From: Afipia sp.
GTDB taxonomy: Bacteria; Pseudomonadota; Alphaproteobacteria; Rhizobiales; Xanthobacteraceae
DNA length: 64,000 nt
Assembly (NCBI GenBank): GCA_024707075.1
Contig: JANQAK010000001.1
Location: 62,001-126,000 of the forward strand
Direction of reading: 5' to 3'
The notes below the pieces were generated by a model. It saw only the letters and a program-made list of their open reading frames with translations. It was not told the origin of the DNA and did not search any database. Both the position numbers and the translations under genes were made by a program. Shown in pieces: positions 1 through 64,000 of the stretch; the first letter of the stretch is position 1, and the number at the start of each line of letters is the position of its first letter.

Positions 1-1148
1 ACGGTGAACAGCATGGACAACGGGATCACGAACGCCGTTGCGATCGCCGCCTTGAAGTTCCCGAGGATCAAAAACAGAATGACGATGACGAGAAGCGCAC
101 CTTCCACGAGATTCTTTTCCACGGTTGCGATCGTGGCTTCAACGAGATGGGTACGGTCGTAGATCGCGCGGGCCGTCACGCCTTCCGGAAGCGACCGGCC
201 GATCTGTTCGAGCTTCGCGGCAACGCGCTGCGCAACCGTACGACTGTTCTCGCCGATCAGAAGCATCGCGGTGCCCAGCACCATTTCTTTGCCGTTCAGC
301 GTGGCCGCGCCGGTTCGAAGATCCTTGCCCTCTTTCACGTCGGCAACGTCGGAAATACGAACGGGCACGCCATTGCGCGACCCGATGACCACCTCCTTGA
401 TCTCTTCGATGTTGGCGACTTGTCCGGGCGTGCGCACCAGATATTGCTCGCCGTTGCGCTCGATATATCCGGCGCCGACATTGGCATTATTGGCAGCAAG
501 CGCAGACATGATGTCGCGAAAGCTAAGCTTGTAGGCCATCAATTGCGCCGGATCGGGGAGCACATGAAACTGCTTCTCGAAGCCGCCGATGGTGTTGACT
601 TCGATCACGCCCGAAGTGTTTCGCAGTTGCGGTTTGATGATCCAGTCCTGAATCGTCCGCAGATCCGTCGGGGTGAATTCCTCGCCGTTGGGTTTGAGCG
701 CTCCTGGCTTGGCCTCAACCGTATACAGATAGATTTCTCCGAGACCGGTCGAAATTGGGCCCATCGCCGTTTCGACACCCGTGGGCAGGCTGTCCTTGAC
801 CTGCTGAATGCGCTCATTGACAAGTTGCCGCGCGAAATAAATGTCAGTGCCGTCTTTAAAGACGACGGTTACCTGGCTCAGCCCATATCGTGACAGTGAC
901 CGAGTGTTAAGCAGGTTAGGAAGACCGCCCATCCCGGTTTCAATCGGAAACGTGATCCGCTGTTCCACCTCTAGCGGTGAGTAGCCGGGGGCGCTGGTAT
1001 TGATCTGAACTTGAACGTTGGTGATGTCGGGCACCGCATCGATCGGCAGGCGCGTGAAATTCCACGCTCCGAACGCTGCCATGAGCACAGCACCGATCAT
1101 CACCAGCCACCTCTGGCGGATGGAAAACGAAAGGATACCGTCAATCAT
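1..1148 (-). CDS. czcA: Heavy-metal RND efflux pump, inner-membrane subunit (CzcA/CusA family), 3' part missing
   Basis: Reading the minus strand from the ATG at 1148 gives about 382 residues, starting MIDGILSFSIRQRW, that run off the left edge. An N-terminal membrane helix (about residues 12-32) is followed by the periplasmic porter region with family-typical stretches such as PDITNVQVQ, GMGGLPNLLNTRSLSRYG and ENSRTVAQRVAAKL, then the start of the second helix (ALLVIVILFLILGNF). HME-RND proteins are about 1030-1080 residues and expel Zn, Co, Cd, Ni or Cu/Ag by proton exchange in a CzcCBA complex. The metal-determining motif in TM4 lies outside the window, so the substrate cannot be read. The start overlaps the stop of the upstream PII-like gene (ATGATTGA), indicating translational coupling in the czcC-czcB-PII-czcA operon. 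Confidence 0.93.
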   Translation of the reverse strand, partial: MIDGILSFSIRQRWLVMIGAVLMAAFGAWNFTRLPIDAVPDITNVQVQINTSAPGYSPLEVEQRITFPIETGMGGLPNLLNTRSLSRYGLSQVTVVFKDGTDIYFARQLVNERIQQVKDSLPTGVETAMGPISTGLGEIYLYTVEAKPGALKPNGEEFTPTDLRTIQDWIIKPQLRNTSGVIEVNTIGGFEKQFHVLPDPAQLMAYKLSFRDIMSALAANNANVGAGYIERNGEQYLVRTPGQVANIEEIKEVVIGSRNGVPVRISDVADVKEGKDLRTGAATLNGKEMVLGTAMLLIGENSRTVAQRVAAKLEQIGRSLPEGVTARAIYDRTHLVEATIATVEKNLVEGALLVIVILFLILGNFKAAIATAFVIPLSMLFT

Positions 1149-1506
1149 TGGACTTCTCCGGACGTTTGCCGATTTCCCGGATGCGAGCGAAAGAATGGAT
1201 GGGCGTTATGAACACGACGCCATCTCCCTTTCTGCCGGTCCAGGCTGCAGACGCGATGCGGTCACGAATCTCATCGGCCAGTTCGGATCGGCACACCAGT
1301 CTGAGTTCGAGAAAATTATGATATGTGAGATCGAATTCGGTCGAGACATAGGCGCCGCCTTGCCCTCGTCCTCGCCCCTGACCACGGGTTTCGGTGAATG
1401 TGAAACCCGGAAAATCAGGCAGGTCGTGAAGCATGCGCACCACGTGCCCTTCCATGTGCGGCCTAATCAGCGCTGTTACCAGCATCATGTCGTGATCAGT
1501 GTTCAT
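1141..1506 (-). CDS. PII-like signalling protein within the czc operon
   Basis: This 121-residue protein resembles the PII (GlnB/GlnK) fold: a beta-alpha start MMLVTALIRPHMEGHVVRML, a glycine/arginine-rich stretch RGQGRGRGQGG where the T-loop would be, and the B/C-loop signature TGRKGDGVVFITPI followed by RIREIG. The uridylylated T-loop tyrosine context of GlnB is absent, so it is a PII-like relative rather than a nitrogen regulator. The ATG at 1506 overlaps the end of czcB (ATGAACACTGA) and its stop overlaps the czcA start. Such proteins occur in many czc/cus operons, and a role in sensing metals or nucleotides to tune the pump is inference. An upstream extension of the frame to 1581 lies inside czcB and is not used. 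Confidence 0.8.
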   Translation of the reverse strand: MNTDHDMMLVTALIRPHMEGHVVRMLHDLPDFPGFTFTETRGQGRGRGQGGAYVSTEFDLTYHNFLELRLVCRSELADEIRDRIASAAWTGRKGDGVVFITPIHSFARIREIGKRPEKSND

Positions 1507-2446
1507 GCGAAGCCGATCCTTTTGCCATCTCTGCCTTGACGATAAAACTGTTCTGGGCGGCATAGACGTCGCCCTCCACAAGGCCGAATGCTATTTCGAC
1601 GATTTCCGGGTCGCGCCCGCCAAGTTCGACATCGCGGACTTCAAACTTGTCGCCGTTGCGGACGAACACAACGGTTCGATTTTCCACTGTCTGCAGCGCG
1701 GACGATTTCACCGCGACATTCACCTTCTTCGCCGACAACGACAGCCGACCAGTAATGAATAGGCCCGGACGCAGCCGTTGATCTAAATTTGGCACGATGG
1801 CTCTCGCGATTGCGCTCTGGGTGTCGCTGCTTCCGATTGGAGCCAGATAGGCAATCTTCGTTTCGATCGGCGGACCACCATCGGCAGGATCGACAAAAAC
1901 CTGGTCGCCGACGCTGACGCGGTTCAGATCGCGGCGGTAGACAGAAAGATCCACCCAGACGGTCGACAGATCCGCGATAACAAACGCCGGCTTTTGCTCG
2001 GAAACGTATTCGCCCAGTGTGGTCTGGCGATCGATCACCGTACCCGCGAGAGACGCCTTCAGTTCATAAGGCGTAAGGCTCTGGTTGCTCTCGACGATCG
2101 CAAGAACATCGCCCTTTTGGACGCGATCGCCGACCCGCTTGCGGGTTTCGCGCACGATTCCGGGAAATCTTGGCGTGACCTGCACCAGCGATTCCTGGTT
2201 TGGCTGGACAACGCCGTTCAACAGCAGGCTATCGCGCAAGACGCCGGGTGATGCCTTGGCAAGTTCGATACCGGCTGCGGCCACTTTGGCGTCGCTCATT
2301 TCGACCCCTTCGGAATGTTCTTCCTTTTCCACCTTTTCCGTCGAGCCTGGTTTGGGAGTTGCCGGCGCCAGCAACCGATAGCCGCCATAAGCAAGCGTCC
2401 CGACAACTAGCAAAAACACCGAGTACCGAATTAGTCCTTTGATCAT
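1496..2446 (-). CDS. czcB: RND efflux periplasmic adaptor (CzcB/HlyD family)
   Basis: A 316-residue membrane-fusion protein. Residues 5-25 form an N-terminal anchor (LIRYSVFLLVVGTLAYGGY). Next come a charged linker, a barrel-sandwich/lipoyl half (VTPRFPGIVRETRKRVGDRVQKGD), the second half (LAGTVIDRQTTLGEYVSEQKP), a beta-barrel region (STVWVDLSVYRRDLNRVSVGDQVFV) and the membrane-proximal domain near the C-terminus. It links the CzcA pump to the CzcC outer-membrane channel. It is shorter than classical CzcB of Cupriavidus and lacks a visible His-rich metal-binding N-terminus, though it ends in SHEH. Its ATG overlaps the czcC stop by four bases (ATGA). Confidence 0.92.
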   Translation of the reverse strand: MIKGLIRYSVFLLVVGTLAYGGYRLLAPATPKPGSTEKVEKEEHSEGVEMSDAKVAAAGIELAKASPGVLRDSLLLNGVVQPNQESLVQVTPRFPGIVRETRKRVGDRVQKGDVLAIVESNQSLTPYELKASLAGTVIDRQTTLGEYVSEQKPAFVIADLSTVWVDLSVYRRDLNRVSVGDQVFVDPADGGPPIETKIAYLAPIGSSDTQSAIARAIVPNLDQRLRPGLFITGRLSLSAKKVNVAVKSSALQTVENRTVVFVRNGDKFEVRDVELGGRDPEIVEIAFGLVEGDVYAAQNSFIVKAEMAKGSASHEH

Positions 2447-3719
2447 CTTGAACTCTCGCGGGTTAGCGAAAACGGGTTACCGACGAGACCTTCGATCGTC
2501 GCGATGGCGATATGGAAATTCTGCAAGGCCTCCTGCTCGCGAAGGAGCGCCTGCAAAACCGAGCCCCGGACGTCGAGCAGCTCGAGCAAGGTGAACCTGC
2601 CTTGCGTGTAGCCGCTCAGGATAGTCTCAGAAGCGCTGCGCGCCTTCGGGATGACCGAAGACCGCAGCAGCTTGAGTTCCGCAAGCGCTCCAGTCAGCGT
2701 GTCGTAGGCACGGCCCGCGATGCTGATGAGGACGAGCTTGTTGATGGCGCGCTCGGCATTGGTCTTTGCCAACGACTCCTGGGCCGCGATGATGTTGCCG
2801 GTGTTTTGGTCGAAGATCGGCAACGGAATCGACACGCCCAAGCGCACGGCGTTGTCGTTGGTGTCCTGATAATGCCGCCAACCCGCCGAAATGCGCGGGT
2901 CAGGGATCGCTTTCAGGCGCGCGATGAGCAGTTCGGCATTGCGCTGGGCAGTGACGGCAGTCCACCGCATGAGCTGGGGATTGGCTTCGATGGCGTTGAC
3001 GACCGCCTGAAAAGAAGGTGGCTGGCCAATATTCGCAAGCCGCCCGACCGCGGTTCCGAAACGCGGACTGCTGTCGCCCATCAGGATGGCCAGATCACGC
3101 CGCGCTGTCGCCAATAGCGTTTTCGACCGCTCGCGTTCGACTCGAAACAGATCGGCCGCGACCTGGGCCCGCAGGGTCTCGGCTGGCGACGAAGCGCCCT
3201 CCTGGACGCGTTTTTGAAGCAGTGGAATGAGCGTATCGAAGCTTGCAATCTGCTCGTCGAAGATCTCGATCCGGCGTTGGGCGCTGATAATCGTGATGAA
3301 CGCGATCGCGGTTTCCGAGAGGACTTCGAGACGCGTCGCGCGCCTTTGCCAGACCGCGCTTCCTACGCCGGCTTCGCCGGCGGCAAGACGAGCTTCGCGC
3401 TTCCCTCCAAGCTCGACGAGTTGGCTGAGCTGTAAAGTTGTCTCGGCAGATCGCGTTCCCTTGTAGGGACCCGAGCCAAGGGCACTATCCAGTTCAAAGG
3501 AAACGTCAGGATTAGGCAACGCTCCAGCCTGAATGCGAAGCCCCCTGCTATCCCGATATCGCGTTCAGCGGCTGTTAAGCGCGGATTAGCCGACAGCGCC
3601 CGCTGCAGGGCCTGCGGCAGCGAAATGGAGCGCGTGGGACGCGGTTCGGTGGCTGCAGCGGGAATTGTTATCATAAGCAATGCGCAAATCACGCGCAAAG
3701 CCGTTCGGACGAAAGACAT
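2443..3719 (-). pseudogene. czcC: RND efflux outer-membrane channel (CzcC/TolC family), frameshifted
   Basis: The minus strand encodes a start with signal peptide, MSFVRTALRVICALLMITIP, followed by SLPQALQRALSANPRLTAAERDIG. The frame is then lost at the run of five C (five G on the coding strand) at 3541-3545. The rest continues in another frame from ALPNPDVSFELDSALG to the stop at 2443. One additional G restores a continuous TolC-like protein of about 425 residues (GGLRIQAGALPNPD), which matches the usual OEP domain at this point. The second frame carries both OEP repeats, including LVELGGKREARL and SIPLPIFDQNTGNI. Function would be the outer-membrane duct of CzcCBA. Whether the lesion is real decay or a homopolymer read error cannot be told from sequence alone. 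Confidence 0.85.
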
Positions 3720-3784
3720 AATACTGACCTGAAAACGGAGAAACGGCGACGCGAGAGAGCCGCGTCGCTACGACAACGTTCAGA

Positions 3785-4168
3785 TCAGATTTTTGGGGGT
3801 GGCGTGTCGAGCCGGGGGTGGTCTTCGACCAGGAGCGTCGGTTCCCTGAATCGTGGCCCAATAAGCTGAGCCGAAGGAGTCGCAACCCGGGCCAGGACCG
3901 GCGCTAAAATCGGTGCATAGACTTGACAATACTCACCGCCGGCGGACAATTTTTCGGAGTTTCCGTCGTCGAGACCGTCCGTTGCCAAACTCGCTTCAAG
4001 CGCAATCGTTGTTGGAATGACCTTGAAACCTGTGATCGTTTCGTTCACATGCGCGGTCGCATGGGCCAGTCCAACAAAAAGATAAACGAACGCCAGGAAC
4101 ATCACCAGCGCCGGGCGAATGCGCAGCGCTCGTTGATCAAATAGATTCCGGCTGGCCCGATGTTCCAT
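3785..4168 (-). CDS. Small membrane-anchored or secreted hypothetical protein leading the czc operon
   Basis: Not assigned to a family with confidence. From the ATG at 4168 the product is about 127 residues: a basic N-terminus (MEHRASRNLFDQRALRIRP), one hydrophobic helix (ALVMFLAFVYLFVGLAHATAHV) that could be a signal sequence or anchor, then a soluble tail with a single Cys (GEYCQVYAPIL) and a proline-rich end. It lies directly upstream of czcC on the same strand, the position held by small CzcI- or CopL-like proteins in other metal operons, so a periplasmic metal-related role is plausible but inferred only from position. Thirteen in-frame codons before this ATG were not used. Confidence 0.6.
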   Translation of the reverse strand: MEHRASRNLFDQRALRIRPALVMFLAFVYLFVGLAHATAHVNETITGFKVIPTTIALEASLATDGLDDGNSEKLSAGGEYCQVYAPILAPVLARVATPSAQLIGPRFREPTLLVEDHPRLDTPPPKI

Positions 4169-4304
4169 ATGGTCCGAATAGCAAATTCCGTTACTGAACA
4201 CTATCACAAATTGCCTGAAATCAGCTTGCCCGGAGTTTGATTTTCACCCGAAATTACCCTAGCGGTGGTTCAGTCAGTCGATTGCGACACTTTGAGGCAC
4301 ATAC

Positions 4305-5216
4305 ATGGGTGAAGGTCATTCGCACGGAGGAACTATCCCATCGGCGGCTGGCCGACACCGGAAACCTCTCTATATCGCGCTCGCGCTGACCTTGACTTAC
4401 ATGACCGCCGAAATCGTCGGCGGGATTTGGACCGGAAGCCTTGCGCTGATCGCCGACGCCGCGCACATGGGAACCGACGCCGGCGGCTTAGCTCTGGCGT
4501 TGTTTGCAATTTACTTCGCCCAGAAGGCAGCAACTTCACAAAAGACGTATGGCTATCTGCGCACTGAAATCCTCGCCGCATTGACCAATGCCGTGGTGCT
4601 GTTGCTGCTGACGGTTTACATTCTTTATGAGGCTTACAAACGATTTCTGTCGCCGCCCGAAATTCTCAGCGGACCGATGCTTGCCGTCGCGGCGGTCGGC
4701 CTTGTCGTCAATCTCATCAGCATGAAGCTGCTTTCGGCTGGCTCTTCGGAAAGCCTCAACGTTCAGGGTGCCTATTTCGAGGTGCTCAGCGATATGCTCG
4801 GTTCGCTGGGGGTGATCGCCGCCGCCCTGATCATCATGTACACCGGCTGGACCTTGGCCGATCCCATCATCGGCGCCGGCATCGGCCTGTTTATCGTGCC
4901 CCGAACCTGGACGCTGTTGAAGCAAGCCGTCCATGTCCTGATGGAGGGGGTTCCGGTCGAAGTTGATGTGCCTTCACTTGAAAAGGCATTGTTGGAAATT
5001 CCCGGTGTGACCGCCATTCATGATTTGCACGTCTGGACCATTACGTCCGGAACGGATTCATTGACCGGCCACGTGGTTGTCACCGACATGAAAGACGCAC
5101 GGGCAATCCTGATGAACGCAAAGGCCGTTCTCAAGGAGAAATTCAAGATCGATCATGTGACGATTCAGATCGAGGACGAGGAAATGCGAACGGCCGAGCC
5201 TGTGCTGCGCATCTGA
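4305..5216 (+). CDS. Cation diffusion facilitator (CzcD/ZitB-type Zn2+ exporter)
   Basis: A 303-residue CDF protein with six predicted membrane helices and a C-terminal cytoplasmic ferredoxin-like domain (VEVDVPSLEKALLEIPGVTAIHDLHVW). CDF carriers swap cytoplasmic Zn/Cd/Co for protons. The TM2 half of the transport site is canonical for zinc CDFs (D51-A-A-H54-M-G-T-D58). In TM5 the usual HxxxD is E159-V-L-S-D163. The N-terminus has a short His motif (GHSHGG). It is divergently oriented to the czc operon across a gap of about 130 bp, which presumably holds both promoters. The cytoplasmic domain retains the typical HDLHVW stretch. Confidence 0.92.
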   Translation: MGEGHSHGGTIPSAAGRHRKPLYIALALTLTYMTAEIVGGIWTGSLALIADAAHMGTDAGGLALALFAIYFAQKAATSQKTYGYLRTEILAALTNAVVLLLLTVYILYEAYKRFLSPPEILSGPMLAVAAVGLVVNLISMKLLSAGSSESLNVQGAYFEVLSDMLGSLGVIAAALIIMYTGWTLADPIIGAGIGLFIVPRTWTLLKQAVHVLMEGVPVEVDVPSLEKALLEIPGVTAIHDLHVWTITSGTDSLTGHVVVTDMKDARAILMNAKAVLKEKFKIDHVTIQIEDEEMRTAEPVLRI

Positions 5217-5348
5217 AGCTGTCCTGTCGGTCCCCGACCTACACGAAGTTGCCTGCCGCCCGATCAGCCATTGCATCAGTCTGATTCCGGAATGCTGGCG
5301 AAAATTTGAACCAAATAGAGAGTTAAAAATATTCGGCACCGCAACGGC

Positions 5349-5993
5349 TCAGCTGCGGCGTGCGCAGATTATGGCGATGCGGCCGACCATCTCGGAAACG
5401 GTGTTCACGCGACGCACACCATCAAACCCTGCCTTCTTAATTAAGTTCAACCATCTGCCGTCGAGATGGGACTTCGCGGTCTCAGCGCCGAACAAGTAGC
5501 CGGTGCCGCGAAGTGCGTGGATCTCGCGCGGGTGCAGCGGTTGGTCGAAGTCGGCAATGTGCAGTGTACCGCCGTGCCGCAATACTCGCCTCATTTCCTT
5601 GAGGAGGGCAACCTTATCACTCAGCCGTAAAGGATGCAGCGCGAGCGATAAGATCACCTTGTCGAATGATGCAGCACGGCAATCGATGCAGTACTGATCC
5701 CCGTGCAAAAGCTCGAGATTGCTTAAGGGGTCGCGGACGCTCGTGTTTGATCCCGCAGGCTGTACGGCAGAAAAATGTACTGCGGGATACTGACGTGCAA
5801 GCACCTCGCACAAGCTGCACCCCTCCGCGCTCACCTCCAGGACTCGCTCGCCTGAACGTAGCGCGGCCTCCTGTATTAGTGGCTCCCGCCAGTTTCGCGC
5901 CCGAATCGTTAACCGGTAGCCCCATTTACATACGAACATGAGCAAGCGAACGCGCACCGAACTCATAAGTGATGAACGGCAAGTTATAGGCAT
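5349..5993 (-). CDS. Class I SAM-dependent methyltransferase
   Basis: From the ATG at 5993 the protein is about 214 residues with a Rossmann methyltransferase core: motif I RVLEVSAEGCSLCEVLA, an acidic or aromatic turn after motif II, LLHGDQYCIDC, motif IV/V ASFDKVILSLALHPL, and the post-motif region LLKEMRRVLRHGGTLHIADFDQP. The motif I glycines are partly replaced (EVSAEGC rather than DxGxGxG). The ATG follows one base after the stop of the upstream carrier gene, so translation is probably coupled; an alternative ATG is at 5966. The substrate is unknown. It does not show the spaced cysteines of ArsM, so arsenite methylation is not claimed despite the neighbour. Confidence 0.75.
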   Translation of the reverse strand: MPITCRSSLMSSVRVRLLMFVCKWGYRLTIRARNWREPLIQEAALRSGERVLEVSAEGCSLCEVLARQYPAVHFSAVQPAGSNTSVRDPLSNLELLHGDQYCIDCRAASFDKVILSLALHPLRLSDKVALLKEMRRVLRHGGTLHIADFDQPLHPREIHALRGTGYLFGAETAKSHLDGRWLNLIKKAGFDGVRRVNTVSEMVGRIAIICARRS

Positions 5994-5994
5994 G

Positions 5995-7038
5995 TCAGTG
6001 TGACCGCGTACGTGACTGTCTGTGTTTGCCACTATCCGTTCGCATCTGTTCAAGTTTGGCCGCGACGGACAATGACTGGGCCGGACCGAGTTTCCCGATG
6101 AAGCGAACATAGAGTAGTTCGCTGACCAACTCGACAAGCGTCTGCGCTACAATGACGGCAGGCAATACCGGGACTGCGCCGGGTATTGCAAATGCAATTG
6201 GTAGCACCACGAGCGAATTCCGTGTAGCAGCACTGAAGGCAACTGATCGGCCGGCCGGCGCATCGAGACGGAACAGTCGCCCAATGCTCCAACCGATCAA
6301 GGGCGCGGAAACCGCGAACGCTACATAAATTGGAAGCACGTGCAACACAGCATTCATTGCCGACCCAAGCCGCGGCACCACGGCGGCGGTGACCACGAAC
6401 AGGACAAGCGCTGTCGCCGGCACCGCCAGCATCCCCAACACCGTTGACACCCGAGTAATGGCGTTGCTGCTCGCAGCCCATAACTGCACGACGGCAGCGA
6501 GAACGAGAGGAACAGCAATCAACCACACGAATGCATGGACGAACGGCCCGAACTGCACGAGACCGGCGGCATCTTCTCCGAGCAACAGACCAAGATAAAT
6601 CGGTAGCAGCAGCATTTGCAGAATAAGCAGGGCCGGTGTCGTCGCCAGCAACAAACGGGCATCGGCTCGGCCCAGATGTGAAAACGTCACGACGTAATCG
6701 ATGCAAGGAGTGAGCAGCACCAAGAGCACACCAAGTCGCTCCATAGAGCCAGCAGGGAGGAGTTGAACAAGCGCCGCTACGAGAAGCGGAACGGCGATGA
6801 AGTTCGCGATGAGCAGAGCTGCGAGGAAATCGAGCCGAGCGAAATGTCGCCTGAGGTCTGCAAGCGGCACCTGTAGAAAGGTCACGAACAGCATCAGTGC
6901 GAGCGCAGGATTGACACCGGCCTCAAGAGTAGTCGTGCCAGGGAGAAGCAAGGCGCTTATGCCTGCCACCGCGACGGTACCAAAATAAATACCGATTTGC
7001 CGGTTCTCCAGAATAACCCTGATACTCTGACTGTCCAT
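5995..7038 (-). CDS. ACR3 / bile-acid:sodium-symporter family carrier, possible arsenite exporter
   Basis: A polytopic protein of about 347 residues with roughly ten hydrophobic helices. It belongs to the SBF/BART superfamily: LEAGVNPALALMLFVTFLQVP resembles the conserved early ACR3 region, and LLTPCIDYVVTFSHLGRAD holds the conserved TM4 cysteine region used by ACR3 arsenite exporters. The same subgroup is usually annotated only as arsenic resistance protein. The ATG at 7038 is preferred over an upstream in-frame ATG at 7110 because it precedes DSQSIRVILENRQIG, the normal family start. It forms a two-gene unit with the coupled methyltransferase downstream. The real substrate is uncertain, since no arsR or arsC is nearby. 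Confidence 0.78.
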   Translation of the reverse strand: MDSQSIRVILENRQIGIYFGTVAVAGISALLLPGTTTLEAGVNPALALMLFVTFLQVPLADLRRHFARLDFLAALLIANFIAVPLLVAALVQLLPAGSMERLGVLLVLLTPCIDYVVTFSHLGRADARLLLATTPALLILQMLLLPIYLGLLLGEDAAGLVQFGPFVHAFVWLIAVPLVLAAVVQLWAASSNAITRVSTVLGMLAVPATALVLFVVTAAVVPRLGSAMNAVLHVLPIYVAFAVSAPLIGWSIGRLFRLDAPAGRSVAFSAATRNSLVVLPIAFAIPGAVPVLPAVIVAQTLVELVSELLYVRFIGKLGPAQSLSVAAKLEQMRTDSGKHRQSRTRSH

Positions 7039-7224
7039 TCTCTCTCTCGCCTTGGCTCGGTTATGAGCGGAATCGGAGCTTTCTATGGTCAGCGGCCGAC
7101 TTCCAGCCACCCTTCAACGGCTTGAATTTTCATGCTGCTTAATGTCGTGCAGCTGACCATGCTCACCGATATGCCGCTTCGCGACCTCCCCAAATTCCCA
7201 TCTCAACGCTTGTAAAGTAACATG

Positions 7225-8208
7225 TTATTGGATTGGCATTTCTAGCGGCGCTCCCTTTAACGCCTCCGGCCGACTAACTTCGGCGACGTTGAAGCTCACA
7301 TATGAGGGTGCCGAGTCCAATAAGCGCCGATAGCTTTTGTGCATGTCTCCATCGAGATAAACGCGTTTGAATGCACTAGCGCCGGAGCGGACAAGCTGAG
7401 CTACCTGTTGGGTGTCGTTGCGTTGCTTTTCCTCAACAAGTGCCGCTGTTTCTGGTTCATACACCAATTCCGGGCAGGGCCGAGAGGCGCGAAGCGGGCC
7501 CCGAGGCGCGCTCGCATTGAAAACGTAGTTCCCGCCGCACGCGTCAACTGTAGGCTCGTGACGCACAACCTCGAAATGATCCGAACCTTCCTTCAGGTTC
7601 TTCCAAAACGCAAAATTCGGATCGGCACGGTATTTGGCCAGATTCTCAGCTGTCATGCGAAACGGTAATGCTTGAACTTGGATGCCCTTTTGGCCACCGG
7701 CGAACGCCTCCCGCGCAAGCGCATATATTTCAGCCATCCCGTCATTCGTCATCGCGTAGCATCCGCTCGAAGTGCATTCACCATGCACCATCAAATGACG
7801 TCCAGATCGACCGTGCGCCCGATCGACCTCGTTCGGAAATCCCAGATCGAATGAAAGAAAGAGCTCCGAGCGAGGGTTCATTTGCTTAGGCGTAACGAGA
7901 TAAAATCCTTCGGGGGCCTGACGGTCTCCTTCCCGATTTTTCGGACCTAACTGGCCGGACCATCGACAAATGCCGTACGTCTTCAGCAAAGCGTAACGGC
8001 CGCTGCTCTCGCGTTTCCACACTTCAAGTTCATTTTCCTGTTTGAAGATGCGCACCAAGATCGGGTCTGACGAGGTCATTCCCTTGGCCTGCATGTCTGA
8101 CAATAAGACCGTGGGTATCGACCGCAGATGCTTAGCAGCGTCAAATTGAGGCGTCGAACATCCCAGGAGAAGGACTGAAACCATAAGTGTGGCGATGATC
8201 TTCGACAA
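7225..8208 (-). CDS. L,D-transpeptidase (YkuD/YafK-type) lipoprotein
   Basis: A 327-residue protein with a lipoprotein signal peptide (VSVLLLGC, acylated Cys at residue 17) and a YkuD-type catalytic region, HLMVHGECTSSGCYAMT, containing the HG and SxGC motif with the nucleophilic cysteine. Upstream blocks such as VRIFKQENELEVWKR and APEGFYLVTPKQMNP fit the YafK (murein L,D-transpeptidase/hydrolase) group. It would act on periplasmic peptidoglycan cross-links or on attachment of lipoprotein to murein. The start is a TTG at 8208; the first ATG (8184) would leave no basic n-region before the hydrophobic core. It lies downstream of lspA, the enzyme that would mature such lipoproteins. Confidence 0.85.
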   Translation of the reverse strand: MSKIIATLMVSVLLLGCSTPQFDAAKHLRSIPTVLLSDMQAKGMTSSDPILVRIFKQENELEVWKRESSGRYALLKTYGICRWSGQLGPKNREGDRQAPEGFYLVTPKQMNPRSELFLSFDLGFPNEVDRAHGRSGRHLMVHGECTSSGCYAMTNDGMAEIYALAREAFAGGQKGIQVQALPFRMTAENLAKYRADPNFAFWKNLKEGSDHFEVVRHEPTVDACGGNYVFNASAPRGPLRASRPCPELVYEPETAALVEEKQRNDTQQVAQLVRSGASAFKRVYLDGDMHKSYRRLLDSAPSYVSFNVAEVSRPEALKGAPLEMPIQ

Positions 8209-8253
8209 TTCGAACTCCGAAGCGTTATAGAGTGCAAGCCGTGCTTACAAACA

Positions 8254-8744
8254 TCAGCGTTCTTCTTGTGTGCTTGCCGTGTTGGCCCTGCCCGGTTGTG
8301 TGACGAAATGCAACATCAGCAGAGATGTTCCGCAGACGATCCCGACGTCGGCCATGTTGAAGGCCGGCCAGTGCCAATTCCCGAGATGAAAATCCAAAAA
8401 TCAGGTACGGCACCGCGCCGTAAGCGGTCCGTGGCATTCCCGAGCGCTCCACCGACGATCAAGCCGATGGCAACGCGCACGAATGGGACGTTAGCGCGAC
8501 CCAGCCAGACCAAAAGGGCTGCGGACATCGCGATCGCGAATGCCACGAAAATCCACGCCGGAACGCCAAGGCCTCCAAACAGCCCAAAGCTAACTCCGGT
8601 ATTCCAGCCCAGCACTATGTTAAAAAACGGCGTAAGGCCGATCGCCGCTGGCGGATTCATGAGATGATTGAGTATCCACCATTTGGTGGCTTGGTCTATG
8701 ATGTACCACGTTGCAGCCACCGCCAGTGTTGCTCGCATTATCAC
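8254..8744 (-). pseudogene. lspA: Lipoprotein signal peptidase II (LspA), frameshifted near the C-terminus
   Basis: The frame from 8744 (GTG; ATG at 8738) encodes WYIIDQATKWWI, NTGVSFGL and the catalytic blocks [19 protein letters not shown], with both active-site aspartates. It then breaks at a five-A run on the plus strand (8396-8400). One extra T on the coding strand restores the expected LspA end [20 protein letters not shown] and a natural C-terminus with a stop at 8254, about 163 residues in all. Without correction the protein ends at 8316 and lacks the last helix. It sits between ccdA and an L,D-transpeptidase and close to a metal P-type ATPase, an association known from pbr-type lead operons, so it may be a metal-island copy rather than the housekeeping gene. 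Confidence 0.85.
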
Positions 8745-8763
8745 ACTCCACCTGCGCGCCTAC

Positions 8764-9513
8764 TCAGCCAATTTGACCCAGCATCGGAAACGTTTCGAAG
8801 AACCAGATCGCAACGTCAGTGAGATGACCGGTAATCATTGCAACCCCCATAGCGATCATCACGAATCCGGCAATCAACTGCAAAATGCGACCGGCGCGTC
8901 CAAATTTTCCCAAGCGTCCGACAAATCTGCTGGAAAAAAGCGCCGCCAGAACGAACGGCAACCCAAGGCCGAGAGAGTAAATGGCAAGCAGCGCCACACC
9001 GCTCGCGCCGGAGGAAGACGAAGCCGCGACTGCAAGGATTGCGCCAAGGACCGGACCAATGCAGGGCGTCCATCCAAACGCAAATGCAGTACCGAGGAGA
9101 TAGGCAGAGACCGGCCCTGTTCCCGGCCGTGCGATTTGCACGCGCGTGTCGCGCTCGATCCAAGCAGGACGCCAGAGGCTTGTCGTAAAGATACCAAACA
9201 GAATTACCAGTAGACCGCTAAGTATATTGATTTCGTATCGGTAAACTGCGAGCACCAAGCTCAAGGCGTTGGCGCCGGCACCAAGTGCTACAAAGATCGT
9301 CGTAAATCCGAGGACAAAGCATACACTCAAAAACAGTACGCGAAGCTGCTGCCGAGCCGGGACCGATTGATCGCCGTCCGCCGGTGGGAGGCTTTGACCT
9401 GCGACATATGAGATGTATGCCGGCACCAGGGGAAGGACACACGGCGATAGGAACGAGACTGCTCCGGCCGCGAACGCCGTGACAATGCCGACGACGGAAA
9501 GGTCAAGCGTCAT
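8764..9513 (-). CDS. ccdA: Cytochrome c biogenesis protein CcdA (thiol reductant transporter)
   Basis: A 249-residue six-helix membrane protein. The two redox cysteines sit in the standard family contexts SFLSPCVLPLVPAYISYVAG (TM1) and GWTPCIGPVLGAILA (TM4). CcdA carries electrons from cytoplasmic thioredoxin to periplasmic thiol proteins used in cytochrome c maturation and disulfide repair. Here it lies between the P-type ATPase gene and lspA on the same strand, so it may serve periplasmic thiol homeostasis under metal stress; that role is inference from position. Length and hydrophobic profile are normal for the family. Confidence 0.92.
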   Translation of the reverse strand: MTLDLSVVGIVTAFAAGAVSFLSPCVLPLVPAYISYVAGQSLPPADGDQSVPARQQLRVLFLSVCFVLGFTTIFVALGAGANALSLVLAVYRYEINILSGLLVILFGIFTTSLWRPAWIERDTRVQIARPGTGPVSAYLLGTAFAFGWTPCIGPVLGAILAVAASSSSGASGVALLAIYSLGLGLPFVLAALFSSRFVGRLGKFGRAGRILQLIAGFVMIAMGVAMITGHLTDVAIWFFETFPMLGQIG

Positions 9514-9637
9514 CGGTGTATGCCCAACAAATAACTCATCAACTCAAGAACTTTCATCCGCCAGCTTATTTCAGTGAGAGCACACCGTTCCGCCTCTGCA
9601 GTCAGAGGCAATCGGCCACGGCTATTCGTCGATGGAT

Positions 9638-12166
9638 TTACGTCTGAGCTGACTGATCGCGGCTTAATAGTCGGAGCCCGTTCAGCACGACCAGCAGCGA
9701 GGCTCCGACATCGGCTGCGATAGCACCCCATAGGGACGCCCATCCGACGATCGTCAGACCCGTGAACAGTAACTTGACGGCAAGCGAAAAGCCGATGTTT
9801 TGCCGGACGATCGCCAAGGTGGCCTTGGAATGACGAATGAGCCAAGGCAGCCGCGATAAATCGTCCTGCATGAGGGCAATATCTGCAGTCTCAATGGCGG
9901 CGTCAGACCCGATTGCTCCCATAGCGATGCCAACGTTTGCGCGTGCCATCGCGGGAGCATCGTTTACGCCATCTCCAATCATCCCGACATGGCCGTACCG
10001 CGCAACCAACCTTTCAACAGACTCGACCTTCTGTTCGGGCAAGAGCTCCGCGTGCACCTCATCGACGCCAGTTTCCCGCGCAATCATTTCGGCAGTGGCC
10101 TTGTTATCGCCAGTCAGCATCACGACGCGCTCGATACCTGCCGCGTGTAGGTCGGCCACAATACGCTTGGCCTCGGGTCTCACCGCGTCAGCGACGGCAA
10201 TCAGGCCCCAGATCTCGCGGTCATCGCCAACGCCGATAACGGTGCGCCCAGCACTTGCAAGAGCATCGGCCGCTTGAAGCGCCTCGGCCGAATTCGAAAG
10301 CCTATCATGTTCTTCAATAAAGCGACGAGACCCTAACCAAGCTTCTTGCCGGCCGATGCGTCCTACGACACCTTTGCCGCGCACTGCCTGAACGCCATTG
10401 GCGGGGACCGCCGCAATGCCGGCTTCGGCCGCTTTTTCAAGGATCGCGTGGGCCAAAGGGTGCTCACTGCGAGCTTCAAGGGCAGCCGCCAACTTCAGCA
10501 GTTCGCCCTCGCTGTGATTGTTGAAGGTGACGAGTTCGACGACCTTGGGGCGTCCTTGCGTCAGCGTGCCGGTTTTGTCCATGGCTATTGCCTTGAGCTT
10601 CGACGGTGTCTCAAGGTGCACGCCGCCTTTTACGAGCACGCCTTGTTTTGCGGCACCAGCCAGAGCCGCCACGATGCTGACCGGAGTGGAGATGACGAGC
10701 GCGCAGGGGCACGCGATGACAAGAAGAACCAGGGCGCGATAAAACCATACGTCCCATGCTCCGCCGAATATAAGCGGCGGAATGACCAACACCGCCACCG
10801 CAAGCCCCATGACGCTCGGCGTATAGATTCGGGCAAAGCGTTCGACCCATTGCTCGGAAGGCGCGCGGCGGCTTTGCGCGGAGCCCACCATTTTGATGAT
10901 GCGGGCGAGCGTGGTGTCTTGCGCGCCCTTTGTGGTTTCGATTTCCAGCGCACCTTCGCCATTGATGGTTCCGGCGTAGACCACAGAACCTTCCGATATC
11001 GAGACGGGGACGCTTTCGCCGGTGATGGGAGCTTGGTTCACTTCGCTTGCACCGGTCAGGACGATTCCGTCGAGCGGAATTTTATCGCCAGGCCGTACAA
11101 CGATGTGAGCACCGATTGACACCGCCGCGACAGGAGTTTCCTTCTCCGTTCCGCCTCCAAACTTCACGCGTGCAACGGCTGGAGCCAGTTCCATCAGCGC
11201 TGCTACGGCCCGACGCGCGCGCCCAAGGCTCCACGCCTCCAGCGCCAGGGCAAGCGCGAAAAAGAATGAGACGGTGGCCGCCTCGAACCATTGGTGAATG
11301 GCAACAGCGCCCGCGACGGCAATGACCATCAGCAAATTCATGTCAGGCCGCAGACGTCGCGCGGAAAGTAGGGCCTTCGGCGCGACATATCTGATGGCAC
11401 AGACGACAGCCAGCGCATACGCCAGGATGGCGGCGATTGGAGCAGGTGCGAACACCCCAGGAGTTTCACTGAGCGCGGCAAGCACGCTTCCCGCGGACGA
11501 AGCATGAATGGCAAAGCCAAGTGCGGTCAGAATTCCGCTGGCTGCCGTTAGGAGCGATTGGGTGCGACGCCTTCGATCTTCGGCAAGAGCACCTTCAGTC
11601 TTCGGGCCTTCAATCCACTGTTCCGCACGCATGCCAGTCCGCGCAACAGCCTTCTCGATGCTTGCCAGCATAGCTGCGTCGGGATTACCGCTCACGGACA
11701 TCCGGCCGTTGACGAGGTCGAATACAAGCCTGTCCTCGCCGACCAACAGTCCGACTTCGCGCTTGAGAGCGGCGACTTCGTCTCCGCAATCCATGCCATG
11801 GATCTTGAACACCACTCCGTCTGGGGCTGCGGCAGGTACGGGCGCGGTGAATGCAACGTCGTCGCCGGCGCAGCCGGTGCAAGCGGCGTCCGTCGCCGAC
11901 ACACTCAATGGCAGCTTCTGGTCACGTAACAATTCCGCGACCATTCCAGTGGTTGCGACGGCAACTAGAATGTCATCAATTGCCGGAGAAACACCCGGCG
12001 CAACATCCATACGACCTGCCTTCGTGTCAAAGAAGAGGTTGTCTTCGCCACCCACGAGCGGACCAACCGCGCTCTTGAGTTGACGGGCCTCGTTTTGACA
12101 ATCGAGGCCTATCACGCGGAAAGAGAGCTGATGGGTCAGCCGACTCGGCACGGAAAGATCTGTCAT
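9638..12166 (-). CDS. cadA: Zn/Cd/Pb-translocating P1B-type ATPase (CadA/ZntA family)
   Basis: An 842-residue heavy-metal ATPase. Two HMA-like domains lie at the N-terminus, one degenerate (VIGLDCQNEARQL) and one with GMDCGDEVAALK, with a CTGCAGD linker between. Six to eight membrane helices, the actuator TGES loop (PITGESVPVS), the CPC metal-site motif in TM6 (VIACPCALVISTP, about residue 485) and the phosphorylation site DKTGTLTQG (about residue 530) are intact, as are the GDGVNDAPA hinge and the HP motif (SEHPLA). CPC with upstream Cys-rich HMA domains fits group P1B-2 exporters. Transcription starts divergently from the MerR-type gene, and the promoter has the long 19-bp spacer with central dyad that MerR proteins use. 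Confidence 0.94.
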   Translation of the reverse strand: MTDLSVPSRLTHQLSFRVIGLDCQNEARQLKSAVGPLVGGEDNLFFDTKAGRMDVAPGVSPAIDDILVAVATTGMVAELLRDQKLPLSVSATDAACTGCAGDDVAFTAPVPAAAPDGVVFKIHGMDCGDEVAALKREVGLLVGEDRLVFDLVNGRMSVSGNPDAAMLASIEKAVARTGMRAEQWIEGPKTEGALAEDRRRRTQSLLTAASGILTALGFAIHASSAGSVLAALSETPGVFAPAPIAAILAYALAVVCAIRYVAPKALLSARRLRPDMNLLMVIAVAGAVAIHQWFEAATVSFFFALALALEAWSLGRARRAVAALMELAPAVARVKFGGGTEKETPVAAVSIGAHIVVRPGDKIPLDGIVLTGASEVNQAPITGESVPVSISEGSVVYAGTINGEGALEIETTKGAQDTTLARIIKMVGSAQSRRAPSEQWVERFARIYTPSVMGLAVAVLVIPPLIFGGAWDVWFYRALVLLVIACPCALVISTPVSIVAALAGAAKQGVLVKGGVHLETPSKLKAIAMDKTGTLTQGRPKVVELVTFNNHSEGELLKLAAALEARSEHPLAHAILEKAAEAGIAAVPANGVQAVRGKGVVGRIGRQEAWLGSRRFIEEHDRLSNSAEALQAADALASAGRTVIGVGDDREIWGLIAVADAVRPEAKRIVADLHAAGIERVVMLTGDNKATAEMIARETGVDEVHAELLPEQKVESVERLVARYGHVGMIGDGVNDAPAMARANVGIAMGAIGSDAAIETADIALMQDDLSRLPWLIRHSKATLAIVRQNIGFSLAVKLLFTGLTIVGWASLWGAIAADVGASLLVVLNGLRLLSRDQSAQT

Positions 12167-12197
12167 TTGTCACCTCGACTTTTTCGACGTGACTGCT

Positions 12198-12228
12198 CAT
12201 ATAAACCCTGTAGCAACTAGAGGGTCAA
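12198..12228 (-). promoter_or_regulatory. MerR-type promoter and operator for the P-type ATPase gene
   Basis: On the minus strand a -35 box TTGACC (12228-12223) and a -10 box TATATG (12203-12198) are separated by 19 bp, longer than the normal 17 and typical of MerR-controlled promoters. A near-perfect dyad with outer arms ACCCT and AGGGT and inner arms TAG and CTA spans 12205-12225 between the boxes. This is the layout of ZntR/CadR/PbrR operators, where the metal-bound activator untwists the spacer. The regulator gene starts only ten bases beyond the dyad in the opposite direction, so the same site probably autoregulates it. Confidence 0.82.
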
Positions 12229-12234
12229 GGGCGC

Positions 12235-12639
12235 ATGTCCGTGCAAGTCTTAAAAATCGGCGACCTCTCCAGGGCAACCACCACCAAGGTCGAGACGATA
12301 CGGTACTATGAGAACATAGGCCTTCTCCCCGCGCCCAGTCGCACGGCAGGGAATTTCCGATCATACGCTCCGGAGCATCTAGTCAGACTAAGCTTCATAC
12401 GCCGCGCAAGAGAGCTGGGCTTCACATTGGACCAAGTACGTAACTTGCTCGACCTTTCCGACGAAAAGCGGCGGTCTTGTGAATCTGTAGACGCAATCGC
12501 CCGAGAACATCTCAGACAGGTAGACCGTAAGATCGCCGACCTAAAGGCCCTCCGGGCAGAGTTGGATAGCGTGATCAATCAGTGCAGGTGCGGAACGATT
12601 GCTGATTGCCGCATCATCGAAGCGCTAGGACCCTCGTAG
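12235..12639 (+). CDS. MerR-family metal-responsive regulator (CadR/ZntR/PbrR type)
   Basis: A 134-residue regulator: N-terminal winged helix (LKIGDLSRATTTKVETIRYYENIGLLP), a second wing region (FRSYAPEHLVRLSFIRRARELGFTLDQVRNLL), a long dimerisation helix, and a C-terminal metal-binding loop. Cysteines at 82, 117, 119 and 125 (RSCES, QCRCGTIADC) match the three-ligand pattern of Zn/Cd/Pb sensors, while the Cu(I) sensor pattern is not present. It should activate the divergent ATPase gene from the dyad at 12205-12225. The ATG at 12235 follows closely on the operator. Which of Zn, Cd or Pb is the physiological inducer cannot be decided from sequence. Confidence 0.92.
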   Translation: MSVQVLKIGDLSRATTTKVETIRYYENIGLLPAPSRTAGNFRSYAPEHLVRLSFIRRARELGFTLDQVRNLLDLSDEKRRSCESVDAIAREHLRQVDRKIADLKALRAELDSVINQCRCGTIADCRIIEALGPS

Positions 12640-12913
12640 GCGCCCACATAGAGACTTCGAATCGATGCCTTAATCAGGATGGCTGCAAACAGCTCTCATA
12701 AGAAATTTACAACAGCCGCCGTCTTAGAGATCAGGGAAAGAACAATGCGATGTACTTCGTGTGCAATTCCGTTGGATGGGGGGTGAAGTCGTTCGTCGCT
12801 CGCGTTTTCACGCCGGAACAAAACGTAGAGCGCGGGCAGGACGACAAGCGAGTAATGTCGTTGAGATAATTCCACCGACGAAGTCGCCTGCCGCCGGATC
12901 GATCAATGCGATA

Positions 12914-13738
12914 TCACGGGCCGGCGACGGGCCGGTTTACAAGATTCTCATCTTTATATCCGTCCAATTTATCTCCGAACTCGCGTAGCAGGAACAGACT
13001 GACATCGTCGAGCGAGTCATGATCTTTGCGGAACGGCTGCTCAAGTGTCTCGATGAGATAAAGCGCATATACAAACATGTAGGATATAAAGCCAAAAATC
13101 AGCGCTGTACCCGGCGAGCCTTCAGTTTCCAAGAACAGCAAAAGCATCACGATAGCTGCAACCAACGTCTTCACCAAGATGTACACGGAAGGCACAAATT
13201 GCATGCTTTGAATGTGATAGATTCGGAAAACGCATCTGCGCAGTTGATCCTGCTGGCCGCGCAGTCGCACGATGAAATTCGCCGGCATGCCCAAAATATC
13301 CATTTGCGCAATCATCGGAGTGAGCTTGTCGATTTCGAGGATGGCTGGCCGCAGATCCTTGTGGGCCCCCTCGTGTCCAAGCCCCCTTTGCAAGACGATC
13401 AGGATGTTCCCGAGTATCATTCGCAGCGGACCGACTTTGAAATCCGGGCACTTCTCGGCGAAACAGACAGCGTCGTCATGGAGTGCCTCCAATGCCACGC
13501 GAATGTCGGCCGGCAATCGCTCAGATTCTTTGTAGTCAGAAAGAACGCCCGACAGCAGAAAGCCGATGATGAAGATTGCGCCACCGATTGCGCTGGTCAA
13601 CAGCGTGCTCAGCGTCACGAATTCGAACTGCATCCAGTGAACAAATACTTTGACGGCGCTGATCGCGACGACCAATCCCGCCACGAGGAAGAATAACTTA
13701 AGCTTCTTCAACTCGTGATGCTCGTTGATCCATTTCAT
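12914..13738 (-). CDS. Bestrophin-like (DUF4239-type) membrane protein
   Basis: A 274-residue protein with two helices near the N-terminus (LKLFFLVAGLVVAISAVKVF and LTSAIGGAIFIIGFLLSG), a long soluble middle (residues about 75-185) and two further helices (VLVAAIVMLLLF-like and ALIFGFISYMFVYALYLIE). The closing block LIETLEQPFRKDHDSLDDVSLFLLREF resembles the end of bestrophin-like DUF4239 proteins, hence the tentative label. Bestrophins are anion channels, but no activity can be claimed here. The gene stands alone on the minus strand between the metal island and the His-rich protein gene; the 274 bp separating it from the MerR gene hold nothing recognisable. Confidence 0.65.
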   Translation of the reverse strand: MKWINEHHELKKLKLFFLVAGLVVAISAVKVFVHWMQFEFVTLSTLLTSAIGGAIFIIGFLLSGVLSDYKESERLPADIRVALEALHDDAVCFAEKCPDFKVGPLRMILGNILIVLQRGLGHEGAHKDLRPAILEIDKLTPMIAQMDILGMPANFIVRLRGQQDQLRRCVFRIYHIQSMQFVPSVYILVKTLVAAIVMLLLFLETEGSPGTALIFGFISYMFVYALYLIETLEQPFRKDHDSLDDVSLFLLREFGDKLDGYKDENLVNRPVAGP

Positions 13739-13953
13739 AAGGCGGACCTTTTGCGATCAAATAAGACTTTATAACGGCCAATCTCATTCGAGCAAAGAGG
13801 GGAACCTTGTGTGGCATACGTTTAGCCATACGTAGGCATTGATGGAGTGATCGCCATACTCCCGCACGGGAATTGATTTGGCACGCAGGATGTGACAGAT
13901 TTTTTGTCTCTTGCGGGATTCATGATTGCTATCGACCGAAAGGGAACGTTGCC

Positions 13954-14325
13954 ATGAAAACCATCATCACGATTGCGGCCGGCGTTATTCTTTTGAGTGG
14001 CGTCGCAGCCGTAACTCCCGCAGCAGCCTTACCGGCCTCCGGGACCGCCATAGATGCGCGAAGTATTGCTGCGAGCGAGCAAGTGCAGCCGGTTCACATG
14101 CGCCGGCATCGTCATCATAGGCACTACGCGCATCGACGTTATCGTGTTAATCCCTATTACGGCTATGGATACGGTTACGCATCACCTGTATTCATACCGT
14201 TTGGCTTTGGTCATCACGGCGGACACCACTTCGGGGGTCACCATTTCGGTGGCCATCATTTCGGTGGCCATCATTTCGGTGGCCATCATTTCGGTGGCCA
14301 TGGCGGACACCACGGCCATCACTGA
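13954..14325 (+). CDS. Secreted His/Gly-rich repeat protein
   Basis: A 123-residue product with a clean signal peptide (MKTIITIAAGVILLSGVAAV, cleavage after AALPA or nearby), a basic His/Arg stretch (MRRHRHHRHYAHRRYR), a Tyr/Gly stretch (NPYYGYGYGYA) and a C-terminal tail of five HFGGH units. The tail contains more than 25 histidines in about 45 residues. Such composition would bind Zn, Cu or Ni, but metal binding is inference. The start was chosen at the ATG before the signal sequence. It closely resembles the protein at 17723-18061 in order of segments, so the two are probable paralogues. Function is unknown. Confidence 0.72.
   Translation: MKTIITIAAGVILLSGVAAVTPAAALPASGTAIDARSIAASEQVQPVHMRRHRHHRHYAHRRYRVNPYYGYGYGYASPVFIPFGFGHHGGHHFGGHHFGGHHFGGHHFGGHHFGGHGGHHGHH
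14227..14302 (+). repeat. 15-bp tandem repeat encoding HFGGH units
   Basis: About five consecutive copies of a 15-base unit (catcatttcggtggc) lie inside the His-rich gene. The last copies are identical at the DNA level and the first ones carry synonymous changes. The unit length is a multiple of three, so gain or loss of copies would keep the frame. Such repeats expand and contract by slippage, so copy number may vary between strains. Confidence 0.85.
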
Positions 14326-14464
14326 GTTCGCAGAGCGCGCCTGAACGCGGGAACCGAGTGGTGAGAGCTGGCCGTGCATCCAAGATGTCGCATTGCGCTG
14401 CGTCGCGACGGCGGCATCGTAGCAAGCTGTACGCCTAATTTGATTCGCCGTGAAAGGGGCCGCC

Positions 14465-15202
14465 GTGGGCGAGACCACGCTTATCCATCTTTCGCGCCTG
14501 ATGGTTCTCAGGCGTCAGCTCGACGTCGCGGCAAATAATATTGCGAACGTCGAAACTTCCGGGTTCCGTGCTCAGCATCTTTCCTTTCAAGAGTACCTCA
14601 AACCAGAAAACAATCAGATCGGCGTCAAACCCGAACGTCACCTCTCTCTGGTTGATGCTGCATTTGGATTTACGGCGGATTCGCCGGGGGCGCTCCAGAT
14701 CACAACGAACCCGCTCGACCTGGCGATCAACGGAAATGCCTATTTCGTCGTTCAAACCCCTCAGGGAGAGCGATACACCCGAGACGGATCATTCAGTCTT
14801 GATAAATCGGGCCGGCTGGTCACCGTGGAGGGTCACACAGTTCAGGCTGGAAATGGCGCTGTAACAGTGCCCGCCCAAGCTGGCATCATCAGTATCGACG
14901 CAAGCGGGCGGATTTCGACCAAGCTGGGCGAACTGGGCCGGTTGCGACTGGTCCAATTTCCAGAACGCGGCAATCTGCATGCGGTCGGTGGGAATCTGTT
15001 TCGATCGGACACCGCACCGGCTGCAATTTCGGATGGCTCTGCGAAGGTACTGCAGGGTGCGGTAGAGAAATCCAATGTCCAGTCAACCGTTGAGATAAGC
15101 CGGCTGGCCGAAATCAACAAAGTTTACGAAATGGTGAGCAAGTTGTTGAAAAGCTCACAGGATGTGACTGAGTTAAACAGGCTGGCTGATGTACCCGATT
15201 AG
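14465..15202 (+). CDS. flgF: Flagellar basal-body rod protein FlgF
   Basis: A 245-residue flagellar rod protein. The N-terminal rod signature LSRLMVLRRQLDVAANNIANVETSGFR is diagnostic, the middle has the FlgF/FlgG fold (LDLAINGNAYFVVQTPQGERYTRDGSFSLDKSGRLV), and the C-terminus ends in the coiled helix typical of rod proteins (VEKSNVQSTVEISRLAEINKVYEMVSKLLKSSQDV). It forms part of the proximal rod in the periplasm. The GTG at 14465 is preferred because AAAGGGG lies five bases upstream; an in-frame GTG at 14450 lacks a ribosome site. No other flagellar gene is visible in the window, so the gene is isolated from the main flagellar clusters. Confidence 0.9.
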   Translation: MGETTLIHLSRLMVLRRQLDVAANNIANVETSGFRAQHLSFQEYLKPENNQIGVKPERHLSLVDAAFGFTADSPGALQITTNPLDLAINGNAYFVVQTPQGERYTRDGSFSLDKSGRLVTVEGHTVQAGNGAVTVPAQAGIISIDASGRISTKLGELGRLRLVQFPERGNLHAVGGNLFRSDTAPAAISDGSAKVLQGAVEKSNVQSTVEISRLAEINKVYEMVSKLLKSSQDVTELNRLADVPD

Positions 15203-15252
15203 CTGGCCTGAATTGACTTGGGCCGGCTGCTTTTGACTGGGGCACGACGACG

Positions 15253-17298
15253 TCAAAATTCTCCGCGCAGGCGGCCTGAGAACACCGATACCGGGCCGCG
15301 GTCCGCATTGTACGCCGGATTAGTGATGGACTGATAGTCGGCGGTCAGCGTGATCTGCTTGTTGAGGGCCAGCGCATAATAAACCTCAAGGATTTTCTCT
15401 TGCCGGTAATTGATTTGCCCGTCACCGATCAGCACGCCGAGGCCGCCGGCCGCGACAAAGTCGCGATGGTCCTTCGATAGGGCATTGAACGCGCCGCCGA
15501 TCCCGACGACGTCGTCCGGCCTTCCCCATGAGGTTCCTTTGATCGACGCGCCGACTGCAAGGCTGGCGTCGATGTCGGTGAAGACCATAATCTCGGTCTT
15601 GCCGTCGTTCCAGCTCCACCGGCCGAATACGCCGATATCGTCGGTGATCGCCTGCTCGACGTTGAACACGTAGCCATACTTAATCCGCCCGCGGCGCGTC
15701 TGGCTGATGTCGAGATTGAGCACCGGATCGTTCAAGGTGTCCCGGTAACTGCCGGAATAAGCACTGTTGAGCCAGGCGATGGTGCGGAATTTCCCCGGCT
15801 GCGAAAACAGCGAATAGCGCGTTTCGAGCTCGAGGATGTAGTTGCCGCGCTGAAACACCTTCATGTCGAAATTGCCTGAGTTCGATTCCGAAACCATCAG
15901 GAAATAACCCGCGCGCAGCGCCCAGTATTTCTGGTTCAGTTCGGCCGTCACGCCATATGTCAGGCCGACCTTGTCGGCGGAATAGTCGAACGCGCCCGGC
16001 GCCCATATCGACCAGTTCATGAAGTCCTTGCGGGGATCCTTGGCGTAGGCATTGCCGTCGAACACATCGGGGACGGCGAACTTTCCGGCCTGTACTGTCA
16101 GCCGTGAGACGTCCGCTTTCCCCGCGAGTTGACCGGGGCCGCTGGGCAACTCTTCCTGCTTGCCGCCGAAGCCGAATGTCTGGCGCAGGTAAAATCGCGA
16201 CGGGTTGAAGCGCGGATAAGGAAAGTTCGATTTTTGCGCCTCGCCGCTGGTAAAGCCGGCGACGCCGACGGTATTGCTGAGGCCGAAGCCCTGAAGCAAT
16301 TCAGGGTTGAAGTAGACTTCGCCGCCGTCCCACAGCCGGGCATTCAGATAGAGGCTGTTGCTCCATGTCGCCTGGGACTGGCGGCTGGGCGTTAGGCTGT
16401 TCGTGCCCGTGTAGGGCGCATGAAATCCGGGATAGCCCTGCGACAGGTAGGTGGTCTGTCCGTGGATTTCCCAAATGTCCGATGACGGCGCGGTCCTTGC
16501 CGCTACAGGCTGCGATCCCGTGCTCCCCGGCCAATCGATCTTGCGGTTCAGGCCGATGCGAAGCGTCTGGAAATCCAATGCCGAGGCATAGCGCGCTCCC
16601 GACGGCAACCGGACGTCGGCCGGTCCGAAATCGTAATAGAGATACTCCAGCCGCGCCGACCAGAGCGGATCGATGGCATATTCGAATCCGGCCCCGGCAG
16701 CCCAGCCGGTGCGACGCTGGATACTTTTCTCTTCCAGTCCGCCCGACAGGTCACTGGCAAACCGTGTGCCCTGCCAAGCGAACCCACCAGTCGCATAGAC
16801 CATCCATGAAGGTCGGGCATAACCGAGGCGCGCGCGCACGGAGCCGACGTGATCCATTTTCTCGGTCAGGCCAGCCTCCGCAGATCTTGGGGACGACACC
16901 ACCGCGTTAGAGTTGATGTAGTTTGGAAACGTGATGTCGGCCTCGACGCCGAGCAAAATTCGCGAGGGCAAGACGACATTATATCCGGCCTGCACGCCGC
17001 CGTTGATGCCGCTATAGGAGTGGGAAAGCGCCGACGGCAGTGGATTGAACAGCGTCGCGCTGGTGCGCCCCCAGCCGTACCCCATATGAGCGCCGATATA
17101 GGGGCCGGTCCAATCGAAGTAAGTTTCAATGCGCGGCGCTTTTACCGTCATGTCAACAGGCTGGTCGGCCGCCAGCGCACCCTCGAACGACAGCGCCCCT
17201 AGCACGATCCCGGCGAACAGGCTTTTCAAGATATTCGCGCCGCGACGCGGCTCGCCGATGACGTTTTGGCCTCGCAGCGTCATAAAAAATGTCGCCAT
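15253..17298 (-). CDS. Outer-membrane protein: Omp25/Omp31-like barrel fused to OprB-type carbohydrate porin
   Basis: A 681-residue outer-membrane protein. After the signal peptide (ILKSLFAGIVLGALSFEGALAA) an eight-strand Omp25-like barrel spans about residues 55-255 (FDWTGPYIGAHMGYGWGR to ALDFQTLRIGLNRKIDW). A second domain from about 285 to 681 is OprB-like (WEIHGQTTYLSQGYPGFHAPYTG, then many alternating strands, closing in FSGRLRGEF). The final phenylalanine is the standard BamA recognition end. The OprB half suggests uptake of sugars or other small carbon compounds. Two-domain porins of this kind are common in Bradyrhizobium relatives. The first codon is uncertain, since ATGs at 17298 and 17283 are both upstream of the signal peptide. 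Confidence 0.85.
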   Translation of the reverse strand: MATFFMTLRGQNVIGEPRRGANILKSLFAGIVLGALSFEGALAADQPVDMTVKAPRIETYFDWTGPYIGAHMGYGWGRTSATLFNPLPSALSHSYSGINGGVQAGYNVVLPSRILLGVEADITFPNYINSNAVVSSPRSAEAGLTEKMDHVGSVRARLGYARPSWMVYATGGFAWQGTRFASDLSGGLEEKSIQRRTGWAAGAGFEYAIDPLWSARLEYLYYDFGPADVRLPSGARYASALDFQTLRIGLNRKIDWPGSTGSQPVAARTAPSSDIWEIHGQTTYLSQGYPGFHAPYTGTNSLTPSRQSQATWSNSLYLNARLWDGGEVYFNPELLQGFGLSNTVGVAGFTSGEAQKSNFPYPRFNPSRFYLRQTFGFGGKQEELPSGPGQLAGKADVSRLTVQAGKFAVPDVFDGNAYAKDPRKDFMNWSIWAPGAFDYSADKVGLTYGVTAELNQKYWALRAGYFLMVSESNSGNFDMKVFQRGNYILELETRYSLFSQPGKFRTIAWLNSAYSGSYRDTLNDPVLNLDISQTRRGRIKYGYVFNVEQAITDDIGVFGRWSWNDGKTEIMVFTDIDASLAVGASIKGTSWGRPDDVVGIGGAFNALSKDHRDFVAAGGLGVLIGDGQINYRQEKILEVYYALALNKQITLTADYQSITNPAYNADRGPVSVFSGRLRGEF

Positions 17299-17722
17299 TC
17301 TAAGTTGTCAGAGCTACTTGCGAATGACTATCAAATACTTGTTGCGAATAACTTGCAACAAGATTCTTGCGAAATGGATAGCAACGAGCTCAGGCATGTA
17401 CCCGGCTACCGGAAGCCGCGCGTAGCGTCGGCTCGTCCGAAACTAGTAGTCGTCAACGGCCTGGGAATGTTGGTTCTAAGCGGCACGGAGAGCGTCTCAA
17501 AATCTGAGACGTCTATACCGGTCCCTTTATCGGAGGCTGAAGGGCTTTTAGAGAAAGACACAAGGGGCAACATATCGCAGTTAACCTCGCCAACCCAGCG
17601 ATGGGTCATCGATATGAATGAATGTTCAAGGGCTTATCGCAAATTTAATCTGGAGAGCTGGAACGGATATCTCCCATCGTAATTATTGCTCCACATGACA
17701 TGTATTTGGAGTCAGGAAAGAA
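17299..17722. other. Intergenic stretch between the porin and the second His-rich gene
   Basis: This 424-bp region is AT-richer than its surroundings and must contain the divergent promoters of the porin and of the secreted protein. A plus-strand frame from the ATG at 17374 to 17682 could encode 102 residues, beginning MDSNELRHVPGYRKPR, with no recognised domain and no clear ribosome site. It is listed separately at low confidence. No RNA gene or strong hairpin was recognised. Confidence 0.5.
17374..17682 (+). CDS. Possible small hypothetical protein
   Basis: An open frame of 102 residues starting MDSNELRHVPGYRKPRV. It has a short hydrophobic segment (KLVVVNGLGMLVLSG) and ends in RKFNLESWNGYLPS. 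No family is recognised, codon use is not obviously of the coding type, and no good Shine-Dalgarno sequence precedes the ATG. It may be a chance frame in an AT-rich intergenic region. Confidence 0.25.
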   Translation: MDSNELRHVPGYRKPRVASARPKLVVVNGLGMLVLSGTESVSKSETSIPVPLSEAEGLLEKDTRGNISQLTSPTQRWVIDMNECSRAYRKFNLESWNGYLPS

Positions 17723-18061
17723 ATGAAAAAACTAGCTATCGCGTTTGCCGTCGGTGCAGCGGCGCTCCTCGGCGGTTCCGCCGCCAATGCAGCAGACAAC
17801 TCGGTGAAGGCGCAGGCTGCGACCCACACTGCGCAAATTAATGAGTTCAGTTCGCAGCATCGGCGTCATCGTCATCACTCACGCCACAGACACGTTCGCC
17901 CTTACGGTGGGGGCTACGGCTACTATGCTCCGCAGGCTTACTATGCCCCACAGCCATATTATTATGGCGGTGGACCGAGCATCGGATTTGGTTTCGGAGG
18001 CGGACATTTTGGCGGACACCATGGTGGTCATCACGGCGGACACCACTGGGGCCACCACTGA
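17723..18061 (+). CDS. Secreted His/Gly/Tyr-rich protein, paralogue of the one at 13.95 kb
   Basis: A 112-residue protein with a signal peptide (MKKLAIAFAVGAAALLGGSA, cleavage near ANAADN), a His/Arg-rich block (HRRHRHHSRHRHVRPYGG), a tyrosine/proline segment (YYAPQAYYAPQPYYYGGG) and a tail of HFGGHHGGHHGG-type units. An AGGAAAG ribosome site precedes the ATG, and a strong intrinsic terminator follows. The order of segments matches the protein at 13954-14325. Low-complexity composition suggests metal binding or a cell-surface role, but no function is established. Confidence 0.75.
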   Translation: MKKLAIAFAVGAAALLGGSAANAADNSVKAQAATHTAQINEFSSQHRRHRHHSRHRHVRPYGGGYGYYAPQAYYAPQPYYYGGGPSIGFGFGGGHFGGHHGGHHGGHHWGHH

Positions 18062-18074
18062 AAACTGGAGAAGC

Positions 18075-18101
18075 AAAAAGCCCGCGAAGTGCGGGCTTTT
18101 T
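18075..18101 (+). terminator. Rho-independent terminator after the His-rich gene
   Basis: A perfect inverted repeat pairs AAAAAGCCCGC with GCGGGCTTTTT around a five-base GAAGT loop, ending in a T-run. It begins 14 bases after the stop codon of the secreted protein. The A-run on the other side would allow function in both directions. Confidence 0.9.
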
Positions 18102-18238
18102 AGTGTAGGTTTCATCCCCTAAGACACTTATCCATCATTACGCGAATATCGCCGGTTGTGGAACTCACAGCTTGCCGAAAACAATTTGACTCCGGAACGC
18201 GATGCTCACCTACATAGATGAATCTGTGGGAGGTCAAA

Positions 18239-18916
18239 ATGACGATCCAGATAAACCTTAGCGAGAGCAAATCATACCTGTTTTCAGTCGCCGAAGCGAT
18301 CGCCGCGTTCGTCGATGAGGCGAAATTTCAACCCAACGATCAAGCCAGAATAATATGTGCGGGCTTGCCACTGCCCTCGCAGGACATCGTGACGTTAACT
18401 GGAATCCATTTCGAACGGCAAGATAACCACGCGTTTACAGCATGGTTGCGCAGTTCAAAGACAAGTCAGGCGAGACACGAAGACCAGGCAATCGAATTCG
18501 AAACCGTAGTCTTGGACAACGCCACTGTCGACATCGCCGGAAACGTTACCCGAACCGACGGCAAGATTGTCCGCGCGGTTCAGGTTATTCCGGCAAAGCT
18601 TCCTTACGTTATCACCGACCTCGATTGGCGGATCGTCCATCAGACGATTTCATCGGCTAATGCGGAGGACCGGTGTTACGCTCGGCCGGCCGGTTCTGAA
18701 GGAACTGATTTCATTGCAACTGCGCGCGAATTAAACCTGCTGAATTACAGCGCTCTTATGAGCCTAGAGAATGTTCCGTACCTCAAGGTAATACAGCGCG
18801 ATCTGCTCAAGCATAATCCGAACAGCAAAGTTGTATCGGAGCAAAAGATCTCCGACACCTTGAGCAAGTTTGGAATTCGTCACAAAAGGAAGCGCCCCCG
18901 CCGTGCCACAATTTGA
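18239..18916 (+). CDS. Hypothetical protein at the start of the mobile-element region
   Basis: Not recognised. A 225-residue soluble protein beginning MTIQINLSESKSYLFSVAE. The ATG at 18239 is chosen because GGGAGG lies seven bases upstream; an upstream in-frame ATG has no such site. The C-terminal part is basic and ends in a run of Lys/Arg (FGIRHKRKRPRR), and the helix before it (VSEQKISDTLSKFGI) could be a DNA-binding segment. It lies upstream of a ParB-methyltransferase and terminase on the same strand, so it may belong to the same mobile element; that is inference from position. Confidence 0.55.
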   Translation: MTIQINLSESKSYLFSVAEAIAAFVDEAKFQPNDQARIICAGLPLPSQDIVTLTGIHFERQDNHAFTAWLRSSKTSQARHEDQAIEFETVVLDNATVDIAGNVTRTDGKIVRAVQVIPAKLPYVITDLDWRIVHQTISSANAEDRCYARPAGSEGTDFIATARELNLLNYSALMSLENVPYLKVIQRDLLKHNPNSKVVSEQKISDTLSKFGIRHKRKRPRRATI

Positions 18917-18984
18917 GTTTGATAACCGTGGCTGACCGCCGACGACGCCCGTGACATCATAAGCTTCCCCAACGGAGGCAAATA

Positions 18985-19188
18985 ATGTCAACGATTTTTG
19001 TCACAATTTCCAAGCGTGCCATCGAGGATATGAAACGTCGGGTGCGTGAAGCGGCCGGCCGCGGATCAATGGAAGGAATCGTTGACGGTCCGTGCCGGTT
19101 GAGCGTGTTGAAGCTCTTTTTGGCCAAACCAAAAGTCAACAGGCGAGCACGCCGCCGCCCTACAGACAGCCTTCGAAAACCATCCTAA
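18985..19188 (+). CDS. Possible small basic protein
   Basis: A 67-residue frame preceded by a good GGAGG ribosome site six bases before the ATG. It starts MSTIFVTISKRAIEDMKRRV and is rich in Arg and Lys towards the end (KVNRRARRRPTDSLRKP). No family is recognised. The ribosome site and the position between two forward genes of the element are the only support. Confidence 0.35.
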   Translation: MSTIFVTISKRAIEDMKRRVREAAGRGSMEGIVDGPCRLSVLKLFLAKPKVNRRARRRPTDSLRKPS

Positions 19189-19282
19189 ACTTTTTGCCAC
19201 AATCTCACTTTGATCTCAGTTGATGCGTTCAGCAAAAAAATGATGGATGTAAGAGCTCCCTTCGAAAGAAACGGAGCTCATT

Positions 19283-20611
19283 GTGACCCACGACCGCGTC
19301 GTCATGACGCTTGTACGCTCATTGCGAGCGCCCAAACGTAAGACAAGAACACACTCTAAGAAACAAATTCGGCAGATCGTAAACTTGGTCCTCTGTTACG
19401 GATGGACCTATCCGATCCTGATTGACGAAGACGGCGTCATCCTTTGCGGCTATGGCCGCTATCTCGCCGCACTCGAGCTCGGCCTGAAGGAAGTGCCGAC
19501 AATAATCATGTCGGGCCTAAGCGACGCCAAGAAGCGCCTCCTCACTATAGCGGACAACAAAATCCCAACGAACGCCGGATGGGATTATCCCGTTCTCGCA
19601 GCGGAGCTTGGCGAACTCGCGATTCTGCTTCCCGAATGTCAGCTCAATATCGAACTCTCCGGCTTTGAGGCTGCTGAGATCGATAGCCTGATGAGCGATC
19701 ACCTCGATTCTGAGCGCGAACCTGGCGATATTGTACCAGAGGTAGAAATGAAGGCCGTCAGTCAACTTGGCGATTTATGGACGTTGTCCAAACATCGTCT
19801 CTTGTGCGGGGATTCCAGAGAACCCGGGCATGTTAAAAAGCTGATGGGCACCGCCCGCGCCGCCATGGTGTTTACTGATCCACCCTTCAACGTCCGGATT
19901 AGCTCGATTCAAGGGCGCGGCAAGATCAAGCACCGTGAGTTCGCCGTTGCCTCTGGCGAGATGACTCGCGCTCAGTTCATCGAATTCCTGACGCAGTGGA
20001 TGCTTTTGGCCGCCCGGTTTACCGAAGATGGCGCAATCGTCTTCTGCTGCATGGACTGGAAACATCTTGGCGAATGCCTTGCTGCTGGAGAACAGGCGTT
20101 CACTTCGTTGAAGAACATTATCGCCTGGGTCAAGTCCAATGCCGGGCAAGGCAGCTTTTATCGATCTCAGCACGAGTTAATTCTTGTTTTCAAGAACGGA
20201 GACGCACCCCACCAGAACAACATTGAGCTCGGCCGCTATGGTCGATCTCGGTCGAACGTCTGGCAGTACGCCGGCGTCAATTCGTTCCGCAAAGACCGCC
20301 TCGCAGAACTGACCGTCCATCCCACGGTAAAACCAGTCGCCATGGTTGCGGATGCAATGCGGGACTGTTCGCGTCGCGGAGACATCGTGCTCGACCCGTT
20401 CCTGGGATCTGGCACGACCATTCTCGCCGCGGAGAAGGTTGGTCGGCGCGGCTATGGGATCGAAATCGACCCACTCTATGTCGATGTCGCCATCCGACGT
20501 TGGCAGGAATTCACCAAGCGCGATGCGGTTCTCGTGGCCACCGGCCAGACCTTCGACGAGGTGGCCGCCGAGCGCTCCGCCTCCCCTGCCCTCAAACGCG
20601 TCAGGATCTAA
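19283..20611 (+). CDS. ParB/sulfiredoxin-like domain fused to a DNA (adenine or N4-cytosine) methyltransferase
   Basis: A 442-residue two-part protein. Residues about 10-130 form a ParB/Srx-like domain (GWTYPILIDEDGVILCGYGRYLAALELGLKEVPTI), and residues about 150-430 a methyltransferase. The catalytic motif DPPF (about residue 199) precedes the SAM-binding FxGxG-type motif (LDPFLGSGTTILAA, about 370), the order of beta-class enzymes. HPTVKPVAMV is the conserved block before motif I. Such ParB-methyltransferases are typical of prophages and integrated elements and usually have no restriction partner; none is adjacent here. The GTG start at 19283 follows GGAG by seven bases. It is followed directly by a DUF5681 gene and the terminase. 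Confidence 0.88.
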   Translation: MTHDRVVMTLVRSLRAPKRKTRTHSKKQIRQIVNLVLCYGWTYPILIDEDGVILCGYGRYLAALELGLKEVPTIIMSGLSDAKKRLLTIADNKIPTNAGWDYPVLAAELGELAILLPECQLNIELSGFEAAEIDSLMSDHLDSEREPGDIVPEVEMKAVSQLGDLWTLSKHRLLCGDSREPGHVKKLMGTARAAMVFTDPPFNVRISSIQGRGKIKHREFAVASGEMTRAQFIEFLTQWMLLAARFTEDGAIVFCCMDWKHLGECLAAGEQAFTSLKNIIAWVKSNAGQGSFYRSQHELILVFKNGDAPHQNNIELGRYGRSRSNVWQYAGVNSFRKDRLAELTVHPTVKPVAMVADAMRDCSRRGDIVLDPFLGSGTTILAAEKVGRRGYGIEIDPLYVDVAIRRWQEFTKRDAVLVATGQTFDEVAAERSASPALKRVRI

Positions 20612-20615
20612 CACA

Positions 20616-21038
20616 ATGGCATCGATCCCAAAAATTGAACGTGTCTTCCGGAAGCGGGTGCGGCTGAAGCCGAGCGACGAAGATGTCGGTTACGGCAAGC
20701 CGCCAAAGGCAAATCAATTCAAGCCCGGAAAAAGCGGCAATCCAAAAGGCCGACCCAAGGGCGCCAAAAGTGAGGCCACCATGCTGGTAGAGCTATTGAA
20801 TCGCAAAATCGAAATCCGCCAGAACGGCAAGGTTCGCAAGATCACCATCTTGGAAGGAATCCTGCATAAGCTCGCAGAGGATTCACTCAAGGGCAACACC
20901 AAGAGCGCTGCGTTCGTGTTGAATCGTTTGGCTGCAATTGCATCGACAGACAGCACAGAGACTGAGGTCAATCCGGACGACAAGGCGGTGCTCCATGCTT
21001 ACCTAAGCAAGTTCCGATCGAATCCCGATAAGGAGTGA
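20616..21038 (+). CDS. DUF5681-domain protein preceding the terminase
   Basis: A 140-residue protein whose middle carries the DUF5681 signature FKPGKSGNPKGRPKGAKSEA (about residues 34-53), a basic glycine-rich segment. A helical part follows (MLVELLNRKIEIRQNGKVRKITILEGILHKLAED). Proteins of this kind frequently lie just upstream of terminase large subunits, so a small-terminase-like or DNA-binding role is plausible but not shown. The ATG lies four bases after the methyltransferase stop, and its own stop overlaps the terminase GTG, suggesting one transcript. Confidence 0.8.
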   Translation: MASIPKIERVFRKRVRLKPSDEDVGYGKPPKANQFKPGKSGNPKGRPKGAKSEATMLVELLNRKIEIRQNGKVRKITILEGILHKLAEDSLKGNTKSAAFVLNRLAAIASTDSTETEVNPDDKAVLHAYLSKFRSNPDKE

Positions 21039-22438
21039 ACGCTGTGAAGGATCAAGATCTGCTGTACTCCATCCTACGCAACGATTTCGAGAGCTTCCTG
21101 CATCGCTGCTTTCTCATGCTCAATCCGGGTGCTGCGTACCTCCCGAATTGGCACATCAAGGCGATCTCGCACCAGCTTCAGCTCATTCGAGAGGGCAAGG
21201 TCAACCGTCTAATTTTTAACATGCCGCCGCGATACTTAAAGTCGCTCACGGTGTCGGTGATATTGCCGGCATTCTTACTGGGCCATGAACCTCAATTGAG
21301 GATCTTTGGCGTGAGCTACAGCAATGACCTCTCGGCCAAACACGCAGCCGACTTCCGGGCGATTGTTCAGTCCAGTTGGTATCGAAAAACCTTTCCGAAG
21401 ATGCGGGTCGATCGGATTGCGGATTCCGACGTCTTGACCACCAAACGCGGCTTCCGCCGATCGACCTCCGTCTCGGCAACGCTGACGGGTCTCGGCGGCG
21501 ACATCATCATTCTAGATGACCCCCAGAAGCCAGTGGATGCGCAATCAGACACGCTGCGCAATTCCCTGAACCAGTGGTTTACCAATACTCTCCTTTCGCG
21601 GCTCGACAACAAAGCGACGGGCGTCATCATCCTAGTCATGCAGCGGGTTCATCTTCACGACCTGACGGGATTTCTGGTCGATAATTCCAAGGACTGGACC
21701 GTCCTCAGCTTGCCGGCCATTGCCGAAGTCGATGAGAAGGTCGCAATTGGTGATGGCGAGTTCCACACGAGGCGCGCGGGCGAGCCCCTTCATCCTCAGT
21801 ACGAGACGCTTGCAACACTACAAAAGCTTCGCACCGAAATGGGTTCCGGAATCTTCGGCGCCCAGTATCAGCAATCTCCTGTTCCTGACGGCGGCGGGAT
21901 GATCAAACGTGATTGGCTGCGCTACTACGATCAATTGCCGGAACGCAGCTACCGCACCAAGGTGATTCAATCGTGGGACACGGCCGCCAAGGTCGGTAGC
22001 CAGAACGACTGGTCAGTCTGCACGACATGGTTGTTGGTAGATAAACACTTCTATCTGATGGACGTCACAAGGGGACGTTATGAGTATCCCCAGCTACGCG
22101 CCACTGCGATTGCGCTCGCGCAGCGATACGACCCACTCAAAATACTGGTCGAGGATGCATCGACGGGTATTGCTCTGGCTCAGGAGCTTAAGCAAAGCGG
22201 TATCTACACCGTCATGCCCGTGCCCATCGAGCGTGATAAACAAGGCCGCCTGTTCGTGCATCAAGCCAAGTTTGAAGGTGGTCTCGTGCTGTTCCCGAAG
22301 AAAGCGCTCTTTCTGGCACAACTCGAAGCCGAGCTTTTGACCTTCCCGCAGGGCAAACACGATGATCAGGTCGATAGCCTCAGCCAAGCTCTCTCGTACA
22401 AGGGCGGCTATGATACAACGCTATCTTGGGTGGGGTAA
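21035..22438 (+). CDS. Phage terminase large subunit
   Basis: A 467-residue two-domain packaging motor. The ATPase domain has a divergent Walker A (NMPPRYLKS, about residue 62) and Walker B (IIILDDP, about residue 159). The C-terminal RNase H-like nuclease has its first acidic residue in QSWDTAAK (about 311) and the last in HDDQVDSLSQAL (about 446). It would cut and package phage DNA into procapsids. The GTG start overlaps the previous stop (GTGA). No portal, capsid, tail or lysis genes follow, so this appears to be the surviving packaging module of a degraded prophage or part of a satellite-like element. Confidence 0.9.
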   Translation: MNAVKDQDLLYSILRNDFESFLHRCFLMLNPGAAYLPNWHIKAISHQLQLIREGKVNRLIFNMPPRYLKSLTVSVILPAFLLGHEPQLRIFGVSYSNDLSAKHAADFRAIVQSSWYRKTFPKMRVDRIADSDVLTTKRGFRRSTSVSATLTGLGGDIIILDDPQKPVDAQSDTLRNSLNQWFTNTLLSRLDNKATGVIILVMQRVHLHDLTGFLVDNSKDWTVLSLPAIAEVDEKVAIGDGEFHTRRAGEPLHPQYETLATLQKLRTEMGSGIFGAQYQQSPVPDGGGMIKRDWLRYYDQLPERSYRTKVIQSWDTAAKVGSQNDWSVCTTWLLVDKHFYLMDVTRGRYEYPQLRATAIALAQRYDPLKILVEDASTGIALAQELKQSGIYTVMPVPIERDKQGRLFVHQAKFEGGLVLFPKKALFLAQLEAELLTFPQGKHDDQVDSLSQALSYKGGYDTTLSWVG

Positions 22439-22585
22439 ATGCGCGATCAAATGGTCGATATGCGCATCAACGCGACGTTCGATGTCGCATCAAGCTGAAT
22501 AGCGCTCGACAGTCCGCCTTCTAGGAAGGCGCAGATCGATACGACATCGCTCGCTCGTAGGGAGAGGAAGGGCGAGATTGCGCGA

Positions 22586-23155
22586 CTAGAGCTTGCGGAT
22601 CGATGAGAAACGCATGGTGAAGACCGGGCTCTTCATCGATCCAGCGATAGTCACGCTTTGCTCTCCCACGCAGTCGAGGTTCGACGGAAAGAACCCGCCC
22701 GAGAACCTCACGGTGTCGCCACGCTTCATTGCGGCGAGAGACTTGAAAAACTGGGTATCTGGGTCAATCAGGGTCTTATCAGAATAGTCCGATATGGCGT
22801 TATTCCAGGTTGAAACTTGCAAGCCGGGCGCAAGTTCAACCGTAATCACGCCTTTGCCATCGCCGTTGGTGGAGAGGTAGGCGACCTTTCCAATCCATCC
22901 GGATGCGCTCTGACCTTGAAGGGCGCTACAGATCGCTTGCTGCCTGGCATTGCGCATCCCGCCTGCCGCCAATTCGTTGGGGGCCGACGTAAATTTGGAT
23001 CGTGCTTGCGCAATTGCGGCTATGAAGCGAGCCTGATCGGATGGCAGTGGCACGCTCGGAGCCGGTGGAGCCGCACTCCGACCGCCGCCGACCAAGGCTC
23101 CGACGACGATAAATCCAAGTGCGCAGCCCAAGGCCGCCTTGATCACAATATTCAT
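22586..23155 (-). CDS. Membrane-anchored hypothetical protein
   Basis: A 189-residue protein with one N-terminal hydrophobic helix (MNIVIKAALGCALGFIVVGAL), a proline-rich linker (SAAPPAPSVPLPS) and a soluble domain (residues about 65-185) with predicted beta structure (GWIGKVAYLSTNGDGKGVITVELAPG). The internal motif DTVRFSGGFFPSNLDCVGEQSVT recalls OB-fold-like periplasmic proteins, but no family is claimed. It is on the minus strand, opposite to the surrounding element genes, with its promoter facing the XRE gene. Confidence 0.6.
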   Translation of the reverse strand: MNIVIKAALGCALGFIVVGALVGGGRSAAPPAPSVPLPSDQARFIAAIAQARSKFTSAPNELAAGGMRNARQQAICSALQGQSASGWIGKVAYLSTNGDGKGVITVELAPGLQVSTWNNAISDYSDKTLIDPDTQFFKSLAAMKRGDTVRFSGGFFPSNLDCVGEQSVTIAGSMKSPVFTMRFSSIRKL

Positions 23156-23294
23156 GGATTACTCCCAGCTATTGCTCGTGTGCCCCTTCGCCGCATCTCA
23201 AAGGTTCGGCGTGGGTGGTCAGCACGTCGCTTCCCACGGGACAGAAGTCCACGACACCCTCGGCCGTCTGCGCCACTATCGCCAACCTCAGTTA

Positions 23295-23340
23295 ATATAA
23301 TCCTATTTTGGGATAATCCGTTTTCAGGATCAGATTATTC
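23295..23340. promoter_or_regulatory. Possible operator region upstream of the XRE regulator
   Basis: Just upstream of the XRE gene are repeated half-sites of the type TAATCC / GGATAA: one at about 23297-23303, one in GGGATAATCC at about 23310-23319 and one in AGGATCAGATTA at about 23326-23337. They alternate in orientation and are AT-rich. Autoregulation by the downstream XRE protein is a reasonable guess, but the symmetry is imperfect. Confidence 0.3.
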
Positions 23341-23367
23341 GCCGCCGATTCACGGCCTTGGCGGCAT

Positions 23368-23643
23368 ATGCAAAAGACCCTCAAATCCGCGGATTACGCC
23401 CGGTTAATCGACCTGCTTGTCGCAGTGCGGAAATCTGCGGACGTTCGCCAGCAGGCCTTGGCCAAGAAACTTGGCCGCCCTCAATCCTTTGTCGCGAAAT
23501 ATGAGAACGGCGAGCGCCGTCTCGATATCATCGAGTTCACGGCCATTGCGCGCGCTCTTGGCGCCGACCCTGTGAAGCTGTTTAAGGACTACATTGGCGG
23601 AAAAGGCTTCCCCAAGGCCGCCACAAAGCGTCCGACCAAGTAA
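23368..23643 (+). CDS. XRE-family helix-turn-helix regulator
   Basis: A 91-residue protein made almost entirely of a Cro/CI-type HTH domain: LIDLLVAVRKSADVRQQALAKKLGRPQSFVAKYENGERRLDIIEFTAIARALG, given here by position as residues about 10-68, with the recognition helix around RPQSFVAKYE. The short basic tail (KAATKRPTK) may contact DNA. It would repress or activate genes of the element. It opens the forward-strand series that ends in the serine recombinase and has no sensor domain. Confidence 0.88.
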   Translation: MQKTLKSADYARLIDLLVAVRKSADVRQQALAKKLGRPQSFVAKYENGERRLDIIEFTAIARALGADPVKLFKDYIGGKGFPKAATKRPTK

Positions 23644-23780
23644 GGCCGTACAGCTTAGGCTTCTTGTCGGATCATTTTGTGATCCGGACCGGCTGATAAG
23701 AGCCACGAGATTGCTGCGTTTCTGCTCGACTTCCCCGCCACGTGGAGCGTCACTGTCGCCGTAAAACCGGAGGCAAGTTG

Positions 23781-24002
23781 ATGGACCGCAAAATTACAGA
23801 ACAGGCAATCGGGCTGATCCTCACCGAGATCGGCATTCGCCTTGGCGAGGCCGCGCGCATCGCCAAGGCCGCGGAGGCCTGCGCGCTCGCTGGTAGTGTC
23901 AGTGAGGGCGTCAGAGTCTCGATGGATCTGGAACAGATATTCTATGAGACCGGCCGTTTGCAGGATGCGGCCTCGCTGCTGAACAGGCTCTCGACCAGCT
24001 AA
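23781..24002 (+). CDS. Small hypothetical protein of the recombinase cassette
   Basis: A 73-residue, mostly helical protein beginning MDRKITEQAIGLILTEIGIR and ending in LQDAASLLNRLSTS. The ATG at 23781 follows GGAGG by about eight bases; an upstream in-frame ATG at 23742 was not used. No family is recognised. It lies between the XRE gene and the DUF3489 gene on the same strand. Alanine-rich helices (RLGEAARIAKAAEACALAG) suggest a compact helical bundle. Confidence 0.55.
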   Translation: MDRKITEQAIGLILTEIGIRLGEAARIAKAAEACALAGSVSEGVRVSMDLEQIFYETGRLQDAASLLNRLSTS

Positions 24003-24097
24003 GAATCTCTCTCCAACCGAAAGGTTCTCTGCCCGTCGGCGACCGACGGGCTTGCGGCAGTGGCGGCACATGATGCCGTTGAAGCAGGAGAACCAAG

Positions 24098-24451
24098 ATG
24101 GCCACCAGCAATCGCAAGCCCCCACGCAGGATAGGGCGTAAATCCACACCACCAGCAAAGCGACCGACGAAACCGGCCTCGAAGGCTCAGCCGCCTGTCG
24201 CGCCGAAGAAGCCGGTCATGCTGAAAACGCAGAACGTGGCCGTGTCCAAGCAGGACAAGGTTCTCGATATGCTGCGCGCTCCGTCCGGCACCACCATCGC
24301 CGCCATCATGAAGGCAACCGACTGGCAGCAACATTCGGTGCGCGGCTTCTTCGCTGGAACCGTGCGCAAAAAGCTGAAGCTGAATCTGACCTCGGTGAAG
24401 ACCGATGGCCAGCGCGTGTACCGGATCGCGAAACCGGCCACCGCGAAATGA
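24098..24451 (+). CDS. DUF3489-domain protein
   Basis: A 117-residue protein. The first 45 residues are basic and Pro/Lys-rich (KSTPPAKRPTKPASKAQPP). The rest is the DUF3489 domain, a winged-helix-like fold: SKQDKVLDMLRAPSGTTIAAIMKATDWQQHSVRGFFAGTVRKKL, spanning about residues 50-95, followed by KTDGQRVYRIAK. The HSVRGFFAG block is characteristic. DUF3489 proteins are usually encoded next to DUF2924 proteins and large serine recombinases in alphaproteobacteria, as here. A role as a DNA-binding accessory factor is plausible but unproven. Its stop overlaps the next ATG (ATGA). Confidence 0.85.
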   Translation: MATSNRKPPRRIGRKSTPPAKRPTKPASKAQPPVAPKKPVMLKTQNVAVSKQDKVLDMLRAPSGTTIAAIMKATDWQQHSVRGFFAGTVRKKLKLNLTSVKTDGQRVYRIAKPATAK

Positions 24452-24925
24452 TCCGAGCCTCCTCACCCATGAAGTCAGCTGATCCCGCGGTGGAAGCCGA
24501 ACTGGATCGGCTGGCAACAGCTCCTATCGTCGAACTGCGCAAACGTTACCGGGAAGTACTGCGAACGGATGCGCCAAAAGCTTTCGGACCAGATCTGCTG
24601 CGCCGGAGCATTGCCCATCGGATACAGGAAAAGGCCTATGGCGGGTTGTCCGGTTCGACCAAGCGCCTGCTCGACCAGCTTGTGAAAGCCATGGCGTCGA
24701 AACCCAATGGAAAGCTTGAATTGCCGCGCCGGATCAAGCCCGGCTCGGAACTGGTCCGGACATGGAAAGGGAAAACCTACCGCGTCGTGGTTCGCCCTGA
24801 CGGGTTTGCCTATGACGGCAAGACCTATGCGGGTCTTTCCGAGATCGCGTCCCTGATTGCTGGCACCAACTGGAATGGGCCGCGGTTCTTCGGGCTGCGG
24901 TCAAAACCAGAGAAGGCCGCGCCCA

Positions 24926-24936
<11 letters not shown>
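24448..24936 (+). CDS. DUF2924-domain protein
   Basis: A 162-residue protein matching DUF2924: PIVELRKRYREVLRTDAPKAFGPDLLRRSIAHRIQEKAYGGL at about residues 28-69, then LVRTWKGKTYRVVVRPDGFAYDGKTYAGLSEIASLIAGT and the closing NGPRFFGLR. This second half resembles the short DNA-contacting repeats found at the end of recombinase-associated proteins. It overlaps both neighbours, the DUF3489 gene by four bases and the recombinase gene by eleven, so the three are co-translated. Function is unknown; involvement in site choice or directionality of recombination is inference. Confidence 0.85.
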
Positions 24937-26461
<1,525 letters not shown>

Positions 26462-26696
26462 TCAGGCCTTTAACTCTCAGCGTTTCATGACCGGAACGAC
26501 ACGTGCCAAACCGCTTCATATTTAAGACAGCATCAATCAACGCGCACGATAAACTCGTTGTCGCGCCCCTCGTCGAGGGCAAGCTGTCGCGACAGGTACT
26601 GTAGAGACTGCACATGCCCCTGCACTTTCGACATTGAAAGGGCAGTTGGCAAAGTGCGTTTTCGCCGGATTTCGCCGGGTGAAGGCATCCGCGGAG

Positions 26697-28757
26697 TTAC
26701 CGCTGCATGAAGGCAAGTTCGTAATAGAAGTCCGCTGTTCCCGTAACCACACCCCTCGTCTGCCACAGCGTTCTTTTGAACTCGGCGGGACCCGTCACGC
26801 CATCGAGCAGAGCAAGCAATTGCGGAACGCTCAAGAACCAGCAATGGAAAAAAGGCGCTCTGACTTCCATTTGTCCCGGGTGAAGCGCCGCAAACTGGTC
26901 GCGCAATTCATTCAACGAGGCGTTGAGGGCCGTCATCTTCTTGTTCACCAAGGGGTCAGGGCTTGTAAAAGACGCGTTCATTATTCCTTCGAGGAGTTGC
27001 TTAAGGAAAATCCGGTCTTGAAAGCTTCCATATTGAAGTAGCGAGACTGCAATGCGCTCGATGTGCCGACCTTTCAACTCCAACCTATACTTTTGGCCCT
27101 TCTCATCGAGGTCAATATAACCGTACTTCCGCAAGCGCACCTCGTGCCACCCCGCCTGAACTTGCGCGGAAACAAGGCTTTCGGCAAGGTCAAGCAGAAC
27201 GTGCGCATCTGACCCGGCTTGAGCGCGACGGGTGAATGGCTTCTTCTTGATTTCAAAGAAGACGATCACTTCTTCCGTCTCGACGACGATATCGCATTCG
27301 CCGTGCTCACGATCGACATCATAGTCGCCCGACACTGTCGTAATCTGATGGTCGTGAAACCTATCGCGCAAGAACGCCTCGATCGTAGCGCCAAGCTTCT
27401 GGTCCAGCTTCTGCTCGGTGCTTCGCGCTGCTCCTAGAATGGCTTCAAAACAAGACGTTGAACACATCGACCGATCCAGCAGCCAATACGTTTTCTCATC
27501 CGCGGTAAGTAGAGGACGTGTGTAAAAATTGTGACCGAGTTCTCGGCCACCCGGATCGTCCGTCGGCCCGTCCGTCGGTTTCGAGAAATTCGGATTTGCC
27601 CCCGTTTTTGGATGACTGAACACCTCGTTAAGAGCGGCCGTGACGGTGATGAGATCAAGGCCTGACTGCGCGGTTAAAATCTTGTCGGTATCGAACCAGT
27701 GAGGTCCCCGCTTTGCCTTGGAGCCGTCCAGCAATACCTGAAGGATCGTCAGCAGGTCGTTCAGGGTCCAGCCGCCGCCCCGCTTCTCGTCGAAATCAAG
27801 GTCACGGAGGATGCCTCGAATAATGGTGTCCATATCGGAGGCTCGGATTTGCGGAAGGCGAAAGAGCGTGTCGAATTGCGCGACCTCACGGAGATACACA
27901 ATGAGTTCGGCTGCATCCATGTTCCGCCAGACGCTCGGTGCGTATTCCTGCACGTCGAACACGGCGGCGTAGTCACTTGCCAAACGAAGCATACTTAACC
28001 AGTTCGCATCGGTGTCTTGGTTTGGCTTCTTCCCAATGAAGTGCTTCGCCGCAAGCATAAGGATATAGCCAAACGGTATCTGGGGCTTCCCACCGCCCAT
28101 CATGCTAGGCCGCTTGACCAGATCATACCGTTCGTACACCTCGCGATAGAGCGGCGTGATCTGAGCAAAGACACGGCGTGCAGCGTTCAGTCCGCCAATC
28201 TGCGCTATGGCTGCTTCGAGCCTTTCAACTAAGAGCATTTCGGACTCTGGTGCCAGGCTCAGGTAATGCCCTGTTCGCAGCAGCTTGCAGCCCGCTTCGT
28301 GCAAGCGTCTAGCGGCCCTTGCCAGTTCGAACTCGCGGGTGTGGGTGTTCTCGCGCGTCGCGCTCGTGTCCCAGTTGCTTACGCGCGTGTGATCGAACGC
28401 ATGCCGGATTGCCGCGTTCCAATCGCCTTTGATATCGCCGGGAGTTGCGCCTTCTGCGCGAACGGCATCTCGTAGGTGCTCCAGAACCTCGAAGTACGGA
28501 TCGAGCGGCTTCCCGTCGAGCACGTGATCCTGAATGAGCTCTTCAAGAAGGTCACGGCAACGCTTCCAAACGGTCTGCCGGCCGGCGGGAAAAGCCAAGA
28601 CGATTTTCCGGTAAAGTTCTTGCGCCGCTTCGTTTCGCGAAAAGGAACTTTCGACCGGCAGTCCGACATACTCGTAGAGTGCTTCCAAGCTATCTAGTTT
28701 TGGAGTGATCTCGTCAGGGCACGCGTCAACTGCGGCTTCAAATTCTTGAAGGTTCAT
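26697..28757 (-). CDS. Large hypothetical protein with a PD-(D/E)XK nuclease-like region, last gene of the defence operon
   Basis: A 686-residue protein beginning MNLQEFEAAVDACPDEITPK. The ATG at 28757 is preceded by AGAGGA, and the in-frame ATG at 28985 would overlap the HEPN gene. Most of the protein is helical and unassigned. Around residues 487-510 the sequence GECDIVVETEEVIVFFEIKKK fits a PD-(D/E)XK nuclease core (acidic D, then E-x-K on the next strand), preceded by an alpha-helical ATIEAFLRDRFHDHQI that matches the usual first helix. A nuclease role is therefore plausible but unproven. It is the distal gene of the CBASS-type operon, 65 bp after the HEPN gene, and faces the recombinase gene. 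Confidence 0.65.
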   Translation of the reverse strand: MNLQEFEAAVDACPDEITPKLDSLEALYEYVGLPVESSFSRNEAAQELYRKIVLAFPAGRQTVWKRCRDLLEELIQDHVLDGKPLDPYFEVLEHLRDAVRAEGATPGDIKGDWNAAIRHAFDHTRVSNWDTSATRENTHTREFELARAARRLHEAGCKLLRTGHYLSLAPESEMLLVERLEAAIAQIGGLNAARRVFAQITPLYREVYERYDLVKRPSMMGGGKPQIPFGYILMLAAKHFIGKKPNQDTDANWLSMLRLASDYAAVFDVQEYAPSVWRNMDAAELIVYLREVAQFDTLFRLPQIRASDMDTIIRGILRDLDFDEKRGGGWTLNDLLTILQVLLDGSKAKRGPHWFDTDKILTAQSGLDLITVTAALNEVFSHPKTGANPNFSKPTDGPTDDPGGRELGHNFYTRPLLTADEKTYWLLDRSMCSTSCFEAILGAARSTEQKLDQKLGATIEAFLRDRFHDHQITTVSGDYDVDREHGECDIVVETEEVIVFFEIKKKPFTRRAQAGSDAHVLLDLAESLVSAQVQAGWHEVRLRKYGYIDLDEKGQKYRLELKGRHIERIAVSLLQYGSFQDRIFLKQLLEGIMNASFTSPDPLVNKKMTALNASLNELRDQFAALHPGQMEVRAPFFHCWFLSVPQLLALLDGVTGPAEFKRTLWQTRGVVTGTADFYYELAFMQR

Positions 28758-28822
28758 CCGCAAATTCCTCTTTGGTGTCAGAGCTAAGGCTTTTACTCCA
28801 ATGGATTGTGAAAAAACTTGGC

Positions 28823-29308
28823 TCAAAAGTATTGCTGAGGTTCCTGAAAGGCTGACGATACATCGGGCAGCGCCTGCAGAATCATGTCGAGCACGGCCAA
28901 CGCATCCGTCATCAAACGCTCGTCTCGCTCGCGGTTTGCCGGAAACAGCTTGTTGCCGTGAAAGAGATTGTTGCGGACACGCCAAGTCGCGCCGATCAAA
29001 TCGGAGGTCGTCTCGATGGCAGCGGGCTGCGCACCGAATTCCACGCCGCCGTTGCCACCGACGAGAAAGTGCTTCGGCGGGATTGCGATCAAAGTCTCAG
29101 CCATCTGCGCAGAATGAACGGCCGCAAAGAATTCAGCTCCGAGGCGGACGACAAGGCTCGGCTGACCAATCTGCGCCACCTCCCCCTCCGCCGTGAAGCG
29201 GAGCAGGCGACGCTGCTTCAACGCGAATTCCATTCGGGCGAATTTGGCGAAGAACCGCAGCGTCAGGTCTGGTGGTAGCCCGTTGAGGAGCTGTTCGGTC
29301 GTAAGCAT
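28823..29308 (-). CDS. Probable HEPN-domain protein in the CBASS operon
   Basis: A 161-residue helical protein from the ATG at 29308 (MLTTEQLLNGLPPDLTLRFF). Its C-terminal half holds WRVRNNLFHGNKLF (about residues 116-129), which matches the HEPN RNase motif RNxxxH between two long helices, followed by MTDALAVLDMILQAL. HEPN proteins are frequent toxins or RNases in defence systems, and an intact R-N-x3-H suggests catalytic capability. It begins 22 bp after the cap4 stop and is on the same strand. A role in abortive infection together with the CBASS effector is inference. No partner nucleotidyltransferase antitoxin (MNT type) is adjacent. Confidence 0.68.
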   Translation of the reverse strand: MLTTEQLLNGLPPDLTLRFFAKFARMEFALKQRRLLRFTAEGEVAQIGQPSLVVRLGAEFFAAVHSAQMAETLIAIPPKHFLVGGNGGVEFGAQPAAIETTSDLIGATWRVRNNLFHGNKLFPANRERDERLMTDALAVLDMILQALPDVSSAFQEPQQYF

Positions 29309-29330
29309 GCGAGTTTCGCCCTCACGTGGA

Positions 29331-30788
29331 TTACGTTCGAAGCAAGGCGCTCGGAACATAGCTGGGGTCTTGGTACTCAAACAGCTGAACCTCACCAATG
29401 GACGTCAGCTGTTGCCCGACAAACACGGAAAGCGCAAAGGGTCCGTAGAAGAACAGTCGCGTTGTCCGCACTTGACGCGCCTTCAGAAGAACTCCGAGCC
29501 GTTCACGAATGGCTGATGCCATCGCAATTGCATCCTCGGCTCCGCCGATGGATAGGGCTCCTTGGCTTGACGGAGAAAGAAAGACATACGCTTGCGGTAT
29601 CTGCCCGGTTGATTGAACATAGCGCAAAACGTCCTCGCGCCCATCGCCGCGAATGTTCAGGCCAAGCACTAGGTCAGCGCCGGTTGGTTGTCCCTCGATG
29701 ATTTCTTCTTCCAATCGATAGTTCGGGGTTGGCGTTGCATCGGATCGCCACGGCTCCTTGGCGGGCGGCTGGGGTATCTCAAATGTCCAGCCTCCCACAT
29801 TCGGAAAAGCCGCGCCGAGCGCAACTCCGGTCGACAACGCACATTTGCCTCGAAGGCGAATGCTCCGAACAGCGCCTGCCGCGAGTATTTTGGACTTAAG
29901 GGCATTGATCTGCGGGATCAGGTCTGAATTCCAAACATCAGCGGTCGGAACCCGGCGGGACTGCCGGTCAAAATGCGCGGTCCAGTCTAACTCGTAGTCC
30001 GCTGGCGGATCGAAAGCCTCTTTCGTCCAATTCTGAAGCCAAAGCGTCACCCTCGCTTCGGAAGACAAGCTGGATAGGACGGCAGCACGAAGGAAACCCT
30101 CGATCGACGAGCGATCAAGAACATTTCCCTTGCTTGCACTGACATAGCGGATCATCTCGGCGTAAGCCGGCTGCACCATCGCGCGGATTTTGTCGGCAAA
30201 CTCTGGATGCTTCAGGAGTCGCGCAATGAAAATGTCAAGAGCACGCTCATCATGCGCAAGGTCACCATGGCCAACTTCGATAAAAACTTTATCGTGAATA
30301 AATTGGATCTGCGCATCGTTCAAAGCATGGCTGCGCATACGCGCATCCACATCTTCTTTCGTCGGTGCTAGGGCGGAAGGCGCATCGTCATAAAATGGGC
30401 TCGCATTGCGCAACCGCGCGAGCCCTGTCTCGACCGGACGAAGCTGCTGAGAAAGTGACGGACAGGCTAGCGTGAAACGCTCATACACGCCGGGCATACC
30501 CGCGTCGCTTGTCATGAAGGTATCGACAACCTCCTTGAACTCGCTCGGCGTAACATCATGATCCTTCGTTTGGATGTGCTGCCGCGTTGACTTTCCATCG
30601 GCGACGTACCGCACATCGATGTCGCCGGTACCTTCGGAAAATATCTGCTGGAAGCCGCCTTGAGTCAGCCAAACAGGTAAGTGGCACACCGTGTAGCGCG
30701 TCTGAAAATCAAAGCCCTTGCCTCCCACGATACCGCCCATGGCAGACGGGGTGACGAGAGAGCCTGGATTTAATGGTGCTTTCGCCAT
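29331..30788 (-). CDS. cap4: CBASS effector Cap4: DUF4297-type DNA endonuclease plus SAVED sensor
   Basis: A 485-residue two-domain protein. The N-terminal part (about 15-230) is a DUF4297-like nuclease: GGKGFDFQTRYTV, then E52, GDIDVR (D56, D58) and HIQTKDHD (Q73-x-K75), the D-QxK active site of the Cap4 restriction-like fold. The C-terminal part (about 300-480) is a SAVED domain: RGKCALSTGVALGAAFP, TGADLVLGLNI, and the closing LFFYGPFALSVFVGQQLTSIGEVQLFEYQD. In characterised Cap4 proteins, binding of a cyclic tri- or dinucleotide to SAVED causes oligomerisation and indiscriminate dsDNA cleavage. It starts nine bases after the CD-NTase stop. The ligand cannot be read from sequence. Confidence 0.9.
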   Translation of the reverse strand: MAKAPLNPGSLVTPSAMGGIVGGKGFDFQTRYTVCHLPVWLTQGGFQQIFSEGTGDIDVRYVADGKSTRQHIQTKDHDVTPSEFKEVVDTFMTSDAGMPGVYERFTLACPSLSQQLRPVETGLARLRNASPFYDDAPSALAPTKEDVDARMRSHALNDAQIQFIHDKVFIEVGHGDLAHDERALDIFIARLLKHPEFADKIRAMVQPAYAEMIRYVSASKGNVLDRSSIEGFLRAAVLSSLSSEARVTLWLQNWTKEAFDPPADYELDWTAHFDRQSRRVPTADVWNSDLIPQINALKSKILAAGAVRSIRLRGKCALSTGVALGAAFPNVGGWTFEIPQPPAKEPWRSDATPTPNYRLEEEIIEGQPTGADLVLGLNIRGDGREDVLRYVQSTGQIPQAYVFLSPSSQGALSIGGAEDAIAMASAIRERLGVLLKARQVRTTRLFFYGPFALSVFVGQQLTSIGEVQLFEYQDPSYVPSALLRT

Positions 30789-30797
30789 CGTGTTGAC

Positions 30798-31670
30798 CTA
30801 TTGCCCGAAAGTAGAGCCAAACAGCTTACGCCAGAGCTTCTTGCTTTCCGCCTCATCGATCGCGTCAAGGGCTTGGCGAGCTGTTTGAGCAGCCGACTTC
30901 ACTTGGTCGAGAAACGCGTCGAAGTCACCGCTCGACCATCGCTTTGCCACGTTGACCGACGGATAGCCCGGATCGGGCATTTGGGGCACCATATTCGTTC
31001 CGCGGTACCAGCTGTAACTATTGTGGATGCCTTCAAGCACGTTCACGACAGCACACGCATAGGAAATCGGATTTCCTATGGCCTGATGGATCAGCGTTTC
31101 CAGAATGTATGACTTCGGCTTCGACTTCTCGGTCGGCAGCCGGTCGCGCCATGACTTGAGCAATTTAGCCGTCGGAACGTAGTAGCCGTCTGTCGCTTTG
31201 TTCCTGCTCGTTGACGCAGCGAGCTGGCCCTTAGGATGGGCCTGCACCCACTCCTTTGCGTCGCGATCCGGAATCCAGAGAGGGCCATCATCGGCAGACA
31301 TCGGTGTGCCCGGAACAATGTCAAGCCACACACCCTTGGCTGCGCTTGCCCCGATCGAACGCCCCTGGAGCCGCGTTTCACTGTAGTATTTTGAAAGCAC
31401 GCCCTTCAACCAACTCAATACCACCTCCGGCTCGGTGATGGTGTGGTCAATGTCGACCAAGCATATCACGTCGACATCGTTGATGTTGTGGATCGCGGTA
31501 TGCCGCGCGTACGAGCCCGATAAGAACGTGTCCTTATGCGCGTCCTTTGCTTCGTCGTCGCTCTTGAGCTTTTCGCGAACTTTCTCATGGGCAGACTTGG
31601 CCTTCGAGACCGCGTCCTCGTCTGGCTCAATTGAGCTAAGATAGGTGCTGAAACTGCCATTAAGCTCCAC
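30798..31670 (-). CDS. CD-NTase: cGAS/DncV-like cyclic oligonucleotide synthase of a CBASS system
   Basis: A 290-residue nucleotidyltransferase. The catalytic motif LSGSYARHTAIHNINDVDV (GS followed by D-x-D) lies near residues 51-67, and the third carboxylate is in GVWLDIVPG (about 117). The helical OAS1-C-like part follows (YYVPTAKLLKSWRDRLPTE, ILETLIHQAI). The C-terminus ends KLFGSTFGQ; in type II CBASS this tail is the part joined to targets by E1/E2. The frame is open back to 33110 through the E1 gene, but the GTG at 31670 is preceded by AAGGGAG and lies four bases after a stop in the neighbouring frame, which continues a natural E1 end (see E1 entry). Thus a separate gene is preferred over the apparent fusion. 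Confidence 0.85.
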   Translation of the reverse strand: MELNGSFSTYLSSIEPDEDAVSKAKSAHEKVREKLKSDDEAKDAHKDTFLSGSYARHTAIHNINDVDVICLVDIDHTITEPEVVLSWLKGVLSKYYSETRLQGRSIGASAAKGVWLDIVPGTPMSADDGPLWIPDRDAKEWVQAHPKGQLAASTSRNKATDGYYVPTAKLLKSWRDRLPTEKSKPKSYILETLIHQAIGNPISYACAVVNVLEGIHNSYSWYRGTNMVPQMPDPGYPSVNVAKRWSSGDFDAFLDQVKSAAQTARQALDAIDEAESKKLWRKLFGSTFGQ

Positions 31671-31674
31671 GCTG

Positions 31675-33110
31675 TCAGCTCCCTTCCGGGAGTGCTGGCA
31701 ACTTCGCTGGATCAAGCCCGTATGAAGCCGCAATTCCGGCAAGGAAGTCACCACATACTGGGCGGAATCATCGCGATCGAAATAAACGCCGTACCAGCGG
31801 TTGATGGTCATCTCGTCGCTGCTTTCGCTGAGCGGCGGCATGGTGGCGTATTGGGTACCCGGCTCGGGCCGATTGAGCCAGAGATACCAAGGCGCGTCGA
31901 AATCTCGGCGCAGTGCGTTTAGCGTGGAAGACTTATCGGCCAGCAACTCAAGCAGCGCGAGTTTGGCAAGTAAATTAGCTATTGGCAGGACATCGAGCGA
32001 CAAGCCCGGCTCGACGGCAACCGGCTGATCCGAATAGGCGATCTCCCCTGCGTCAGCCTCTGTCGAAATCTCTACGTCGGCAGCCTCATCGGGCAGAGCT
32101 GAAACAAAGCATTGCTGGCAGGGGGATTGCTTCGGCCTAACGCGCAGAACCTGCCCGCCATACGCGCGGCGAAATGCGCCGCCGTACACAGCAGGGATGT
32201 CGGCATCGACGCACAGCTCGTTGATCAAAAGCTTGCTTTGGCGATTGTCGGTGCCGCAAATCACGACATCAGCGCCTTTCACCATCTGCGCGATTGCATC
32301 TCGCGTATCGAATCCAACCGCAATGGCATGACTCTCGACTTCCGCCTTCGGGTTCTTCTCCAAGATAAGATCGCGCAGGACGTTTACCTTCGAACGCCCA
32401 ACGTGAGAGATGCCACCGGGGTGTCGCACCACATTGCCGACCGAAAGCCGATCGCGATCCACGAGCACGAAACGCCCGACCCCACACTTCGCGAGCTCGA
32501 CCGCGACGAATGCGCCTCCGGTTCCGAGTCCAATGCAAAGCGCCGTTTTGTCCTTGAGTACAGCCGTTTCAAGGATGCCGGCGCGACGCAAATCCAGCTG
32601 CGGTTCCACGTCGGCAAACTCAACGTCGAGCGGTTGTCCATTTTGTGAGGCGGCTTTCGCGCGATAGGCTGTCCCGTCGGGCGCTACAAACGCCGCTCGC
32701 TGCGACGCACCGGCATCGACAGGCGAGAGGGTGATGTTGACCTCAGAACTGGGCTGTCCGGTGATCTGGAGCCACCCCTCGACGCGGCTGGAGCTTGGCT
32801 GCACACACAGCTCCGATTGGGTCAACGCATCACCGCCGTCCCAAGAACTGAACGAAATGCGCAACCGGCCGGTTTTCTTTAACGCAGACCAATGGCTGCG
32901 AAGCCATTCGGCCGACAGAGTTACAACAGCGAACATGTCGGCATCGTCAGCCGTAATGTTCAGCGCTTTCGGTGTCTGTGCGCCCTCGGCGACGGCGACG
33001 ATCGTTCGCTTCGTCTTGTCGTAGACGAGCTTTGATTTGCCCGGTTTGCGCTCGGCGATGGCTTGCATCGCTTCGCGGATCATCTGGCTTTGGACAGGGT
33101 TGGTTGTCAT
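31675..33110 (-). pseudogene. E1-like ThiF-family adenylyltransferase of the CBASS operon, one-base frameshift near the end
   Basis: From the ATG at 33110 an unassigned N-terminal region (about 1-185) is followed by a ThiF/E1 Rossmann domain: ALCIGLGTGGAFVAVELAK, DRDRLSVGNVVRHPGG, the adenylation-loop region and a zinc-type SPCQQCFV (C331, C334). At about 31759-31768 one base appears missing. Adding one T gives S-CPVCG-D, the expected second CxxC pair, and then DFLAGIAASYGLDPAKL and a stop at 31675, making 478 residues. As deposited, the frame instead runs on into the CD-NTase to make 770 residues and lacks that zinc pair. In type II CBASS, E1 activates the CD-NTase C-terminus for conjugation. 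Its ATG overlaps the E2 stop (ATGA). Confidence 0.8.
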
Positions 33111-33571
33111 GCATTCTCCGCCATCGTGCGAACGAAATCGGCCAAGTCGCGCCCAGTAGCGAGATGCTGCTCGTACGCTTCAATCCAAAGGTGGCCTTTC
33201 AGGAACACCTTTTGCAAAACGATTCCCGAGTGCCAGCGAGCATCCCGCCAGTGGCAAATCTGGACGTATCCATTGTCGTGCGGCTGCAAGGTGTGCATCG
33301 CATGCGAGACCCCAAGTGTAGAAATTGACGTGCCGTTCGCTTTACGCAGTGGGTGCGGATTAATGACGTAAAGCGGTGGGCGTTGCGTAGGAAAGCCGGA
33401 TGGGATCGGCATCCAAAGATGATAGTTTTTTCCCGCGCTAGAGGTCGCGAAGCCAGAGGCGGTGTAGGTGTCAGACGCAGAATGATGCCAGACAGAAAAC
33501 TGAGTGAACCCCTCGTTCTGAAGAATTTGATGCTCGGTTGCGAGGCGCTGACGCTGTCCTTGTGTCCACAT
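33107..33571 (-). CDS. Stand-alone E2-like ubiquitin-conjugating-enzyme-fold protein
   Basis: A 154-residue protein with the pattern of bacterial E2 proteins: a beta-rich first half (YHLWMPIPSGFPTQRPPLYVINPHPL, residues about 50-75, with the typical P-x-PP-turn), then HDNGYVQICHWRDARW with candidate catalytic Cys106, and the C-terminal helices LQKVFLKGHLWIEAYEQHLATG. In most type II CBASS systems the E2 is fused to the E1 as Cap2; here it is a separate gene. It would accept the CD-NTase C-terminus from E1 and transfer it to a target. It lies three bases after the JAB stop and overlaps the E1 start by four bases. Confidence 0.8.
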   Translation of the reverse strand: MWTQGQRQRLATEHQILQNEGFTQFSVWHHSASDTYTASGFATSSAGKNYHLWMPIPSGFPTQRPPLYVINPHPLRKANGTSISTLGVSHAMHTLQPHDNGYVQICHWRDARWHSGIVLQKVFLKGHLWIEAYEQHLATGRDLADFVRTMAENA

Positions 33572-33574
33572 CGG

Positions 33575-34495
33575 TCATACCCCCGAACGCAATTTAGTGG
33601 CGTGAAACGCGCTGATCACTCCCGCAATGTCGGAGGCCAGAAGACCGTCGGGCGTGCTGAGCACTTCGGTCGTGCCGTCGGTTCGATTAATCTGGTGAAC
33701 TTCCAGCACAATCATCGGCCATTTGGCATCGATGGCGAACGCGAGGTGCTGTTGCTGCACCAGCTTCGCAACGAGAATTTGTCCGAACGCGGTCTTGTGT
33801 TGTTCAATCGGCTCACCGCTAGCGTTCGTCAGCGCTTCAGCTAAATGCGCAAGTGTTCGGTCGCGCGTGGTGGCGTCAATTTCAGGTGCCTTGTCGGTGG
33901 TTGGGGGATTGCCATCGCGTCCAATGCGCAGCCGGTCGAGCGACACCTGCTCCCACGCTTTCAGTTCCTGTTCGGGGAAGGCATTGCGCGTCAGAAGTGC
34001 TTGGCGAATGGGACTGCATCCAGCCAGAACCGTCACGTTCATGGCAACTGGCCCCTCTGCGGAAGACAGGTCGTAGAACCAGGGATGGATACGAATGATC
34101 GGTGCGTTTTCCGATCCCTCCGTTGTGACGATTATCTCCACCATTCCCGGAAACTGGTTTCGCTGCCCGAGCTGCCGAATGCGACGGCGGTCCCCTGAGC
34201 TCGGTTCGAGGAGCCCGAGCCGGTGATGCGAATGCCAGTCGCCGAAGTATCGAAGCGCCCAATCCTCCGCGAGGGGGCCACTCAGCTGCCGCAGATAATC
34301 TACATCAAGTCGGAAATGCGCATTGCTTCGTTGCGCGTTGGGGCCGGCCTTCGTGGCGAGGAAAACGATGGGCGTGCCTTTCCAGCGACCAAAGAGGTCT
34401 CCGCCGGTTTCGATGGACCAAGCGGCGGTCTCAATCGCAATGGCGCGAAGCTCGGATTCCCAAATAATAAGTGGCGGCCCGGCGCGCTGCGGCAC
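33575..34495 (-). CDS. JAB/JAMM metalloprotease, Cap3-like isopeptidase with C-terminal extension
   Basis: A 306-residue protein. The first 150 residues hold the complete JAMM site: Glu29 in IETGGDLFG, then H88-S-H90 in FGDWHSHHRLG and S99-x-x-D102 in PSSGDRR, which bind catalytic zinc. In CBASS this enzyme (Cap3) removes the CD-NTase from its targets and limits activation. The C-terminal 150 residues (ATTRDRTLAHLAEALTN, WPMIVLEVHQINRTDG) have no recognised family and make it about twice the length of a simple Cap3. The start is a GTG at 34495; the frame stays open upstream to 34555 as a Pro/Ala-rich stretch without another start codon. It is the first gene of the operon. Confidence 0.85.
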   Translation of the reverse strand: MPQRAGPPLIIWESELRAIAIETAAWSIETGGDLFGRWKGTPIVFLATKAGPNAQRSNAHFRLDVDYLRQLSGPLAEDWALRYFGDWHSHHRLGLLEPSSGDRRRIRQLGQRNQFPGMVEIIVTTEGSENAPIIRIHPWFYDLSSAEGPVAMNVTVLAGCSPIRQALLTRNAFPEQELKAWEQVSLDRLRIGRDGNPPTTDKAPEIDATTRDRTLAHLAEALTNASGEPIEQHKTAFGQILVAKLVQQQHLAFAIDAKWPMIVLEVHQINRTDGTTEVLSTPDGLLASDIAGVISAFHATKLRSGV

Positions 34496-34869
34496 AATCG
34501 GTGCCGCATTCGGTGCAGGGGCGGGCCGGACTCGCGGGTGGTGGCGGGACGCTTCTTACCTCGCCGCCCAAGAAATGTGGCAATACGCCGAATAACCATG
34601 CTGCATCATTCAAAAACAAAAGTGCTTACAACCAAGAAATGATATTCATCGATTCTGCACGACTCGCGAGCGGTGAACAAGAGAAGAACGGCTTCTGAGT
34701 TCCCTTTGAACACAAAAGTTGCGGCTCGTAGTGCTACCCCCGCCCAACTCATTGCAAAAACTAAAAGAGCTCGGGCTGCAACACACGCGGCCCACCAAAA
34801 TTCTTGCCAAAAGTCCAGCATGGAAAATCGGCTGCGATATCAGGCATCCTATTAGCTCGATCGAAATCG
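34496..34869. other. Upstream region of the defence operon
   Basis: This 374-bp region separates the JAB gene (minus strand) from a forward hypothetical gene and must hold the promoters of both. Several short open frames overlap here on both strands, but none has a recognisable domain or a good ribosome site. The first 60 bp encode an open, Pro/Ala/Arg-rich extension in frame with the JAB gene. No convincing operator or RNA was recognised. Confidence 0.45.
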
Positions 34870-35205
34870 ATGGAAAAGTTCGCGCTGGATGGCAAGAGTC
34901 TCTCGCATTTAGCGCAGCGACACCCATTGATATCCGGAGCAACACAACGTGCCGGTGTCATGGTTGCAGATGGAGAGAACAAGCTGACGCTTGTCGAACG
35001 CATTCAGCGCGCGCTCGTGCTGCTCGCCTTTTTGTTGAATACGTCCGAGACAGACTGCCCCGTCATCACACAGTGGTTTTATTCTCCGGTCTCTGAGGCG
35101 AATCTCGAGAAAACGGGAACTCTTCAACAGATACATGGAGACTTTCGGGAATATTTGGAAGAATTGGCACGAACATTAGTCTCCACAGAGACTCGTAACG
35201 CATGA
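34870..35205 (+). CDS. Small hypothetical protein divergent from the defence operon
   Basis: Not recognised. A 111-residue frame from the ATG at 34870 (MEKFALDGKSLSHLAQRHPL), with an amphipathic and hydrophobic helix (LVERIQRALVLLAFLLNTSE) and a charged C-terminus (HGDFREYLEELARTLVS). The composition looks like a real soluble protein. In-frame upstream ATGs at 34804 exist. A hairpin follows the stop directly. Its position at the border of the defence island might mean regulation or an accessory role, but nothing in the sequence shows this. Confidence 0.45.
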   Translation: MEKFALDGKSLSHLAQRHPLISGATQRAGVMVADGENKLTLVERIQRALVLLAFLLNTSETDCPVITQWFYSPVSEANLEKTGTLQQIHGDFREYLEELARTLVSTETRNA

Positions 35206-35495
35206 AAAGCCCGCCATTTGCGGGCATTTCTGCCTCAGAAAAATAGTATTCTCCAAAAGCCGGACTGGCTGGCTGGCGGCGCAGTGCTGATCGCGCCGTT
35301 CTCCCACTAAATTCCCTGCAAACAGGGAATTTTTCAGGGAAAATTCGAATTTTCAGGTTATACGAGAGACTTATCACCGCAAAAATGGCTGCGCTGCAGG
35401 GGCTTCTTAAAAAATTCCCTAAGGATCGGAACAGGGAAACTTCCAACAAAAGCAGGGAACTGCGGATCCAGAACAGGGATCGCGTCACCGCCTAC
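35206..35495. repeat. Non-coding stretch with a hairpin and dispersed CAGGGA repeats
   Basis: No gene is seen. A hairpin (GCCCGC/GCGGGC, 35209-35225) follows the upstream stop and may act as terminator, though its T-tract is poor. Further along, the hexamer CAGGGA occurs five times (35323, 35335, 35432, 35453, 35474) and its inverse at 35313 and, partly, 35414. A perfect palindrome TTCCCTG-CAAA-CAGGGAA lies at 35312-35329. The IS3 element begins directly after this region. The repeats are unevenly spaced and are not a CRISPR array. Confidence 0.6.
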
Positions 35496-35529
35496 TGACC
35501 GGCCCCCACTGAGTGGTCCGATTGGAATG

Positions 35530-36315
35530 TTAGTTTAGAGATTGCATTTTGACTACCTCCCTAGGTGTTGGCCAGACGATGGCTTCGGGTGCCGGCGGTC
35601 GATATCCAAGCGATGAGTGTGGACGCACGGTGTTGTAGTGGCGTCGCCAATTTTCGATCACGATCTGGGCCTCCTTGAGTGTGTAGAAGATCTCGCCGTT
35701 GAGCAGTTCATCGCGCAGCTTGCCGTTGAAGCTCTCGCAATAGCCATTCTCCCACGGGCTGCCCGGTTCGATGTAGGCGGTCTTGGCTCCAACAGCGGCG
35801 ATCCAATCTCGGAGTGCTTCGGCAACGAACTCAGGTCCGTTGTCGGAGCGGATGTGGGTCGGAATGCCGCGCGCGACAAACAACTCGCACAGGGCTTCGA
35901 TGACGTCGGTGGCCTTGAGCTTCCGTGCGACCCTTATGGCCAGGCTCTCACGGGTGAACTCGTCGATGATGCACAAAATCCGGAACGCCTTTCCGTCGTG
36001 GGTGCGATCAGCAACGAAGTCATAGGACCAGACGTGGTTGGGCCGCTCGGGCCGCAGACGGATGCATGAACCGTCGTTGAGCCACAGACGCCCGCGTTTA
36101 GGCTGTTTGGCAGGCACCTTCAGCCCCTCACATCGCCAGATCCGCTCGACACGCTTCTTGTTCACCGTCCAGCCGGCTCTGCGAAGCAACGCCGTAATCC
36201 GGCGATATCCGTAGCGTCCATACTGGCGGGCAAGCGCGATGATGTCGGCAGTCAATGCTGCCTCGTCATCGGGGGTCGTTGGGGTCTTGCGCTGCGTCGA
36301 TCGATGTTGACCCAA
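35530..36315 (-). CDS. IS3-family transposase OrfB (rve integrase catalytic domain)
   Basis: A 261-residue frame from its first ATG-type start. It holds the HTH_21 region (IIALARQYGRYGYRRITALLRRAGWTVNKKRVERIWR) and the rve catalytic core with DDE residues: VWSYDFVADRTHDG (D), RSDNGPEFVAEALRDW (D), and ENGYCESFNGKLRDELLNGE (E). The same frame is open further upstream and overlaps the end of OrfA, so the normal product is probably an OrfAB fusion made by -1 frameshifting near 36402-36408. The C-terminus (YNTVRPHSSLGYRPPAP) is typical. Confidence 0.93.
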   Translation of the reverse strand: MGQHRSTQRKTPTTPDDEAALTADIIALARQYGRYGYRRITALLRRAGWTVNKKRVERIWRCEGLKVPAKQPKRGRLWLNDGSCIRLRPERPNHVWSYDFVADRTHDGKAFRILCIIDEFTRESLAIRVARKLKATDVIEALCELFVARGIPTHIRSDNGPEFVAEALRDWIAAVGAKTAYIEPGSPWENGYCESFNGKLRDELLNGEIFYTLKEAQIVIENWRRHYNTVRPHSSLGYRPPAPEAIVWPTPREVVKMQSLN

Positions 36316-36392
36316 AGCCCGGCACGCCCGTCTTTCGGAGATGCCAAGCTCAACTGTTACATGATCGACGCACGCACGGCGTCGGGAGGGGC

Positions 36393-36698
36393 TTAGAAGT
36401 TTCCCTTTGCGGCCTCCGCCAGGATCAGCTTGTCCAGCGTCAGGTCCGACACCGCCCGCCGGAGACGATTGTTCTCGGTCTCCAGCTCCTTCAGCCGCTT
36501 CACCTGATCGCCCTTCAGGCCGCCGTACTCATTCCGCCATCGATAGTACGTTACTTCCGTCACGCCTATCGCTCGGACCGCGTCTACCACCTGCCGGCCC
36601 TGTGCCATCAGCACATCAACCTGCCGCAGCTTCGCAACAATCTCTTCAGCCGTATGCCTCTTCCTTGCCATCGATCTCATCCTCCATCCGAAAATCAT
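36393..36698 (-). CDS. IS3-family transposase OrfA
   Basis: A 101-residue helix-turn-helix protein: ARKRHTAEEIVAKLRQVDVLMAQGRQVVDAVRAIGVTEVTYYRWRNEYGG in the first two thirds (positions about 10-59), then a leucine-zipper-like segment (KRLKELETENNRLRRAVSDLTLDKLIL). It binds the IS ends and directs the fusion transposase. Near its end the coding strand reads A-AAG-GGA (36408-36402), a slippery heptamer in the right phase for a -1 shift into OrfB, followed by a stop seven codons or fewer later. The more natural start is probably the internal ATG before ARKRH. Confidence 0.92.
   Translation of the reverse strand: MIFGWRMRSMARKRHTAEEIVAKLRQVDVLMAQGRQVVDAVRAIGVTEVTYYRWRNEYGGLKGDQVKRLKELETENNRLRRAVSDLTLDKLILAEAAKGNF
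36402..36408 (-). promoter_or_regulatory. Programmed -1 frameshift site joining OrfA and OrfB
   Basis: The coding strand reads AAAGGGA in the X-XXY-YYZ phase relative to OrfA. Slipping back one base gives AAA GGG AAA, which continues in the open OrfB frame through LLSPSRRRACVDHV. The OrfA stop TAA lies just downstream. This is the usual expression signal of IS3 elements. Confidence 0.65.
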
Positions 36699-36829
36699 AC
36701 TTCAGGGAGGACCACTTCAAAGGGGGGCAGATCACTACCTCATCAAATCCAACTAGCGCCCGGCAACTATCATTTCTAAAATCGCACGCGATAGAACATA
36801 CTTATTCTCTGGAAAGCAAAGTCCTATCA

Positions 36830-38275
36830 ATGGGAGGCTGGGCGACCCGAGCACTGCTGGTCATACTTCTGATCGCGGGCGCAGCCGCAATGGCGTGCGC
36901 AATTATCACATCGCAAAGCCGCCCGGCCGTCGGGATCGAAGGCGAGATTCTCTTTGAGGCCTCTCGTATCCGTGAAGGCCGGCCTCTCTACATCGATCCA
37001 ATCGCAGGTACTCACGAGTACGGCGAGCCGCCGACAAGATACTATGTGCTTTATCCTCCACTCTGGTCCTGGCTGGTTTCACTGCTTCCCGAATCGGCAG
37101 CGCTTCTGGGAAGCAGGATTATTGCTACGCTGCTTTGGCTGGGGTTGATTTGCGCTATTGTTTTTTCCGCACGCCAATCCTCGCGCTGGGTGATGGGCCT
37201 GGGAGGACTGTTCATCGCCGGCACCTACGTCCTTATCCTTTACGGGTCCTCCGGCCGGCCAGACAGTGCTGCACTTTGCTTGGCTGGGATAGGACTACTG
37301 CTTTCAGTCAAAGCGGGACGATCCGGATTCCTTGCCGGCGTTCTGTTCGCCTTGGCCGCATGGCTGAAGCCGCACGTCATCGGATTGGGGGCGGGTGCGT
37401 TTCTCGCGACGCTTCTCATCGACCGAAGGGCTGCGGGCTTCACTGTGCTGGGGGCTTTGGCGGTTTCAGCGCCCATTGCCTTCATATTGCAGAAAGCGAG
37501 CGGCGGCGTATGGATATCACATCTAGTGATGTCGACGGCGCAACCGCTGGTTCTGTCGATCTGGCTCGACAACTTGTATTCAAGGTTGCCGTTCTTCGCC
37601 GCATTCATATGCTTCGCAGCCTGGTGCGGATTTCACGAGCGATCGTCCATCAATGCCCGCGTAGCGTTATCCGCGCTTGCAGCCAGCGTCTTCTGGACCC
37701 TGCTGCTGCTTGCCAAGACAGGAAGCGCGAGCAACTACTGGATGGAGCCCTGCGTCGCGGCTCTGATCGTCCTTTCGCAAAGTGCCCCGTCGCGTCTGTC
37801 ACCCATCGTTGCAACCGTTGCAACCCTTCAGGCCTTGTGGGTGGGAATTGCGACAGTCCGTAGCTCCCTTGACGATATTGAGAACACCCCCAAGCAGTCA
37901 GCCATCCTTGCCAAGGCTCGGCAGATTTGCGGCATCGGGCAGCAGGACGTTGTACTCGCCGATGAACCCGGATTTGAGTTCAGTTTGAACAATCGAGTTA
38001 TCGCCACGCCTTATCAGTTCACGCATCTCGTAACTAGCGGGATGTTCCCGGTCGAGATATGGCAGAACGATCTCATCCGTCCCGATGTGCGCTGCCTTGT
38101 CGTCCACACCGATATCCTTGAGAGACCCTTGTCTGCGGTCGATATACAGACCGACCTGTTTCCGCCGCGGATTCGCGAAGTGTTGTCCCAAAGATTTGTC
38201 CTGGCCGCACAGGACGGCGGAATGCATGTCTATCGGCTGAGAAACGGCACGCGGTCGGATTCGCCCAAGAATTGA
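36830..38275 (+). CDS. GT-C-type integral-membrane glycosyltransferase-like protein
   Basis: A 481-residue protein with about ten hydrophobic helices and a C-terminal soluble domain. The first periplasmic loop has acidic residues after the first helix (GIEGEILFEASRIREGRPLYID, then YVLYPPLWSWLVS), the typical layout of polyprenol-phosphate-sugar-dependent GT-C enzymes. The start at 36830 begins MGGWATRALLVILLIAGAAA; the frame is open back into the insertion sequence, but this upstream part is not protein-like. The IS3 element ends only 95 bp upstream, so the native promoter region may be disrupted. It opens the glycan/lipid cluster. Donor and acceptor are unknown. Confidence 0.7.
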   Translation: MGGWATRALLVILLIAGAAAMACAIITSQSRPAVGIEGEILFEASRIREGRPLYIDPIAGTHEYGEPPTRYYVLYPPLWSWLVSLLPESAALLGSRIIATLLWLGLICAIVFSARQSSRWVMGLGGLFIAGTYVLILYGSSGRPDSAALCLAGIGLLLSVKAGRSGFLAGVLFALAAWLKPHVIGLGAGAFLATLLIDRRAAGFTVLGALAVSAPIAFILQKASGGVWISHLVMSTAQPLVLSIWLDNLYSRLPFFAAFICFAAWCGFHERSSINARVALSALAASVFWTLLLLAKTGSASNYWMEPCVAALIVLSQSAPSRLSPIVATVATLQALWVGIATVRSSLDDIENTPKQSAILAKARQICGIGQQDVVLADEPGFEFSLNNRVIATPYQFTHLVTSGMFPVEIWQNDLIRPDVRCLVVHTDILERPLSAVDIQTDLFPPRIREVLSQRFVLAAQDGGMHVYRLRNGTRSDSPKN

Positions 38276-38284
38276 AGCATACAC

Positions 38285-40117
38285 TTAGTCAGGATCGAAC
38301 GCGCTGCTATAGTCTTGCTTGAGGCGCGGATCCTGGTCCTGCTTCTTTAGAATGCAGTTCCCGACGACCAGCACGTCGAGTTCATTCCCCATAAAGCAGC
38401 GGAACGCGTCCTCTGGCGTGCAGACGATCGGCTCTCCCCGCACATTGAAGCTCGTATTGACCAGCACAGGGCAGCCTGTGATGTCCTTGAATTGAACCAG
38501 TAGGCGATGAAAGATGGGGTTTGACGCTGCATCTACAGTCTGAAGGCGCGCCGAATAGTCCACATGTGTGACGGCCGGAATCTCCGATCTCACAATATTC
38601 AGTTTATCGATGCCGAACAGGTCCTGCTCTGCCGGTGCCATCGTGCGACGCTTGTCTTGTCTGACGCCAGCAACAATCAACATATACGGACTGTCGGCAT
38701 TGAACTCAAACCATTCGGCGACATCCTCGCGCAGCACCGCCGGCGCAAACGGACGGAAACTTTCGCGATATTTGACCTTGAGGTTGAGCGTCTGCTGCAT
38801 CTTGGGCGATCTCGGGTCCCCGAGGATGGAGCGCGCACCGAGAGAACGCGGACCAAACTCCATCCTTCCCTGAAACCATCCGACCGCATCCTGCTGTGCA
38901 AGGCAGCGAGCGGTCGTTTGTATCATTTCGTCAAAGCTAACCGAACTGAACCTGGCGCCCGCCTCCGTCAAACGACGCTCGATCTCGGACTGGGAAAAAT
39001 CAGGTCCCAGCAAAGCACCGGACATTCCATCCATGCGGCTAATGTGACGCGAGCGCTGCGCAAAAATGTGGGTTGCGGCCAAAGCGGCACCGACCGCGCC
39101 GCCTGCATCGCCCGCAGCGGGTTGCACCCAGATGTCACTGAATATTCCCTCGCGATGCAGCTTTCCATTGGTTACGCAATTCAGCGCGACGCCGCCGGCA
39201 AGGCAGATGTTTCTCTCTCCCGTTTGTTTCGCGATACCCCGTGCGAGGCGAATCACAACTTCATCGAGCACGGCCTGGATCGACGCCGCCACATCCATGT
39301 GAAAACTTGTAAGGTGATCGGCAGGCGTGCGCACCGGCTCTCCAAACAAGCGGGAAAACCGCTCGTTCGTCATCGTCAAGCCAGTGCAATAATCAAAATA
39401 GGTCATGTTCAGCCGGAACGAGCCATCCGGCTTCAGATCGATCAGATGGTCGAGAATAAGCTGGACATATTTTGGCTGCCCGTAAGGAGCCAGGCCCATC
39501 ATTTTATACTCGCCTGAATTGACCTTGAAGCCGAGGTAGTAGGTGAAGGCCGAATAGAGAAGCCCGAGCGAGTGAGGGAAATGGATCTCCTGGATGATGT
39601 TCAGTCGGTTGCCGTCGCCCACCGCAACGGAAGTTGTCGCCCACTCACCGACGCCGTCCATCGTCAGAACTGCAGCTTTCTCAAATGGAGAGGGAAAGAA
39701 GGCTGACGCGGCGTGGCTGACATGATGTTCGCAAAAGAGAAGCTTGTTTGCGGCGTCGAACTGATCCGAGAACTTCGCCAGTTCCTTTTGCAGCAGGCTC
39801 CGCTGAAACAGCTTCTCCCTGAGCCAGACGGGCAGCGCAAGCTTGAACGACCGAAATCCGCGCGGCGCTAACGCGACATAGGTTTCCAGCAGCCTTTCGA
39901 ACTTCAAAAACGGCTTGTCGTAAAATACAACGTGATCGAGGTCCTCGATCGCGTAGCCCGCCTCCTCGAGACAATATGCGATGGCCTGTGCGGGAAATTC
40001 CGCATCGTGCCGCTTGCGCGTAAAGCGTTCTTCCTGAGCCGCAGCGATGATGCGGCCCTCATCGACCAGGGCGGCCGCGGCATCATGATAAAAGGCGGAA
40101 ATTCCCAGAACGCGCAT
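38285..40117 (-). CDS. Carbamoyltransferase (NodU/CmcH family)
   Basis: A 610-residue enzyme. The N-terminal Kae1-like domain has the metal-binding histidines in CEHHVSHAASAFFPSPFEKA and the start motif VLGISAFYHDAAAALV. The C-terminal YrdC-like domain contains GRMEFGPRSLGARSILGD, RESFRPFAPAVL, SPYMLIVAG and LVNTSFNVRGEPIVCTP. Such enzymes move a carbamoyl group from carbamoyl phosphate through carbamoyl-AMP to a hydroxyl of a sugar or antibiotic (NodU acts on Nod factors). The ATG at 40117 follows an in-frame TTG at 40120. It heads downstream of DUF5989 and SxtJ genes, a trio frequent in polysaccharide and glycolipid clusters. The acceptor is unknown; a surface glycan is likely. Confidence 0.9.
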   Translation of the reverse strand: MRVLGISAFYHDAAAALVDEGRIIAAAQEERFTRKRHDAEFPAQAIAYCLEEAGYAIEDLDHVVFYDKPFLKFERLLETYVALAPRGFRSFKLALPVWLREKLFQRSLLQKELAKFSDQFDAANKLLFCEHHVSHAASAFFPSPFEKAAVLTMDGVGEWATTSVAVGDGNRLNIIQEIHFPHSLGLLYSAFTYYLGFKVNSGEYKMMGLAPYGQPKYVQLILDHLIDLKPDGSFRLNMTYFDYCTGLTMTNERFSRLFGEPVRTPADHLTSFHMDVAASIQAVLDEVVIRLARGIAKQTGERNICLAGGVALNCVTNGKLHREGIFSDIWVQPAAGDAGGAVGAALAATHIFAQRSRHISRMDGMSGALLGPDFSQSEIERRLTEAGARFSSVSFDEMIQTTARCLAQQDAVGWFQGRMEFGPRSLGARSILGDPRSPKMQQTLNLKVKYRESFRPFAPAVLREDVAEWFEFNADSPYMLIVAGVRQDKRRTMAPAEQDLFGIDKLNIVRSEIPAVTHVDYSARLQTVDAASNPIFHRLLVQFKDITGCPVLVNTSFNVRGEPIVCTPEDAFRCFMGNELDVLVVGNCILKKQDQDPRLKQDYSSAFDPD

Positions 40118-40126
40118 CAACCAGCC

Positions 40127-40276
40127 CTAAAAGAGGGTGTAGATGAACGGCGCCACGGCTGATCCTTTGGTCAGGAGCACAAGCCCCCCAAATACGACCG
40201 TCATGATCAGGATCGGCAATAACCAGAATTTTTTCCGGACACGGATATAGCGCCAGAACTCGGTCAGGAAATCCAT
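40127..40276 (-). CDS. DUF5989-family small membrane protein
   Basis: A 49-residue protein, MDFLTEFWRYIRVRKKFW followed by one hydrophobic helix (LLPILIMTVVFGGLVLL) and a short tail ending PFIYTLF. The pattern of aromatic/basic N-terminus, single helix and FIYTLF end is the DUF5989 signature. These proteins are almost always next to an SxtJ-like protein and a carbamoyltransferase, as here. It may anchor or stabilise the carbamoyltransferase at the membrane, which is inference. It lies nine bases before the carbamoyltransferase ATG. Confidence 0.85.
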   Translation of the reverse strand: MDFLTEFWRYIRVRKKFWLLPILIMTVVFGGLVLLTKGSAVAPFIYTLF

Positions 40277-40286
40277 ACACGGCCTC

Positions 40287-40718
40287 TCAGAACTGATCCC
40301 GCATCGCCTCGGGCTGTGGCCCCGGCGGCTGTCGCACAATCCAATAGCTTTCAGAACGCCGATCCAGCCCTAGCCTCAGCAAATCCTTGCCCATCAGGCG
40401 CATGACAAGTCCCGTGGGAAGGACGGCAAAATAGAAAAGCAGCCCCATGACGATAGGATTGACAATCTTGTGTAGGAAAAGACCCAGCTTGAACCAGAGA
40501 CGATTCAGCGGCGTCAGCACCGACGGTCGGACAAGGCTCGCGACAAGAAACCCCACGCAGATCAGACCCATCCACGGCCAAATCCGCCCAGCATGCCAGA
40601 GGTTGATGGCTGCCAGGAGCGCAAAAGCCCCCGTCATGACAAAGCCAAAAGCACGATCCGAACCCCGGATTACGGAATCCTGCCTGGTGAAACTTTCATG
40701 AAAATCCACGGAGGGCAT
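40287..40718 (-). CDS. SxtJ-like membrane protein
   Basis: A 143-residue protein with three to four hydrophobic helices: FGFVMTGAFALLAAINLWHAG, WPWMGLICVGFLVASLV and KIVNPIVMGLLFYFAVLPTGLVMRLMGKD, ending in RSESYWIVRQPPGPQPEAMRDQF. This matches SxtJ-type proteins, named from the saxitoxin cluster, where they accompany carbamoyltransferases. No enzymatic motif is visible. An in-frame GTG at 40727 is an alternative start. It is the first gene of the three-gene carbamoylation unit, and 208 bp of non-coding sequence separate it from the divergent SGNH gene. Confidence 0.82.
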   Translation of the reverse strand: MPSVDFHESFTRQDSVIRGSDRAFGFVMTGAFALLAAINLWHAGRIWPWMGLICVGFLVASLVRPSVLTPLNRLWFKLGLFLHKIVNPIVMGLLFYFAVLPTGLVMRLMGKDLLRLGLDRRSESYWIVRQPPGPQPEAMRDQF

Positions 40719-40935
40719 TAATGTCACGCGGGGAGATGATGTCTGTTGCGGCCAAAGTCGAACTTCAGTTAAAAATCAAAGACGTAATAGCATACTTATC
40801 GGCATATTGGATGCAAAAGTACAGTTCGATGGCGACCCCATGCCGGGCGGATCTAAGGCCACGCCCATTCAGCAAAACCTCGATTTTAATCGCCGGCGGA
40901 AGAGACAACTGGCCGATGCGTCGAGGCGGTTGGCA

Positions 40936-42027
40936 ATGACTGATTCCAAACGGCGGATCGCGATCGGCTTGATGCTCCTACTCTATTGCTTCGTGCTCTA
41001 TCTGGCGTTCGATTTCGCATTTACGGCATTGACCATGGGCGATCCACGCCGATACCGGGTTTTCGATTATCGCTATCACCACAGCCTGATCGCCAATTTC
41101 GACGGGTACGACTATTGGGGGAACAATCGCTATAGGCTGTTCACAAACAGCCTTGGCTTCAAGGACGCCGCGGTAAGAGAAATTGCCAAGGTTTCCCCGA
41201 ACCGCCGCATCCTGCTGATCGGCGACTCTTTCACCGAGGGCATCGGCCTGCCATTTGAGCAAACATTCGCCGGAAAACTCTATAGTGCCGGCCAGAATCG
41301 TAAGGAAAAGATCGAATTTCTGAACGCTGGAGTCGCGTCGTATTCGCCGTCTATCTATTTCAAGAAAATTCAGGCGTTGCTTTCAGACGGATTTCACTTT
41401 GACGAAGTGGTCGTCTTTTCCGATCTTTCCGATGTTACTGACGAAGCATCAAGTTATTTCTGTATTGATGACGATCCCAAATACAGGGCTTACTGCGATC
41501 CTGCCGATGTGAAACCTCCTGCGTCAAAGAAATCATTCGTCAGCAGCCATTTAAAAATTACCGACGCCATCGGCGACTGGATCGAAAAGAAAGTCGATCC
41601 GCCGAAGCCGCCCTCTCCTCTCGATCCTTTCCGGACCGAGTGGCTCTACCCAAATCCTTCTGCGGCAAGATACCAGCCTCTCGGAGTAGAAGGTGGCATT
41701 GCGCGGTCCGTTCAGAACATAACGGCATTGGCAGAACTTCTAAAGCAAAAGATGATCCCCCTTACAATTGTCGTCTATCCGTGGCCAGCGCAGCTTGCGC
41801 GCGACGACCGCGATAACAGGCAGATCCAGATCTGGAGTAAATTCTGCCAAGACCACTGCAAGGAGTTCGTCAACCTGTTCCCGGTATTTTTGGCCGAACG
41901 TGACAAGGCTCCAAACTGGTATGACAGACTCTTCGTACCGGGCGACTTCCACTACTCCGAGGCCGGGAACGAAATCATATTCCGCGCCATGCAGGACCGA
42001 TTACTCCGCAATGCAACGACGAACTGA
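40936..42027 (+). CDS. Membrane-anchored SGNH/GDSL hydrolase-like protein
   Basis: A 363-residue protein: one N-terminal helix (IAIGLMLLLYCFVLYLAFDF), then a periplasmic SGNH domain with block I RRILLIGDSFTEGIGLPFE (nucleophile Ser in GDSF), block II-type glycine and asparagine in EFLNAGVASYSPSIYFKK, and a C-terminal block V-like FVPGDFHYSEAGNEI with D and H. SGNH proteins of this kind deacylate or O-acetylate surface glycans and lipids. The ATG at 40936 is chosen because it begins just before the anchor. Its position beside the carbamoylation genes suggests another tailoring step of the same glycan or lipid; this is inference. Confidence 0.75.
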   Translation: MTDSKRRIAIGLMLLLYCFVLYLAFDFAFTALTMGDPRRYRVFDYRYHHSLIANFDGYDYWGNNRYRLFTNSLGFKDAAVREIAKVSPNRRILLIGDSFTEGIGLPFEQTFAGKLYSAGQNRKEKIEFLNAGVASYSPSIYFKKIQALLSDGFHFDEVVVFSDLSDVTDEASSYFCIDDDPKYRAYCDPADVKPPASKKSFVSSHLKITDAIGDWIEKKVDPPKPPSPLDPFRTEWLYPNPSAARYQPLGVEGGIARSVQNITALAELLKQKMIPLTIVVYPWPAQLARDDRDNRQIQIWSKFCQDHCKEFVNLFPVFLAERDKAPNWYDRLFVPGDFHYSEAGNEIIFRAMQDRLLRNATTN

Positions 42028-42108
42028 CCCTCCATCTCCGACCGCGTTCGCGGCAATACTCCAAAAATAATTTGCGCACATCAGCCTCTGAATTTCGGGA
42101 ATGCAAAT

Positions 42109-43695
42109 ATGGACGAGGCGAATCGCAAGGGTATCATAGTGGGATGGGCCGTCGCGCTATCGTTGATCGCTTTTCTTCCGATTTTCTTGTTTCAGTATCC
42201 TGGCCTTCAGGACTACCCCAATCACCTCGCCCGCGCTTACATCCTGCAAAATCTCGACCATCCGATATTCAAGCATTATTTCAGCGTCGATTATTCGCCC
42301 GTGCCCAATCTGGGCTGGGACCTGTTTGCGCTTTCAGCAGGACGCTTCATGCCGCTGGAGTATGCGGGCAAGATTTTCGTCGTCCTAAGCTGCGTAGTGA
42401 CCTTCAGCGGATGCTTCGCACTCAACAAAGCCATTGTCGGCCGATGGACTCTTGCCCCCCTCCTGATTTTCCCCTTCGTTTTTAATACGGGCTTCAACAA
42501 GGGGTTTCTCAGCTTCAACTTCGGGATTGGAGTCGCCTTGTGGGCGGCGGCGTGGTGGGCATCGCTTGATGAAAACCGCTGGCGGGCGCGGCTGCTCGGC
42601 GCCACCCTCTTTTCGACGGGACTCTATCTGATCCACTTCTATGCATGGGCCTGCTACGGCATTTTCGTTCTGGGCTGGTCATTCAGAAAAGAAAATCTCG
42701 GCACATGGAACTTCAACTCGATCAAGAGACTGCTTGGGCGACTAACCCGCGACGGACTACAGGCTCTTCCGTCCGCACTTCTCGCGCTCCTATGGCTCAA
42801 CCATACGCGGTCTGAAAAAACTTCATCGGTCGAAACATTTCGCAGTTTCCAGCCGCCTTATTCAAGGATCAGCGATCTTGATCGCCTGATTGATCTCGGA
42901 ACGCCGTTCATCAACGATGTCTTGCTGGTTCTGGCCTGCATCGCCTTCTTTCTGGCGATCTATCTCAGCCGGTTTCGCTACAAACCGGGCGCAACCATCG
43001 CGATCCTTCTATGCATCCTGCTTTTCTTTGTGCTTCCATCCAAGATCGAAGAGACGAATTTCGTAACCTGGCGCATTATGCTGGCCGGCCTGTTCTTTCT
43101 TGTCGCCTCACTTGATTCGTCAAAGGAACCGGGCATCACTCCATTCCCCTCCTTCGCCATCATGATTGCATTGATCACGGCGAGCATTAGTGTTCTGCAT
43201 GTTCAGCAATGGACTATCGCCCGAGACTCGCAAACCACCCTATTCCGTCTTTTGGAAGCAGTACCCGAGGGTTCCTCGGTATTTTTTGTACGAGACGGGA
43301 CAACGGATAAAGAACTCGGCACCCGCGCTGCCGGTCTGTATCACATCGGCGCTTTCGCGGTTTTGCAACGACACGCGATCGTGCAATCTCTATTCACTTT
43401 TGCCGGCCAACAGCCGCTGCGATACAAACACCTTGAACTGCAGAACGCACCGGAGCGATCCAATACGTTTCTCCCGAATCTCCCCCCGGCTTTCAGAGCG
43501 GCCGGATTGAATTTCCGCGATCACGTCGGAAAGTTCGACTACGTCATCGTTCACGACGACCGGTTTTTAGGCGCAAAGGACGACACAAGCGGCGAAACCA
43601 TCGGGAAACTAAACTCCGTTTCTGCGATCGGTCCATTCCGACTCTACAAAACGACAGATACGAACGCTGCATCAAAACTCTCGAACAAACCTTAG
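42109..43695 (+). CDS. Polytopic membrane protein, GT-C glycosyltransferase-like
   Basis: A 528-residue protein with about eleven predicted helices. The loop after the first helix carries PGLQDYPNHLARAYILQNLDHP, with the acidic/His pattern seen in GT-C enzymes, and the segment FNTGFNKGFLSFNFGIGVALW is conserved-looking. A soluble C-terminal part (from about residue 390: SVFFVRDGTTDKELGTRAAGLYHIGAFAV) follows. It resembles the truncated protein at 63550 in the first 150 residues (LPFMDLPAHAGV compared with QYPGLQDYPNHLA). Donor and acceptor are unknown. Confidence 0.62.
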   Translation: MDEANRKGIIVGWAVALSLIAFLPIFLFQYPGLQDYPNHLARAYILQNLDHPIFKHYFSVDYSPVPNLGWDLFALSAGRFMPLEYAGKIFVVLSCVVTFSGCFALNKAIVGRWTLAPLLIFPFVFNTGFNKGFLSFNFGIGVALWAAAWWASLDENRWRARLLGATLFSTGLYLIHFYAWACYGIFVLGWSFRKENLGTWNFNSIKRLLGRLTRDGLQALPSALLALLWLNHTRSEKTSSVETFRSFQPPYSRISDLDRLIDLGTPFINDVLLVLACIAFFLAIYLSRFRYKPGATIAILLCILLFFVLPSKIEETNFVTWRIMLAGLFFLVASLDSSKEPGITPFPSFAIMIALITASISVLHVQQWTIARDSQTTLFRLLEAVPEGSSVFFVRDGTTDKELGTRAAGLYHIGAFAVLQRHAIVQSLFTFAGQQPLRYKHLELQNAPERSNTFLPNLPPAFRAAGLNFRDHVGKFDYVIVHDDRFLGAKDDTSGETIGKLNSVSAIGPFRLYKTTDTNAASKLSNKP

Positions 43696-43704
43696 CGCGG
43701 CCCG

Positions 43705-45441
43705 CTACTTTTCAGCGATGCGTTCGAAAATGAGAATTTTCTCATTTAGCGATTCGTGGACACGAACCGCAGGCCAGAAGCCGGATGAAGGGCCGGCCTC
43801 GTATCGAATTCTATATGGCAGTTTCTCGTCGCGCAGATCTCGAAAATATCTGCGGGCGGCAGCGTCCTTAAAATGATCCTTCTGTTCGACAGAAGAAATC
43901 CTGCCACTATCGGAAAACTCGTTTTCGCCCGTCAGATAGCGGATCGCCCAGAATTCGCTCAAGACAATAAACCGCGGCGCTCTGCTGACGGCAAACTCGA
44001 ACGGATCTGCGCTTTCAATCACGCCTGGAAGACGGCTTCGGCCCCTGATCGGCGTCCGATCGATCCGCGTCACTCGCCCGACCTCCTGAAATCGAGGCAG
44101 ATAGGCATTTGAGCCATAAGTTTCGATCGAATCATTGGGCAAGGCATGCAATTTCAACCAGCGTTCGGCAGCATATCTCGGATCATTCAGAAACGCCGCG
44201 TCGATGGCCATGCAGTAAAACAAAGCGAGACAGCCGATGACAAGCACACCGAAGCGAGCCAGAAAGGCAAGCGTCCGTTGTCCGAAAAATATCAATTCTT
44301 CGATCGCCAAACCAACATACACGGCCAGAAAAATGGACTGCGGCAGCAAGAAGCGATTCTCGGAACGCAAAACAACGAAGTTGAATGACAGCGTGAACGA
44401 CAGCGCAACAAGAAATGGAACGAAACCGGCGACCCATAGGCCTCGATTGCTCAACGGCCGGAAAATCCAAATACCGAAACCGATGACCGCAACGACAGCG
44501 GTTGCCTTCGGATAATATCGATCGATATTGTCCCAGCCATCTTTCACGAGTTGAAGATAGCCGTTCCAGTTTGCGGAGTAATACGCGTGAGATTGGCTTG
44601 CACTGCCGGTGAGAAAAGCCAGCCTTGCGCGAAACCCCGTCGGATTGGTGATCACTCCATCGACGAGCAGCAACAGAAACAGTCCGATTAAAGACCATGC
44701 AAGAAGCGCAGCAAAAACCTGTCGCATGTTCTTTTTTGGCCAAGCATCTATTGCAAACCAAAGAATGAGGCTTAGCGGCAGGCTTAGCAGAAAAATCGCA
44801 TAAGCCTGATCCTTGGTGGCGATGGCAGCGACGGCGCAAAGCGCCATCCAGCGAATCTGGCCGAGATCGTGTCGCGCGATTACTCGAATCCAGAACAAAA
44901 TTGCCAGACTGGACCAGAATAAGTACGGGCCATCGAGGTTAGTGGTGTGTCCATAGTATGTGAGAGTGGCATTCATCGCACATACACCGGCAATACATAT
45001 TCCCGCACGCCTTCCGGCAAGTTCTTCGCCGATCTTTCCGACGTAATAGATAGTCCCAAGCGACATCACAGTGCTAACGAGACGAGCGACGAGCGCAAAG
45101 AACGTCATGTACGGAATTTTTATAAACTCCGCGACAATGTCCGCAGGCGCGATCGATGACGCATTGACGATCCCGGTAAGCCACCCCGGAAAGGTGAGAA
45201 TTGTCAAAATCAGAAGGTGAAATGGCGGATAGGTGAAATAGTCACCGGCCAGATATGTTTTGGAAACTCCGACAAGGAAATCGCGTGGCGCAATTCCATC
45301 GCTGTCCCAGCCGTCGGACGCAGGAAGCCCCCAGCCCAATCCAACCAGTCGCAATACGGCAGCGACGAAGAGAATCCAGAATATCGGAGCGCGTAGCCAC
45401 GTTCGTATTCCCAAGCCACGCCGCAATGTCACCATCCACAT
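43705..45441 (-). CDS. GT39/ArnT-like membrane glycosyltransferase
   Basis: A 578-residue protein with ten or more helices. The first luminal loop has the acidic pair of PMT/ArnT-type GT-C enzymes (PASDGWDSDGIAPRDFLVGVSKTYLAGDYFTYPPFHLLIL), and the inner helix contains the ATKDQAYAIFLLSLPL motif typical of the PMT_2 group. A large soluble C-terminal domain begins near residue 420. It would transfer a sugar from a polyprenyl phosphate to a lipid or glycan at the periplasmic face. It points away from the desaturase gene upstream and converges with the gene before it. Confidence 0.72.
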   Translation of the reverse strand: MWMVTLRRGLGIRTWLRAPIFWILFVAAVLRLVGLGWGLPASDGWDSDGIAPRDFLVGVSKTYLAGDYFTYPPFHLLILTILTFPGWLTGIVNASSIAPADIVAEFIKIPYMTFFALVARLVSTVMSLGTIYYVGKIGEELAGRRAGICIAGVCAMNATLTYYGHTTNLDGPYLFWSSLAILFWIRVIARHDLGQIRWMALCAVAAIATKDQAYAIFLLSLPLSLILWFAIDAWPKKNMRQVFAALLAWSLIGLFLLLLVDGVITNPTGFRARLAFLTGSASQSHAYYSANWNGYLQLVKDGWDNIDRYYPKATAVVAVIGFGIWIFRPLSNRGLWVAGFVPFLVALSFTLSFNFVVLRSENRFLLPQSIFLAVYVGLAIEELIFFGQRTLAFLARFGVLVIGCLALFYCMAIDAAFLNDPRYAAERWLKLHALPNDSIETYGSNAYLPRFQEVGRVTRIDRTPIRGRSRLPGVIESADPFEFAVSRAPRFIVLSEFWAIRYLTGENEFSDSGRISSVEQKDHFKDAAARRYFRDLRDEKLPYRIRYEAGPSSGFWPAVRVHESLNEKILIFERIAEK

Positions 45442-45556
45442 CTTGAATTAGCGATCGGTCTGCCGGCCAATGATATGTTCTCTGTATATAATTCGGCTGT
45501 TCTTTTTCGGCAGTTTCGAACCCATCGCGCACTACTCGATCGGAAGTCGACCGCAT

Positions 45557-46528
45557 TTAACCACGGATCATATCGACCGTGGTCCCTGCGTCCCCCAAGT
45601 CAACCTCCGCTGTCTGCAAACTTGACGGCCTGCCGTCCGGAGGATCTGATGGAGCCCTTCCCACCTGCTGCGTCCCGAATGCCGGAAAGAAGGGCGCAAC
45701 CACGTACTGGCGGAAAAAATATCCCCACATGCTGCGATGTATAAGGCGAGGATCGATATAAGGCGCAAGCTTCTCGTGCACGGGTCGCAATTTGCTCCAG
45801 TGCGTGCCGGGCGTCTCGTGATGCGCCGCGTGCAGGCCGTTGTTGAACAGCAGGAAATTCAGAAGTCGGCCGTCCCAATTGCGCGAATGGTTGAAGTCAG
45901 ACCACGGATCCGTATGCACATGCTGCTCGTAATTGAACAACATGATCGTCCACAGTGCGGAGAAGGCGGGCAGGAGAAACGCCATGCAGTAGAGAAACAG
46001 GCCCGCCCGCAGGCCATACAAGGCGATTGCCAGATATGCCAGCGCGATGTGGGTGGTCGCGAAGAACACATACTGAAAAACGATCTGGCGGTAGAGCGGC
46101 CCGTTCTTTTCTCGCGCCTTGACGATGAACGAGCGGATCGGAACGCTCTGCCAGTAACTCGAAACGAAAAAGTACGTGGCCGCGATGAAAAGGGTGTGCT
46201 TGTTGGAATGCCGCCAGGTGATCGTCGCATCGCCCGCGCGATTGACGTACTTGTGATGGTTCATGTTGTGCGTGGGTATCCAGGCGAAAGTCGGATACCC
46301 GTAAAAAATAGAAATCCAGTTGGCGAAGAAGTGATTGGCCTTCGCACTCTCGAATGTCGGGCAATGATTGTGGTTGTGAGCGATCACGCCGCAGGCCAGC
46401 GCAAAGTAGCAGCTTATCGGCCAGACATAGGGCGCGAGCGACGGAAAAGCATATTGGGCCGCAGCCAGCCCCGTGGCGAGCACAATCCAGAGGATCGTGC
46501 GATAATCCGCAGTAACGCGAGGGTGCAT
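45557..46528 (-). CDS. Membrane fatty-acid desaturase/hydroxylase-family enzyme
   Basis: A 323-residue di-iron membrane enzyme. Three histidine boxes are complete: HNHNH (residues about 52-56), HNMNHHKYVN (about 86-91) and LHAAHHE (about 242-247), and four helices surround them. The family introduces double bonds or hydroxyl groups in acyl chains using oxygen and a reductant. Its place near a serine-palmitoyltransferase-like gene and a ketosphinganine-reductase-like gene suggests the substrate may be a long-chain amino lipid or its acyl group. The ATG at 46528 follows an in-frame TTG. The C-terminal 45 residues are polar, Pro-rich and unlike the core. Confidence 0.82.
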   Translation of the reverse strand: MHPRVTADYRTILWIVLATGLAAAQYAFPSLAPYVWPISCYFALACGVIAHNHNHCPTFESAKANHFFANWISIFYGYPTFAWIPTHNMNHHKYVNRAGDATITWRHSNKHTLFIAATYFFVSSYWQSVPIRSFIVKAREKNGPLYRQIVFQYVFFATTHIALAYLAIALYGLRAGLFLYCMAFLLPAFSALWTIMLFNYEQHVHTDPWSDFNHSRNWDGRLLNFLLFNNGLHAAHHETPGTHWSKLRPVHEKLAPYIDPRLIHRSMWGYFFRQYVVAPFFPAFGTQQVGRAPSDPPDGRPSSLQTAEVDLGDAGTTVDMIRG

Positions 46529-46705
46529 CAAAGGACCTTCTCGACAATCAGATCGGCTCCGACAGCCGGTGGAGCGCGGAATTGAACTGCCTGAGAAATA
46601 TCATAGGCGGAACAGAATTGCTGGCAACAGGGTCGGATGACGCCAGCCGGCGCGATCGACCCTTGGCACGTCCGAGCAAGGAAGGCCGTCGCGCCAATAC
46701 GGCGG

Positions 46706-47503
46706 CTATACCCGCTTGAGCACCGCAGCCACCAGCGATCGAGGCGCCAGCCCCGCGAGGACGGCAAGGAATGAGAACTGCCAGGGAACCACGATCCTCT
46801 CCACTCCCTCTTCAACCCGCTTCCGAATGATCGCCGCCGCACGTTCCGCGGAAATAAGGAAAGGCTTCGGCGCATCCATGCCATGGTTCATGGGCGTATC
46901 GATGAATCCGGGCGAGACCAGCGTGATTTTGACGTTGTATTTTGCAAGCCGGAGGCGAAGCGCCTCCGAATACATCGCCAGCCCCGCCTTGGTGGCGGAA
47001 TATGACGGCGCCATCGGGAGGGGAAATTGCTGTGCGATCGATCCGATCAGGACTATCCGGCCGCTGGTCCGGGCTGCCATCAATTCGCCCGCGAGAGCGG
47101 CGCCGAGCATGGGGGCCAGGAAGTTCACCTCCGACACCTCCTTCACCCGCTCAGTCGTCTCGCTGGCGAAATCCGGCGAAGAAACGCCCCCTATGCCTGC
47201 ATTCAGGAAAAAAGTATCGATTGCCGCCTCGGCATCGAGACGCCGGATTTCCGCGAGGAAGCGATCAGTGTCGCGAATATCCAGGCTGATGGTCTGAACC
47301 TCCGCCCCCTTTGCACGGCAACGCTCCCCAATCCGAGCGAGCCGTTCCTCACTTCGGCCCATCAGAACGACGTCTATTCCCTTCGCCGAATAGGCCTCCG
47401 CCAATGCCGCCCCCAACCCGCTGGAAGCCCCCGTGATCAATATTCTGCGCAATGCAACCCCCGCCGCGCTACGGCTGTTGCAATCTGACCCGTCCCCCTG
47501 CAA
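46706..47503 (-). CDS. Short-chain dehydrogenase/reductase, possible 3-ketosphinganine reductase
   Basis: A classical SDR of about 265 residues: cofactor motif ITGASSGLG, LSM-type NAG motif (FFLNAGIGG), and active site with S in VLIGSIAQQF and Y-x-x-x-K in SYSATKAG. The first 18 residues may be untranslated, since only TTG-type codons start the frame. A hydrophobic C-terminal segment (QFSFLAVLAGLAPRSLVAAVL) suggests membrane association, as in 3-ketodihydrosphingosine reductases and DHRS-type enzymes. In this cluster, reduction of the keto product of the alpha-oxoamine synthase is the most natural reaction, but this is inference from neighbours. Confidence 0.78.
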   Translation of the reverse strand: MQGDGSDCNSRSAAGVALRRILITGASSGLGAALAEAYSAKGIDVVLMGRSEERLARIGERCRAKGAEVQTISLDIRDTDRFLAEIRRLDAEAAIDTFFLNAGIGGVSSPDFASETTERVKEVSEVNFLAPMLGAALAGELMAARTSGRIVLIGSIAQQFPLPMAPSYSATKAGLAMYSEALRLRLAKYNVKITLVSPGFIDTPMNHGMDAPKPFLISAERAAAIIRKRVEEGVERIVVPWQFSFLAVLAGLAPRSLVAAVLKRV

Positions 47504-47558
47504 TTCATATCCGGATGGCCGCCCACGGGATTTTCATTTCCGGCTTTGAGAACATCTG

Positions 47559-48711
47559 ATGCTGAATGTCACAAAAGAAACGAGACCTGTCGATATCAGG
47601 CAAGTGAAGACACGCAAGGATTGGCGCGATTTCCATACTCTTCCATATCGCGTTTACAGAAACGATCCATACTGGATACCCCCGCTCCTGCTTGAAAGAA
47701 AATTTCATTTTCAGGCGAAGCACAATCCCTTCTTTCAGCATGCAAAGGCCGAATTCTGGATCGCTTACCGGGACGGAGTGCCAGTCGGCCGCATCACAGC
47801 GCAGATCGATCAGCTTCATCTCGACCGGCATCGGGATGCCACCGGACATTTCGGGTTTATCGAGGCTGTCGACGATCCTGCCGTCTTCGGCCGGTTGCTG
47901 ACGGCTGCTGAATCCTGGACTCCGCGAGTCCGGTATTCGCAGGATCGTCGGACCCGTCAGCTTTTCCCTTTGGGATCAGCCCGGCCTGCTTGTTGACGGC
48001 TTCGATGCATCGCCGAGCGTGATGATGAACTACAATCATCGGTATTTTGAGCAGCACATTACCGCCGCGGGCTACTGCCCCGTGCAGGATTTGCTGACCT
48101 ATGAGTATGACGGAAGATTGCCATTTCCCGATCGTGCAATGCGGCTTGTCGAATGGGCTCGAAAGCGTAACAGCATCACAGTCCGGCCCATTCGAAAGGA
48201 CAGCAAGAATATCGATCAGGAGATCGCGTTGCTACTCGATATCATAAATGATGCATGGTCCGACAATTGGGGCTTCGTCCCGATGACGAAAGCTGAGATT
48301 GCCGACCTCGCCACCATTTTCAAAATCCTGTTACGACCGGGTGATGTGGCCATTGCGGAATACAACGGGGCGTCCGTCGCCTTCGCGCTCATCATGCCCA
48401 ACCTGAATGAGGTCATTCGCGATCTCGGCGGGAAGCTCTTTCCGTTCGGCTGGGCCAAGATCTTGTGGCGCCTCAAAATCAGAAAACCGTTCACCGCGCG
48501 GATGCCGCTCATGGGCGTACGAAAGGCGCTTCAAAGCTCTCCGCTCGGCGCTGCCCTCGCCTTAATGGTGATTCAGGAGACACGGGTATTTAATATCGCA
48601 AACGGCACCCCGATCGGGGAGTTGTCCTGGATTCCCGATCAAAACGAGGGCGTGAAGAATGTGATTGATCTCGTCGGGGCCGCACAGAAAAAAGCGATAC
48701 CGGCTATTTGA
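47559..48711 (+). pseudogene. GNAT-type acyltransferase, possible bacterial ceramide-synthase relative, frameshifted
   Basis: The first frame (ATG 47559) encodes WRDFHTLPYRVYRNDPYWIPPLLLERK and AKAEFWIAYRDGVPVGRI, a GNAT-like start. It loses phase at about 47917-47920. Removing one base (the A in TGGACTCC) gives ESWLRESGIRRIVGPVSFSLWDQ and joins the second frame (MMNYNHRYFEQHITAAGYC to the stop at 48711), for about 383 residues in total. The phrase RIVGPVSFSLWDQPGLLVDGFD is typical of a large family of GNAT-like N-acyltransferases with two related halves. A GNAT-family enzyme is known to act as ceramide synthase in Caulobacter; homology here is suggested only by family and neighbours. It converges with the alpha-oxoamine synthase gene. 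Confidence 0.78.
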
Positions 48712-48759
48712 AAAGCCGCTTGGCTAAAGATCGCAGGCCGTTCGACGCTGAATGCCTGT

Positions 48760-49974
48760 CTAGAAAACAGATTCCATCGCGGGCGCAGCCTGAAAATCCT
48801 GCTCCTTGAGAACAGCGATGGCCTTGTCGATATCTGCTTCCCGGTGGCGGCTTGAAAGAAAGAATCTGATGCGGGGCAGATCCTTGGGCACCCCTATATG
48901 TACGATCGGCGGTGCGTAGATGTCTTTCTTCAAAAGCTCCTGGGACGCGAGCATCGTTGAACGTAGGTCGCCGAACATCACGGGCACCACAGCTCGGCCT
49001 ATAGCAGGACCGGTGTTCAATCCGGCGGCACGGGCTTTCGCCAGGAACATTTCGGATACGACTCTCAGTTGCTCCGGAAGTTCGGGTTCGGCAGCGATGA
49101 TGTCGAGTGCGGCATGAGCTGTCGCTGTTATGACGGGAGACAGACCCACGCTGTAGACAAAGCCCGAAAGCGTGAACCTCAACCAGTCAATAATCTCCTG
49201 CCTGGCGCAAAGAAATCCTCCGCAGGATACGAGTGCCTTGGAGAGGGTTCCGACAATGAGATCGATGTCGTTTGGATCTTCGCCAAAATGATCGCTGATC
49301 CCACGCCCCTGTTTGCCAAGTACACCGAATGAGTGCGCTTCGTCCACTAATAGCCAGGCGTTATGCTGGTACTTCAGCTCGAGCAGCTTGGGGAGATCGG
49401 GAATGTCTCCATCCATGCTGTACAGGCCTTCCACAACAATAAGGCAATTGCGGAAGCTGCCGCGCTTTTCCTTGAGAATGGATTCCAGATGCTCAAGGTC
49501 GTTGTGCCGAAAGGCGACAAGTTCAGCCTTCGCGTTCTTTGCACCAGCCAAAATGCTATTGTGGCAAAGCTCGTCGATCAGAAGCAGATCCTTCACACCA
49601 AGCAGATGCGGGATGATCGTTAGATTTGTGAGATAGCCGCTGACAAGCGTGAGGCTGGCTTCCACACCAATGAAATCCGCGACAGCATGCTCGAACTCGG
49701 AATGCATCGAGCGCTCGCCGCCAACGAGCCGGGAACCGAGCGCACCGGCGCCGTGGCGCTCGAGCGCCTCGGCCGAAGCCTTCTTGATTTCCGGGCGATC
49801 CGACAAATCGAGGTAGTCGTAATTCGCGAAACTAATGAGCGATTTTCCACGCGACTGTGCATCGCTCCGCAGGCGATCTAAAGGGACAAACCAGGGATTA
49901 CCGCTATCAAGTATTGATTTGCCTGCAAGGCGCGCACGCTTTGAGGCGAACTCCAAAAGAGACCCTGACCCCAT
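48760..49974 (-). CDS. PLP-dependent alpha-oxoamine synthase, probable serine palmitoyltransferase
   Basis: A 404-residue fold-type I PLP enzyme. Key residues are visible: His138 in DELCHNSIL, Asp211 and His214 in LLVDEAHSFGVLG, and the Schiff-base Lys246 in VGTLSKALVSCGG. Family members condense an amino acid with an acyl thioester (SPT: serine plus palmitoyl; BioF: alanine plus pimeloyl; KBL: glycine plus acetyl). The absence of biotin genes, and a delta-4-desaturase homologue and reductase close by, favour serine palmitoyltransferase making 3-ketosphinganine. It is the last gene of a minus-strand series ABC-rSAM-LptF-LptG-SPT. No acyl-carrier-protein gene is adjacent. Confidence 0.82.
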   Translation of the reverse strand: MGSGSLLEFASKRARLAGKSILDSGNPWFVPLDRLRSDAQSRGKSLISFANYDYLDLSDRPEIKKASAEALERHGAGALGSRLVGGERSMHSEFEHAVADFIGVEASLTLVSGYLTNLTIIPHLLGVKDLLLIDELCHNSILAGAKNAKAELVAFRHNDLEHLESILKEKRGSFRNCLIVVEGLYSMDGDIPDLPKLLELKYQHNAWLLVDEAHSFGVLGKQGRGISDHFGEDPNDIDLIVGTLSKALVSCGGFLCARQEIIDWLRFTLSGFVYSVGLSPVITATAHAALDIIAAEPELPEQLRVVSEMFLAKARAAGLNTGPAIGRAVVPVMFGDLRSTMLASQELLKKDIYAPPIVHIGVPKDLPRIRFFLSSRHREADIDKAIAVLKEQDFQAAPAMESVF

Positions 49975-50115
49975 TCCAATAATCCACCCCGCCCTTGATA
50001 ATACCTACGTTATTACGAAATCTGCTTATTGAAATCACGGATTTTTCACGCGACCCCCGATTGCTCAATTTTCGTGCAATATTCCGGCTCCGTCAAACCC
50101 CTTGTGGGGATGGGA

Positions 50116-51369
50116 TCATGAATGTGACCGTCCTGGAAGCCCTCCAAACAGCTTGCGAAGCAACCCCGATATGCCCTCCCCGGTGCCGAGGGCATACGTC
50201 AACGTCAACACCGTCGTTGCGACGGCGATGAGAACACAAGGAATGGACCAGGCCACAATGCCGGGCGAGACGTAGCCGTACCCGCCCAGCAAATTGATGG
50301 CCCGCAAGGCGACATGCACAACGTACCCGATCAACGCCAGCATGATCACACGCTGGAAGGAGCTTCCATGGCGCAGAAAAAACAATGACAGGGCGCTTGC
50401 GAGAAGGATCATGCTCCCCGGAAGGAACCAGTCCGCATAACGAACCTGAATCATCATCCGGTAAATGCGGGCATCAAAGACGCCGCCTGGCGAGCCCGCG
50501 AGCGAGTGAAGAACAACCTGAGGCAGGTACGCCGGACTTATATCCAAGTGGCTCACCCACAGCGGATCCATTCCAAGATCGGCTCGCGCTTCGCCCGTCT
50601 GCGGAGATACTTCGACCGCAAAACCGCGCGAGCCGGTTCCATCCGCCACCCAAAGCCTGCCGTCCTTAATCAGCCAAAAGCTTGTGCCCGGCTCCGGACT
50701 GGCCGAGGCCGCCGTGAGCACTTTCCGAAGCTGCCCATCGTCTCCCGTCGCGAAGACGGTCAAGTCCCGCAACACTGGTGAGGGCCCGTATTCGATACGG
50801 GCCCTCACCAGAGCGTCCTTCGAAGCGAACCACCTTTGTCCCCTGTCGATGGTTCGGTCGGCCCTGCGGCCGTCATCGCCGAGCCGGCCGGAAATCTGGG
50901 CCATCATCGCCATTGGGCGCAGAAACGTGTCCAAGGTGAACTGTACACCTCCGAACATAATTCCCAGCAGCACTGCGGGAACGACACACTGGAAGGGCGA
51001 GCGGCCGGTGTTCGAAATCATGAGGCGCTCTCGTCCCACCGTCATCGCAACTTCTGCCGAAAGCACGCCCAGGAAGCATCCGATCGGCAGCAGGCGCGTT
51101 GCTATATCGGTGCACCTGAGCAGGGCATACCACGCCAGCCGCAGCGGAATGTCGAAGCCGGTCGCGGCAGGCGACGCAGCGAGCAGTTCACGGACCTGCG
51201 TGGATACGTCAATGGTCAGAGCCGCGATCAGCAATCCGGCAAGCACAACAAAGATATGCTGCACATAAACCTGAAACGTATATCGGGTGTACAATCCAAA
51301 AAACGCCAGCCGCGCGTTGCGGCGTGGCCGCACCGCGCTTCCACGCAACCGTTCGAGAACGGCGCTCAT
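50116..51369 (-). CDS. LptG-like permease (YjgP/YjgQ family)
   Basis: A 417-residue protein from the ATG at 51369, which overlaps the previous stop (ATGA). It has three helices at each end around a periplasmic beta-jellyroll: LYTRYTFQVYVQHIFVVLAGLLIAALTID, ALLRCTDIATRLLPIGCFLGVLSAEV, the soluble region (about 150-290), then WFLPGSMILLASALSLFFL and two more helices. This is the YjgP/YjgQ layout of LptF and LptG, which with LptB extract lipopolysaccharide from the inner membrane. Because it is in a lipid-synthesis cluster and not beside lptA/lptC or ostA, it may serve another lipid. In-frame codons upstream of the ATG lie inside LptF. Confidence 0.82.
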   Translation of the reverse strand: MSAVLERLRGSAVRPRRNARLAFFGLYTRYTFQVYVQHIFVVLAGLLIAALTIDVSTQVRELLAASPAATGFDIPLRLAWYALLRCTDIATRLLPIGCFLGVLSAEVAMTVGRERLMISNTGRSPFQCVVPAVLLGIMFGGVQFTLDTFLRPMAMMAQISGRLGDDGRRADRTIDRGQRWFASKDALVRARIEYGPSPVLRDLTVFATGDDGQLRKVLTAASASPEPGTSFWLIKDGRLWVADGTGSRGFAVEVSPQTGEARADLGMDPLWVSHLDISPAYLPQVVLHSLAGSPGGVFDARIYRMMIQVRYADWFLPGSMILLASALSLFFLRHGSSFQRVIMLALIGYVVHVALRAINLLGGYGYVSPGIVAWSIPCVLIAVATTVLTLTYALGTGEGISGLLRKLFGGLPGRSHS

Positions 51370-52571
51370 GCGCGCGACAAGCCCGGCTTGACTAAAGCAT
51401 TCTGTGCAAGCAACAGCCACATTGCGCCTACCGCCAAAATGGCAAGCGACGCGATGATCGGGGACAGGATTCCAGCCAGAAGCCCGAAACCGGCGGTCTG
51501 CTCGACGAGCACGCCAAACAAAAGATCGACGCACATCAAAAGAGCGCAGGCCACGGGAAGTGCGGCAACGTGTGTGGTCCGATTTGTGAACACAATCGCT
51601 ATTCCAGCGATCAGTGGCGCCAGCAGGCAAAGCAGGCTCCGGCTGATTCGGCGTCCAAGCTCGTACGCATCATTTGGACCAGGGCGCACGGCCGCCGGCC
51701 CCATGCCTACAAGATCCAGGAAAGTGCGTTCCGACGGATGCGAGCCGCGAGGATCGAACGCGAACAGTTCGTTGACTTCCAGTTCCTGAGTCAGATTACC
51801 GACCTGGGTGCTTGAGACAGGCTCAAACGAGGTGATCCCTGAGCATTTCGGACAATGCTCTGAAGCCGCTGCTTCAGCCTCGGCGGGTTTTGCAATCGAC
51901 GCAAACCACGTTGAAGCGAAGTCCTGCAGATGAAGCGTCATCGTGCCGTCGTCGCGTGGCCCTTCAAGCGATGCCTGCTTGGCGATGACCGCCTGCTCGT
52001 CATCACCTACGACCCGATGCAGGAAAAGACGGCGGGTGTCTGATTTCGTATTTGGGCCGGCAAATACCGTGTACTGGCCGAAACCATAAAATTGTCCTGC
52101 CGAAATTCCGCCCCGCAAAGCCACATAGTGGGAGTCAAAAAGCAGTTGTCGCTGACCAAATACCGCAGCCGGCGAGACGATGCCCGAGATGACAAGCGAC
52201 AAAATTTGCGCCGCCAGTCCGATGCCTACAGCTAACCAAAGAAACTTGTACGAGCCGATTCCCATTCCCGATAAAATGAGAAGCTCCCGATCCTCTCGAA
52301 ACCGCAGTGTGACCCGGTAAACCGCAACCAAGAGCGCGAGCGGAATGGCCAACCCGAATACTTCGGGCGCGCGCAGGAATAAAAGCGCAAATATCGTTTC
52401 AAAGCTCGCGTTCTGAGCCAACGCGGAACGCAGGACATCGTTCAGCTTCTCGGTCATGAAGATCGCTTCGATGAGAAGAACGACGAGCGCAGCCTGAACG
52501 AGAACCCGCGTCAGAAACTTGACGACGTAGAGCCGGGGCAAGGCAGGTCCTTTCCGATTGGGCATTAGCAT
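51366..52571 (-). CDS. LptF-like permease (YjgP/YjgQ family)
   Basis: A 401-residue protein with the six-helix YjgP/YjgQ layout: PRLYVVKFLTRVLVQAALVVLLIEAIFM, then IFALLFLRAPEVFGLAIPLALLVAVYRVTLRFREDREL, an element resembling the coupling helix that contacts LptB (FREDRELLILSGMGIGSYKF), a large periplasmic domain (about 150-290) and three C-terminal helices. Two cysteines in SEHCPKCSG are unusual in the jellyroll. ATGs at 52571 and 52565 are equally possible, and an upstream extension to 52679 would overlap the radical SAM gene. It pairs with the LptG-like gene and the LptB-like ATPase as a complete inner-membrane exporter core. Confidence 0.8.
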   Translation of the reverse strand: MLMPNRKGPALPRLYVVKFLTRVLVQAALVVLLIEAIFMTEKLNDVLRSALAQNASFETIFALLFLRAPEVFGLAIPLALLVAVYRVTLRFREDRELLILSGMGIGSYKFLWLAVGIGLAAQILSLVISGIVSPAAVFGQRQLLFDSHYVALRGGISAGQFYGFGQYTVFAGPNTKSDTRRLFLHRVVGDDEQAVIAKQASLEGPRDDGTMTLHLQDFASTWFASIAKPAEAEAAASEHCPKCSGITSFEPVSSTQVGNLTQELEVNELFAFDPRGSHPSERTFLDLVGMGPAAVRPGPNDAYELGRRISRSLLCLLAPLIAGIAIVFTNRTTHVAALPVACALLMCVDLLFGVLVEQTAGFGLLAGILSPIIASLAILAVGAMWLLLAQNALVKPGLSRA

Positions 52572-52611
52572 CGCCCCCGCTTCAAAACGCGTTCGAGTGC
52601 GAACAAGATAA

Positions 52612-54358
52612 TCACCCGACGGCGATCCTTTTCGGAGCACCGTGCGTGTTGGGAATCTTCGCAGCGAACTCGGCGACAAAACCCTCGTGTACGGTTTCCT
52701 CTGGTGCCACGGGCGTCAGTGCAAGGTCGGTATAAGCCTTGACGGCCGGATCAGCGAGAATCTTGCGGCGAAGCCCCCGATAGTGCGCGAACAGCCAAAT
52801 CCACCGGACCGCGCTTTTGACGATCTCACCAAATCGGGCAGGATAAAATACAAGGGGATTGACGACCGGCATTACATGCCGCCGCTGGGTTCTGACCTTG
52901 CGGCGAAACAACCCGAATTGCAACGGGTGAACGTTCTCGATGCGAACGGCGCCGGAAAAAAAGCGTGAGATCGTCGATCAGTTTCCGCTGCGACCGGAGG
53001 TTGCTGACAGAGGCGCGGCGTATGAGCGTTTCAACGTGACTATCGGTGTAGTAAAGCGACCACGCATCGCGATAGACTTTCTCCAGCGTCGCTCTGTCCA
53101 TGGTGGGATGATCGGCGCATGCGTGCTCGAGATCGTACCGGTTCATGTCCGAATCCATCGAAACACCGGCCATGTACATGCGCTTGTGATCCTCCGAACC
53201 CGGCAAGGGCGTCAACAGGAAGAACTCAAGAATATCGATCGGCAGCTCACGCTGGATCGTTTCGATATCCCGCGCAATGGATGCGGGCGTGTCGGTCGGA
53301 AATCCGAGAATGTAGCCGGCACATGTGATGACACCGGAATGCCGCCATGCGAGCAGCATCTCGCGATATTCCCAGATTTTGTTCTGGCGCTTCTTGCTGC
53401 CCATCAGGGACTCTGGATTGATGTTTTCCAGCCCGATAAACACCGAGATGCATCCGGCGCGCGCAACCTTCTCGATAAATCCAGGAATTCGGTGACACAG
53501 GGTATCGACCTGAAATATGAGCGACGGCTTGAATCCCTCATTCTCCCGCAACCAGATGATACGATCCAGAATCGACTCCCAATTCCGGTTTCGCGCAAAA
53601 TTGTCGTCCGTGACAAAGAAGTTCGTCACGCCCTGCGCGGCGTTGGCGCGAATGATCTCCTCCACGTCGTCCGCCGTTCGGTACCGGGACTTCCGGCCCT
53701 GAACGTTGATAATCGTGCAGAAGCTGCACTGAAACGGACAGCCGCGTCCCGCATCGAAACTGGTGAAATCAGTGACCTGCCGGCGGATATTCTCGGCCGG
53801 AAGAATGGGAATTTGGGCGCCGTCGAGATTGGGAAGCTCGTGGAGGCAGTTGTAAATCGGACGCAACTTGCGTTCGAATGCATCGCGAAGCAGATTTTCC
53901 ATCTGCCCTTCGGCTTCGCCCGCGAACAGCGATACCCCCATATCTAGAACCTCCTGGATATCTTCGGGCAACGCGGGCAGCATCGACAGGCAACCGCTGA
54001 CATGAAAGCCGCCAATGACGACGGCGATGTTTTTGTCGCGAAACTGGCGGGCAATATCGACCGAGCGGGGAAACTGGTTCGACTGCACGCCGACCAGACA
54101 AATCAGGCCTGCGCCTGCCTCCTCGATCTGACGTGCGATGCGCTGGCAATTGACGACCGTGTTGCACTCGTCGATGGCAACGACCTCAATTTCGATATCC
54201 GGTCCGAATATCCGGACGTCCGCAGAATGGCGCACGAGACCGTAAACACTGGCCAGGCTGTTGGCCGGGATCAGGGAGCGGCGCCATTGAATCACATAGC
54301 CGTCGTCGTCGTAGCGCGACGGCTTGATCAAGAATACTTTAAATCTGCCCCCGCTCAT
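52612..54358 (-). pseudogene. B12-binding-type radical SAM protein of unknown function, frameshifted near the end
   Basis: From the ATG at 54358 (MSGGRFKVFLIKPSRYDDDGY) there is an N-terminal Rossmann-like cobalamin-type domain (LICLVGVQSNQF, VVIGGFHVSG), then the radical SAM core with CPFQCSFC (CxxxCxxC) in DAGRGCPFQCSFCTIINVQG, and downstream blocks TDDNFARNRNW and GYILGFPTDTP. The frame shifts in a seven-A run (plus strand 52956-52962). With six, it continues SGAVRIENVHPLQFGLFRRKV and NPLVFYPARF to a stop at 52612, a typical family C-terminus, for about 581 residues. The cobalamin ligand histidine is not evident. It lies upstream of the LptF-like gene in the same operon. The reaction is unknown; methylation or rearrangement of a lipid or sugar is possible. 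Confidence 0.8.
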
Positions 54359-54582
54359 GACATAGCCTTCGGCCATATTGCTCAAACAAAAGGAGAGTTT
54401 GACACGGTTCTTTCGCTAAATCTAACTCGATTTGCCGGTGAATTTCACCCCGATGCGCGTTGCGTAGCTTGTTTTATCGGCATTTCGCCGCCGCTATCCG
54501 CGATCTGCTGGCCTTTGCTGCGGCGGAAGACATTCCCGCCCTCGGACCGACCGACGCCTCCGAGATGATCTCCGGATGCGAG

Positions 54583-55347
54583 CTAGAGTCTGAATCCTGC
54601 GCCGAGGTAAATCCGCCGGACCGACGGATCATTGACGATGTCCGCCGGCGGCCCATGGGCGAGTACGTAGCCGGACTGGATGATATAGGCGCGGTCGACA
54701 AGACCGAGCGTCTCGCGCGCGTTGTGGTCTGTGATCAGGACGCCGACGCCACGGTCGGCGAGTGAGCCGACCAGCCTGCGGACATCGCTGACGGCGATCG
54801 GATCAACGCCTGCGAACGGCTCATCCAGCAACACGAAGCTCGGCTCCCCGGCTATCGCCAGCACAATCTCACAGCGCCTCCGTTCGCCTCCCGATAGCCG
54901 GGCGCCCACAGCATTGCGGACTTCCGACAGACCGAATTCCGACAGAAGAGAGTTGAGCGTCTTTTTCCTGCGGGCCGGGCTGCTCTCGATCGTTTCAAGC
55001 ACCATCAGAATATTCTGCTCGACGGTGAGCGCCTTGAAGATCGAGGCTTCCTGCGTGAGATAGCTCAGGCCACGACGCGCACGTTCGAACAAGGCTGCGG
55101 CTGTCACATTCGCTCCGTCGAGGTGTACGGTTCCCCGGTCGGGCGTCACAATCCCGGCGAGCATTCCGAAAACGGTTGTCTTTCCCGCGCCGCCCGGGCC
55201 TATCAGGCCCACAATGTCCCCCCGCCGGACGTGAAGGCTGACATCCCCCACAACCGTTCGATCACCAAAAACCTTGGCCAGATTTCGAGCATCGAGCACT
55301 GTCGGAAAGCCCGTGTTTTTGAGGCGGTTAGGAGAAGCCCTTAGCAT
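54583..55347 (-). CDS. LptB-like ABC transporter ATP-binding protein
   Basis: A 254-residue ATPase with Walker A GPGGAGKTT, Q-loop YLTQEASIFKALTVEQNI (close to LptB YLPQEASIFRKLTVEENI), signature LSGGERRR, Walker B FVLLDEPFAGVDP and the H-loop in LITDHNARE. The Q-loop and ADIVNDPSVRRIYLG end fit LptB rather than other ABC groups. It would power the LptF/LptG-like permeases encoded three genes downstream on the same strand. It is followed by a 224-bp gap before the radical SAM gene. An ATG at 55347 starts 90 bp from the divergent desaturase gene, so the two share a promoter region. Confidence 0.88.
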   Translation of the reverse strand: MLRASPNRLKNTGFPTVLDARNLAKVFGDRTVVGDVSLHVRRGDIVGLIGPGGAGKTTVFGMLAGIVTPDRGTVHLDGANVTAAALFERARRGLSYLTQEASIFKALTVEQNILMVLETIESSPARRKKTLNSLLSEFGLSEVRNAVGARLSGGERRRCEIVLAIAGEPSFVLLDEPFAGVDPIAVSDVRRLVGSLADRGVGVLITDHNARETLGLVDRAYIIQSGYVLAHGPPADIVNDPSVRRIYLGAGFRL

Positions 55348-55437
55348 GAGAAAGCTGGGTCAGGCCAATGGCTTCGAAGGGAAGTACTTCCCATCGACTT
55401 CGGCCCGTGGCAGGGTCGGATGTCGAAGGAACCCACC

Positions 55438-56409
55438 ATGACCAGCGCCTTTGATTTTTCCACGCCCGCCCAACCTCATCCCGAACGAACCAAAGCGATC
55501 CTGCGGCAACATCCGGATGTCCGCGATCTCATGGGCCGCAATCCCTGGACCGCGGCAATTCTGATTGCGGTTGTCCTGCTGCAGGTCGGCCTGGCGGCGC
55601 TCATGGGACACCTTGGAACAACGTATTGGTGGCTGGCGCTGATCGCGGCATATCTGGTCGGCGCTTTTGCCAACAACTGCCTTTACGTGATCATTCACGA
55701 AGCAACCCATAACCTGATCTTCAGGGACCGCAGGCTGAACAAACTGGCAGCGATCGCTGCCGATCTGCCAAATATCCTGCCGGCGGCAATCGGCTTCAGC
55801 ATCTGTCATCTGGAGCACCACGCCTATCAGGGTGACTACGACCGGGACGCCGACCTCGCCAGCCATTGGGAGGCAGATCTCGTCGGCAATCGCTGGTACG
55901 CCAAGGCGATCTGGCTGATTCTCTTTCCGGTTCTACAGGTCGCGCGGCCGGCCCGGTTTAGTTCGATATCTGTCATGAACCGATGGACAATCCTCAGTGT
56001 TGTCGCCGCCGTTACTTTCGACATCGCCATTGTCCTGTTTTGCGGCTGGAACGGCCTGCTTTATCTTGCTGCATCCGTCCTCTTCGCACTTGGACTGCAT
56101 CCCCTCGGCGCCCGCTGGATTCAGGAGCACTACACGCTCGATCCCAAACAGGAGACGTTCAGCTATTACGGCCCGTTGAATTTCCTCACCTTGAACGTCG
56201 GCTACCACAACGAGCATCACGACTTTCCTTCGATTCCGTGGAACAGGCTTCCCGCGCTTCGTGCGAAAGCGCTGGAGTTTTATGACACTCTTGAATCGAA
56301 ACAGTCGCTCTCTAGACTTTTGGCACAGTTCATTTTCGATCCGAGGTATTCACTGCACTCTCGCGTCGTCCGCGACCGGATGCAGGCGCAACCGAGTCCT
56401 GCAGCCTAA
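55438..56409 (+). CDS. Sphingolipid delta-4-desaturase-like membrane desaturase (DES/DEGS family)
   Basis: A 323-residue di-iron desaturase. The three histidine boxes are HEATH (about 87-91), HLEHH (about 124-128, in SICHLEHHAYQGDYDRDADLA) and HNEHH (about 257-261, in NVGYHNEHHDFPSIPW). The last stretch, with the following RLPALRAKALEFYDTL, closely parallels eukaryotic dihydroceramide delta-4-desaturases, which carry NVGYHNEHHDFPNIP. These enzymes insert the 4,5-trans double bond of the sphingoid base. The ATG at 55438 follows AAGGA by seven bases; an in-frame ATG at 55420 lacks a site. Together with the SPT-like gene, this is the strongest evidence for a sphingolipid-like pathway. Its stop overlaps the next gene tail-to-tail by four bases. 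Confidence 0.87.
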   Translation: MTSAFDFSTPAQPHPERTKAILRQHPDVRDLMGRNPWTAAILIAVVLLQVGLAALMGHLGTTYWWLALIAAYLVGAFANNCLYVIIHEATHNLIFRDRRLNKLAAIAADLPNILPAAIGFSICHLEHHAYQGDYDRDADLASHWEADLVGNRWYAKAIWLILFPVLQVARPARFSSISVMNRWTILSVVAAVTFDIAIVLFCGWNGLLYLAASVLFALGLHPLGARWIQEHYTLDPKQETFSYYGPLNFLTLNVGYHNEHHDFPSIPWNRLPALRAKALEFYDTLESKQSLSRLLAQFIFDPRYSLHSRVVRDRMQAQPSPAA

Positions 56410-57152
56410 AGAGCATTCCCGAAATCAAGCTCACTGGTAAAAAGCATCTCTCGTTTGCTCATCAGGCGAGCCAGGTTCTCGCGAATGCTGTCCACGGTTT
56501 CCGGATGATCGAAGTCGAACGGGTGCATCGCGACACGCAGAATGTCTTCGTTGTGCCAGTGCCTGGTGAGGAGCGGTGCCGCGATGGCCGATCCGTGTTT
56601 GCGCAACCAGGATCGCGTCGCCCACGTAATAACGGGACTCCGCAGGCTTTTCCCCGTTGCGACGGAAAATAGCCGGCTGTGGTCTTCGGTGTAGTGAAGA
56701 CTGCTGTCGCGCAGGATCGAGAATAGGTGTCGATTGAAAAGCCATGCCGGCGCAACGAAGCCCGTCGGATCGCTCCGCAGGCATTGACGGAAAACAGCAA
56801 GTCCATCCTGAATGCGACGTTGCTGGTCGATCGCTTCAAGCGGAAGAAACTCCCCTTCGCTCCCTGTCAAAAAACGGCGCCGGAAGCGATCTCGCGGGGT
56901 TAAAGCAACCGAAGCCGGCGCCTCGTCCGCGTGTGTATACCCATGAAGAAACCACTCAACATCAAAAGCGCGATCACGGCGGCACCAGGCGACAAAATCC
57001 GGACTCAGATCGGACCGCCCAAGGGAATGATAATCCGGGATGAGTAGGAAGCTTATTTTGTCGACACCGAGTGCCACACACAGCGCTTCGGCCTTCTGCA
57101 GCCTAGGCAAATGAAAGGGCGTCACGTCATGGAGTGAAACCAGAAGCTTCAC
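56406..57152 (-). CDS. DUF2334-family polysaccharide-deacetylase-like protein
   Basis: A 248-residue NodB-like-fold protein. The start MKLLVSLHDVTPFHLPRL has the catalytic Asp with His (HDV), followed by LLIPDYHS and WFLHGYTHAD (H-x3-H metal ligands), and a later HPFDFDHPETV with the closing His. DUF2334 proteins are predicted metal-dependent deacetylases of N-acetyl sugars or other amides. The GTG at 57152 overlaps the corrected stop of the upstream glycosyltransferase (GTGA), so the two are coupled. In this setting it may deacylate a sugar on the lipid or the amide of the lipid itself; both are inferences. No signal peptide is present, so it would act in the cytoplasm. Confidence 0.75.
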   Translation of the reverse strand: MKLLVSLHDVTPFHLPRLQKAEALCVALGVDKISFLLIPDYHSLGRSDLSPDFVAWCRRDRAFDVEWFLHGYTHADEAPASVALTPRDRFRRRFLTGSEGEFLPLEAIDQQRRIQDGLAVFRQCLRSDPTGFVAPAWLFNRHLFSILRDSSLHYTEDHSRLFSVATGKSLRSPVITWATRSWLRKHGSAIAAPLLTRHWHNEDILRVAMHPFDFDHPETVDSIRENLARLMSKREMLFTSELDFGNAL

Positions 57153-58401
57153 GACGACCTGCTCGCGATATTCCCGCTCAGACGCGTCACGTAAAGGTCG
57201 GCGATGCGCTTCATCGCCAGATCAATCGTTCCCTGCTTCAACGCGAACTCTCTGGCGGCTGCGGCTTCCTCGATCCAATCGCACTCCATCGCCCGCATTA
57301 CCGTGCGCAGGAAATCGTCGCTATCGTTTGCTCGAAAGATGAACCTGGAATTGGCGTCGCGCAGCAGTTCCCCGGTCCCCCCGTATCGGGACCGACAACA
57401 ACAAGGCCCCGCGCCATACCCTCGACCACTGCAAGGCCAAAACTTTCAAACGGCCCCGGCGCAAGCAATATGTCGTGATCGTCGTAGATTTTTCGTACGT
57501 CCAGTGGGTCTTCGACAAATCCTCTGTAGTCAAAGCGGGGATGGTTCAGGCCGGCGAAAAAATCCTGCGCTCCGCCCCGGCCAATCACGGTCACGCGGAC
57601 ATAATCGAGCGCCAGAAGACGTGGAACGATATCGCGGATCAGTTGTATGCCTTTTTCGATGTTCAGACGACCGACGAACAGACACCTGATTTCGCTTCCA
57701 TTGGCGCTCGCTTTGCGAGTGGCAAGCGGCACCTCAAGATAAATGCGCGGAATTCCGAGAGGCACAACCGCCACCGGCACGCTCTCATCCTCAAGGCGGC
57801 GCTGCATGACTCGTGAGGAAACAACTGTTAGATCGTAGGCGCGCTGCACCCGGTAAAACAGCGATGCCAGGGGCCGGAGAACAGCCGCCTTGCGCAAACC
57901 TTGAAACGCTCCCCTGTTCGCCCAAGGCAAGAGGTGCGTGAGGATGGGGTCGCTGTGGAAGTAGCTGACCAAAAGCCCCTGATAGAGACCAAGCTTCTTG
58001 ATCAGCAGGCAGAACAGTCCCGAAAGCCACGGCTCTCCCACCTCGATAACATCGGGTCTGCTCCCGCGAATGACACGATAGACGCCTGCGTAATCCAGCA
58101 TGAATCGATAGCCGCTCGGATCGCGCGATACGACCGGCCCGTAGATTTCAGCTGTCGATACGTTTTGATCGCTGTCCCGCCAACTGAATCGCGAGCCCGG
58201 ATGGACCAGAACGTACCGATGATCAGTCTGGCCGCTGAAATGCTTGATCCGCGCCTCGTAGAACGCACGAATGCCGCCCGCGCGGCGCGAAAAGAAAGTG
58301 TTGATGTCCAGGAAGGAAAAACTCTTGCGGCCGCCCTGCATCTGCGTCTGCGGCGTGTCGTCCAGAACCGTTGCGAGCTGACCACCTGGATTTGGGTTCA
58401 T
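57149..58401 (-). pseudogene. GT4 glycosyltransferase, frameshifted in the C-terminal domain
   Basis: From the ATG at 58401 (MNPNPGGQLATVLDD) the frame encodes a GT-B enzyme: SFLDINTFFSRRAGGIRAFYEARIKHF (acceptor side), GRPDVIEVGEPW, RCLFVGRLNIEKGI (start of the donor-binding half) and APGPFESFGLAVVEGMARGLVVVGPDTGG, the GT4 E-x7-E motif. The frame is lost in a run of six C (57377-57382). One more gives DTGGTGELLRDANSRFIFRAND and a stop at 57149, about 417 residues in total, a normal length. The corrected stop overlaps the DUF2334 start, which supports the repair. It would add a sugar from a nucleotide donor at the cytoplasmic face. Confidence 0.82.
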
Positions 58402-58418
58402 GAGGCCACGCCCGAATC

Positions 58419-59621
58419 TTATAGCGTCGTGCCGCCGAGCACGGAACGGTAATAGCCCAGCATGCGATCCATGGCTGCGTCCCATGAAAAATTCAGGCTT
58501 CCCTCGCGGGCGACCGCCGCCATGCGGCGGCGCGCGACCGCGTCGGCCACCAGGGTGGACAAATGGTCAGCAAAATCTCCGGCACTGTTTGTTTCAGCCA
58601 TGAAGCCGGTCACCCGTGGAATCACAAGCGAGCGGCTACCCGTCGCGAAGGCGCAAACGGCCGGCAGTCCGGACGCCATCGCTTCCAGCGTGACATTCCC
58701 AAAAGTCTCGGTCTGGCTAGGGAAGAAGAAAATGTCCGACGACGCATACGCCTGCGCAAGATCCTCACCGTGCAGGAACCCAGGAAATATCGTATCCGGC
58801 AGCCTCTCCTCAAGCCACGCTCGCTCGGGCCCGTCACCGACGGCGATGCTTCGGTGAGCAACATTTCGCCGCTTCAATTCGTTCAACGTATCGGCAAGCA
58901 GGTCGAGACCCTTTTCGCGAACGGATCTGCCGACAAAAACAATCGCCACCTGATCCGGGGCAATCCCGTAACGCGCGCGCCATTCCTGGGAACGCTTGGC
59001 GGGATGAAATCTCTCGACATCCACACCGCGAGGCCATGCTGCGAGATTGTCCGCGAAACCCTGTTCGCGCAGAACATCAGCCATCGAGTCTGACGGTACG
59101 TAAACCTGCACGCAGTTGCGATAGAAAAAGCGAAGATAATTTTCGACAGGCTTTTGAAACAGCTTCAGCGGCGCGTAAAACTGCACGTATGTGTCGTAGC
59201 GCGTGTGATACGACGCAACCACCGGCACCTTCAGTCTTTGACCCAGTCGCAAGGCTTGATATCCAAGAATATCCGGCACGGCGATGTGAATGATGTCCGG
59301 ATCGAACTCCTTGATGTCCGCCTGCAGGCGGCGCGGGAGGCCAAGCGCGAGCCGGTATTCAGGCCTCATTGGGAGAGCGACCGACGGCACCGGCGTGAGA
59401 TCGCCGCGATGCTCGAGAGCGGGACGGCCAGCGACGGGAGCAAATATCCGCACCTCGACACCCTTGTCTTCGAGATGGCCCACCAAACGATTGAGCGTCA
59501 GCGCGATGCCGTCCTTGATGTAGTTATAGGAACTTGTGACGAGGCAGACTCGCATCGGACGAGAAGCCGACGCCCGCGGTACAGCCGGGGCGAATGCAGC
59601 CGATGCCTCTGCCATATTCAT
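58419..59621 (-). CDS. GT4 glycosyltransferase (MgtA/SqdX-like)
   Basis: A 400-residue GT-B enzyme from the ATG at 59621 (MNMAEASAAFAP). The acceptor half has MRVCLVTSSYNYIKDGIALTLNRLVGHL and VVASYHTRYDTYVQFYAPL. The donor half has IVFVGRSVREKGLDLLADTL and FFFPSQTETFGNVTLEAMASGLPAVC with the E-x7-E motif. The ASYHTRYDTYV pattern recalls glycolipid glycosyltransferases of the MgtA and SqdX groups that use diacylglycerol-type acceptors. A lipid acceptor is therefore plausible. It is the first gene of a minus-strand run ending with the DUF2334 gene, and is divergent to the membrane protein gene at 59914 across 292 bp holding no other recognisable feature. Confidence 0.85.
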   Translation of the reverse strand: MNMAEASAAFAPAVPRASASRPMRVCLVTSSYNYIKDGIALTLNRLVGHLEDKGVEVRIFAPVAGRPALEHRGDLTPVPSVALPMRPEYRLALGLPRRLQADIKEFDPDIIHIAVPDILGYQALRLGQRLKVPVVASYHTRYDTYVQFYAPLKLFQKPVENYLRFFYRNCVQVYVPSDSMADVLREQGFADNLAAWPRGVDVERFHPAKRSQEWRARYGIAPDQVAIVFVGRSVREKGLDLLADTLNELKRRNVAHRSIAVGDGPERAWLEERLPDTIFPGFLHGEDLAQAYASSDIFFFPSQTETFGNVTLEAMASGLPAVCAFATGSRSLVIPRVTGFMAETNSAGDFADHLSTLVADAVARRRMAAVAREGSLNFSWDAAMDRMLGYYRSVLGGTTL

Positions 59622-59913
59622 GGGTTTGAAATCAGCGAAAGAAGAGAGGCTGCAATCATCAACGAATATCCCTTTGGACAGGTGTCTTGTGCCCGATGGC
59701 CGCCACAACGGCCCGATAATTTGGCGGACCATACCAGTCCGTTGCCACCCCGAGAATGGCCGAATAGCCCTGGGCGGGCAGACCTTAGGCGGCCGAATTA
59801 ACAACAATCCCCGCGTTCTCAGCCCCTTTTCGGCTCCCGCAACGGCTCCGTCGTGGACAACGGCGCCAAATGATGGGATCGTTTGGCGGGGTCAGTGAGC
59901 ACGTCCGGGGCGT

Positions 59914-60888
59914 ATGAACACCGTCGTACAGGTGGGGGATGAGTTCGGGGAAGCGGCCGAAAAGCCGAGGTCCGCGCCGTTCCATTTTGCCATGCAGGCG
60001 TTGCGCTGGGGTGTCCCGGTTATCCTGCTTGGCTTCATCGGGCATCAGCTTGCCTCGATCGGCTGGCTGGAGATCTGGCGAGCGAAACCGACTGCATTGA
60101 GCTTCTATTTGCTGGTGCTGGTACCCTTCTTCGTCCAGCCCGTGGCTGATCTCCTGATCTACCGAAATCTCTGGAAGGTCGAAAAGGCTCTGCCGCTTTC
60201 GATATTCCTGCGCAAGCGCTACCTCAACGCGATGGTGCTCGATTATTCGGGAGAGGCCTATTTCTACTTCTGGGCTCAACACAGGCTTAGCCTTGAGAAG
60301 ACCGTCCTGCTGCACGCCATCAAGGATAGCAACATTCTCTCGGCAGGTGCCGGTCTCGCAATGGTCTGGCTGGTCCTTCTGCTCCTTTCGGCATCGGGCG
60401 GCATCACGCTTCCGACTTTCTTCTCAACGCATTTGTGGACCTCGATTGCGATCGCCTCCCTTCCGCTGATATTCTGTCTCATTCTCGTGTTCGGGGGCCG
60501 TAAGGTCACGACCCTGAACCGGCAGCAGATCGCATCGACATTCACAATTCACCTGCTTCGGAGCGCCATCGCATTGGTGCTTCAGTTCGGCATCTGGTGG
60601 CTGTCGGGAGCACTTCCGACCGCGATTGCATGTCTTTATTTCGTGGCTTTGCGCCTTCTGATCTCGAGATTGCCGCTGCTGCCGAACAAGGATCTGCTGT
60701 TCGTGGGAACCGGCATTGCAGCGGCGAGTTTTCTGACACTATCAACGGAAGCTGTGGCCGCCGTTTTGATGATCACAATCGCGGTCGATCAGTTGCTGGG
60801 TTTCCTGCTTGTCGGCATGCCGTGGTTGCTCGGGCGGTTTTCATTTTCTCGGACGCAGAACCCCGAAAACGCATCTGCTGTCCGCTAG
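59914..60888 (+). CDS. Polytopic membrane protein of the UPF0104/LPG-synthase-TM type
   Basis: A 324-residue protein with about eight helices: ALRWGVPVILLGFIGHQLASIG, FYLLVLVPFFVQPVADLLIY, NILSAGAGLAMVWLVLLLLSA and others. The block LNAMVLDYSGEAYFYFWA at the cytoplasmic loop resembles the conserved S-G-E element of the UPF0104 (lysylphosphatidylglycerol synthase TM) superfamily, whose members include flippases and GT partner proteins. The assignment is tentative. It converges with the following glycosyltransferase gene, overlapping its 3' end by four bases. Confidence 0.55.
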   Translation: MNTVVQVGDEFGEAAEKPRSAPFHFAMQALRWGVPVILLGFIGHQLASIGWLEIWRAKPTALSFYLLVLVPFFVQPVADLLIYRNLWKVEKALPLSIFLRKRYLNAMVLDYSGEAYFYFWAQHRLSLEKTVLLHAIKDSNILSAGAGLAMVWLVLLLLSASGGITLPTFFSTHLWTSIAIASLPLIFCLILVFGGRKVTTLNRQQIASTFTIHLLRSAIALVLQFGIWWLSGALPTAIACLYFVALRLLISRLPLLPNKDLLFVGTGIAAASFLTLSTEAVAAVLMITIAVDQLLGFLLVGMPWLLGRFSFSRTQNPENASAVR

Positions 60889-62222
60889 ATCGCTGCCGAT
60901 CCCTCGTGCAGGGAAACAACGCGTTCCATTTCGGCCTGAAGAACGGTTCCATGATTGACGGCGTTGAAATCTTTTTCAATCCGGCGCCGGGCGGCGTCAC
61001 CTTGACGGCGTCGCAGGGTCTCGTCGCCGAAATACGCCAGACACGCGTCGGCAAGCCCCTTGATGTCCGGCGGAGCGCCCGTCACGAGTTTCCCCTCCAC
61101 GCCGTCGTCAATCATCTCGCCGATCCCGCCCATCCGGAAGGCGATAACCGGCTTTGACATGGCCATTGCCTCCATTACCGCGCGCGGCAGCGGATCGTCA
61201 TAAACGCTCGGCACAACAGCGACATCGAAATCGGCGACGTAGGCGCGAACGTCCGGGCGGAAACCGGCAAAGATGACCCATTCAGCCAGGCCGAGTTCAC
61301 GCACCAGTGCCCGGCATTCTTCAAGATGATCTGGGCGCATATCCTCTGGCGTATCGCCGAAGATCACAAACCGGCATCGCGCCCGTTGTTCATCCGTCAA
61401 CGCATCGATGACGATGCGTGCCGCCCTGATGAGTTCGATAAATCCCTTCCGCGGCAGAATACGGCCATGACTCCCGAAAACCACGGTCTGCGGCGCAAGG
61501 CCGAATTCATCGCGCAGAACCGGTTTGACGGCGCCGCTGTCAAACTCAGCAATATCCAGCGCGGTTTGGATGGCCCTGACCTTTTGCCGGCAGTGGGAAA
61601 ATTGCGTTTCGGTCGCGCGCGAGACGCAAATGATCGATCGAACGTTTCGACCCGCCGCAAGCGCGGCGTGCAGCCGCCGGATGGGCGGAGCCACGGAGGG
61701 ATAAAGAACATGCCAGATCACCGGCACGCCGGTGATTGCCGCAATCGCTCCGCCCGCAAAATTTGCGGTCGTTCCGTTGCAGAAAACGAGGTCGAATTTT
61801 TCCGTCCTCACCCGCTTGATAAGCCTCAGCATGGCTCCTGTGGCGCGGACCACATTCGCAACGGCGCGCGATGCCTTCAGTAAAATGGGGGCATCAAAGT
61901 CAGTCCGCTCCATCGGCCTTGAGACCGGCTCATAGATGTTTTCAATGAGATCAGGTTCAAAGAACAGATTCTCGGCGACGTTGGCGCTCTCCAGCCGGTG
62001 GCTGACTACCCCTTCCCGCGGGATCAGCGCCGTTCGGTGAATACGCTGTGGATCGAGAAATTTCAGCACGTATAGAATGGTTCGGCCCGGCCCGCCATTT
62101 CGTGACGTATCGTTGATGAAAAGAACGCGAAGCCTCCGGTCCCGCGCGTCTTGCGCAGACGATGGCTTGGGTTCAACTGTCCGCAAGACTGAACCGCTAG
62201 CTGGCGGTGATGGCAGTTGCAT
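60885..62222 (-). CDS. GT4 glycosyltransferase
   Basis: A 445-residue GT-B enzyme: RRLRVLFINDTSRNGGPGRTILYVLKFL, the acceptor loop PVIWHVLYPSVAPP, the donor half VVFGSHGRILPRKGFIELIRAARI, and the catalytic stretch VVPSVYDDPLPRAVMEAMAMSKPVIAFRMGGIGEMI with E-x7-E. Donor and acceptor are unknown. The first 30 residues are polar and may be unstructured. Its start overlaps the end of the upstream glycosyltransferase gene by 26 bases, suggesting coupled expression of consecutive transfer steps. Confidence 0.85.
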   Translation of the reverse strand: MQLPSPPASGSVLRTVEPKPSSAQDARDRRLRVLFINDTSRNGGPGRTILYVLKFLDPQRIHRTALIPREGVVSHRLESANVAENLFFEPDLIENIYEPVSRPMERTDFDAPILLKASRAVANVVRATGAMLRLIKRVRTEKFDLVFCNGTTANFAGGAIAAITGVPVIWHVLYPSVAPPIRRLHAALAAGRNVRSIICVSRATETQFSHCRQKVRAIQTALDIAEFDSGAVKPVLRDEFGLAPQTVVFGSHGRILPRKGFIELIRAARIVIDALTDEQRARCRFVIFGDTPEDMRPDHLEECRALVRELGLAEWVIFAGFRPDVRAYVADFDVAVVPSVYDDPLPRAVMEAMAMSKPVIAFRMGGIGEMIDDGVEGKLVTGAPPDIKGLADACLAYFGDETLRRRQGDAARRRIEKDFNAVNHGTVLQAEMERVVSLHEGSAAI

Positions 62223-63345
62223 CGCTCATTTCTCGATAGACGGCCGCATAACCGGCGCACATTTTCTCAATGGTGAAGCGGGATTCTGCGAGCAACCGAG
62301 CATTCGCGCCATAGTCCACACCTTTGGCCGTGTCATCGGCAGCCCGGCGAAGCACTGTCGCGAACCCCTCAATGGAGTCCTCCCTCACCAGCCACCCCGT
62401 TTCTCCGTCCGTTACAATCTCCGGAATTCCACCACCGGCGAAAGCGACAATTGGGCGGCCCATTGCGGAAGCTTCTAGAACAGACAGACCGAAAGGCTCT
62501 TCCCGTGAACAATTGATAAGAGCGTCGCTGGCAGCGATTACACCTCGCGGATCCGGTTGGTATCCTGTGAAATGAACCCTTCCCGCAACACCGCGCCTAG
62601 CGCAGAGCCTTTCCAAGGCGGCGCGCGCCGTGCCGTCTCCGGCGATGGTCAATTCGACGCCCGGTGTCAACGCAACCGCTTCGATGGCAAGCTCTATTCG
62701 TTTACTCGGCTCAAGCCGAGAAACCACTGCGATCGAAAACGGACTGTTCTTTCTCGCAGGCAAAACATGAAAACGACGTGTATCCACACCGTTATGGATC
62801 ACGCGAATCTTCGGTGCTGACGCCGGAGAAATGCCTTCGACAAAGCGGCCGACAAAATGACTGACGGCGGCAATCGCTGTGGTTTGATCGAGCGCCCAGT
62901 GCCGAAACAGTGCACAGGATGGGTCTTGATAGTGCCGGACGCCGTGCTCGGTCCGCAGCACCGGCAATTGACTGCGTGCGCCCGCCCTCACACCCAGAAT
63001 ATGCGAGGCGAACGTATGAACGTGAATGACGTCCGCCCTCTCTGTCTTTATTAAATCAACCAGCCAGGCGAGGTCCGCGGGACCGAAGGCCCTCCACAAA
63101 TAGCTCAGACCGTTTTCATGAACCGGCCCGCGGTCCCGGACATGAAGCCCGGAGTCCTGCAGCAGCTTGCGCAGTTCAGGATTGGGCGTCATGAGCGCAA
63201 CCGTATGGTCCGCACCGGTGACATCCGGCCGGGAAGCCAGATCGATCAGAAAGCGCTCGGCGCCGCCGATGTCTCCGGCCACGACAAGATGCACGACCTT
63301 CAGTCGCGCCTTCCCGCCAGCAAAGACAAAGGCCCCAGTCACCAT
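62197..63345 (-). CDS. GT4 glycosyltransferase
   Basis: A 382-residue GT-B enzyme from the ATG at 63345 (an in-frame TTG lies at 63357). It has KVVHLVVAGDIGGAERFLIDLAS with the glycine-rich loop, LPVLRTEHGVRHYQDP, FSIAVVSRLEPSKRIELAIEAVAL, and NCSREEPFGLSVLEASAMGRPIVAFAGGGIPEIV with E-x7-E. It is the first gene of a two-gene unit and is divergent from the membrane protein gene at 63550. Substrates are unknown; a role in building the cluster glycan is likely from context. Confidence 0.87.
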   Translation of the reverse strand: MVTGAFVFAGGKARLKVVHLVVAGDIGGAERFLIDLASRPDVTGADHTVALMTPNPELRKLLQDSGLHVRDRGPVHENGLSYLWRAFGPADLAWLVDLIKTERADVIHVHTFASHILGVRAGARSQLPVLRTEHGVRHYQDPSCALFRHWALDQTTAIAAVSHFVGRFVEGISPASAPKIRVIHNGVDTRRFHVLPARKNSPFSIAVVSRLEPSKRIELAIEAVALTPGVELTIAGDGTARAALERLCARRGVAGRVHFTGYQPDPRGVIAASDALINCSREEPFGLSVLEASAMGRPIVAFAGGGIPEIVTDGETGWLVREDSIEGFATVLRRAADDTAKGVDYGANARLLAESRFTIEKMCAGYAAVYREMSDATAITAS

Positions 63346-63549
63346 CGCTGCGGTCAATACCGGCGGCTATTCGGGGGGTCAAGCGCCGCGGCCGAGAGAG
63401 TGGGCTCGACGAGCCCCCTGCTTCAACCTACTCTGGCCTGACATTCGGCCAATCGTCCCAGCCGTAACGACGCTCACGGTCCATTCCTGCCCTCTTCCGG
63501 ATCCGCTATCCGCGATGCACCCATTTCCCGCGCCGATACAACGCCTACG

Positions 63550-64000
63550 ATGAGCCAGCCCGTTTCGACTTTCCAGCCGATCACTTCGCGAACACGGATC
63601 TTGCCGTGGCTGGCATTTGCTGCGCTCGAGGTCTGCGGTCTCGCCGTTTTCTGGGTGTTTGATGCATTGCCGTTCATGGATCTGCCGGCCCATGCCGGAG
63701 TGATTGCATTGCGGACCGCCTATCCGGGGTCTGCTTTCCTTCGCCAGTATTTCGTGCTCGACCCGCACCTCGGCGGCTATTCAGCATTTCGATTTCTAGG
63801 CGATCACCTGGCGGAATGGATCGGACCGATGGCGGCGATCAGAACGCTGGCGTCGCTGCCGGTACTGGCATTGCCCGTAGCGGTTCTCTACGCCCGGAAG
63901 CGCCTTTATGGCGATGCAGACCCGTTCTTTGCATTCGCTGCGCTTATTCTTTGCTTCGGCTTCATGACCGTACTCGGCTTCGCGAGCTACATGATATCGC
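63550..64000 (+). CDS. Polytopic membrane protein, truncated by the window edge
   Basis: From the ATG at 63550 (MSQPVSTFQPITSRTR) the frame is open to the end of the window, about 150 residues. It contains a helix (LPWLAFAALEVCGLAVFWVFD), the loop LPFMDLPAHAGVIALRTAYPG and two or three more helices (ALPVAVLYARKRL, FFAFAALILCFGFMTVLGFA). The loop pattern after the first helix parallels that of the GT-C-like protein at 42109, so a related membrane transferase is likely. The rest lies outside the window. Confidence 0.55.
   Translation, partial: MSQPVSTFQPITSRTRILPWLAFAALEVCGLAVFWVFDALPFMDLPAHAGVIALRTAYPGSAFLRQYFVLDPHLGGYSAFRFLGDHLAEWIGPMAAIRTLASLPVLALPVAVLYARKRLYGDADPFFAFAALILCFGFMTVLGFASYMIS

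Follow-up and report, generated by a model that had tools for sequence, protein, structure and literature searches.

Gene content of the locus

The window analysed here is a 64,000-nucleotide stretch of an Afipia sp. genome (assembly GCA_024707075.1, contig JANQAK010000001.1, positions 62,001–126,000 of the forward strand). The gene block of interest occupies positions 45,557–57,152 of this window. Open reading frames were assigned to families by Pfam and NCBIfam profile matches, with the following result for the block and the genes just downstream.

45557–46531, minus strand: second membrane desaturase/hydroxylase (PF00487), possible acyl-chain modifier
46706–47503, minus strand: classical SDR (PF00106; TGxxxGxG and YxxxK present), proposed 3-keto reductase
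47559–48711, plus strand: GNAT-type acyltransferase, ceramide synthase (CerS) candidate, frame break at ~47920, halves matching one ORF in relatives
48760–49974, minus strand: alpha-oxoamine synthase (AOS; PF00155, trees, closest relatives in AOS-GNAT-DES operons), proposed long-chain-base synthase
50116–51630, minus strand: LptG2 permease of a second Lpt set (PF03739; 100/100 with five g28 LptG)
51366–52679, minus strand: LptF2 permease of the second Lpt set (PF03739; 100/100 with five g28 LptF)
52826–54385, minus strand: radical SAM protein (PF04055), between LptF2 and LptB2
54583–55347, minus strand: LptB2, second LptB-type ATPase (TIGR04406, 323 bits, cut-off 240)
55420–56409, plus strand: DES-type (sphingolipid Δ4) desaturase homologue (PF08557, PF00487, His boxes)
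56406–57152, minus strand: DUF2334 protein (PF10096), neighbour
57298–58485, 58419–59807, 60885–62222 and 62197–63357, minus strand: four glycosyltransferases (Pfam), possible head-group or polysaccharide genes
59914–60888, plus strand: ORF without Pfam match, among the glycosyltransferases

The LptG2 ORF as listed probably begins too far upstream, with the true start near 51.3 kb, since the Pfam domain starts only at residue 116 and the frame as drawn runs into that of LptF.

Phylogenetic position of the oxoamine synthase

The AOS scores below the curated equivalog cut-offs for SPT (NF047599/47600/47603: 280 of 500, 276 of 640 and 201 of 670 bits), for BioF (TIGR00858: 333.5 of 426.45 bits) and for KBL (NF005394: 279 of 460 bits; TIGR01822: 237 of 493 bits). 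An earlier note on this DNA had seen "SPT-type residues" in the protein. The residues are present (H138, D211, H214, K246 and R370, whose functional roles we presume). However, this description was too strong, because the same residues are invariant in all 12 aligned AOS-superfamily proteins, HemA- and BioF-labelled ones included, and because the curated SPT cut-off is not reached (280 versus 500 bits).

We collected 126 AOS sequences, 74 of which went into a first tree; the other 52, apparently near-duplicate or incomplete, were removed manually. For the second tree, 40 of the 126 were picked manually and joined by 5 of 16 plasmid hits. HemA and KBL rows were labelled from characteristic sequence features. 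Four SPT-labelled rows were profile-scanned and the others named from the first tree; one of the four meets the curated SPT cut-off (L195, at the L098 locus, 578 of 500 bits), and for the other three the SPT model is best but below cut-off (L187, 471 of 500 over a partial range; L018, 506 of 640; L028, 447 of 640).

The comparison with SPT, BioF and KBL that had been proposed as a check revealed no firm clustering of the window AOS with BioF or KBL. Its clade is separate from the BioF-labelled rows with support of 100/99 in the first tree and 100/100 in the second, a grouping that is partly circular, as some BioF rows were labelled by adjoining bio genes judged by eye (L014, L011, and L125 and L126 for rows L096 and L097) and the remainder by their place in the first tree. 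The second tree sets it beside the SPT-labelled clade (95/91), not within it. Members of the window AOS clade include synthases from capsule and polyketide-synthase (PKS) loci. Among 28 same-genus genomes searched, 25 lack a match near 50% identity. In a search of viral contigs, the AOS returned 80 loci at 29–35% identity, which did not enter the analysis.

Conserved linkage and the DES-type desaturase

The closest AOS found (53–55% identical) belong to two genomes of another family, where they head an AOS-GNAT-DES-FA_hydroxylase operon whose DES is 50–52% identical to that of the window; in one of the two, a window-like SDR lies ~4 kb past DES. Three of the 28 same-genus genomes have SDR and AOS, with GNAT ~1 kb away. 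In nine DES-carrying genomes of genus g28, SDR, AOS, LptG, LptF and GNAT share one stretch, with LptB as well in seven; GNAT lies between LptF and LptB in these clusters, and DES is placed away from them. DES follows AOS and GNAT at loci L179 and L180 and adjoins GNAT at L185. The window SDR is confirmed as present. Among SDRs lying close to clade AOS, it shares 36–41% identity with those of L200 (Acidisoma), L202 (Pseudomonas, ~5 kb off), L119, L122, L124 and L179, and just 26–28% with the ones of L201 (S. meliloti) and L204 (Shinella).

The reported DES homologue is borne out: the string NVGYHNEHHDFP is present, and the protein passes the cut-offs for both FA_desaturase (PF00487, 107.7 bits, cut-off 29.7) and Lipid_DES (PF08557, 38.8 bits, cut-off 23); both domains also occur in six of six homologues scanned. 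Three His boxes are intact (HEATH 93, HLEHH 130, HNEHH 263), their histidines invariant in all seven aligned homologues. By these domains and boxes, the protein is a putative sphingolipid Δ4-desaturase, of a family known from animal sphingolipids.

DES occurs in 12 of 347 sampled genomes of the order, this one included, and all 12 carry an AOS as well, belonging to the window clade in three and to the SPT-labelled clade in nine. Six of these nine were assigned by tree and three by at least 95% identity to a tree row; three g28 AOS outside the first tree, but counted, are 95–98% identical to tree rows. Searches with DES gave no match in PDB sequences at E ≤ 0.01 or in plasmids at E ≤ 1e-20, and 46 pattern matches in viral contigs included no relative. 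Among the literature matches listed for bacterial sphingolipid Δ4-desaturases, mostly judged by the opening of their abstracts, we recognised no paper covering an AOS-linked bacterial DES.

A second Lpt set

Standard LptF, LptG and LptB genes are found elsewhere in the genome (standard LptB at G000:C5:1144647). In a tree containing five of the nine g28 AOS clusters, LptF2 and LptG2 each group at 100/100 with the AOS-cluster LptF and LptG of that genus, apart from the genome's standard pair. This grouping lends good support to a predicted dedicated exporter of a known, Lpt2 kind (Caulobacter LptC2/F2/G2). The LptB/LptF/LptG-like genes and separate export module of the earlier note are thus upheld, with their domains confirmed. 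LptB2 was considered as a sister of g28 LptB, but its tree gives no resolved placement, in contrast to the clear result for LptF2 and LptG2. The genome has one PF06835 (LptC) match, near the standard LptB, at 25.9 bits (cut-off 21), with a weakly scoring model that a divergent LptC could escape.

A split acyltransferase gene

The GNAT-type acyltransferase had been presented as a single gene. Its reading frame is split in two (47559–47996 and 48019–48711), and the sequence as read encodes no single intact protein; both halves align to a single continuous ORF in relatives. Searched against Pfam and NCBIfam, the two halves gave no match at E ≤ 0.001, and PDB sequence searches with two GNATs gave no match at E ≤ 0.01. 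The GNAT-type assignment is backed by the fold of a relative from Archangium, which is like that of GNAT enzymes, and by homology to GNATs within AOS-Lpt2 clusters (L148, L186, L187, L188 and L191; 38–46% identity for the N half and 31–35% for the C half). No further copy was detected in the genome. Since both halves stay open and similar as far as the break, the interruption is what a recent mutation or a misread base would leave; it may be either real damage or an artefact of sequencing.

Other neighbouring genes

The radical SAM gene is confirmed, and its assignment to the cluster is not. Counting this genome, 12 of 61 have relatives at E ≤ 1e-50, and in 12 neighbourhoods examined, from 15 non-own matches, an AOS is nearby just once (G042, ~11 kb away), so we rejected this gene as a core part. 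The second desaturase was likewise rejected: the gene is there, but tblastn found no match to it in the loci compared, leaving its pathway link unsupported. The lipid had been called "probably glycosylated"; glycosylation is no more than a possibility, the four downstream glycosyltransferases being candidate head-group or polysaccharide genes.

A proposed mosaic ceramide-type pathway

Family-level gene identities, conserved linkage, clade membership and the GNAT frame break are established for the block. Because the linkage is conserved in other genomes and the LptF/LptG tree agrees, the core of the original description is supported: a ceramide-type pathway that includes a DES-type desaturase and is served by a dedicated Lpt-like exporter. 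SPT orthology and an unbroken ceramide synthase in this strain are not supported. We estimate a probability of about 0.7 that the block encodes a mosaic ceramide-type (Δ4-unsaturated) pathway, possibly an interrupted one in this strain, together with an export module of its own. It appears to be a mosaic in that the AOS comes from a capsule-/PKS-linked synthase clade and the GNAT and Lpt2 genes resemble Caulobacter-type sphingolipid clusters.

In the proposed scheme, the AOS would synthesize a 3-ketosphinganine-type long-chain base, and the SDR, in a KDSR/SgaC-like role, would reduce it. N-acylation by the GNAT would then yield dihydroceramide, into which the DES-type enzyme would introduce a 4,5 double bond (or a hydroxyl group instead). 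LptB2-LptF2-LptG2 would draw the completed lipid out of the inner membrane toward the outer one, with LptC/A/D probably common to this set and the LPS machine. We infer these substrates, products and direction of transport, as well as any continued running of the pathway in this strain. The eukaryotic route runs from KDSR through ceramide synthase to DES1. The proposed scheme shares its reaction order and the Lipid_DES domain, and differs in having an N-acyltransferase of the GNAT type.

The sphingolipid cluster of Caulobacter crescentus, CC_1168–CC_1152, is described as spt, acpR, cerR, aasR, cerS and LptC2/F2/G2 (PMC11324152). In both regions, a second LptF/LptG set lies with an AOS and an N-acyltransferase. 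By that description, the window differs in its AOS, which lies outside the SPT-labelled clade, its classical SDR reductase, the presence of DES and LptB2, and the lack of a detected LptC2. An Lpt-like module beside spt is hence not new here; what is less expected is the pairing of AOS with DES. In Pseudomonas fluorescens MYb115, PfSgaABC is described as making PKS-derived sphinganines with an AOS and a KDSR-like SDR, and SgaB, an AOS paired with a PKS like those in the sister half of the window AOS clade, as having measured SPT activity (PMC12134224). The window has the same AOS and KDSR-like SDR pairing, and its AOS belongs to a wider clade that also takes in a Pseudomonas PKS-AOS pair. Unlike PfSgaABC, it has GNAT, DES and Lpt2 and no PKS was seen in it. 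By analogy of gene pairing, the activity of SgaB favours a sphingoid role for the AOS.

To our knowledge, the bacterial ceramides known to date are mostly built on saturated bases. If the mosaic reading is true, repeated linkage of DES with a bacterial AOS and N-acyltransferase would mean sphingosine-type ceramides in bacteria and a system in which to test an enzyme that one study calls poorly characterised in mammals (PMC6920741). The occurrence of an Lpt2 module with two different AOS clades supports the proposed Lpt-like route of sphingolipids' own. The AOS clade also ties rhizobial capsule genes to sphingolipid chemistry, a link that is directly testable. More tentatively, and at somewhat short of even odds, some bacteria of the order may make true 4,5-unsaturated (sphingosine-type) ceramides with a capsule-lipid-clade AOS, KDSR-like SDR, GNAT ceramide synthase and DES, and export them by a dedicated Lpt2; by the same clade logic, the rhizobial K-antigen lipid carrier would be a sphingoid lipid from an RkpG-type AOS.

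Alternative readings

The cluster may instead be decaying, so that the frameshifted GNAT leaves the strain without ceramide and the remaining genes are on their way out or yield free long-chain bases alone. The only GNAT copy detected is the split one, and recombinase, integrase-core and defence genes 10–25 kb upstream suggest a mobile region. Yet the other ORFs are open across nearly whole Pfam domains, and the GNAT halves themselves stay open and similar to relatives up to the break. We consider decay rather doubtful; it is compatible with the mosaic ceramide-type reading, which says what the genes are for.

An anchor for surface polysaccharide is a less probable product, and we think it unlikely. 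Here the AOS and SDR would make a sphingoid or keto-amine anchor, the neighbouring glycosyltransferases would be included, and the ceramide branch would be secondary, along the lines proposed for the Sinorhizobium capsule lipid-carrier genes rkp-1 (rkpA/G/H/J). A role for rkp-1 in making a lipid carrier for capsule is reported (PMC4881576). In the sister half of the AOS clade, records of S. meliloti, Shinella and Pseudomonas show an AOS paired with a PKS, together with capsule genes; an Acidisoma AOS (52%) neighbours SDR, FA_hydroxylase, glycosyltransferases and capsule genes, and four glycosyltransferases lie downstream in the window. At the Sinorhizobium locus, too, an AOS from this wider clade is followed by an SDR, but that SDR is only 26% identical to the window one, and the locus includes a 2502-aa PKS and Capsule_synth. 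PF05159 (capsule synthesis) and PKS are both absent among 30 window ORFs scanned, and elsewhere GNAT, DES and Lpt2 accompany AOS in clusters of the ceramide type.

Finally, although the BioF model scores highest (333 bits, SPT 280, both under cut-off) and an AU test leaves an AOS+BioF topology standing (p-AU 0.179), it is very improbable that the AOS is a second BioF-like enzyme among unrelated lipid genes, and we also set aside a plain BioF or KBL: the trees place it in a clade of its own, and it is repeatedly linked to GNAT, DES, SDR or PKS. Another AOS of the genome (C6:1538776) groups with the BioF-labelled rows.

Gene content and proposed pathway

The part of the window from 45.5 to 57.2 kb (the window is C5:62001-126000, C5 being its contig, in a genome of 5.3 Mb and 7 contigs) contains an SDR, a radical SAM gene, a DUF2334 protein and a second desaturase, together with the following genes:

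47559..48711 (+), split GNAT-type acyltransferase gene
48760..49974 (-), alpha-oxoamine synthase (AOS)
50116..51630 (-), LptG2, LptF/LptG-type permease
51366..52679 (-), LptF2, LptF/LptG-type permease
54583..55347 (-), LptB2, LptB-type ATPase
55420..56409 (+), DES-type desaturase (DES)

We read the cluster, with a probability of roughly 0.7, as a mosaic pathway predicted from sequence, in which a long-chain base would be made, then N-acylated and desaturated, with the putative lipid product exported by a second Lpt set (Lpt2). For desaturation and export, this prediction draws on gene family and linkage, and the substrates are putative. The main rival is a role in making a sugar head group or polysaccharide anchor, which the glycosyltransferases downstream of the cluster make possible. 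For the mosaic pathway, the single pieces are all known; what is new is the combination of AOS, GNAT and DES with Lpt2. In the literature searched, we met no account of a bacterial DES linked to an AOS; this does not prove that none exists.

Placement of the AOS

The window AOS contains the PLP-site residues common to the whole superfamily. It scores below every curated cut-off (BioF, 333.5 bits versus 426; SPT, 280 versus 500; KBL-type, 279 versus 460). The first tree (74 rows) places it in an 11-member clade (support 100/99), which also includes the AOS of four loci where a PKS-like frame or an ORF of PKS size flanks or surrounds the AOS gene. The second tree has 45 rows, including five AOS added from named plasmid records, and the window clade now comprises 16 rows (100/100). 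SPT-, BioF-, HemA- and KBL-labelled rows form one group each, the BioF and SPT grouping being partly circular given how rows were labelled. The AOS clade and the SPT-labelled rows lie on the same side of a branch (95/91); a tree constrained to unite the clade with the BioF rows is 5.75 log units worse, and the AU test does not reject it (p-AU 0.179). Judged by this tree and the AU test, the window AOS is outside the SPT-labelled clade, yet without firm BioF or KBL grouping. The SPT identity assumed in the earlier note is not supported, and the firm clustering with BioF or KBL that it had named as counting against its proposal was not found. Two further AOS-superfamily matches in the genome (E <= 1e-40) group with HemA- and BioF-labelled rows.

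The closest relatives found (53–55% identity) sit in an AOS - GNAT - DES - FA_hydroxylase operon in two genomes of another family, one of which has a window-like SDR ∼4 kb past DES. Adjacent SDR and AOS genes, with an intact GNAT ∼1 kb off, occur in 3 of 28 same-genus genomes, and a capsule locus of Acidisoma sp. PAMC 29798 contains SDR - AOS (52%) - FA_hydroxylase. The sister half of the clade includes S. meliloti, Shinella and Pseudomonas records with a PKS - AOS pair and with SDR and capsule genes nearby. By gene pairing, these loci resemble SgaAB, a Pseudomonas PKS/AOS pair whose AOS has measured SPT activity (PMC12134224). One genome of another genus of the order, g28, has an SPT-labelled AOS cluster plus a window-clade AOS (49%; locus L192, genome G168), and the genes around the latter resemble, by eye, nucleotide-sugar genes.

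Acyltransferase and desaturase

The two halves of the window GNAT lie in different frames, with the junction at ∼47,920, as known from one assembly. None of 22 related GNATs extracted has an internal stop; one was cut by the edge of its extracted stretch and showed a full frame on re-search. A genome search at E <= 1e-5 returned no second GNAT copy. The predicted model of an Archangium relative (mean pLDDT 71.8) matches GNAT enzymes in the PDB, including tandem ones (best E 2.3e-13, query TM 0.56). The fold modelled for this relative is in line with the GNAT-type assignment made earlier; in this assembly the gene is not intact.

The DES-type desaturase is upheld at family level: it has a Lipid_DES domain and three His boxes, and all six homologues scanned exceed the Lipid_DES cut-off. 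At E <= 1e-50, DES was detected in 12 of the 347 genomes sampled from the order (nine of genus g28, two of another family, f42, and our own) and in 2 of 385 of the class sample, own included. An AOS accompanies DES in all 12 of the order sample; it belongs to the window clade in three and to the SPT-labelled clade in nine (six assigned by tree, three by 95–98% identity to tree rows); as co-occurrence was counted in DES-carrying genomes only, it has no significance value. The class outlier, G720, has two DES genes, one abutting a GNAT, and that 19.6-kb stretch gave no AOS match at E <= 1e-4.

The second Lpt set

Standard LptF, LptG and LptB genes lie outside the cluster. Each of the nine g28 genomes with a DES has SDR, AOS, LptG, LptF and GNAT genes within <=20 kb, and seven have an LptB there too; the DES itself is located elsewhere in these genomes. 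In a tree with five of these nine clusters, window LptF and LptG each group with their g28 counterparts (100/100), apart from standard LptF/LptG including our own, which supports the separate export module proposed earlier. LptB2 is 56% identical to the genome's own standard LptB and 56–59% to g28 LptB, and the LptB tree lacks resolution. The single LptC match lies near standard LptB, ∼1 Mb away; as it scores weakly, a divergent LptC2 could be missed. In Caulobacter, LptC2, LptF2 and LptG2 adjoin spt, and sphingolipid transport has been proposed as their role (PMC11324152).

The AOS of one g28 cluster (L187) matches the SPT model best (471 bits versus 500, on a shortened sequence range). The SDR of that cluster (8341-9159, +) has KdsR NF049977 as top model (247.8 bits versus a cut-off of 400); this locus, too, may thus encode a KDSR-like reductase. 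Elsewhere in the order, loci L198 (G040) and L147 (G042) have a GNAT, a weak LptF match and an AOS in one stretch; besides this long-branch AOS adjoining GNAT, G042 has an SPT above the curated cut-off (578 bits) on a separate contig.

Upstream genes

Upstream of the lipid cluster is a possible mobile region, followed by a carbamoyltransferase:

21035-22438, 24857-26461 and 35530-36315, terminase-like RNaseH protein, serine recombinase and integrase-core gene
38285-40120 (-), carbamoyltransferase (PF02543/PF16861)

After the carbamoyltransferase come a weak match to GDSL lipase and two large ORFs to which no Pfam model matched. At 29331-33110 (-), a SAVED-domain protein adjoins a 770-aa ORF with ThiF and SMODS domains; we read the pair as CBASS-like defence genes with ThiF fused.
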